Shown here piece after piece: positions 1 to 27,398 of a stretch of DNA of 27,398 bases; position 1 is the stretch's first letter; each line of letters starts with the position of its first letter. The notes below the pieces were generated by a model that did no database searches, was not told the origin of the DNA, and saw nothing but the letters and a program-made list of their open reading frames with translations. The position numbers and the translations under genes are program-made. The DNA comes from a virus, in the IMG/VR virus record IMGVR_UViG_3300033150_001517, positions 1-27,398 of that record; one strand, written 5' to 3'.

Positions 1-102
1 TTGGAGTGGGTGGTTTACATAGCGGCCAACTTGGCTACGCTTGGCTTTGCTTGGGCGCTTAAGGTAATTATTAAGAAGGCAATGATGGAGGCTAATGAAT
101 GA
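1..102 (+). CDS. Small membrane protein, 3' part (5' part probably at the window end)
   Basis: An open frame enters from base 1 and stops at the TGA at 100-102, overlapping the next start by ATGA. It encodes 33 residues with one hydrophobic stretch (WVVYIAANLATLGF followed by AWALKVII) and then a charged tail with two lysines. No start codon with an SD lies inside the window before the hydrophobic stretch. If base 27398 is joined to base 1, the frame opened at 27378 continues into it without a stop, giving a protein of about 40 residues with one membrane helix. Its place directly after the CHAP lysin suggests a lysis accessory or second holin. That role is inferred from context only. Confidence 0.7.
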   Translation: MEWVVYIAANLATLGFAWALKVIIKKAMMEANE

Positions 103-662
103 GTTTTTTCAGAACCCAACTTGAAGATTGGTTGAAAACGATTGATGTTAAAGCTAACCGGGTTTTGGATATCGGTGGCGGGGCTAATCCAGTAAAAGGA
201 AGGACTAGGAGTTGGAAAGTCAAGGAATACATGATACTTGATAATGAGGCCGAAAGAATGAGAGTAAAGCCTGATCTAACTGGCGATATGAATAAACACA
301 CCGCCTATCATAATGTTTGGCCAGCATGGGATGTAATTTTTATGCTAGAAGTTATGGAATATATCTACATGCCATACATTGCCTTGGTGAACGTTTTTCT
401 TATGTTGGCCCCAAATGGCATTGCCTATATTTCCTTTCCTTTTGTTTACCCGTGGCATGAACCCAAGGAGATTGATTATTTAAGATATACCAGTCAAGGA
501 GTAAAAAAACTCTTAGAAGTGGCTGGTTTTTCAAAGTGGAATATAAAGCCAAGAATAGATAAGTCTGGCTTACTTGAGCAGTTTTATCATGCTGATGGTA
601 TGCACCCGGCAAAGAGAGAAAGACATGATGTTACCGGTTGGCTAGTGGAGGCTAAAAAATGA
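99..662 (+). CDS. Class I SAM-dependent methyltransferase
   Basis: The 187-residue protein has the Rossmann-type SAM-binding motif I (VLDIGGGANP, about residues 22-31), a motif-IV-like strand (DVIFMLEVMEYI, about 78-89) and a C-terminal strand with HEPKEIDYLRYT followed by a helix ending EVAGF. That pattern is typical of Methyltransf_11/23 enzymes that modify sugars, lipids or small molecules. An SD (GGAGG, 87-91) lies seven bases before the ATG. The gene ends in ATGA, shared with the sulfotransferase start, so translation is probably coupled. It opens an eight-gene modification cassette. The substrate cannot be read; a sugar hydroxyl or carboxyl is plausible given the glycosyltransferase neighbours. 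There is no recognisable nucleic-acid-binding domain, so a DNA methylase is unlikely. Confidence 0.85.
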   Translation: MSFFRTQLEDWLKTIDVKANRVLDIGGGANPVKGRTRSWKVKEYMILDNEAERMRVKPDLTGDMNKHTAYHNVWPAWDVIFMLEVMEYIYMPYIALVNVFLMLAPNGIAYISFPFVYPWHEPKEIDYLRYTSQGVKKLLEVAGFSKWNIKPRIDKSGLLEQFYHADGMHPAKRERHDVTGWLVEAKK

Positions 663-1330
663 AATTTGTTACCCTTTCAAGCCATCGTTCAGGTAGCAGT
701 CTTTTCCAGAGATTGCTAAACAGTCACCCTGACATTTTAGCAAGACAGGAGGATTTAAGAGATCAAGATAGGCACAGCCGTCAGGTAATGTTAGAGAGGC
801 TTGATGGTATTTATGCTAATGATGGGAAACATAAAGCGGTTGGTTTTAAGCTTCAGTATAGCCACGTTAGGCCGTGGATTTTAGATTACATAAAAAGAAA
901 AGATATTAAAGCAATTCATCTTATCAGGAAAAGTATGCTTGATACTGTTTTTTGGTATCGTGGCAATTATACCGGTAAGACAATTGGTGGTTTTGGCTCG
1001 CCACTTTTAGTTCCGGAGGGTTCAGAAATAGTGGCTAATATTGATAACGTGATTGCTTCTTTAAGGTGGATTAGAAAAGAGATTAAGAAATACGAAAAGA
1101 TAACCGACTTTAGGGTTTATTACGAAAGCTTCACCGCCGGCGGGATAAATGTTTCAAGGTTTGCTAACAATGATTTGAGGAAGAAATTGCTTAACTTTTT
1201 ATCTGTTGAAGATAGGGAGTTGACTACCGACCAGAAAAAGGCCCAAAGGAAACCATTAAAAGAGTTGGTGGTTAATTACGAAAAGATGCTGTCTGAAATT
1301 AAAAGAAGGGGGGTTAAAATTTATTTATGA
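659..1330 (+). CDS. PAPS-dependent sulfotransferase (Stf0/NodH-like)
   Basis: The 223-residue protein begins with a beta strand leading into SSHRSGSSLFQRLLNSHPDI (about residues 7-26), which matches the 5'-phosphosulfate-binding loop of sulfotransferases. A second signature, KAIHLIRKSMLDTVFWYRG (about 84-102), matches the 3'-phosphate-binding segment with its conserved Arg and nearby Ser/Thr. In the family these bind PAPS and transfer sulfate to a hydroxyl on a carbohydrate or small molecule. The length suits compact Stf0-type enzymes. The gene is coupled to both neighbours by ATGA overlaps, placing it inside a glycosyltransferase and methyltransferase operon, so a sulfated glycan is the likely product. 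The acceptor is unknown. I am confident of the fold and less so of the subfamily. Confidence 0.75.
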   Translation: MKFVTLSSHRSGSSLFQRLLNSHPDILARQEDLRDQDRHSRQVMLERLDGIYANDGKHKAVGFKLQYSHVRPWILDYIKRKDIKAIHLIRKSMLDTVFWYRGNYTGKTIGGFGSPLLVPEGSEIVANIDNVIASLRWIRKEIKKYEKITDFRVYYESFTAGGINVSRFANNDLRKKLLNFLSVEDRELTTDQKKAQRKPLKELVVNYEKMLSEIKRRGVKIYL

Positions 1331-1788
1331 AATGCGGCAAGTTAAAAATTGACTTGGGTTGCGGGCCTAATAAGCACGAGGATTATATCGGCCTTGATAT
1401 TCATGACTACTCACACCTTTACCCGGAAGGGGAGTTTATCCAATGGGATTTGGAGAAGGGGGCGTTGCCATTTTGTACTAATTCAGTCAAGTCTATTTGG
1501 TGTACCTCGGTTTTGGAGCATATCCATAACTTTATCCCCTTAATGAATGAGTGCTGGCGGGTTTTAAGACCGGGCGGGGATATGTATATTTTAGTACCAA
1601 AGGCTGGCGGTGAGGGGAGCTTTAAAGACCCTACCCACTGCCGCTTTTTTTTGAATAAAACTTTTGATTATTTTACTAAGAGTGTTAGGCAGGAGAACTA
1701 TGGTATTAAACCGTGGGAGCTTGTTACTAATAGGATGTGGAAGGGCGGACAAGGAACGATTGAAGTAGTAATGAAACCAGTAAAATGA
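1327..1788 (+). CDS. Class I SAM-dependent methyltransferase (Methyltransf_11-like)
   Basis: The short protein (153 residues) shows motif I at the N-terminus (LKIDLGCGPNKHEDYIGLDI, about 6-25, with the acidic LDI strand end), a typical SVLEHI segment (about 61-66) and LRPGGDMYILVP (about 80-91). This is the compact type often found in glycan clusters, where it O-methylates sugars. It overlaps the sulfotransferase and the following GT2 gene by ATGA. The C-terminal part (about 95-150) is rich in aromatic residues and has no motif I recognise. The acceptor is unknown. The first SAM-binding strand starts almost at residue 6, so there is no separate N-terminal domain. Confidence 0.85.
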   Translation: MKCGKLKIDLGCGPNKHEDYIGLDIHDYSHLYPEGEFIQWDLEKGALPFCTNSVKSIWCTSVLEHIHNFIPLMNECWRVLRPGGDMYILVPKAGGEGSFKDPTHCRFFLNKTFDYFTKSVRQENYGIKPWELVTNRMWKGGQGTIEVVMKPVK

Positions 1789-2666
1789 AAATATCAATCT
1801 TAACCACCATTACCAATCCAGATGAAAGGCAGGATAAGTGGCGTGAGGCGTTAACTTGTTATAAAGAATTTGCTGATGAGGTTGTTGTGGTTAATGGCGG
1901 GGATGACAAGGGCGACTTGTTTTTATTAAAGGACGAACCGGATTATTTTACTCATGTTGAAAGAATAAAAGTTGTTCATTTACCCTGGCCCTACGAATGG
2001 AATTGGATCGAACTTCCAAAGCACTTAAACGCCGGATTAGAACAATGCACCGGCGATTGGGTTATTAAGCTAGACATCGATCAGTTTATCCATGAGAAAG
2101 ATTTTAGGACTTTAAGAGCGAAACTGAGAACGTGCCCTAGGGACTGCGACGTGGCCACCTTCCAGAAAATGAGTATGACCTACGGTAAGAAATATTATCA
2201 GAAGGGAGGCCAGCCGATTGCATTTAGGAGAAGGGATTATATTAAATTTGGGCAAAATATAGAAAAGGAAACTGATTTATGCTTCCCTATCGATATAAGA
2301 GTTTTCAGAGATGAGATTTACGGGGAGGCTATGATAGATAATTATTTATTACCAGTCGGTGAAACACCTTTGAAATCTTTTAAGACTGGCATTTCCTATT
2401 GGAATTATGATTACTTCTTCAAGACAAAAGAATTTACCAAGAAAGAGTTTTTTAGATTTAGCCGTGCTTACCATCGATACTTTAAAAAGTGGACATTTGG
2501 TCGGACCGAAAGAAAAGCCTTTGATGTATTTTTAAAGATGATGAAGGGCCGCCACGACCGAGCGCCCTACACCTATGAACTTAAAGACCACCCGAAGCAC
2601 ATCCGGGAAGCAGTTAGGAATTTAGCAAAAGATCAGTTTGGATTAAGCGCTTGGGGGCTTTTATGA
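1785..2666 (+). CDS. Glycosyltransferase family 2-like (GT-A fold)
   Basis: The 293-residue protein opens with a GT-A nucleotide-binding strand (KISILTTITN) and continues with a strand ending VVVVNGG (about 33-38). It has a metal-binding DxD-type motif in VIKLDIDQF (D97 and D99). The intervening LPKHLNAGLEQCTGDW is a familiar GT2 segment, where the acceptor-proximal helix precedes the DxD strand. The family transfers a sugar from a nucleotide-sugar donor with metal help in the cytoplasm. There are no transmembrane helices, so it is soluble or peripheral. ATGA overlaps join it to the methyltransferase before it and the fused methyltransferase after it. Donor and acceptor cannot be determined. 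Confidence 0.75.
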   Translation: MKISILTTITNPDERQDKWREALTCYKEFADEVVVVNGGDDKGDLFLLKDEPDYFTHVERIKVVHLPWPYEWNWIELPKHLNAGLEQCTGDWVIKLDIDQFIHEKDFRTLRAKLRTCPRDCDVATFQKMSMTYGKKYYQKGGQPIAFRRRDYIKFGQNIEKETDLCFPIDIRVFRDEIYGEAMIDNYLLPVGETPLKSFKTGISYWNYDYFFKTKEFTKKEFFRFSRAYHRYFKKWTFGRTERKAFDVFLKMMKGRHDRAPYTYELKDHPKHIREAVRNLAKDQFGLSAWGLL

Positions 2667-3682
2667 AAATATATAATCTTTTTAAGAAAAAGGGGAAGCA
2701 TTGTTTTCTTTATCCATTACCGGATAAAAGATTGGCTTTAAAGATTTTTAATGCCTATCCGCTTAATAACTGGGAAAACCTGTCCGGCTTCCGGTGGGGT
2801 GATCCGCCTGCAGGTGATAACCCTGATATGAGTGTTCCTTTAATTGACGCCACTAAAATTCAAAATATCGCTTGGATGCATGGTTTAGCACCGCGGGTTT
2901 ATGGGATTGTTAAGGTGAGGATTGGCAACCAGAAGTATTGGGCGCAAGAGGTAGAGTTGGTTGAAGGTGAATTTGCCGAGAATAAACACGAGGTGTTTTA
3001 CGCTACCTATAAAAAGGTTAAAGATTTGGGGTTGGTTTATGGATTTGAAAGTGAAAAAGACGATGTTTCGGCTAAGGATGTTATTGGTGGAAAATTAGTT
3101 GACTTTAACACTTTTCATTTTACTAAAGACCATCTTGGGAAGGTCAAGAAGGCCTATATTGAAAAGGCTCGCTATGGCAAAATTTATTATCATAATGTGC
3201 CGGAATGGGGATTAGTTAACTCACCGAGGAAAAACAAAGATAGAGTTAAATATATGAAACTCGATGAAATTGACTTTAAGGGAAAATCCGTTTTGGATTT
3301 GGGGTGTGCTGGCGGCTACTTCTGCCGGTATGTAAAAGATAGAGGGGCGGGTTATGTGCGGGGGGTGGATTTTGAAGATCCAGTTTTTGCCGCCTTCTTG
3401 GTTTCTAATGAGTTAATGTATTGGGATATTGATTTTTACAACAAAGACATTTGTAATTACCAGTCGACAATGAAATTTGACATTGTTTTCTTTTTATCAA
3501 TGAATTATCACATTGGCATTCCTAGTTGGCTGGCCGGGGTGACGAAAAAGATTTGTATTTTTGAAGATAACTCAAAAGAGAGGAACGCAAAGAAAACATT
3601 GACAAAAATGTTTAAAGAAGTTAAATTAGTGGGTAAGGCAAGGGATCACGGCATGAAACCGATCTACCATTGCCGGCACTAG
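2663..3682 (+). CDS. Kinase-like N-terminal domain fused to SAM methyltransferase
   Basis: I place the start at the ATG at 2663, which overlaps the preceding stop as ATGA like the other cassette genes; a TTG 12 bases upstream is less likely. The C-terminal half (from about residue 205) is a class I methyltransferase, with motif I SVLDLGCAGGYF (about 209-220) and an acidic strand end GVDFEDP (about 234-240). The N-terminal 170 residues resemble a reduced protein-kinase fold: a VAIK-like ALKIFN (K27), a hinge-like AQEVELVEGE (about 94-103), and a DFG-like GKLVDFNTF (D147). Where kinases carry the HxD catalytic loop this protein has LVYGF (about 124-128), so that domain would be inactive. The methyltransferase call is strong; the kinase relation is a by-eye inference. 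It may bind a nucleotide or a partner and present the acceptor. Confidence 0.7.
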   Translation: MKIYNLFKKKGKHCFLYPLPDKRLALKIFNAYPLNNWENLSGFRWGDPPAGDNPDMSVPLIDATKIQNIAWMHGLAPRVYGIVKVRIGNQKYWAQEVELVEGEFAENKHEVFYATYKKVKDLGLVYGFESEKDDVSAKDVIGGKLVDFNTFHFTKDHLGKVKKAYIEKARYGKIYYHNVPEWGLVNSPRKNKDRVKYMKLDEIDFKGKSVLDLGCAGGYFCRYVKDRGAGYVRGVDFEDPVFAAFLVSNELMYWDIDFYNKDICNYQSTMKFDIVFFLSMNYHIGIPSWLAGVTKKICIFEDNSKERNAKKTLTKMFKEVKLVGKARDHGMKPIYHCRH

Positions 3683-3691
3683 GCTACCCAA

Positions 3692-5260
3692 ATGAAGATC
3701 TTAATTCTAACCGATAAAAACGGTTCTGCCATTGATATTCTCAGCCAGCATATTAAGCGGCATAACCCCCACCTTGATATTAGTATTCAATCTTTTCACC
3801 CCAAACGCCCTGATATTGACCAGCTTGAAAAAGCTCCAAAGCTTTGGGACGAGGCGGATTTGGTTCATGTTGCTTATTGGAAGTCTGGTGAGAAGTTTAA
3901 AGAGCTTTACCCCGATAAGTTTAAAAGCAAAAGAAAAATCCTCTGTCACTATAATCCCTATGATGTTGATAAGAAGAACTGGCTTAAGGACTATAAAAAG
4001 GTAGTGGTTGGCAATGAAACAATCCAAGCCAAAATCCCTTACGCCAAGCTAATCCCTTATTGTATTGATCTTGAGTATTGGGAGTATAACCCAAAATATA
4101 CTGAAGAAAAGGTGGTCAATATGGTGGTGGCAAGGATTGAGAGTAAAAAGGGAGTTGTGCCGGTGGCGAAAGTTTGTAAAGAGCTGGGTTATGGGTTTGT
4201 TTTGGTTGGCCGGATTTCAAAGATGGATTATTTTCGGCAAATTATGGAGGCCAACCCAGACACTATCTTTAAAGAAAACATTGGCGTTGACGAGCTTAAA
4301 GAAACTTATTACCAATCAGCGATCCACGTTTGTAATTCGGTTGATAATTTCGAAAGCGGTACATTGCCAATTCTGGAAGCGATGGCCTGCGGCGTACCGG
4401 TGTTAACCAGAGTCGTGGGCCACGTTCCGGAATTGTTCAATGGTGACAATATGATGGTTAGGGAAGAAGAGCCGGAAAATGAAGAAGAGCTTAAGGCTAA
4501 ACTTCAGGAGCTAATGGAAAATAGGCCGTTGAGAGAAAAGCTACGGGATCGGGCTTGGCAGACAGTTAAGAATAGGCCAGCCTGGAAATACGCAAGGCAA
4601 TTTTCCTCGCTCTATTATGATATTAGAAGTAAAAAACCGTTGGTATCAATAATTACCCCGACATTTGACAAGCCTGACGTTTTAATAAAAAACCTTGCCA
4701 AGTCAGCCACTCAGGATTACCCAAATTATGAGATCGTTGTTGTTGACTCTGGCAACTTGAGTAGTAAGCCAGTTGTTGACGCATTTAGAAAGAGGATTGA
4801 TGTGCCGATAAAATACATTAGATTTGAAAACAAGGGTGAATATACTCTGGCTAAAGCGAGGAATTTGGCGGCGGTTGAGGCACAGGGTAAATACTTGGTT
4901 TTTGATGATGAGCGAATGGGAATGGAACCCAATGCGGTTTCTGTTTTTGTGGCCGCCATGGAAGATAAAGAAAAAACTTGGCTGTTTGGGATTAAAGATG
5001 ATTTTGAAAAAGGTTTTGTTGAAAATTTTAGTTGTGTTAAAAGGGAGGAATTTATGTTGTATGGTATGTTTAACGAGAGGATTGATGCTTATGGCGGTAT
5101 GACCCAAGAGGTTAGGACGAGGTTTGAAAAGAATGGTTTTGTTTTTGAGATGATCAATGAAGCAAGAGCCTATCGGATTGCTGGTTCAAAAAACAAATGG
5201 AAAAAGCGCAAGGAAATAATTAGGAGTAAATACAATATATGGAAGATGTACTATGACTAA
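3692..5260 (+). CDS. Bifunctional glycosyltransferase, GT4 (GT-B) fused to GT2 (GT-A)
   Basis: The 522-residue protein joins two glycosyltransferase folds. Residues 1 to about 310 look like a GT4-type GT-B enzyme: an N-terminal strand KILILTDKNG, a linker to the second Rossmann half (MVVARIESKKGV, about 144-155), and the donor-site segment NFESGTLPILEAMACGVPVL (about 219-238) with the E-x7-E spacing (E221, E229). Residues 316 to about 500 look like GT2: PLVSIITPTF, then EIVVVDSGN, and a DxD-type acidic cluster in YLVFDDE (D405, D406). Two sequential sugar transfers by one polypeptide are therefore plausible. It begins ten bases after the previous stop and overlaps the next gene by eight bases. 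The substrates are unknown. Confidence 0.8.
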   Translation: MKILILTDKNGSAIDILSQHIKRHNPHLDISIQSFHPKRPDIDQLEKAPKLWDEADLVHVAYWKSGEKFKELYPDKFKSKRKILCHYNPYDVDKKNWLKDYKKVVVGNETIQAKIPYAKLIPYCIDLEYWEYNPKYTEEKVVNMVVARIESKKGVVPVAKVCKELGYGFVLVGRISKMDYFRQIMEANPDTIFKENIGVDELKETYYQSAIHVCNSVDNFESGTLPILEAMACGVPVLTRVVGHVPELFNGDNMMVREEEPENEEELKAKLQELMENRPLREKLRDRAWQTVKNRPAWKYARQFSSLYYDIRSKKPLVSIITPTFDKPDVLIKNLAKSATQDYPNYEIVVVDSGNLSSKPVVDAFRKRIDVPIKYIRFENKGEYTLAKARNLAAVEAQGKYLVFDDERMGMEPNAVSVFVAAMEDKEKTWLFGIKDDFEKGFVENFSCVKREEFMLYGMFNERIDAYGGMTQEVRTRFEKNGFVFEMINEARAYRIAGSKNKWKKRKEIIRSKYNIWKMYYD

Positions 5261-6272
5261 GAAGTTTAAGGTTATTACTTATCCGTGGCATACTCCACAC
5301 CAATTTAATTTGGCCAAATTGCCTTTTATTGGCGAATACCACTTTTTAATTAATCCTTATCGCTATTGGAGCTACGACGCAAGACCATTTCCAAAAAAAG
5401 CCAAAATGGTTACCCACTATGAGCCGGGTTATTATGATTTTGCCATTCTCCACATTGACCAACAGGCGATTTGGGATCCAGAACTTTCTCAAAAGCATGA
5501 TTGGGCTAGGTTGGGCAAGGGCAGGCTTTATTACGAAGCCAATCAAACCATTGGGGATATTCCCAAGATTGTGATTAATCACATGACTCCATTTCACGAT
5601 CACTTAGAAACGGATCAAATTATTGACATTGTGAAAAGATTAACCAAAGGCAACTATATGGTTGTTAATTCTTATGAGGCGGCTAAACAATGGGGGTGGG
5701 GTAAAACGATTACCCATGGTCTTGATCCAAACGATTGGTGGGATTTACCCAAAGAACCAAGGTGTATAACAGTAATGAGCCGGGGGGGTATGGATCGGGC
5801 CTATCGGCGGATTTTTGTTGAGAATGTGGCCAGAAGGCTCAAAGAAATGGGTGTACCGTTTTACTGGGTTTTGTATGATAAAAAGTGCGACTCGTTTGAT
5901 GATTACCGGGAGTTTTTGGGCGGGAGCTTAGTTTTTTTCTTTGGTGGTTGGCAGTCGCCCAGACCAAGGTCAAGAACTGAAGCAATGCTGTCTGGGTGTT
6001 GTGTAGTTACCACGCCGTACCAAGACGCTGATACTTTTATTGAGGACGGTAAAAATGGTTTTCTTACCAGCCGGTTTAAAATCAAAGACCCCAGAGTGAT
6101 GGACAATCCTGATCGAACAGCTGAACTTATCAGGATGCTGGTTTTGGAAAAACCCGATCTGGCTATTAAAGTTGGACAAGCGGGTAAAAAAACTGCCAAA
6201 AAACTGTTTAACTTTAAAGTTTTTGCTAAACAATGGGAGGATTATTTAAAAGAGGTGGGGATATGGAAATGA
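5253..6272 (+). CDS. Glycosyltransferase, GT-B fold (GT4-like)
   Basis: The 339-residue protein has a clear GT-B donor-binding segment, RPRSRTEAMLSGCCVVTTPY followed by DADTFIEDGKNGFL (about residues 237-271). This corresponds to the conserved acidic residue and small-residue turn that hold the nucleotide-sugar in GT4-type enzymes. A strand-helix unit before it (CITVMSRGG, about 171-179) marks the start of the C-terminal Rossmann half. The N-terminal half is divergent and aromatic-rich, with several histidines (HHDH-like segments near residues 110-120). It overlaps the bifunctional glycosyltransferase by eight bases and the next gene by ATGA. Donor and acceptor are unknown. Confidence 0.7.
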   Translation: MTKKFKVITYPWHTPHQFNLAKLPFIGEYHFLINPYRYWSYDARPFPKKAKMVTHYEPGYYDFAILHIDQQAIWDPELSQKHDWARLGKGRLYYEANQTIGDIPKIVINHMTPFHDHLETDQIIDIVKRLTKGNYMVVNSYEAAKQWGWGKTITHGLDPNDWWDLPKEPRCITVMSRGGMDRAYRRIFVENVARRLKEMGVPFYWVLYDKKCDSFDDYREFLGGSLVFFFGGWQSPRPRSRTEAMLSGCCVVTTPYQDADTFIEDGKNGFLTSRFKIKDPRVMDNPDRTAELIRMLVLEKPDLAIKVGQAGKKTAKKLFNFKVFAKQWEDYLKEVGIWK

Positions 6273-7132
6273 AGATTGGCTTTGTCACCATGGAAAAAGT
6301 CAGCAACCGCCGGTTAAACTCGGTCGGGACTTCCCGGATTAGAGCAAGGTGGTTGATAAATTATTGGCCAGAGGCTGAGGAATGGCAGATTGGCGGGAAG
6401 TATGATGTGCTGATTTTTCAAAAGGCGTGGTTTGAAATGCTGGTAGAGCAGTTTAAGGGAATTAAGATTTTTGATATTGCTGATCCGGAATGGCTGGATA
6501 CTCCCAAGCCGTTTTTCAAGATTATGTCAGCTTGCGACGCGGTGACTGCTTCAACAAAAGCCCTTGCCGATTATGTGAGTAAGTTTTTGTCTATTCCCGT
6601 TGTTCATGTTCCAGATCGAGTTGACTTGGCTGAGCACGAGCAATACAAGGACAAGCGATATAGCAAGGGCGAAGCTAAAAACTGTGTTTGGTTTGGTTAC
6701 TCCCATAACTTCCACTACGTTGAAAAAACCCTTAAGCACTTAATGAAACTTAACTTACAATTAACGGTGATTGCTAATAAGTCAATGACAACTGTTGGTG
6801 ACTATGCCAGTTTGAGGATTAAGAATGTTGGTTACAATTACCGGACAGTTCATGATGAGATAATCAAGCACGACATTTGCTTGCTTCCCTCTCCAACAGA
6901 TCAGGATTTTAAAGGAAGGTTTAAATCAAACAACAAAGACCTAACGGCAATGGCTTTGGGAATGCCGATTGCCAGATTACCGGAGGATTTACACCGCTTG
7001 ATGAACCCGGTGGCCAGAGAAAAGGAAGGAAGAGCCGGTCGCAAAGAAGTTGAGGAAAAGTGGGATGTACGATTAAGCGTCAAGCAATATCAGGAATTGA
7101 TTGATGATCTTAAAAGTAGAAAGAAAAAATAA
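6269..7132 (+). CDS. Glycosyltransferase-like protein, GT-B C-terminal half recognisable
   Basis: I choose the ATG at 6269 because it overlaps the previous stop as ATGA and sits behind GAGGTGGGG (6252-6260). ATGs at 6263 and 6233 are alternatives that would add up to 12 residues. The 287-residue product begins with a Rossmann strand (KIGFVTMEK). Its second half contains NCVWFGYSHN, LQLTVIANKS and a helix HDICLLPSPT, which are strand-helix units of GT-B enzymes. The segment KSNNKDLTAMALGMPIARLP matches the donor-site helix and turn. It is the last cassette gene, and a non-coding gap follows. It is more divergent than its neighbours, so the GT assignment is moderate. Confidence 0.6.
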   Translation: MKIGFVTMEKVSNRRLNSVGTSRIRARWLINYWPEAEEWQIGGKYDVLIFQKAWFEMLVEQFKGIKIFDIADPEWLDTPKPFFKIMSACDAVTASTKALADYVSKFLSIPVVHVPDRVDLAEHEQYKDKRYSKGEAKNCVWFGYSHNFHYVEKTLKHLMKLNLQLTVIANKSMTTVGDYASLRIKNVGYNYRTVHDEIIKHDICLLPSPTDQDFKGRFKSNNKDLTAMALGMPIARLPEDLHRLMNPVAREKEGRAGRKEVEEKWDVRLSVKQYQELIDDLKSRKKK

Positions 7133-7333
7133 TCTTTGTTATATTGTATTAAAGATCAGGAGTAGATCGTTTTACTTTATATCGAAACGGGAGAAAAAGA
7201 AAAGCCCCGTCTTAAAGAGAGGTAAACTGCTCCGGCGGGGCTGGTAACCAACTATATTATAGCAAATAAACGCAAGTTTTGCGGAAATTAGGTAGAGTAG
7301 GGGAGTGGTGGGGGGAGAGTGGGGGAGTATAAA
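7133..7333. other. Longest non-coding gap, upstream of the terminase genes
   Basis: About 200 bases without a gene separate the modification cassette from the packaging genes. It holds an AT-rich inverted repeat ATCTTT/AAAGAT just after the cassette stop, a 7-bp GC-rich inverted repeat (7203-7242), a short dyad CGCAA-gtt-TTGCG (7271-7283), and a G-rich purine tract (about 7300-7327) that includes the terminase SD. I see no convincing -35/-10 pair, though TATATTATA at 7252-7260 is a possible -10. Because packaging initiation sites often lie near the small terminase gene, this gap is also a candidate pac or cos region. That is inference from position only. Confidence 0.5.
7203..7242. other. GC-rich inverted repeat, possible minus-strand terminator or structured leader
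   Basis: AGCCCCG (7203-7209) pairs perfectly with CGGGGCT (7236-7242) across a 26-base loop. Read on the + strand no T-run follows, so it is not a normal intrinsic terminator for the cassette. Read on the - strand the stem is followed by TTTCTTTTTCTC, which looks like an intrinsic terminator. No minus-strand gene is evident, so its role may instead be blocking antisense transcription, or acting as an RNA or packaging element. Confidence 0.4.
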
Positions 7334-7756
7334 ATGAAGTATTCAAAGCAAATCACTAAGGAAATTTGCCAGTACATAGAGGAGGGCAATACTCTAAAAG
7401 ACTCGGCTATTCTTGCTGGGATTAGTCCTAAAACACTTCATGAGTGGAAAAAAACGAAGCGTGACTTTCGTAACTCAGTTAAGCTTGCTCTTCGTACCTA
7501 TAAGTCAAATCTGATTAAATTGCTTCACACTTCTGTAGTCAACAAGCAGGACGCTAGGACTACTTTGGAGATTTTAGCAAGACGCTTCCCCGATGAATGG
7601 AAGGAAAGAACTGAGCATGAGTTTACAGTCAAACCAGCTGAGCATTTACAGGGGGTTATTAAGAGGATAGAAAAACGATGGATAAACCAAGAGGCTTCTA
7701 CCAAGACCTTGCCGCCGGTTTCTTCCTCGACGAAGAAGGCCGAGAATACCGGTTAA
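7334..7756 (+). CDS. terS: Terminase small subunit (HTH DNA-binding)
   Basis: The start is the ATG at 7334, seven bases after GGGGGAG (7320-7326); a GTG at 7319 would lie inside the SD and is rejected. The 140-residue protein has an N-terminal helix-turn-helix (about residues 5-35, with TLKDSAILAGISPKTLHEWK as helix-turn-helix core), then a helical central part and a polar C-terminal tail. Small terminases use such a domain to recognise the packaging site and form a ring that presents DNA to the large subunit. The position directly before the large terminase supports the call. The last 26 codons overlap the large terminase gene in another frame, so the tail is probably flexible. Confidence 0.75.
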   Translation: MKYSKQITKEICQYIEEGNTLKDSAILAGISPKTLHEWKKTKRDFRNSVKLALRTYKSNLIKLLHTSVVNKQDARTTLEILARRFPDEWKERTEHEFTVKPAEHLQGVIKRIEKRWINQEASTKTLPPVSSSTKKAENTG

Positions 7757-9081
7757 CCGACGGCCAAGCTGACATCTTCAAATTGATTTACGAGCCGGAG
7801 TATGACCGGGTGGCAATTAAGGCCTCAACTCAATATGGTAAATCAGACGTGGCCTCAATGGCTTTAATCAGCGCCGCCATTCAAAGAAAAGAAAAAGTGC
7901 TGATTGTATCCCCATCCCAAAAGCAATCAGGGATTATCATGGGCTACATCATTACCCATTTGTTTGATGATGAGTACATTAGGCAAATGATTGAGTGGTA
8001 CGGTAGTTTGGAAAGGTTAAAACAGGAGAGGAGCAAGAGGCGAATTACCTTAAGAGACATTGACAGCGAGTTTTTTATCCTAACCGCCAACGCTAGGACA
8101 GTTTCAGAAGAAGCTAAGAGTCTAATGGGCTATGGGGCAACGATTGTCTGTGTTGACGAGAGTGCTTTAATTCCTGATCCCATGTTCTCAAAGGTATTAA
8201 GAATGGTTGGGAGCAAGACTAGAACAAGAAGGCGTAAGCTAATCCAGTTAGGCAATCCATTTCCTAGCGCTCACTTTCAAAGAGCATTTAAAAGCTCAAG
8301 ATACCAAACGCTGACGGTTGACTATAAACAGGCGATTGCTGAAGGCAGGTTAGATCCGGAGTTTGTCCAAGAAGCTAAAGAGGAAATGTCCGCTTATGAT
8401 TTTGGGGTTTTTTATGAGTGCCAATTTCCGGCTGAAGGCGCAGTTAATGCCTTAATTCCCTCTGATTGGGTTGATCTGGCCGTTAACCAAACCGGTATTC
8501 CTCTTGGTGATAGAAAGGCGGGAATAGATGTGGCCCGGTTTGGTGATGATAAAACGGTTTATTGTTTTCGGGAAGGTGGTCAAGTAAGGAGATTGGAGTC
8601 AGTTGGAAAGCGGGACACAATGGAAGTGGTTGGCTGGGCAAGAGTTTTTATTGACAAGGACGAGCCGGAAATGACAGCGATTGACACTATCGGGTTGGGG
8701 GCGGGCGTGTTTGATCGGCTATCAGAGGAGGGCTATGATGTGAGTGATGTCAATGTTGGGGCTAAACCGGTGCCAGTTGATAAGCTTGATGAGGAAGAGG
8801 CTAAAAAGAAGTTTTACAATCTAAAGGCCCAGATGTTTTGGCAGTTAAGGGAGTGGTTTAAACCAAAAGGTGGTCATAGTAGTATTTCAATTCCTAATGA
8901 TCCGGAGCTAATTAAGCAGTTAAAAGAAATCCGTTATAACTACACTAGCAGTAAGCAAATAAAAATAGAAAGCAAAGAGGATATGAAAAAACGGATTGGC
9001 CAATCCCCAGACAAGGCCGACGCCTTAATGCTGGCGTTTTGTGACTTGACAGAGGGGGGTGTGGAAATGTACATTATTTAG
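7678..9081 (+). CDS. terL: Terminase large subunit (ATPase and nuclease)
   Basis: The 467-residue protein has both terminase domains. The ATPase has a Q-motif-like LTDGQADIFKLI (about 27-37), a Walker A variant in KASTQYGKS (48-56) and a Walker B in TIVCVDES (about 155-162). The RNase H-like nuclease shows GIDVARFGDD (282-291, D284), an acidic strand AIDTIGLGAG (D336) and SPDKADALMLAF (443-454) near the C-terminus. It packages DNA through the portal and cuts concatemers. The start ATG at 7678 follows AGAGGA (7662-7667). Moving the start downstream would cut the adenine-binding region, so the 79-base overlap with the small terminase looks real. Confidence 0.95.
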   Translation: MDKPRGFYQDLAAGFFLDEEGREYRLTDGQADIFKLIYEPEYDRVAIKASTQYGKSDVASMALISAAIQRKEKVLIVSPSQKQSGIIMGYIITHLFDDEYIRQMIEWYGSLERLKQERSKRRITLRDIDSEFFILTANARTVSEEAKSLMGYGATIVCVDESALIPDPMFSKVLRMVGSKTRTRRRKLIQLGNPFPSAHFQRAFKSSRYQTLTVDYKQAIAEGRLDPEFVQEAKEEMSAYDFGVFYECQFPAEGAVNALIPSDWVDLAVNQTGIPLGDRKAGIDVARFGDDKTVYCFREGGQVRRLESVGKRDTMEVVGWARVFIDKDEPEMTAIDTIGLGAGVFDRLSEEGYDVSDVNVGAKPVPVDKLDEEEAKKKFYNLKAQMFWQLREWFKPKGGHSSISIPNDPELIKQLKEIRYNYTSSKQIKIESKEDMKKRIGQSPDKADALMLAFCDLTEGGVEMYII

Positions 9082-9096
9082 TAGAGACCTCAAGCC

Positions 9097-11571
9097 ATGG
9101 CAGATAATAAATCTTACGATATGGTGGGGCCGGTCTTTGAGTTTGCGCAACCACCGGAGAAAAAGTCCACCGAATATCTAACCGCAGACAAGGGATGGGT
9201 TTATTCGGCAATAACTCTTATTGCCAGAGAAACTTCACAAGTTAATCTTCGTCTTTACAAAAAGAAAAGAGTTTATAATCGCCGCAAAAGAGCCTATGAT
9301 ATTGAAGTTGAAGAAGTTACCGAGCATGAGGCTCTGTCTGTTCTTTATCACTGCAACGACTTCATGACCATGGGCCAGTTGATTGAGATTACCCAAACAT
9401 ATTTAGATTTAGCTGGTGAAGCTCCGTGGGCAATTTTAAGAGTTAATGGTCAACCTTCAGAGCTTTGGCCCTTAAGGCCGGATTGGCTTGATGTCAAGCC
9501 GTCCAAGACGAAATACATTGACCACTATGTTTACCACCCCGGTGGCGGATTTAAGAAGGTAGTTATCCCACCCGAAGATTTAATTATGTTTAAGTATTTT
9601 AATCCGGTAAGGGCTTACCGAGGTAAGGGGGCGGTTCAGGCTTCTTCAATGGCAATTGATATTGATGACTTTTCAAACGAATATAACCGAACATTCTTTT
9701 TCAATGCCGCCCTTCCTTCAATCTTTTTCACTACCGATAAGAGAATTGGCAAAAACGAAATTGAGCGTTTAATGCATATGTGGCGTTCAAAATTTGAAGG
9801 TCGGAAAAACGCCCACAAGGTGGCCTTTCTTGGCAAGGGGCTAACCCCTCATGAGATTGGTGGCAAGCACCGGGAGCTTGATTTCATTGAAAGTAAAAAA
9901 TACATCCGGGACGAGATTTTAGCCGCCTTTCATGTTTCTAAAGCCAACCTCGGTATTGTTGAGGATGTTAACCGGGCCAACCAAGAAGCTTCTGACGCTC
10001 GTTTTAAAGCCAAAGTCATTAAACCAAGGCTTATCTCTCTTTGTTATTACCTTAATGAGTTTTATTTGCGGAATTGGCCCAAGGAAGATTTGTTTTTTAA
10101 TTTTGACGATCCAGTTCCCAAAGATGTTGAACTTAACCTAAAGGTTTATGAGAACGGATTAAAGTATGGTTGGTTGACGATCAACGAGGTTAGGGAGAAA
10201 GAAAATTATCCCCCGGTTGAGGGCGGCAATCAAGTTTATTTGCCGTTTAATCTTCAGCCAGTTGGCTCAGTAATGGAGGGTATAAGGGGGTTGTTTGGTA
10301 AGAAGAAGGATAAACAATCAGGGGTAATTACTTTGAAAGCGAAAAGGAAATCTGCTCAAGACAAGATTAAAGAAAAAATGGTTATGCCGATACCGCCAAG
10401 ACGCCTTCGGGAATTAAGAAAAGAGAAAACTAAAAAGAAGATCTATCACGACTTGGTTAAGCTGGTGGTTAATGTGATGAAGCTGTCAGAGGAACAGGCC
10501 GCTAAAACAAAGTCAACCTCAAAGATTAAGAAATATCTTGCTGATAATTCCACGAGGGAAGCCTATTGGAAGGCCATGGTGGCTAAGACTGACGCTCAAG
10601 AGCAAAAGATGAGGCAGGTGATGACTGGCTTATGGGAGGAGCAAAGGAACGAAATTTACCGCCGGATTGAAAATGCCGCCCGGCCTAAATCATTAAAGAA
10701 GTTTGCTAAAAGGGATATTCCCCAAATGCTTTATGTTTTAAGCGAAGAAAACCGGCGTTGGTTTGGAGTGATGGCAATGCTGATTAAAGACATTGTGGTT
10801 GAAAAAGGACAAGAAACATTTGATTTGCTTGGAATGCCGAGAGATCTTGATTTGACCACGGCTCGAGCCGCTTCGTTCCTTCGGGAAAAGGGAGTTAAGT
10901 TTATCGGTTCGGTCAATGAAACTACCCGGGAGAGGCTAAGGAACTCGTTGGCTGAGGGAGTGGAAAAGAATGAGGGTATTCCGGAGATGAAAAAACGGGT
11001 GGAGCAAATTTACGCCTCGGTTGTCAAAAACAAAGGTGAACAGGTGGCCAGAACAGAAGTAATCAGGGCTACCAACTTTGCGGTTAATGAGGCTTATCGG
11101 CAGTCAGAAATTGTGACTGCTAAAGAATGGCTAACGGCTTATGATGAGCGGGTTTGCCCATTTTGTAATGAGATGAATGGCAAGGTGGTTGATGTGAGCA
11201 GTAATTACTTTAAACAGGGAGATAAAATGGTGGTTGACGGCCAACAGCTTGAGTTTGGGTATGAGAATGTCGCTCACCCGCCGCTACATCCCGGTTGCCG
11301 GTGTACCTTAATCCCGGTAATAGGTAAGCGTTCGGCTCAGAGTATTGCGAAGGAAAAGATTAAAGACACCATTGATGAGTTATCTAAAAAATTTGAAGAT
11401 AAAGAAGCAGAGCTAAAAGATATTAAAGAAAGTTTAAAAAAGGAGCGGATAAAAAACAAGAAGAAAGCTCTTAAAGAAGCTAAAAAGGAATTGGAAAAGG
11501 AGCAGAAAGAAGCCCTTAAAGATTTGAAAAAAGCGAGGGCAAAGGCTAGGGAGCTTCTTTACAATGAGTAA
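9097..11571 (+). CDS. Portal protein fused to MuF-type minor head protein
   Basis: The 824-residue protein is about twice a normal HK97-type portal. Residues 1 to about 400 match that family: GWVYSAITLIARETSQV near the N-terminus, a wing and stem region, and the clip-helix region DARFKAKVIKPRL with NFDDPVP near residue 345. Residues 480 to about 745 match phage Mu gpF-like minor head proteins: ARTEVIRATNFAVNEAY (about 650), DERVCPFCNEMNGKVVD (about 682-698) and HPPLHPGCRCTLIPV (about 726-740), with the CxxC and CRC cysteines. A lysine- and glutamate-rich coiled coil follows (about 750-820). The portal ring is the DNA entry vertex and MuF proteins lie inside it. The SD before 9097 is weak. Confidence 0.9.
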   Translation: MADNKSYDMVGPVFEFAQPPEKKSTEYLTADKGWVYSAITLIARETSQVNLRLYKKKRVYNRRKRAYDIEVEEVTEHEALSVLYHCNDFMTMGQLIEITQTYLDLAGEAPWAILRVNGQPSELWPLRPDWLDVKPSKTKYIDHYVYHPGGGFKKVVIPPEDLIMFKYFNPVRAYRGKGAVQASSMAIDIDDFSNEYNRTFFFNAALPSIFFTTDKRIGKNEIERLMHMWRSKFEGRKNAHKVAFLGKGLTPHEIGGKHRELDFIESKKYIRDEILAAFHVSKANLGIVEDVNRANQEASDARFKAKVIKPRLISLCYYLNEFYLRNWPKEDLFFNFDDPVPKDVELNLKVYENGLKYGWLTINEVREKENYPPVEGGNQVYLPFNLQPVGSVMEGIRGLFGKKKDKQSGVITLKAKRKSAQDKIKEKMVMPIPPRRLRELRKEKTKKKIYHDLVKLVVNVMKLSEEQAAKTKSTSKIKKYLADNSTREAYWKAMVAKTDAQEQKMRQVMTGLWEEQRNEIYRRIENAARPKSLKKFAKRDIPQMLYVLSEENRRWFGVMAMLIKDIVVEKGQETFDLLGMPRDLDLTTARAASFLREKGVKFIGSVNETTRERLRNSLAEGVEKNEGIPEMKKRVEQIYASVVKNKGEQVARTEVIRATNFAVNEAYRQSEIVTAKEWLTAYDERVCPFCNEMNGKVVDVSSNYFKQGDKMVVDGQQLEFGYENVAHPPLHPGCRCTLIPVIGKRSAQSIAKEKIKDTIDELSKKFEDKEAELKDIKESLKKERIKNKKKALKEAKKELEKEQKEALKDLKKARAKARELLYNE

Positions 11572-12532
11572 AAATGCCGCAGATGTTAAAAAAGAGCTTG
11601 ATAAATTCCTTGGTGATGATGAGCGGTTTTTAGATATTGTTTACGGCCTTAAAAAGCTAATTGGCGAGGCTAAAGCAACGGCTGATAAACAAGATCGGCT
11701 CGCTAAAATCATTAAAGAGGCTAGTGAGTCTAGTGGGACAAAACTGTCAAAACTGATTAAGCTGATTGATGGGTTGAAAGTTGAAATTCCGGACTTTGAG
11801 GTTAAATTCCCCCGCCAGTTAAAAACAATAATTGCCAACCCACCCAAATATCCAAAAGAGATTAAGATCAAGAACTTCCCCAAGTACCCCAAAGAAGTCA
11901 GGGTTAAGAAACCAAAGTGGTACAAGAGGCTTGATTTGAAACCGTTGGCCACGGTTATTGAAGGGCTTGTTAAAAAGACTTTTAATGTTTATGTTACCAA
12001 TCAAGACCCCAAAGATCCGATTTCCGTCAGGTTAAGCAACGGCCGTTGGTTTTACAATGCGATTGCCGAGGTAATTGCCGGTGGCAGTTCCGGTGAAGTT
12101 AAGCTTTTAAATGCCGCCGCCAGTATTATTAATCCAGCCACTGAAGATAAGCAAGACGACATTATCACCAAACTCACTACTCCTACGGGAATAGAGGGTT
12201 CTCCGGTTACCGTAGGGACGACAGCGGTTGAGCTAACTTTTACCGGCACGACTAGGGTTATCTCAATCAAGGCTGACTCTGGCAATACCGGCAAGATTTG
12301 GTTTGGTCCGGCTTCGGTTGACAATTCCGGGAACAATGCTTATGGAGATGACTCTGGCAATACCGGCAAGATTTGGTTTGGTCCGGCTTCGGTTGACAAT
12401 TCCGGGAACAATGCTTATGGAGAGTTGACCGCTGATAGTGCGGTTGAGATAGAACTTAATGACGCTTCGGCGGCTCTTTATGTTGTTTCTGATACTGCCT
12501 CACAGAAAGTTTACAAGGCGGCTCTAACATGA
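11564..12532 (+). CDS. Head decoration or fibre-like protein with duplicated C-terminal segment
   Basis: The 322-residue protein overlaps the portal stop by eight bases. Residues 1 to about 70 are helical and probably coiled. About 80-125 is a basic, proline-rich linker with KYPKE-type repeats. About 150-322 is beta-rich. The C-terminal part (VELTFTGTTRVISIKADSGN through the end) resembles a small beta domain that recurs in phage head and fibre proteins, although I cannot name the family. A perfect 75-bp tandem duplication repeats 25 residues beginning DSGNTGKIWF. The place between portal and protease suggests a virion surface or head fibre part. That function is inferred. Confidence 0.6.
   Translation: MSKNAADVKKELDKFLGDDERFLDIVYGLKKLIGEAKATADKQDRLAKIIKEASESSGTKLSKLIKLIDGLKVEIPDFEVKFPRQLKTIIANPPKYPKEIKIKNFPKYPKEVRVKKPKWYKRLDLKPLATVIEGLVKKTFNVYVTNQDPKDPISVRLSNGRWFYNAIAEVIAGGSSGEVKLLNAAASIINPATEDKQDDIITKLTTPTGIEGSPVTVGTTAVELTFTGTTRVISIKADSGNTGKIWFGPASVDNSGNNAYGDDSGNTGKIWFGPASVDNSGNNAYGELTADSAVEIELNDASAALYVVSDTASQKVYKAALT
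12274..12423 (+). repeat. Perfect 75-bp tandem duplication inside a gene
   Basis: Bases 12274-12348 and 12349-12423 are identical and adjacent. The unit is 75 bases, so the frame is kept and 25 residues (from DSGNTGKIWF to NNAYGD) are repeated. No synonymous differences separate the copies, so the event is either very recent or an assembly error. A single copy would restore a normal-looking beta domain. Confidence 0.95.
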
Positions 12533-13608
12533 CAAAACTAAGATACACATCACCAGGAGTGGGGTTTTTAGACACCCGCTATGTTAACGCAACGGGCGAT
12601 ACAATGACTGGTAACCTTACAATGCCCGCAGAGTCATTTATCGGCCCAAGCTCAACAACTGGAATTTATTTCAAAGGCGGCAACATTGGCATTGGCACGA
12701 CAAGCCCGGGACAAAAATTTCAAGTAGATGGGAAGGTGGTTATCAATAGTGGGACAAATGTTGCCCAAAACTATCGTGATTTGTATATAGGGGGGTTTGG
12801 GGGGTGGGCAACAAACGAGGCCCATTCTATCAATTTTGTTTACAATACGGCCGCCAGTCCTTCAATTGTTAGTTCTATTTCTTCAATTTGGGATGGCACT
12901 TGGGCGAATTTGAGCTTTGTTAATGATATTAGCTCAACTACTCCAGTTTTGTTTCTTAGAGGAAATGGGCGGGCTGGTATTGGCACAACGAGTCCAGACG
13001 CAAAACTTCAGGTTGTCGGCGACACAATGTTTGGGGACAATGGAAGCAATTACGCTTCTTTTGCTTCTGACGGCGAATTAACCCTTACGGGCACAGCCAG
13101 AGTAACCAGAGATTTATGGATTGATGCGGCAGGGATTAAAGCCCCCGGAGCTAAGCCCGCTACTGAAGTATCTTTCGGCACATTGGAAGTATCTGCTTGG
13201 GAATTTAGCGACGAGGGCGTGGAAGCCAATCAAGAAAGTGTTAGTTGGCGGATTGCTATCCCTTATGATATGGACAGGAACGAGGGGGTAGTTTTGAGGG
13301 TTGGCTGGAGTTCTGCCTCTCCTGGCAACTGTAAATGGCAATTAAAATACCGCTGGTTTAGCGAAGATGAGGATTTGACGCAGGACGGGGAAGAAACCTT
13401 AACCGCAGTGGACGCCGCTTCTACCACCGCCAACGGGTTGGTAGTTACCACTATTACAGGAATAAACGCCCCTAGTGCTACCGATGCTACCATTATGTTT
13501 AAACTGACAAGGCTTTCGGCTGACGCAGAGGATACAATTTCTGACACAGTAGAACTACATGGAGTTTGTTTTAACTACACCAGCGATAAATTAGGCGAGG
13601 CATTGTAA
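12529..13608 (+). CDS. Fibre-like structural protein (phage fibre repeats)
   Basis: The 359-residue protein starts in an ATGA overlap. Near the N-terminus it has RYVNATGDTMTGNLTMP (about 17-33), the GDTMTGxL motif of many tail fibres. It has two copies of the GIGTTSP fibre repeat (GNIGIGTTSPGQKFQVDG, about 50-67, and RAGIGTTSPDAKLQVVG, about 148-164). The C-terminal 170 residues form a beta-rich domain (from about KPATEVSFGTLEVSAWEF) that may bind a ligand or trimerise. Its position in the head module, far from the tail-tip genes, makes a head fibre or neck whisker as likely as a tail fibre. The fibre call rests on the repeats. Confidence 0.7.
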   Translation: MTKLRYTSPGVGFLDTRYVNATGDTMTGNLTMPAESFIGPSSTTGIYFKGGNIGIGTTSPGQKFQVDGKVVINSGTNVAQNYRDLYIGGFGGWATNEAHSINFVYNTAASPSIVSSISSIWDGTWANLSFVNDISSTTPVLFLRGNGRAGIGTTSPDAKLQVVGDTMFGDNGSNYASFASDGELTLTGTARVTRDLWIDAAGIKAPGAKPATEVSFGTLEVSAWEFSDEGVEANQESVSWRIAIPYDMDRNEGVVLRVGWSSASPGNCKWQLKYRWFSEDEDLTQDGEETLTAVDAASTTANGLVVTTITGINAPSATDATIMFKLTRLSADAEDTISDTVELHGVCFNYTSDKLGEAL

Positions 13609-13623
13609 TAAGGGAGGTGAAAC

Positions 13624-13815
13624 ATGACAACAGCAATTAAAACAGATTTATCAAAACTATCAAGGAAAACCAAAATTAAGAAGGTAGAATTAACCAAAGC
13701 AGAGCTTAAATTGATAAGCCAAGTTTTGTTTAACAGCCGGTGGAGTGGGCAGGAGTGGCAACAGACGATCACGCCGTTGATAAACAAAATCGCGAAGATA
13801 ATAGATAATCGGTAA
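13624..13815 (+). CDS. Small basic protein, function unknown
   Basis: This 63-residue protein follows an excellent SD (GGGAGGTGA, 13612-13620) at the right spacing, so it is probably well translated. It is lysine-rich and looks all-helical (KAELKLISQVLFNSRWSGQE then WQQTITPLINKIAKIIDNR). There are no cysteines, membrane segments or motifs I recognise. It lies two bases before the zinc-ribbon gene and probably shares its message. It could be a scaffold-like or regulatory peptide, but nothing in the sequence decides this. Confidence 0.7.
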   Translation: MTTAIKTDLSKLSRKTKIKKVELTKAELKLISQVLFNSRWSGQEWQQTITPLINKIAKIIDNR

Positions 13816-13816
13816 A

Positions 13817-13990
13817 ATGAGAGATTTAACCTGTCCAATTTGTGGCTACAAGTTCGGGAAGAATGTAGTCATTCGCTACGGTGAGTTTAAATGCCCGAAG
13901 TGTAAATATATTGCCGTTTTTGATTATGAGCGTCAGGACTTGACAAGGGGTGCTAGAATTGCTAATGTTAATAATGTAACAACTAAATAA
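13817..13990 (+). CDS. Small zinc-ribbon protein (Com-like)
   Basis: A 57-residue frame starts two bases after the preceding stop and ends with TAA at 13988-13990. It has two CPxC knuckles, CPICG (residues 6-10) and CPKCK (26-30), a spacing that fits a four-cysteine zinc ribbon. A basic segment (ERQDLTRGARIANVNN) follows. Size, position of the knuckles and N-terminal MRDLTC recall phage Mu Com, which binds RNA and activates translation of mom, although sequence identity by eye is limited. It sits directly before a stretch of RNA hairpins leading into the protease gene. A DNA- or RNA-binding regulator is plausible. Confidence 0.7.
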   Translation: MRDLTCPICGYKFGKNVVIRYGEFKCPKCKYIAVFDYERQDLTRGARIANVNNVTTK

Positions 13991-13997
13991 GAGCGCC

Positions 13998-14020
13998 TTG
14001 AGCGCCATAAAGAGGCTCAA
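13998..14020 (+). other. Small inverted repeat after the zinc-ribbon gene
   Basis: TTGAGC (13998-14003) pairs with GCTCAA (14015-14020) over an 11-base loop. The direct repeat GAGCGCC occurs at 13991-13997 and 14000-14006. It lies five bases before the larger terminator-like hairpin. It may be part of the same structured RNA or a protein-binding site. Confidence 0.4.
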
Positions 14021-14024
14021 ATAG

Positions 14025-14079
14025 AAGCCCATTGTTCGTTGGTTAGATGAAGTCTAACTGGCGGATGATGGGTTTTTTT
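14025..14079 (+). terminator. Long intrinsic-terminator-like hairpin
   Basis: The arm at 14025-14047 pairs along all 23 positions (counting G-T wobbles) with 14053-14075, around a five-base loop TGAAG. A run of seven T residues occupies 14073-14079. The central segment GTTAGA/TCTAAC and the outer CCCAT/ATGGG are Watson-Crick. This is the best intrinsic terminator in the window. It would end transcripts from the portal and fibre genes and separate them from the protease and capsid genes. Confidence 0.8.
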
Positions 14080-14088
14080 GTTGCTTGC

Positions 14089-14137
14089 GATGAGGGGAGG
14101 AAGGGTAGCCGAATTTCCATCCTTCTCTCATCGGAGG
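14089..14137 (+). promoter_or_regulatory. Two-state RNA leader that can hide or expose the protease SD
   Basis: The segment 14089-14100 can pair with 14121-14132 over 12 positions (two G-T), leaving the SD GGAGG (14133-14137) free six bases before the start at 14144. In the alternative, CCTTC (14121-14125) pairs with GGAGG itself over a seven-base loop and hides the SD. The same CCTTC is used in both folds, so they exclude each other, which is the logic of a translational switch. The pairing is visible in the sequence; the regulatory role is inference. Confidence 0.5.
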
Positions 14138-14143
14138 CAATAA

Positions 14144-15418
14144 ATGCCAGAAGTTACCGAAAACTATATCCGTATTCCAAATCCAAAACACAAAGAAACT
14201 GGATGTAAAAAAATTCGGACAATAACTGTTTCAGCCTCTAAGGGGATCAAGGCCCTTTATTGTATTGAACACAAAAAAATTAAAACCTATCTCTTTGATA
14301 GGAAGAAATGGAATTTAAGCGAAGCGAAAAAATGGGTTAAGGAACATTCGAAAGGAATAAATATGAGTGATAAACTTCATGTTAAAGCTGAAATCAAGAA
14401 ACGAGAAAAGAAGATTGTTGCTGTGGCCTCAGAGGAAGTTGAGGATAGAGAAGGCGAGGTGCTTTCAATCGATGGGTGGGATTTAAAAAACTTTAAGAAA
14501 AACCCGATACTTCTTTGGTATCACAATCTTCGGCCTGAAAGATCTCTCCCTATTGGTAAAGCCAAGAATATTAAAATTCAGAAAGTCGGTCAAAGGAAGA
14601 AATTAACCTTCGAACCAGTATTTGAAACTATCACCGAATTTGGCCGGACAATTAAAAAATTTGTCGAAGATGGATTGCTTAATTCGTTTAGTGTTGGTTT
14701 TCAGCCAATTGAGAAAGAGGGTAATAAATATCTCAGCCAAGAGCTTTTAGAAATTTCATTAGTACCAGTGGCGGCTCTTCCGTCAGCTCAAATTATTGAA
14801 AGGATGAAGATTGATAAAAATGTTGCCAAGGCGCTCACAGGTGATAAGAAAGCCATTAAAGCAATACTTAAAGACGGTGATAAAGAGATTGATGGCGGCA
14901 AACTTCACGAGCCAAGCAAAGAAGAGGAGATTGTGTACGCCACCAGAGAGGATATTAAAGCCCTTGATGAAAAGATAGAGAAGTTGTTTAAGGTAGTTAA
15001 AAGCACCAGACGAGCCACCCAAAAAGTAGTTAGCGGCAAATATAACAAAATGAGCCGGAATGAAATTTTATCTTTAGCGCTCAAGGCAACTGCCAAGGCA
15101 GTTGATGAGGCTTTAAAAAGAGTGAGGGAAAACAAGGCTAAATGGACAAGGGAGTTTATCAATAATTTACCCGATGCCGCTTTTGCCTATATTGAGCCGG
15201 GTGGAGAAAAAGACGAAAGTGGCAAGACTAAGCCACGGTCGTTAAGGCATTTTCCCCACCACGGAACGAATGTTCGGTCTGGTTCTGAAAACAACACGGT
15301 GGACAAACCTCATTTGAGAAACGCTTTGGCCCGTGCGCCCCAGAGTCCATTTGGGCCCAAGGCATTGCCGCACTTAAAGAAACACGCTAGAGCATTAAAT
15401 ATAGGAGATAACGATTAG
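14144..15418 (+). CDS. HK97-type prohead protease (peptidase S78) with extra N- and C-terminal domains
   Basis: The 424-residue protein has the S78 protease core at about residues 75-225. The catalytic His lies in LLWYHNLRP (H127), the catalytic Ser in GLLNSFSVGF (S183), and the acidic segment is SQELLEISLVPVAALPSA (about 198-215). It cleaves the scaffold part of the capsid protein during head maturation. The first 70 residues are a separate basic module, and an internal ATG at 14363 with its own SD would give the core alone. The C-terminal 80 residues contain DAAFAYIEPGG, PRSLRHFPHH and HLRNALARAPQSPFG, a block I recognise from other phage head proteins. It probably acts inside the prohead. 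Confidence 0.9.
   Translation: MPEVTENYIRIPNPKHKETGCKKIRTITVSASKGIKALYCIEHKKIKTYLFDRKKWNLSEAKKWVKEHSKGINMSDKLHVKAEIKKREKKIVAVASEEVEDREGEVLSIDGWDLKNFKKNPILLWYHNLRPERSLPIGKAKNIKIQKVGQRKKLTFEPVFETITEFGRTIKKFVEDGLLNSFSVGFQPIEKEGNKYLSQELLEISLVPVAALPSAQIIERMKIDKNVAKALTGDKKAIKAILKDGDKEIDGGKLHEPSKEEEIVYATREDIKALDEKIEKLFKVVKSTRRATQKVVSGKYNKMSRNEILSLALKATAKAVDEALKRVRENKAKWTREFINNLPDAAFAYIEPGGEKDESGKTKPRSLRHFPHHGTNVRSGSENNTVDKPHLRNALARAPQSPFGPKALPHLKKHARALNIGDND
14352..14365 (+). promoter_or_regulatory. Internal ribosome binding site and start within the protease gene
   Basis: AAGGA (14352-14356) lies six bases before an in-frame ATG at 14363. The shorter product would start MSDKLHVKAE at residue 74, just before the protease core, and have 351 residues. 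The precise domain boundary makes a second translation start plausible. Confidence 0.45.
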
Positions 15419-15437
15419 AAAGGGGGTGAAAAACAAC

Positions 15438-16715
15438 ATGAAAAAGAAAGATGAAGTAAAAGAACTCTTAGAAAAAGTGGATGGCTTAGCTGAAGAAATC
15501 AAAGCCCTCAAAGAGGACGGCGATGGAGATGATAGTGGTGAGGATGTCAAGGTGGCGGCAGACTTGTCTGAAGCTATTAAAAACCTTGGCGACAGAGTGG
15601 TTGATACCATTGAAGAAACTATCGCCAGCAGGCTTCCCACAGACAAAGAGGATAAGTTGAAAAAAGATTTGTTTTCTACCGAACGAGGTTTGCCGGGAGT
15701 TGAGCTTCCAAAGCTTGAATTGGTCGGTAAATGGCAGAAAGCATATCGGACTGGAACAAAAGAGGAACGAAAAGAGGCTGGCGATAACATAATCGTGTCG
15801 TTCCTTAAGTCATGGGTGATGGAAGACCGTGATCCTGAAGCGGCTAAAGTTTTTAAGGCGCTTAACGAGGGGACTTCAGCAGATGGTGGGTACTTAGTAC
15901 CAGCTCCATTGGCGGCTGAAGTTTGGCGAGTCCTTCCGGATTACGCCGTCATGCGACGAATTGCTCGAACCATCCCAATGACTTCTCAAACCTTGAAGGT
16001 AAATAGTTTGTCGGCACGGCCGTATGCGTACTGGGTATCCGAGTATGCTAAAAAGACTACTACCTCAGCAGAGTTTGATCAAAAGACTCTTACTTGTAAC
16101 AAGTTAGTTTGTTTGCTTCCTGTTACCCACGAACTTTTGGCTGATGCTAATATCAACCTTGCTCAGTTTGTCGTTGAATTGTTTGCCGAAGCAATTGCGA
16201 CTGAAGAAGACAAGGCGTTCTTTACCGGCAGTGGTACTGGGCGGCCAAAGGGTATTACTCAGGAAACCTTAACTAGCTTCTCCGCTGGAGCAAGTTTGAA
16301 CTTCGATGACATCATTAAGTTGATTTACAGTGTTCCCCAATCAGTGCGTCGATCAAGGAACTGTGCTTTTGTCGGAAACCAAACTGCGATGGAGTTGCTA
16401 CGCAAGGTTAAGGACGGCAACAACAACTACATCTGGAGGGATCAGGGGATGTTCAGGGGTGAAGTCCAGCGTGGTCCGGGAGCGCCTGACGCCATTGTGT
16501 ATGGCTACGGCATCCACGAGCAGAACGATCTTGGTAGGGAAATTTATTTCGGTGACTGGAAATACTACTTAATCGGCGATAGGCAACAGATTACTGTTTC
16601 CAAGACCGATGAAGGTGGTGACGCTTGGCGCCGAGATGCTACCGAGTTCAAGGCAGTTGAACGAGTAGATGGTCGGGTCGTGATGACCGCACCGTTTGCT
16701 AAGCTGACCTACTAA
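15438..16715 (+). CDS. Major capsid protein, HK97 fold
   Basis: The ATG at 15438 is chosen because AAAGGGGGTGA (15419-15429) precedes it at eight bases; a GTG at 15426 lies within the SD. The 425-residue protein has an N-terminal acidic coiled coil (about 1-60, the delta or scaffold region). The HK97 fold begins near residue 135 with ALNEGTSADGGYLVP. Further hallmarks are VTHELLADANINLAQFV, EEDKAFFTGSGTGRPKGI and near the end IYFGDWKYYLIGDRQQITV, followed by RRDATEFKAVERVDGRVV. The protease next to it would remove the N-terminal region, with the cut somewhere around residues 90-130. It is the shell of the virion and probably the most abundant product. Confidence 0.97.
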   Translation: MKKKDEVKELLEKVDGLAEEIKALKEDGDGDDSGEDVKVAADLSEAIKNLGDRVVDTIEETIASRLPTDKEDKLKKDLFSTERGLPGVELPKLELVGKWQKAYRTGTKEERKEAGDNIIVSFLKSWVMEDRDPEAAKVFKALNEGTSADGGYLVPAPLAAEVWRVLPDYAVMRRIARTIPMTSQTLKVNSLSARPYAYWVSEYAKKTTTSAEFDQKTLTCNKLVCLLPVTHELLADANINLAQFVVELFAEAIATEEDKAFFTGSGTGRPKGITQETLTSFSAGASLNFDDIIKLIYSVPQSVRRSRNCAFVGNQTAMELLRKVKDGNNNYIWRDQGMFRGEVQRGPGAPDAIVYGYGIHEQNDLGREIYFGDWKYYLIGDRQQITVSKTDEGGDAWRRDATEFKAVERVDGRVVMTAPFAKLTY

Positions 16716-16737
16716 AGCTGAAACGATAGGCTTTGGT

Positions 16738-16795
16738 CCGAGGGTTCTCCCCTCGGCGGGGATCATGTATTAGGGCAGTCATGGTTCCCGCCGAG
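16738..16795 (+). promoter_or_regulatory. Competing hairpins after the capsid gene
   Basis: Hairpin 1 pairs CCGAGGG (16738-16744) with CCCTCGG (16750-16756) over five bases. Hairpin 2 pairs 16752-16767 with 16780-16795 over 16 positions (two G-T), including CTCGGCGGG with CCCGCCGAG, around a 12-base loop. They share 16752-16756 and cannot form together. Hairpin 2 buries the ATG at 16781 and ends directly against the ATG at 16796. No T-run follows either. An attenuator or start-control element that lowers expression after the capsid gene is the likely role. Confidence 0.55.
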
Positions 16796-16972
16796 ATGAG
16801 AAAAGTAAAAATTATCAAAACGGGCGAGGTTAAATTGGTTAGCAATAACCAAGCCCATGATTTGATTGAGGCCGGGGTTGCCAAGCTCTACACCGGGGTT
16901 GCTCCTAAGCGACGGTATAAAACCCGAGTGATGCAACCCAGGAGTAAGAAGCGTGGCTACCGGATTAAATAA
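16781..16972 (+). CDS. Small basic protein between capsid and connector genes
   Basis: I set the start at 16781, five bases after AGGG (16772-16775). The ATG at 16796 (MRKVKIIKTG) is an equally plausible start because the recognisable domain begins there, but it has no SD. The product has 58-63 residues: a short beta-rich part (KVKIIKTGEVKLVS) and a helix (NNQAHDLIEAGVAKLY), then a very basic tail (KRRYKTRVMQPRSKKRGYRI). Proteins of this kind follow the capsid gene in many siphophages, and I know no firm function. The stop overlaps the next ATG by one base. Confidence 0.7.
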   Translation: MVPAEMRKVKIIKTGEVKLVSNNQAHDLIEAGVAKLYTGVAPKRRYKTRVMQPRSKKRGYRIK

Positions 16973-17628
16973 TGAGTTTAGCAAGCTACGCACTAACAAC
17001 CGTCGCAAGGTTCAAAACATACGCTGATATCAGCACCGCTAGTGATGATACTCTTTTGGAAGATTTGGTTAATGCGGTGTCCGATTGGGTTGAGAATTAC
17101 TGCGGTCGCCGGTTTAAGCAAACAGCCCATTCTCAAAAAGAGATTGACTCTGACGGTTCAAAGTATTTGTTTTGTCCCGAATACCCGGTTAGTTCAACCG
17201 CTTCTTTCACTCTTGAGATAAGAACTTCGGTTGAAAACGAGGACGAATGGGAGAGCATTGACAGCGAAGATTATTTTGTTGACTACGATAACGGGATTAT
17301 CACCATTGCCGCTGGTAACTGGCTTAAGGGGAAGAAAAAATATCGGGTTACCTATACCGCCGGTTACAATTTTGACAGTTCAAAAGAAACAGACAACTTA
17401 ACTGATGTTGGGGCTGGGGATTTAGAGGTGGCGGTTTGGAAGTTGCTTAAATCAATTTATGACGAAAGGCGAGGGGACGCTAGGGTAACCAGAGAAAGAC
17501 TTGGTGATTATGATGTTACTTTTGCCAGAATTGCCTTTGAGGACGATCCGACCATTGGTTCTGTTTTAAACCGTTATCGCAAGATTGAAGGTATGTTATC
17601 ACCGGGTTTAGGCCCAGACTTGTACTAA
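16972..17628 (+). CDS. Head-tail connector, HK97 gp6-like (Ad1)
   Basis: The 218-residue protein begins with the Ad1-type helical pattern: a helix (SYALTTVARFKTYADI), then DDTLLEDLVNAVSDWVENYC followed by GRRF, where the family has a surface-lining helix and aromatic turn. A middle beta part (YFVDYDNGIITIAAG, KKYRVTYTAGYN) is followed by a helix with LEVAVWKLLKSIYDERRGD. Such proteins form a ring below the portal that extends the DNA channel. The position after the capsid gene fits. It begins one base inside the preceding stop. Confidence 0.85.
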   Translation: MSLASYALTTVARFKTYADISTASDDTLLEDLVNAVSDWVENYCGRRFKQTAHSQKEIDSDGSKYLFCPEYPVSSTASFTLEIRTSVENEDEWESIDSEDYFVDYDNGIITIAAGNWLKGKKKYRVTYTAGYNFDSSKETDNLTDVGAGDLEVAVWKLLKSIYDERRGDARVTRERLGDYDVTFARIAFEDDPTIGSVLNRYRKIEGMLSPGLGPDLY

Positions 17629-17632
17629 TGTT

Positions 17633-17947
17633 ATGGCAATACACCGTTTCTTTACCAAGAACATTATCGTTAGAAGAGATCGCAGTCTTGGCGGTAACAA
17701 AATTGGGATACAGGCCACGGCAACGGTTAACGGGTGGTATGAGGATTTAAGCCCGGAAGCGAGGGCGCAACTGGGAGTTGTTGAGCAGAGGGCATGGCGT
17801 TTTTGGTTCGACATTGAGGAGGATATTAAAGAAGGCGATGAACTGGCTGATGAAAATGATAATCGGTTTTATGTCCGGGAGGTAACTAAAAAAGAAATAG
17901 GCATTAACCAGCATTTAGAAGTTTTAGCGGTGGAACACAATGTTTAG
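17633..17947 (+). CDS. Head closure or head-tail joining protein
   Basis: The 104-residue protein is mostly beta: MAIHRFFTKNIIVRRD, then ATVNGWYEDLSPEARAQLG, AWRFWFDIEEDIKEGDEL and NRFYVREVTKKE. The GDEL-DENDNRFYVREV segment matches the small beta-barrel stoppers (SPP1 gp16/HK97 gp7-like) that close the connector after DNA filling. It lies between the Ad1 connector and the gp10-like gene, the standard place for a stopper. The first ATG after the preceding stop is used. The call depends mainly on size, strand pattern and position. Confidence 0.65.
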   Translation: MAIHRFFTKNIIVRRDRSLGGNKIGIQATATVNGWYEDLSPEARAQLGVVEQRAWRFWFDIEEDIKEGDELADENDNRFYVREVTKKEIGINQHLEVLAVEHNV

Positions 17948-18293
17948 TTTAAGTATTAAATCCAATGTTGAAAAAATTGCGAGGGCTTTTAGAGAGATAA
18001 AGCTTGGGACTGAAATTTCGAGGATTATTGAGAAACTTGGTTTTGCGACTGAAAGGGCGGCAAAGAAAGTTACACCAGTTGATACTGGCAGACTAAGATC
18101 ATCAATAGGAACGATCATTAAGCCCTTTGAGGCAACGGTAGCGCCCCATACGCACTATGCGGGCTGGGTACATGAGGGAACGAGGCGAATGACCGGCAGA
18201 CCGTTTCTAAAGTGGGGTTGGGAGTCTGCCAGCAAAACAGTCAAAGTTGAAGGCGAAATTGAAAAATATATTAAAGAAAGGTTAAAGGTATGA
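17940..18293 (+). CDS. HK97 gp10-like neck/tail completion protein
   Basis: The 117-residue protein carries the hallmark of this family: TPVDTGRLRSSI (about residues 45-56), then ATVAPHTHYAGWVHEGTRRM (about 65-84) and GRPFLKWG. An N-terminal amphipathic helix precedes them. HK97 gp10-like proteins sit at the head-tail joint and help the tail terminator bind. It overlaps the stopper by eight bases and the next gene by four (ATGA). Confidence 0.9.
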   Translation: MFSLSIKSNVEKIARAFREIKLGTEISRIIEKLGFATERAAKKVTPVDTGRLRSSIGTIIKPFEATVAPHTHYAGWVHEGTRRMTGRPFLKWGWESASKTVKVEGEIEKYIKERLKV

Positions 18294-18739
18294 GTTGGCA
18301 AACAGTCAGGCCGCAAGTAAAAACATTGCTTGAAAATTCTGGGCTGTTTCAGGAAGTATCTGGAACACCCAAGATTAAGTTTAGCGGGTATCCGGCCGCT
18401 TATGTTGTCCAGTCGGATAATGAGGCTGATTATAGTACGACAACAGAGAACGCAAGGGTTTATGCCTTCATTGCTAGGATTTTTTACACAACCAAGGGGG
18501 TTGGCGTGTCAACAGCTCTTGAAAGACTTGAGCAAACCGTTGACGAAATTCTTGACGATATTGATCAAGACTCACTTAAAACTGCCTCGGGTGGCAGGGT
18601 GATTGGCACAAGTATGCCATCAGGATATACATGGCTTAATACTTTTGCCGCTCCATCATTGTTTGGGGAGGTTGAGGGGGAGAACATGGTGATGGCAGAA
18701 ATTAAAATTAGGGTTAAAGTTATCCGTGATATTACATAG
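18290..18739 (+). CDS. Tail terminator candidate
   Basis: The 149-residue protein overlaps the gp10-like gene by ATGA and precedes the tail tube gene, which is where the tail terminator is encoded in siphophages. It starts with a helix (SWQTVRPQVKTLLENSGLFQ), continues with strands (YPAAYVVQSDNEADY, ARVYAFIARIFYTT), a helix (ALERLEQTVDEILDDID) and ends with strands (GENMVMAEIKIRVKVIRD). This alternation fits the alpha/beta fold of the gpU/HK97 gp10-adjacent terminators that cap the tail tube. Direct sequence similarity is weak by eye, so position carries much of the call. Confidence 0.65.
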   Translation: MSWQTVRPQVKTLLENSGLFQEVSGTPKIKFSGYPAAYVVQSDNEADYSTTTENARVYAFIARIFYTTKGVGVSTALERLEQTVDEILDDIDQDSLKTASGGRVIGTSMPSGYTWLNTFAAPSLFGEVEGENMVMAEIKIRVKVIRDIT

Positions 18740-18754
18740 AGAGGGGGTGAAAAC

Positions 18755-19735
18755 ATGAGTAAATTTATTGGTAGGTTAGTTGAAGTCGGAGTTGGGCTTG
18801 AAAGCTCACGAGGGGTGGCTGTTGTCCCAGCAATGTGGGTACCCAAAACCGATTTTAGCTTTGATGACAAAGTTGATCGAGTTCGTTCTGTGGCTGGCTT
18901 GGGCAAACTAGCTGACAGTGAAGAAGCGTTTGTGGTAACTAAATATGGCGCCGGGGATATGACCATGTATCTAAGAAGCCAAACGATTGGGTATTTCCTT
19001 TATTCAATGTTTGGTTCTTTGAGTACATCCGGGCCAACGGACAATGCTTATACTCACGCCTTTTCCATTTCAGAGGATAACCAGCACGAGAGTTTAACGC
19101 TGTATGTGAAAGACAAAAACAACACCGAGGCTTATAAGTTGGCGGTGGTTGACTCACTTGAGTTTTTGGCTTCCCTTGATGAACCAGTAACGGTTAATGT
19201 TTCCTTTCTTTCAAGAAAGGGAAATGTGTGGGCAAGCCAAACACCAAGCTATACTGACGAGTATATGTTTACCAAGAAGCACGTTAAAGTTAAGGTGGCG
19301 GCTGATATTGCCAGTTTGGGAGCGGCCTCAGCCTTATCACTTAAAAGTGCAAGGCTGACGATTTCTCAAAACCCGGTTAGGCAAGATGTTTTGGGAACGG
19401 CAGAGCCGGAAGATATTTTAAACCAACAGCTTTCAGTTGAAGGCGAATTGGTTTTGGATTATGAAAGTTCTACTTGGAAGGATTACTTTACCGGCGGAAC
19501 TGACAGGGCAATGGAAGTTAAGTTTGTGAACGAGGACGAAACGGTTGGCGGTGGCTCAACCAATCCCTCACTAACAATCCAAATGCCAAAGGTTGATTTC
19601 AACGCTTGGGATCCGGGCTATCCGCTTGACGAGTTGGCCATTCAAACCATATCCTTTAAGGGGAGTTATGACTTGGCAAATTCACAAAACATTATTAGCA
19701 CTTGTGATTTGGTCAATGCTAAAACTTCCTATTAA
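18755..19735 (+). CDS. Major tail (tube) protein
   Basis: The 326-residue protein follows a strong SD (GAGGGGGTGA, 18741-18750) and lies before the tail chaperone and tape measure genes, the usual place of the tube protein. It is almost entirely beta. Recognisable parts are VGVGLESSRGVAVVPAMWVP near the N-terminus, LTLYVKDKNNTEAYKLAVVD in the middle and SVEGELVLDYESSTWKDYFT toward the end, a pattern typical of tail tube proteins with a tail-tube N-domain plus an added domain. It would polymerise as hexameric rings around the tape measure. Confidence 0.85.
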   Translation: MSKFIGRLVEVGVGLESSRGVAVVPAMWVPKTDFSFDDKVDRVRSVAGLGKLADSEEAFVVTKYGAGDMTMYLRSQTIGYFLYSMFGSLSTSGPTDNAYTHAFSISEDNQHESLTLYVKDKNNTEAYKLAVVDSLEFLASLDEPVTVNVSFLSRKGNVWASQTPSYTDEYMFTKKHVKVKVAADIASLGAASALSLKSARLTISQNPVRQDVLGTAEPEDILNQQLSVEGELVLDYESSTWKDYFTGGTDRAMEVKFVNEDETVGGGSTNPSLTIQMPKVDFNAWDPGYPLDELAIQTISFKGSYDLANSQNIISTCDLVNAKTSY

Positions 19736-19750
19736 GAAAGGGGGTGAACC

Positions 19751-20065
19751 ATGGGCAAGTTTAAAATTGTCAAGCGATTAGGTCTTGATTTCCTTGGAAG
19801 CGAATGGAAGGAGTGTTTTTTATCCTTTACCGCTGTTACTTTTGCGGAAACTGAGTTATTGGCAAGGGCTGGGGTGAATAAAAAAGAAACAGCCCTCAGC
19901 AAGGCGGCCATGAAGCTATTAGAAGACCATTTTGTTTCTGGTGAAGCAATTGGTGAAGATGGTAAAAAAAGACCTGTTAGCAAAGAAGAGCTTGCAGATT
20001 TTCCACCCGATGTTATTGTTAAGGCTCTTCAATTACTTGCTGGTGAAACAGGCCCAAACGCCTAA
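19751..20065 (+). CDS. Tail assembly chaperone, short form (gpG-like)
   Basis: The 104-residue protein starts four bases after AAAGGGGGTGA (19737-19747). It has an N-terminal beta part (KFKIVKRLGLDFLGSEWKEC) and a helical C-terminal part ending DVIVKALQLLAGETGPNA. Size and place between the tube and tape measure genes identify the gpG-type chaperone, which coats the tape measure before tube assembly. Seven bases before its stop there is a C CCA AAC slippery heptamer, so some ribosomes make the extended form. Confidence 0.85.
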   Translation: MGKFKIVKRLGLDFLGSEWKECFLSFTAVTFAETELLARAGVNKKETALSKAAMKLLEDHFVSGEAIGEDGKKRPVSKEELADFPPDVIVKALQLLAGETGPNA

Positions 20066-20319
20066 AGGCTCTTAGGGAAATTATTGAAATAGCTGAGTAC
20101 GGGCTTCCCAAGGAGCCGACAAAAGATCAGGAATGGGCTATTCATAAAATCAGGGAATATAATTACCGCAAGCTGTTTGGCTTGTCTAAAAGGGAAATGG
20201 TAGAAGAACCGCTTGACGATGTGATTGTTAATGAGGCAATCCATGGTTTTTTTGCTGACAAAGAAAGACGGATAGCAGAAAGAGAAAGAAAAAAGGCAGA
20301 ACATGGCTATAGACGTTAA
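19751..20319 (+). CDS. Tail assembly chaperone, -1 frameshift product (gpGT-like)
   Basis: This form reads 19751-20059, slips back one base on CCCAAAC (20053-20059), and continues from 20059 in the -1 frame to the TAA at 20317-20319. The product has about 189 residues: 103 in the zero frame and 86 after the slip. The -1 frame is open from 20044 with no own start in a good context, and has coding-like content: ALREIIEIAEYGLPKEPT, then DQEWAIHKIREYNYRKLFGL, and a charged helix ending KERRIAERERKKAEHGYRR. In lambda-like phages the T part binds the tail tube protein. It fills a gap that otherwise would look non-coding and overlaps the tape measure start. Confidence 0.88.
20053..20059 (+). promoter_or_regulatory. 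-1 ribosomal frameshift slippery heptamer
   Basis: CCCAAAC is in the X XXY YYZ register relative to the chaperone frame (GGC CCA AAC). Tandem slippage of the Pro and Asn codons gives CCC and AAA. The zero-frame stop TAA lies at 20063-20065, one codon later. I looked for a strong downstream stem and did not find an obvious one. Confidence 0.88.
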
Positions 20320-22222
20320 ACTAATTATCTCGGCTGTTGACCGAGCTTCTGGAACCCTCAAAAAAGTGGGCGGGAGTTTAAGTGCTTTTAACAAACAGTC
20401 AAAAAACATTACTGCTCGCTTTAAGGATATCGGTAAAAATGCCGCCATTGCCACTGCTGGGATAGCAACTATTGGCGCTGGGGCGTATAAGCTGGCTTCT
20501 GATGCGGCTCGGTTTCAATCAGTAAGCGATGCCTTCAGGTCAATGACGCAAGGCATGATCAGAAACCAAGACGAGTTTGTCAATAAAGTTAAGAAGGCAT
20601 CAGCAGGAACGCTTTCTTCAATGGACGTAGTGAGCGGGGCCACAAAAGCCCTGTCACTGATCGGCAAGCAAAGCTTTACCAATTTTGGTGATGACTTTGC
20701 CAAAATGGCAATGCTTTCTAAAAAGGCGGCTAGAGCTACCGGTCAAGACGTCAACTTTATGTTTGACTCATTGATTTTAGGTGTGTCCCGTTCTTCAAAG
20801 CTAATTTTAGACAACCTGGGAATTACCCTTGATATGGCTGAGGCTCAAAGTAAATATAAGGATGAAGTTATGGCCACTACTGGAGCGACTGAAGTTTCGG
20901 CTGAAAAAGCGTCATTGTTAAGAGTGGCTATAGAGGAACTTGAAAAAAACTATGGGAATGTTGCTACTACTGCTGGTGGGTTAGCTGGGGCTCAGCAAAA
21001 GCTAAAAGCAAGCATGGGAGATTTAAGAGTGGAAATTGGCACACAACTACTACCCATTTTTAACGATCTTATTAGAAACATTATTCTTCCCCTTGTTGAG
21101 GATTACTTGCCAAAGCTATCTGATTGGCTTGGTAAAATAATTGGCAAGTTTCAAAAGCTTCCAAAAGAAGTAAAAATAACAGCTGGGGCTTTTGTTGCTT
21201 TACTTCCGTTAATATCAACCATTGGACTTCTTTTAATTCCCCTAACTGCCGGTTTAAAAGCTATCTCCGGTTTGTTTGCCATTATGCCTGGCCCGTTAAA
21301 GCTAGCCGTAGCCGGATTATTAATGTGGTACGGAGTATCAAGGCTTGTTAATAAGCTCCAAGAAAAGCAAAAAGAGGTATTGATTAAGTCTGGAAAAGCA
21401 TGGGTTGATTTTGGTAAGACTCTTCTCGAAAATGCGAAGTGGGTTACGAAAGAAGTGGGTAAGGCTTTTGGTGATTTTTGGGACGAACTAAAACCAGCCT
21501 TTAAAAAAGAGGCCACTGCGGTTTTGTTTATTTTTGATGAGTTTTTAACTCGTGGACTTGTAACTTCTTTGGCTGACAATCTTAAGCAAATTCAAATAAC
21601 ACAGAAGGAGTTTTGGTCTAATTTAGGTCTTGCTTTTAAGGAAGGAACAAACAATTTAAAGAAGATTTTTGAAGATTACCACAAGTGGAAGGTTGAACGC
21701 TGGAAATTATTAGGAAATGAACTTAAAGTTGTTTCTAAAACGATGATGGATAATCTTGAGTTTTCATTTAGTTCTGGACTCAGGCTTGCCCACAAAATAT
21801 GGGAAGGTTTTAAGGATAAAGTTTTGGGTGTTTTGGAAACGCTTAAACTGGCGGTTGATAGAGCAAGGCAAAACTTCGAACAGGCGTTTTCTTTAAATAT
21901 TAGGATGCCAGACTTTGAGGGGATAAGAAGAAGGTTTGAAGAATTTAGATCCTCTTTACCACATTTCCAAACCGGCGGTGTTATTCCCGGTTCACCAGCC
22001 CAAGCAAGGTTGGCAGTGGTTCATGGTGGTGAGAGGGTTATTCCCCATGGTGGCGGCGGTGGGGTTGGCGGTGACGGGATAACGATTAATATCAACGCTG
22101 GGACTTTAATTTCAACCAGAACTGAAGTGAGAGAATTTGCTAAAATGATGTATGACGAACTGGCTAATTTAGCCAGAGCGCAAAGAAAGACAGTTGACGA
22201 GTTGATCAACTGGCAACCATAA
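20303..22222 (+). CDS. Tape measure protein
   Basis: The 639-residue protein starts with VKLIISAVDRASGTLKKVGG, the usual N-terminus of phage tail tape measures, followed by a hydrophobic stretch (NAAIATAGIATIGAGAYKLA, about 46-65). The middle is helical and has a second hydrophobic block (about 290-350, with FVALLPLISTIGLLLIPLTA and LKLAVAGLLMWYGVSRL). The C-terminal region has the glycine-rich GGVIPG and HGGERVIPHGGGGGVGGDG, then a beta-type ITININAG and a final helix. It sets tail length; at about 0.15 nm per residue the tail would be near 95 nm, which is an estimate. It starts inside the frameshifted chaperone gene. Confidence 0.9.
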   Translation: MAIDVKLIISAVDRASGTLKKVGGSLSAFNKQSKNITARFKDIGKNAAIATAGIATIGAGAYKLASDAARFQSVSDAFRSMTQGMIRNQDEFVNKVKKASAGTLSSMDVVSGATKALSLIGKQSFTNFGDDFAKMAMLSKKAARATGQDVNFMFDSLILGVSRSSKLILDNLGITLDMAEAQSKYKDEVMATTGATEVSAEKASLLRVAIEELEKNYGNVATTAGGLAGAQQKLKASMGDLRVEIGTQLLPIFNDLIRNIILPLVEDYLPKLSDWLGKIIGKFQKLPKEVKITAGAFVALLPLISTIGLLLIPLTAGLKAISGLFAIMPGPLKLAVAGLLMWYGVSRLVNKLQEKQKEVLIKSGKAWVDFGKTLLENAKWVTKEVGKAFGDFWDELKPAFKKEATAVLFIFDEFLTRGLVTSLADNLKQIQITQKEFWSNLGLAFKEGTNNLKKIFEDYHKWKVERWKLLGNELKVVSKTMMDNLEFSFSSGLRLAHKIWEGFKDKVLGVLETLKLAVDRARQNFEQAFSLNIRMPDFEGIRRRFEEFRSSLPHFQTGGVIPGSPAQARLAVVHGGERVIPHGGGGGVGGDGITININAGTLISTRTEVREFAKMMYDELANLARAQRKTVDELINWQP

Positions 22223-22223
22223 C

Positions 22224-22571
22224 ATGGCCTATACACTGGGTGATATAACCTTACCAAGACCAGCGTCAATGCAAAGAGAGCCGATTGAAACCTCGGTTAA
22301 ACATACCACGCTTGACGGCACGCTTAAAAAAGACATTAGCGGTCGGAAGTGGCGATATGTCCTTTATTTCCAATACCTTACCCAAGCCCAAGTGTCAAGT
22401 ATCCTCAGCGAGTATGACAAGAAGGAAGCGGTTGATTTTGCTGTTTCTGATGGAAGTTTAACTATCGCTTCTACTTCCGTTCATGTTGAAGTTCAAAGCA
22501 GGGGGTATGAAGTACCCGGCTCTGATTATCGGGAAAACTTTGTGCTTGTGCTTGAGGAGGTGAATGGGTAG
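22224..22571 (+). CDS. Small tail protein after the tape measure
   Basis: The 115-residue protein starts one base after the tape measure stop. It appears beta-rich: YTLGDITLPRPASMQREPIE, KDISGRKWRYVLYFQYLT and a C-terminal RENFVLVLEEVNG. The segment LSEYDKKEAVDFAVSDG recalls short tail proteins that bind the tape measure tip or the distal tail ring in phages with small tail tips. I do not recognise a named family with certainty. Its last codons contain the SD GAGGAGGTGA of the next gene, so the two are coupled. Confidence 0.6.
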   Translation: MAYTLGDITLPRPASMQREPIETSVKHTTLDGTLKKDISGRKWRYVLYFQYLTQAQVSSILSEYDKKEAVDFAVSDGSLTIASTSVHVEVQSRGYEVPGSDYRENFVLVLEEVNG

Positions 22572-24154
22572 TGCTTGGCTCTGGTGTTTCATCTTTGTCT
22601 ATTTGGACTGCTTTTGACACCATCACTACCGCTGTTTCACGGGTTCTTAAATGGGTTTTAAAAATTTCTTGGCTAAGAAACAAAGATGAGAGTTTAACAT
22701 TTGCCACAGTTGGTACTTCGGTGGTTGACGGCACTGACATTATTCAAGGGCAAGCAACTGATTTAACCAAGCCCGATTATTTTGCTTACGATGACGAGTC
22801 TGGTTACGCCATGAGGCTGGAATATGAAAGGATTATTGAGGAGCCGTTGGGCGGTTTAGCTTTGGCTCAGGCTGATGTTGTTCTTGATAATGCCAATATG
22901 CGCTTTACGCCCGGCTATAGCCCAACAATCGGGATGGCTATTGAACCAAATCGACCAATGCAAATGTTTCTTGGTTTTGAAGTTCAGGGCCAAGATAAAA
23001 CCATTCCGGTTTTTAAGGGATTAACTTGGCGACCGCAAGAAGATAAGAACAATCGGACAGTAACTATTCACGCCTTTGATTACATTCAGTTTATGAACAC
23101 TTATCAACTTGAAAAGGCAATTTACACCGATCAGCGCTCTGATCAAATTATTGAAGATGTTTTGACAACCGTTGGTTACACTTCGAGCCAATATGTTTTA
23201 GATGAGGGGTTGAACACAATTGGTTTTGCTTGGTTTGATAAGGGTGAAACGGCTGGGGAGAGGATAAGAAAGATTTGTGAAGCCGAGGACGCTCATTTTT
23301 ACCAAGATGAAAATGGGGTTTTGCGTTTTGAAAACCGACGACACTATACTCAAGCACCTCACGGAACAACCCAATGGACGATCAATAAAGACGATATTCT
23401 TCAATGGGAAGAAGATAAAAATGTTGATATTGTCAACCGCTGTACAGTAATTGCCAAGCCAAGGGCAGTTCAGGATACTACTGAAATTTGGAAGGACGGC
23501 ATTGTTGAAGAGCTTGAAAGGGGAGAGCAACTAATAATTTGGGCAAAATGGGAAGATCCAGTAACCTCTATTACCGATCCGGCGGCTACTACTGATTATG
23601 TGGCCAACACGGCCTCTGATGGTTCTGGAACTGATACTACTTCCGACATAACGGTTTCGGTAGATAAGTTTACCAAAACTGCCAAGCTAACAATCCAAAA
23701 CAATGCTGGCATGAAAATCTATCTTACTAAACTAAGATTAAGGGGTACTCCGGCAACAGTAACTTCAGAGATAATTCATATCTATCAGGATGATGACAGT
23801 ATTGACAAGTATGAACGAAGGGAATTGGTAATAGAAAACGATTTTATTGATAGCGATGAGTTTGCCAGATATTTGGCCACGGCGATTGTAACTAAATATA
23901 AAGATCCTTTAAAGAGAGTCAGAGTTTTAGTCAGGGGTATTCCCCAAATTCAATTGAAAGACAAGGTGAGTTGTTATGATCCCGACACCGCCACCTATTC
24001 AGATTATCGGGTAACTAAAATTCAGGGAGTGCTTTCACCGGGCGAAATGATCCAATGGTTGACATTAAGGGAAATTAGTAGTTATGAAGCCGACTCTTGG
24101 GCGCTTGTCGGCACGGCTACAGTTGATAATGATAATGAGTTTGTAGGAATTTAA
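22571..24154 (+). CDS. Tail hub or distal tail protein
   Basis: A GTG start at 22571 follows GAGGAGGTGA (22554-22563) at about seven bases, and overlaps the previous stop by one base; no ATG fits better. The 527-residue protein has a short hydrophobic N-terminus, then beta-rich parts. Segments such as FKGLTWRPQEDKNNRTVTIH, AGERIRKICEAEDAHFYQDE followed by NGVLRFENRRHY, and IQLKDKVSCYDPDTATYSDY match the pattern of baseplate hub or prophage-tail (gp27/gp44-like) proteins. These form the trimeric hub at the tail tip. The last 150 residues may hold a separate domain. I am confident of a tail-tip role and less so of the exact hub assignment. Confidence 0.7.
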   Translation: MLGSGVSSLSIWTAFDTITTAVSRVLKWVLKISWLRNKDESLTFATVGTSVVDGTDIIQGQATDLTKPDYFAYDDESGYAMRLEYERIIEEPLGGLALAQADVVLDNANMRFTPGYSPTIGMAIEPNRPMQMFLGFEVQGQDKTIPVFKGLTWRPQEDKNNRTVTIHAFDYIQFMNTYQLEKAIYTDQRSDQIIEDVLTTVGYTSSQYVLDEGLNTIGFAWFDKGETAGERIRKICEAEDAHFYQDENGVLRFENRRHYTQAPHGTTQWTINKDDILQWEEDKNVDIVNRCTVIAKPRAVQDTTEIWKDGIVEELERGEQLIIWAKWEDPVTSITDPAATTDYVANTASDGSGTDTTSDITVSVDKFTKTAKLTIQNNAGMKIYLTKLRLRGTPATVTSEIIHIYQDDDSIDKYERRELVIENDFIDSDEFARYLATAIVTKYKDPLKRVRVLVRGIPQIQLKDKVSCYDPDTATYSDYRVTKIQGVLSPGEMIQWLTLREISSYEADSWALVGTATVDNDNEFVGI

Positions 24155-24155
24155 T

Positions 24156-24854
24156 ATGGGAAACTTTACCAGAGAAATCGTTAGAAAAGATACTAAACAA
24201 AGAATAGTCGGAGACAAGGCCTATATCGGTGATCAAGAAATCATCGGTAAATTATCGGTTTATGACGATAACGAAAATTTGGTTTTCTTTGTTGATCCCG
24301 ATACTGGCTTAGTTAAATACTATGACACAAGTGGTAACTTGATTTTTGTCTTTGACACCTCGACGGGCCAAGTTATTTACTATAACACGGCTGGAAGCGA
24401 GATATATAAGTTTGATCCCACCACTGGCGATCTAACAATCAACGGAGATAAGGTCAATACTAATGCCGAGATTTTTTCTCATGTTTCGGTAGAACACTTT
24501 TGGACTGGATCAGGGACATATATTGATCGAACTGGAGCGTTCTTTGCTCTTAATGGTGATAATTTTAATAACCAAGAGGTTTATTTTGAAGGAGTGATGG
24601 CGGTTGAACAAGCAGGCAGAACGGCGTACCAAAGAATTTATAATGTGACTGATGGAGCAGTTTTGACCGGCTCTGAAATTACCAGCACGACAGTGGGTAT
24701 TTCAAGTCCTGAAAGAGTCAGGAGTGGAAACCTCGCCGGCAATTTGCCAAGTGGAGAAAAAGTTTATAAACTACAAATTAAACAGAGTCCGGCTGGAAAT
24801 GGCGGTGACAACGCCCATTTTTATGCCGCTCGCTTAGTCCATGTCCAAGAATAA
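24156..24854 (+). CDS. Tail tip or fibre protein with short beta repeats
   Basis: The 232-residue protein has an N-terminal run of short related strands of about 16-19 residues: LVFFVDPDTGLVKYYDTSG, LIFVFDTSTGQVIYYNTAG and IYKFDPTTGDLTING, roughly at residues 42-98. They look like a beta-solenoid or trimeric shaft, each unit pairing an aspartate-rich turn (D-x-x-T-G) with a hydrophobic strand. The C-terminal domain (about 105-232) is beta-rich, with FWTGSGTYIDRTGAFFALNG and VYKLQIKQSPAGNGG, and could be a receptor- or glycan-binding domain. It is placed after the hub gene, so a tip or fibre role is likely. Confidence 0.65.
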   Translation: MGNFTREIVRKDTKQRIVGDKAYIGDQEIIGKLSVYDDNENLVFFVDPDTGLVKYYDTSGNLIFVFDTSTGQVIYYNTAGSEIYKFDPTTGDLTINGDKVNTNAEIFSHVSVEHFWTGSGTYIDRTGAFFALNGDNFNNQEVYFEGVMAVEQAGRTAYQRIYNVTDGAVLTGSEITSTTVGISSPERVRSGNLAGNLPSGEKVYKLQIKQSPAGNGGDNAHFYAARLVHVQE

Positions 24855-25044
24855 ACTTATCATTGGTAGATATTTTGATCTTGAGGTTGATTTAGACAAT
24901 CAAGAGTTAATAATCCTTGGAAGAGGGGATAGTCCATTACATATTAGAGTGCCAATTTCTTATCTGGGCGGTTTTGCTAAAGTGAAGACTAAAGCGGAAC
25001 GCCCGGAATTGGTTGACATTATAAAACGGAAGGTGATAAAGTAA
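24841..25044 (+). CDS. Small protein, function unknown
   Basis: The 67-residue protein overlaps the previous gene by 14 bases and precedes the cysteine-rich gene by four. It starts MSKNKLIIGRYFDLEVDLDN and looks mainly beta (LEVDLDNQELIILGRGD, HIRVPISYLGG) with a basic helix at the end (VDIIKRKVIK). No cysteines or membrane segments are present. I recognise no family. The codon pattern and coupled position support a real gene. Confidence 0.65.
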   Translation: MSKNKLIIGRYFDLEVDLDNQELIILGRGDSPLHIRVPISYLGGFAKVKTKAERPELVDIIKRKVIK

Positions 25045-25048
25045 TTTA

Positions 25049-25726
25049 ATGCCAATTTCTATTAAAAACAATCCCAGAGTTTCACAAGACCAGCTCTCAA
25101 AAATGATAAAAGAGGGCAAAAAAGTTGATGCTATCTACTCGTTTTTTCCAATTGATAAGCATGACTGTGAATGCCGTGGGGAAGTTAATCATGTCAAAAC
25201 TCTTCTTTCGGGAATGAATGAAAAGCAACGCCATGATTACAAAAGAAAAATTGGCCATATTGTTTGCCCAAAATCAAAAAAAGCAGGTTTTAAACGCTAT
25301 CAAATTGTTTGTGCTAACTGCGGTGAAACTGTTGCTTTTGTATCCGCTAAAGATGCCCTCTTGACAGAGTGGTGTGATTTACATTACTATAATTATGCTA
25401 AGAGAATAACTCTTTTAAGAAAAGTAAAAGAGCCGGATATTTATCAACGAGGACCTAAAAAGGGCGAGCAAAAACTTGATAAAAACAAGAAGCCGGTTTT
25501 TAAAATAAAAGAGGAGAGAATACCAACTGGTCGGTGGTTTGGGTGCGCAACAGTTAACCTTTCACCCATCGACCAAAAGCTCGGTTTTGAATGTTTTTGC
25601 GGAAACGACACTAGAGATTTTAGAAGTTCGGCTACCCTTCCTCCCAATGAAATTCACGCCCGGTTAAGAAAGCGTGAATTTGGCAAGGCCTATTCAGGGT
25701 ATCTTGTCAGGGAGGTTAGGAAATAA
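25049..25726 (+). CDS. Cysteine-rich protein of unknown function, probable zinc binding
   Basis: The 225-residue protein has ten cysteines in pairs or isolated positions: CEC at 40-42, C73 in HIVCPKSK, CANC at 88-91, C109 in EWCDLHYYN (with H112), C166 in FGCATVN, and CFC at 182-184 in FECFCGNDTRDFR. The CANC and C109/H112 set could bind zinc, and the CEC/CFC pairs another metal. Helical basic stretches are common. I do not recognise the family. It lies between tail-tip and fibre genes, so it may be a virion or assembly protein, but a regulatory or enzyme role cannot be excluded. The last base overlaps the next start. Confidence 0.7.
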   Translation: MPISIKNNPRVSQDQLSKMIKEGKKVDAIYSFFPIDKHDCECRGEVNHVKTLLSGMNEKQRHDYKRKIGHIVCPKSKKAGFKRYQIVCANCGETVAFVSAKDALLTEWCDLHYYNYAKRITLLRKVKEPDIYQRGPKKGEQKLDKNKKPVFKIKEERIPTGRWFGCATVNLSPIDQKLGFECFCGNDTRDFRSSATLPPNEIHARLRKREFGKAYSGYLVREVRK

Positions 25727-26355
25727 TGGGATTTACAACCACTTACACTTCAGTAACTTGGACAACAGGTGATACTCTCACCGAGGCGAAGCTTGATAAT
25801 ATGGTCGCCAATGACCAAGCTTACGACTCCCATGCCACTCAAGGTTTAGAACTTGACGAGATGTCTAAACCCTCTACTCCCACGAACGCCGTCAGACTTT
25901 ATGCGAAAGATGATAGTGGGACATCGAAATTTTATGTTCTTCAAGATGACGGAACAGAAATAGAAGTTGGGGCTGGAGCTTCTTGGACTGCTTGGGCGAC
26001 TTGGTCACCAAGCTATTCGGCCAGTGGGAGTATGACTTTCACTAGCGTTACCACCCATATTGCTAGATATTGCCAGATAGAAAAGATTGTTTACTTCCAA
26101 ATTCGTGCCATAGGGACAACGGGCGGGACGGCTTCTAACTCACTATTCTTTAGTTTGCCATCAACTCCCGCTATTACCACAGATTATAGTTGGGGTGGAG
26201 GTTGTATTGCTTGGGATACGGGTGGAAACATTCAGCCGGGCTGGTGGTGCTGGGATTATGCAACCTCAAAAGCAGAAGTTCATGTAGATGCCACTAACTG
26301 GAGTTTGGGAGCAAGCACTGGCTTTATTGTTCAGGGATTTTATGAGGTGAGCTAG
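25726..26355 (+). CDS. Tail fibre or receptor-binding protein candidate
   Basis: The 209-residue protein starts with SVTWTTGDTLTEAKLDNMVA, matching the N-terminal W-x-x-G-D-x-L-T-x-x-x-L-N signature of many tail fibre or receptor-binding proteins. The C-terminal 125 residues are beta-rich and aromatic-rich (WTAWATWSPSYSASGSMTF, VYFQIRAIGTTGG, CIAWDTGGNIQPGWWCWDY), a pattern of globular fibre heads. The final strand GASTGFIVQGFYEVS is also typical of jelly-roll tips. It is the last structural gene before lysis. The glycan target would be a surface polysaccharide or protein; this is inference. Confidence 0.7.
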   Translation: MGFTTTYTSVTWTTGDTLTEAKLDNMVANDQAYDSHATQGLELDEMSKPSTPTNAVRLYAKDDSGTSKFYVLQDDGTEIEVGAGASWTAWATWSPSYSASGSMTFTSVTTHIARYCQIEKIVYFQIRAIGTTGGTASNSLFFSLPSTPAITTDYSWGGGCIAWDTGGNIQPGWWCWDYATSKAEVHVDATNWSLGASTGFIVQGFYEVS

Positions 26356-26356
26356 A

Positions 26357-26551
26357 ATGGAGAACCACTATTGGGAACTAATCCAGCAAAACGCCAACCA
26401 TATTGCTACTATCAATGATGAACTTGGCCAGATTGTTGAAAGGCTGGCCAAGCTCGAAACTCAACTTCAACTTGGGGTGGGGATTTTAGTTGCTTTGGCG
26501 GCTAAAGCCTTGTGGGATATCTTTAATTCCTATAAAAACAATCGCAAATGA
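26357..26551 (+). CDS. Holin-like protein (XhlA type)
   Basis: The 64-residue protein has a helical N-terminus with heptad-like spacing (IATINDELGQIVERLAKLET) and one hydrophobic helix (LQLGVGILVALAAKALWDIF, about 38-57), ending in a basic tail (NSYKNNRK). This arrangement matches the small XhlA-type proteins that insert in the membrane and help export or trigger the lysin. It sits directly before the CHAP lysin and overlaps its start by ATGA. Confidence 0.75.
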   Translation: MENHYWELIQQNANHIATINDELGQIVERLAKLETQLQLGVGILVALAAKALWDIFNSYKNNRK

Positions 26552-27372
26552 ATATCCGGGATTTTTTCTGGGCGTATGTTGATATTTGGGTTGAATCAAA
26601 CAAGGGGTCATTGGCCACCCAAGATCAGTGTATTGACCTTTGGCGGGCCTACAATCGCAAGGTAATTCGAGCCCCGGATATTTTTGGCAACCCACCTGAT
26701 ATTTGGGCAAAATACCAGCAGGACTTTTACGAGAAAATCCCTAACACGCCGGATGGAGTCCCTCAATTAGGTGATGTTATAATTTGGGGGACAAGGTATG
26801 GGAAGTATGGCCACATTGCTATCTGTACCGAAATTGCTAATACCAAGACATTTACCAGTTTCGATCAGAACGATCCGATTGGAAGTGCTTGCCATTTTCA
26901 GCCCCATACTTATACAGGTGTCCTCGGCTGGCTGAGGCCGAAGAACCAGACAAATATACAAGATGTTAATGTTCAAGACCAAGTTTCAGATTTGGAAGAC
27001 AAGATTAAATCTTTGGCTAAACAGTTGGAAACAAAAGAACTGGAAATGGTTGAGGCCGCTGGCAAAATCAGAGGTCTTGAAAATTTACTTGACCAGCAAA
27101 AGGCAGACAATGAAGATTTGGGGCAACAAATACTTAAGGCGAGAAGTGAAAGAGATACGGCAATTCGGGAAAGGGAAGAATTGGCAAAGAAGGTGGAAAA
27201 TTTGGAAAAACAGGCTAATGAGCTTAAAGAAGGATTAGATAGTAATGAGGAGGAGATTAAACGCCTTAAAACGGCGCTAAGGGACTCACAGGCATTAAAA
27301 TTTGAGGCAATAGGCACTTGGGATTTGGCCAAGGAGCTATTTAAACGGTTTCTTCATAGAAGAAGGGGGTGA
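26548..27372 (+). CDS. CHAP-domain lysin with C-terminal coiled coil
   Basis: The 274-residue protein has an N-terminal CHAP domain (about 20-130). The catalytic Cys lies in DQCIDLWRAYN (C28), the His in GKYGHIAICTEI (about H88), and GDVIIWG precedes it. CHAP domains cut peptidoglycan as amidases or endopeptidases. From about residue 145 to 250 there is a long charged coiled coil (VSDLEDKIKSLAKQLETKEL, then further heptads), and the last part is basic (LFKRFLHRRRG). No usual cell-wall-binding module is present. It overlaps the holin-like gene by ATGA, and its stop is followed by the SD and start of the small gene at the window end. Confidence 0.85.
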   Translation: MNIRDFFWAYVDIWVESNKGSLATQDQCIDLWRAYNRKVIRAPDIFGNPPDIWAKYQQDFYEKIPNTPDGVPQLGDVIIWGTRYGKYGHIAICTEIANTKTFTSFDQNDPIGSACHFQPHTYTGVLGWLRPKNQTNIQDVNVQDQVSDLEDKIKSLAKQLETKELEMVEAAGKIRGLENLLDQQKADNEDLGQQILKARSERDTAIREREELAKKVENLEKQANELKEGLDSNEEEIKRLKTALRDSQALKFEAIGTWDLAKELFKRFLHRRRG

Positions 27373-27377
27373 TGATG

Positions 27378-27398
27378 ATGAAGAAAATATATGAATTG
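27378..27398 (+). CDS. Small membrane protein, 5' part (continues at base 1 if circular)
   Basis: Three adjacent ATGs (27372, 27375, 27378) follow GAAGGGGGTGA (27362-27372). The third has the best spacing. Seven codons (MKKIYEL) are present before the window ends. Joined to base 1, the frame continues into the hydrophobic helix of the first feature and stops at 102. Confidence 0.7.

Follow-up and report, generated by a model that had tools for sequence, protein, structure and literature searches.

A virus gene for a small four-cysteine protein lies directly ahead of the prohead protease and major capsid genes, and this locus raises the question of what such a protein would do there. To our knowledge, the zinc-ribbon protein Com is known only as a translational activator of the DNA-modification gene of phage Mu, and a search of the available literature for Com before structural genes found nothing. 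We analyzed a 27.4-kb virus record (the whole stretch of DNA, hereafter the window) and a 99% identical sister contig of 38.6 kb, which is cut differently. We favor, at a probability of about 0.6, the reading that the region is a transcription attenuator, with Com-dependent antitermination of the protease-capsid genes. The features on which the argument depends are as follows.

9097, portal gene, first of the head-region order; two tail-fibre-like or unknown genes and then a 63-aa ORF lie between it and the zinc-ribbon gene
13817..13990, + strand, Com-like zinc-ribbon gene (ATG start, 57 aa, four cysteines)
13940..13968, + strand, predicted internal sigma70 promoter (TTGACA at 13940-13945, 17 nt, weak -10 TAATGT at 13963-13968)
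13991..14006, + strand, predicted Com operator 1 (GAGCGCCTTGAGCGCC; hairpin GCGC[CUUGA]GCGC), an exact match to the in vitro selected (SELEX) motif
14012..14030, + strand, predicted operator 2 or antiterminator hairpin (GA-GGCU[CAAAUAGA]AGCC-C), 21 nt after operator 1
14027..14079, + strand, intrinsic terminator (about 22 pairs, GAA loop, T7 after the 14027-14073 hairpin)
14077..14144, + strand, second hairpin (hp2), pairing the protease Shine-Dalgarno (SD) and start region
14133..14137, + strand, SD of the protease gene (GGAGG)
14144..15418, + strand, prohead protease gene, with protease profile matches; the predicted controlled gene
15426..16715, + strand, major capsid protein gene, directly after the protease and in the same direction

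The zinc-ribbon protein and its relatives

The ORF at 14144-15418 matched head-maturation protease profiles (phrog_80, 1e-16; phrog_617, 5e-18) and, below that model's cut-off, the HK97 protease model (4e-6); the gene after it encodes an HK97-type capsid protein (PF05065, 8e-61). An N-terminal protease extension of ~74 aa (14144-14365; MPEVTENYIRIPNPKH...) is common to L140, L148 and L126 and is missing in L121. The zinc-ribbon stop codon and the protease gene are separated by 153 non-coding bases, and the RNA at 13985-14150 is predicted to fold into two long hairpins at -80.2 kcal/mol (shuffles, -45.5 +/- 4.2; z -8.35), a stability equalled by 0 of 200 shuffles. An earlier note on this DNA had described a 57-residue four-cysteine protein followed by hairpins reaching the protease start, and this description holds; it missed that the first long hairpin is a terminator, as well as a pair of small hairpins (13991-14030) that follow the stop codon and precede that terminator. 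An Rfam scan of the region from zinc ribbon to protease gave no known RNA family.

The protein itself reads MRDLTCPICGYKFGK...FKCPKCKY... and has a CxxC-x16-CxxC pattern (CPIC, CPKC), whose four cysteines are invariant in the zinc-ribbon alignments. Several residues typical of Com are absent from it, the Pfam Com family (PF10122) was not among its best Pfam matches, the gathering cut-off not being reached, and the zinc ribbon of the sister record gave no PF10122 match. Among 15 positional homologues, 9 matched PF10122 (E 0.01 or better) and 11 matched the PHROG for Com-type translational regulators; L126, L121, L149, L156, L143 and others scored above the PF10122 gathering cut-off. When the divergent subgroup that includes the window protein was compared with ten canonical Com proteins using hhalign, the probability was 96.4% (E 1.2e-9). 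Because the window protein falls below the Pfam cut-off and yet its subgroup profile matches canonical Com, we describe it, on profile evidence, as an apparent distant Com relative that would be Com-like in action, and do not claim formal Pfam membership. The Com-like zinc ribbon proposed in the earlier note is supported to this extent. The AlphaFold2 model made for the window protein had a pLDDT of 60.6 and was set aside.

A direct IMG/VR search with the window protein returned the sister (99%) as the only match, and a Com alignment of 15 rows proved too diverse to scan the collection with. The sister is uninformative for covariation, and relatives were therefore found by IMG/VR scans with the protease and capsid proteins (capsid identity 40-63%). 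The order zinc ribbon, operator, terminator and prohead protease was present in about 17 diverged IMG/VR relatives. The zinc ribbon is directly 5' of the protease in L121, L124, L126, L131, L136, L140, L143, L148, L152, L153, L154, L156, L092, L292, L315 and L317; it precedes an inserted gene in L149, and L268 is a more distant case. The earlier suggestion that such a regulator serves a structural gene was thus right in kind, with a Com-like regulator before the protease, but this placement is not unique to the window phage. In other phages, Com-type zinc ribbons were seen before tape-measure, Ig-domain/tail and, distantly, scaffold genes (L226, L251, L202, L207). Canonical Com matches with functional annotation in GenBank phages had Mom or methylase genes as neighbours, and a search of GenBank phages with the L126 protein gave no match.

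Candidate Com targets and the overlapping terminator

It has been reported that Com targets selected in vitro follow the pattern GAGNNCC-N2-3-GAGNNCC (Nowacka et al. 2019, PMC6483171) and that Com binds them as short hairpins closed by a C-G pair, the loop being C-N2-3-GA (PMC6483171). We found that GAGCGCC-TT-GAGCGCC (13991-14006) lies directly 3' of the zinc-ribbon stop codon and is the one occurrence of the motif on either strand of the window. In the 38.6-kb sister, the pattern with a 2-nt gap also occurred once, at the operator 1 site, and a reversed control pattern 0 times. As a positive control, the proven Mu site AUGC[CUGCGA]GCAU was recovered by the same hairpin search. The motif is found at the equivalent place in canonical Com-methylase loci, including an identical 16-mer in L254, and most canonical Com-methylase/Mom loci have Com-type hairpins about 100 nt after the Com start. 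Tandem Com-type hairpins, 22-23 nt apart and ~100-140 nt past the Com start, were observed in L254, L206, L223, L259, L270 and others. In nascent window RNA extending to 14033, both operator hairpins are predicted to form together.

A Com-type RNA target between the zinc ribbon and the structural gene had been anticipated, and the exact SELEX match agrees with this. The binding site had been placed at 14080-14150, whereas the predicted site is 13991-14030; the former was ruled out as a Com target, the window hp2 having no Com-type loop.

Similar elements recur among the relatives. A search of 90 nt around the stop codon gave Com-type hairpins in 7 of 16 loci, where shuffles predict 0.57, although two of these seven (L124, L156) span the ORF end and may be spurious. 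A narrower region in 18 loci held 7 Com-type hairpins against 0.72 expected, with other loop types at 0-2, and a GAGGC..GCC element was present in 10 of 16 loci (0.12 expected). The exact C-N2-3-GA loop is missing from the first hairpin in about half of the relatives. In the GGCN:NGCC hairpin, the position after GGC is occupied by U-A, A-U, C-G, G-C and G-U across loci. We consider it probable from these sequences that the window protein acts on its leader RNA at all, and infer that it binds the RNA at 13991-14030.

Within the part of the window that was scanned, the top intrinsic-terminator match is the one at 14027-14079, whose first 4 nt are common to operator 2. An upstream hairpin overlapping the terminator 5' arm was present in all 21 loci tested, and the summed upstream pairing with this arm was above all 300 shuffles; single-locus overlap scores were mostly non-significant alone (window p 0.047), so only the sum is significant. 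The loop of the overlapping hairpin has the form C...GA in 7 of 18 protease-group loci, where about 0.3 would be expected by base counts; these are the window, L136, L148, L152, L154, L292 and L317, among which L136/L148 and L152/L154 are near relatives. In L292, L317, L227, L269 and L204, the hairpin that overlaps the arm has the standard Com form. In L131, the hairpin is present and the U-tract absent. As predicted elements, the target motif, the terminator and the overlap between operator and terminator are conserved across diverged relatives, as is a TTGACA at the end of the zinc-ribbon gene.

Phage gene modules are commonly separated by terminators, and a terminator before the protease also occurs in L025 and L036, two distant relatives that lack Com. 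It is conceivable, then, that the terminator is an ordinary operon boundary closing the upstream unit and that the zinc ribbon has an unrelated role, but we regard this as very improbable: it leaves the exact SELEX motif, the overlap with the terminator and the conserved TTGACA upstream of the terminator unexplained.

Under the attenuator reading, polymerase would arrive from the upstream genes or initiate at the TTGACA promoter near the end of the com-like gene, and a short leader RNA with two Com-type target hairpins (13991-14006, 14012-14030) would be made. Without the protein, the 3' strand of operator 2 (AGCCC) would move into the terminator once the terminator 3' arm has been made. Uptake of this strand by the strong terminator would close 14027-14079, and transcription would consequently halt ahead of the protease and capsid genes. 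As the Com-like protein accumulates, it would bind the hairpins, hold the AGCCC strand and block the base of the terminator, so that polymerase could enter the protease-capsid genes. By this route the Com-like protein would probably time the switch-on of the capsid genes.

The sign of this effect, namely that binding prevents and does not promote termination, is our inference from the geometry of the overlap and from Mu. Binding to the leader is equally expected if the protein is a negative regulator that promotes termination or blocks read-through as late-gene feedback, and sequence alone is silent on the sign. Such feedback appears improbable, since in every locus tested the terminator and the bound form of the hairpin compete for one strand, and the sole characterised Com is an activator.

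Promoter motifs and the hairpin over the protease start

The predicted promoter of the window scored 9/12, which is not above shuffles, although its TTGACA is perfect. All 15 capsid-related loci carry TTGACA in the last 80 nt of the zinc-ribbon ORF, 32-71 nt before its end; over the 18 loci tested the count is 15, against 0.4 expected and at most 3 in any of 300 shuffles. Most capsid-related loci have a -10 at normal spacing, giving scores of 10-12/12. At the equivalent place in canonical Com-methylase loci, TTGACA was present in 0 of 22. The hexamer is read in different ORF frames, as L-T in the window and D-T in most loci, and this variation suggests that it has been kept as a DNA motif and not as protein sequence. 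Promoter activity at 13940-13968 may be supposed, with a weak -10. In L292 and L317, a promoter lies before the com-like gene instead.

Since no gene lies between the promoter-like TTGACA and the terminator, the two could also delimit a small RNA of ~100 nt (about 13975-14079) whose hairpins bind Com, such as a decoy titrating it, and the protease genes would then be expressed by simple leakage. We think this quite improbable: no promoter was seen between the terminator and the protease, the capsid genes would depend on leakage, and the arrangement remains beside the protease.

Relatives without the zinc ribbon offer a comparison. Of the 16 capsid relatives compared that have no adjacent zinc ribbon, L149 being left out, 13 carry a TTGACA-17-CATAAT-like promoter, mostly ~40 nt before the protease, and none of these 13 has a terminator before the protease. 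Examples are L123, L127, L129, L130, L134 and L147, all lacking Com, in which TTGACA-17-CATAAT lies about 40 nt upstream of the protease ATG. This placement implies a nearly leaderless protease mRNA in relatives without Com, as far as predicted promoters can indicate. On the capsid tree the promoter-only state has about two origins, and we give little weight to the mutual exclusion of Com and direct promoter because there are only about two independent switches.

Downstream of the terminator, hp2 takes both the SD (GGAGG, 14133-14137) and the A of the protease ATG into its stem. With diverged stems it is also found in L121, L092, L136, L148 and L140, about 6 of 18 loci overall. The 5' arm and loop (GAGGGGAGGAAGGGTAGCCG) are nearly identical between the window and L121; L121 keeps the hp2 sequence and has its SD outside it. 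SD sequestration was ruled out as a conserved principle, hp2 being in a minority and the L121 SD uncovered. The earlier note had looked to loss of the hairpins in relatives that keep the gene as evidence against a Com-like regulator. Since the operator and terminator arrangement is kept, this test mostly fails to refute such a regulator, and what is often missing is the SD hairpin.

The earlier note had also proposed control in the manner of Mu. In such a reading, the Com-like protein at the operator would refold the RNA, open hp2 and free the protease SD and start. Several observations are consistent with this: in the window, and probably in L092, the SD and start region are paired within hp2, the Com hairpin of L225 overlaps an SD-sequestering stem, and Mu Com is a translational activator (PMC6483171). 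However, an intact terminator of about 50 nt stands between the operator and hp2, and most relatives with operator and terminator lack hp2. We therefore consider translational activation unlikely as the main control, and transcriptional attenuation likelier because the conserved partner is the terminator and not the SD hairpin. The attenuator model leaves hp2 unexplained; in the window phage it may be a second, translational brake.

A further observation concerns hp2 itself. Positions 14095-14113 have a 19-nt exact reverse complement at 25627-25645 (-) (E 1.3e-5; kept in the 99% sister), which joins the hp2 5' arm and loop to a coding stretch of the gene at 25049-25726 and is not due to chance. 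Pairing between the two RNAs might open hp2, or the complement might be a fragment copied from one place to the other. In the L121/L122 contigs the hp2 copy stands alone, and the sister, being so similar, is uninformative; pairing in trans was not adopted.

Known systems and other features of the window

The locus resembles the com-mom system of Mu (PF10122, phrog_6417/13819) in having a small four-cysteine zinc ribbon directly upstream of the predicted target gene, an RNA hairpin with a C-N2-3-GA loop at the end of the regulator gene and an inhibitory RNA structure before the target gene. It differs in that the predicted target is the protease-capsid genes and not mom or another DNA-modification gene, there is no overlap between regulator and target genes, the inhibitory structure that is conserved is an intrinsic terminator, a TTGACA promoter motif lies in the tail of the regulator gene and the protein is below the Pfam cut-off. 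BglG, SacY and LicT are RNA-binding antiterminators that stabilise a leader hairpin overlapping an intrinsic terminator. The predicted hold of the window protein on a leader hairpin whose strand overlaps the terminator is of this kind, although protein fold and target sequence are unrelated, there is no PTS control and the gene is a phage gene. Similarly, lambda N with boxB combines a small phage protein, a short hairpin with a 5-nt loop and passage of polymerase beyond a terminator, as proposed here. N itself is an arginine-rich peptide whose modification of polymerase is processive and involves host Nus factors, unlike the zinc ribbon and locally overlapping terminator of the window.

A broader view, which we hold tentatively and at somewhat less than even odds, is that antitermination by Com-type zinc ribbons is widespread among phages: the proteins would bind leader hairpins incompatible with an intrinsic terminator and so time capsid and other structural genes, with Mu com-mom as a translational offshoot. 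If Com targets do overlap a terminator before the capsid genes in many phages, Com would have a general role in late-gene timing, the zinc ribbon would join the kinds of RNA-binding antiterminator, and many natural target hairpins would be at hand for studying how Com reads RNA. The predictions of the attenuator model are concrete at base level.

Other observations concern the rest of the window. The sister contig is 99% identical on both flanks of 12529-13677 and has no match over the tail-fibre-like gene there, which looks to have been swapped between the two phages. A perfect 75-bp tandem duplication (12274-12423) within the ORF at 11564-12532 is apparently single copy in the sister. By eye, 1-7132 includes glycosyltransferase-like, sulfotransferase-like and SAM-methyltransferase-like genes. 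Finally, a Candidatus Woesebacteria genome (L185, ~4001-4243) carries a short capsid-protein fragment, 53% identical and seemingly a remnant, a hint that this phage group may have hosts in candidate phyla.
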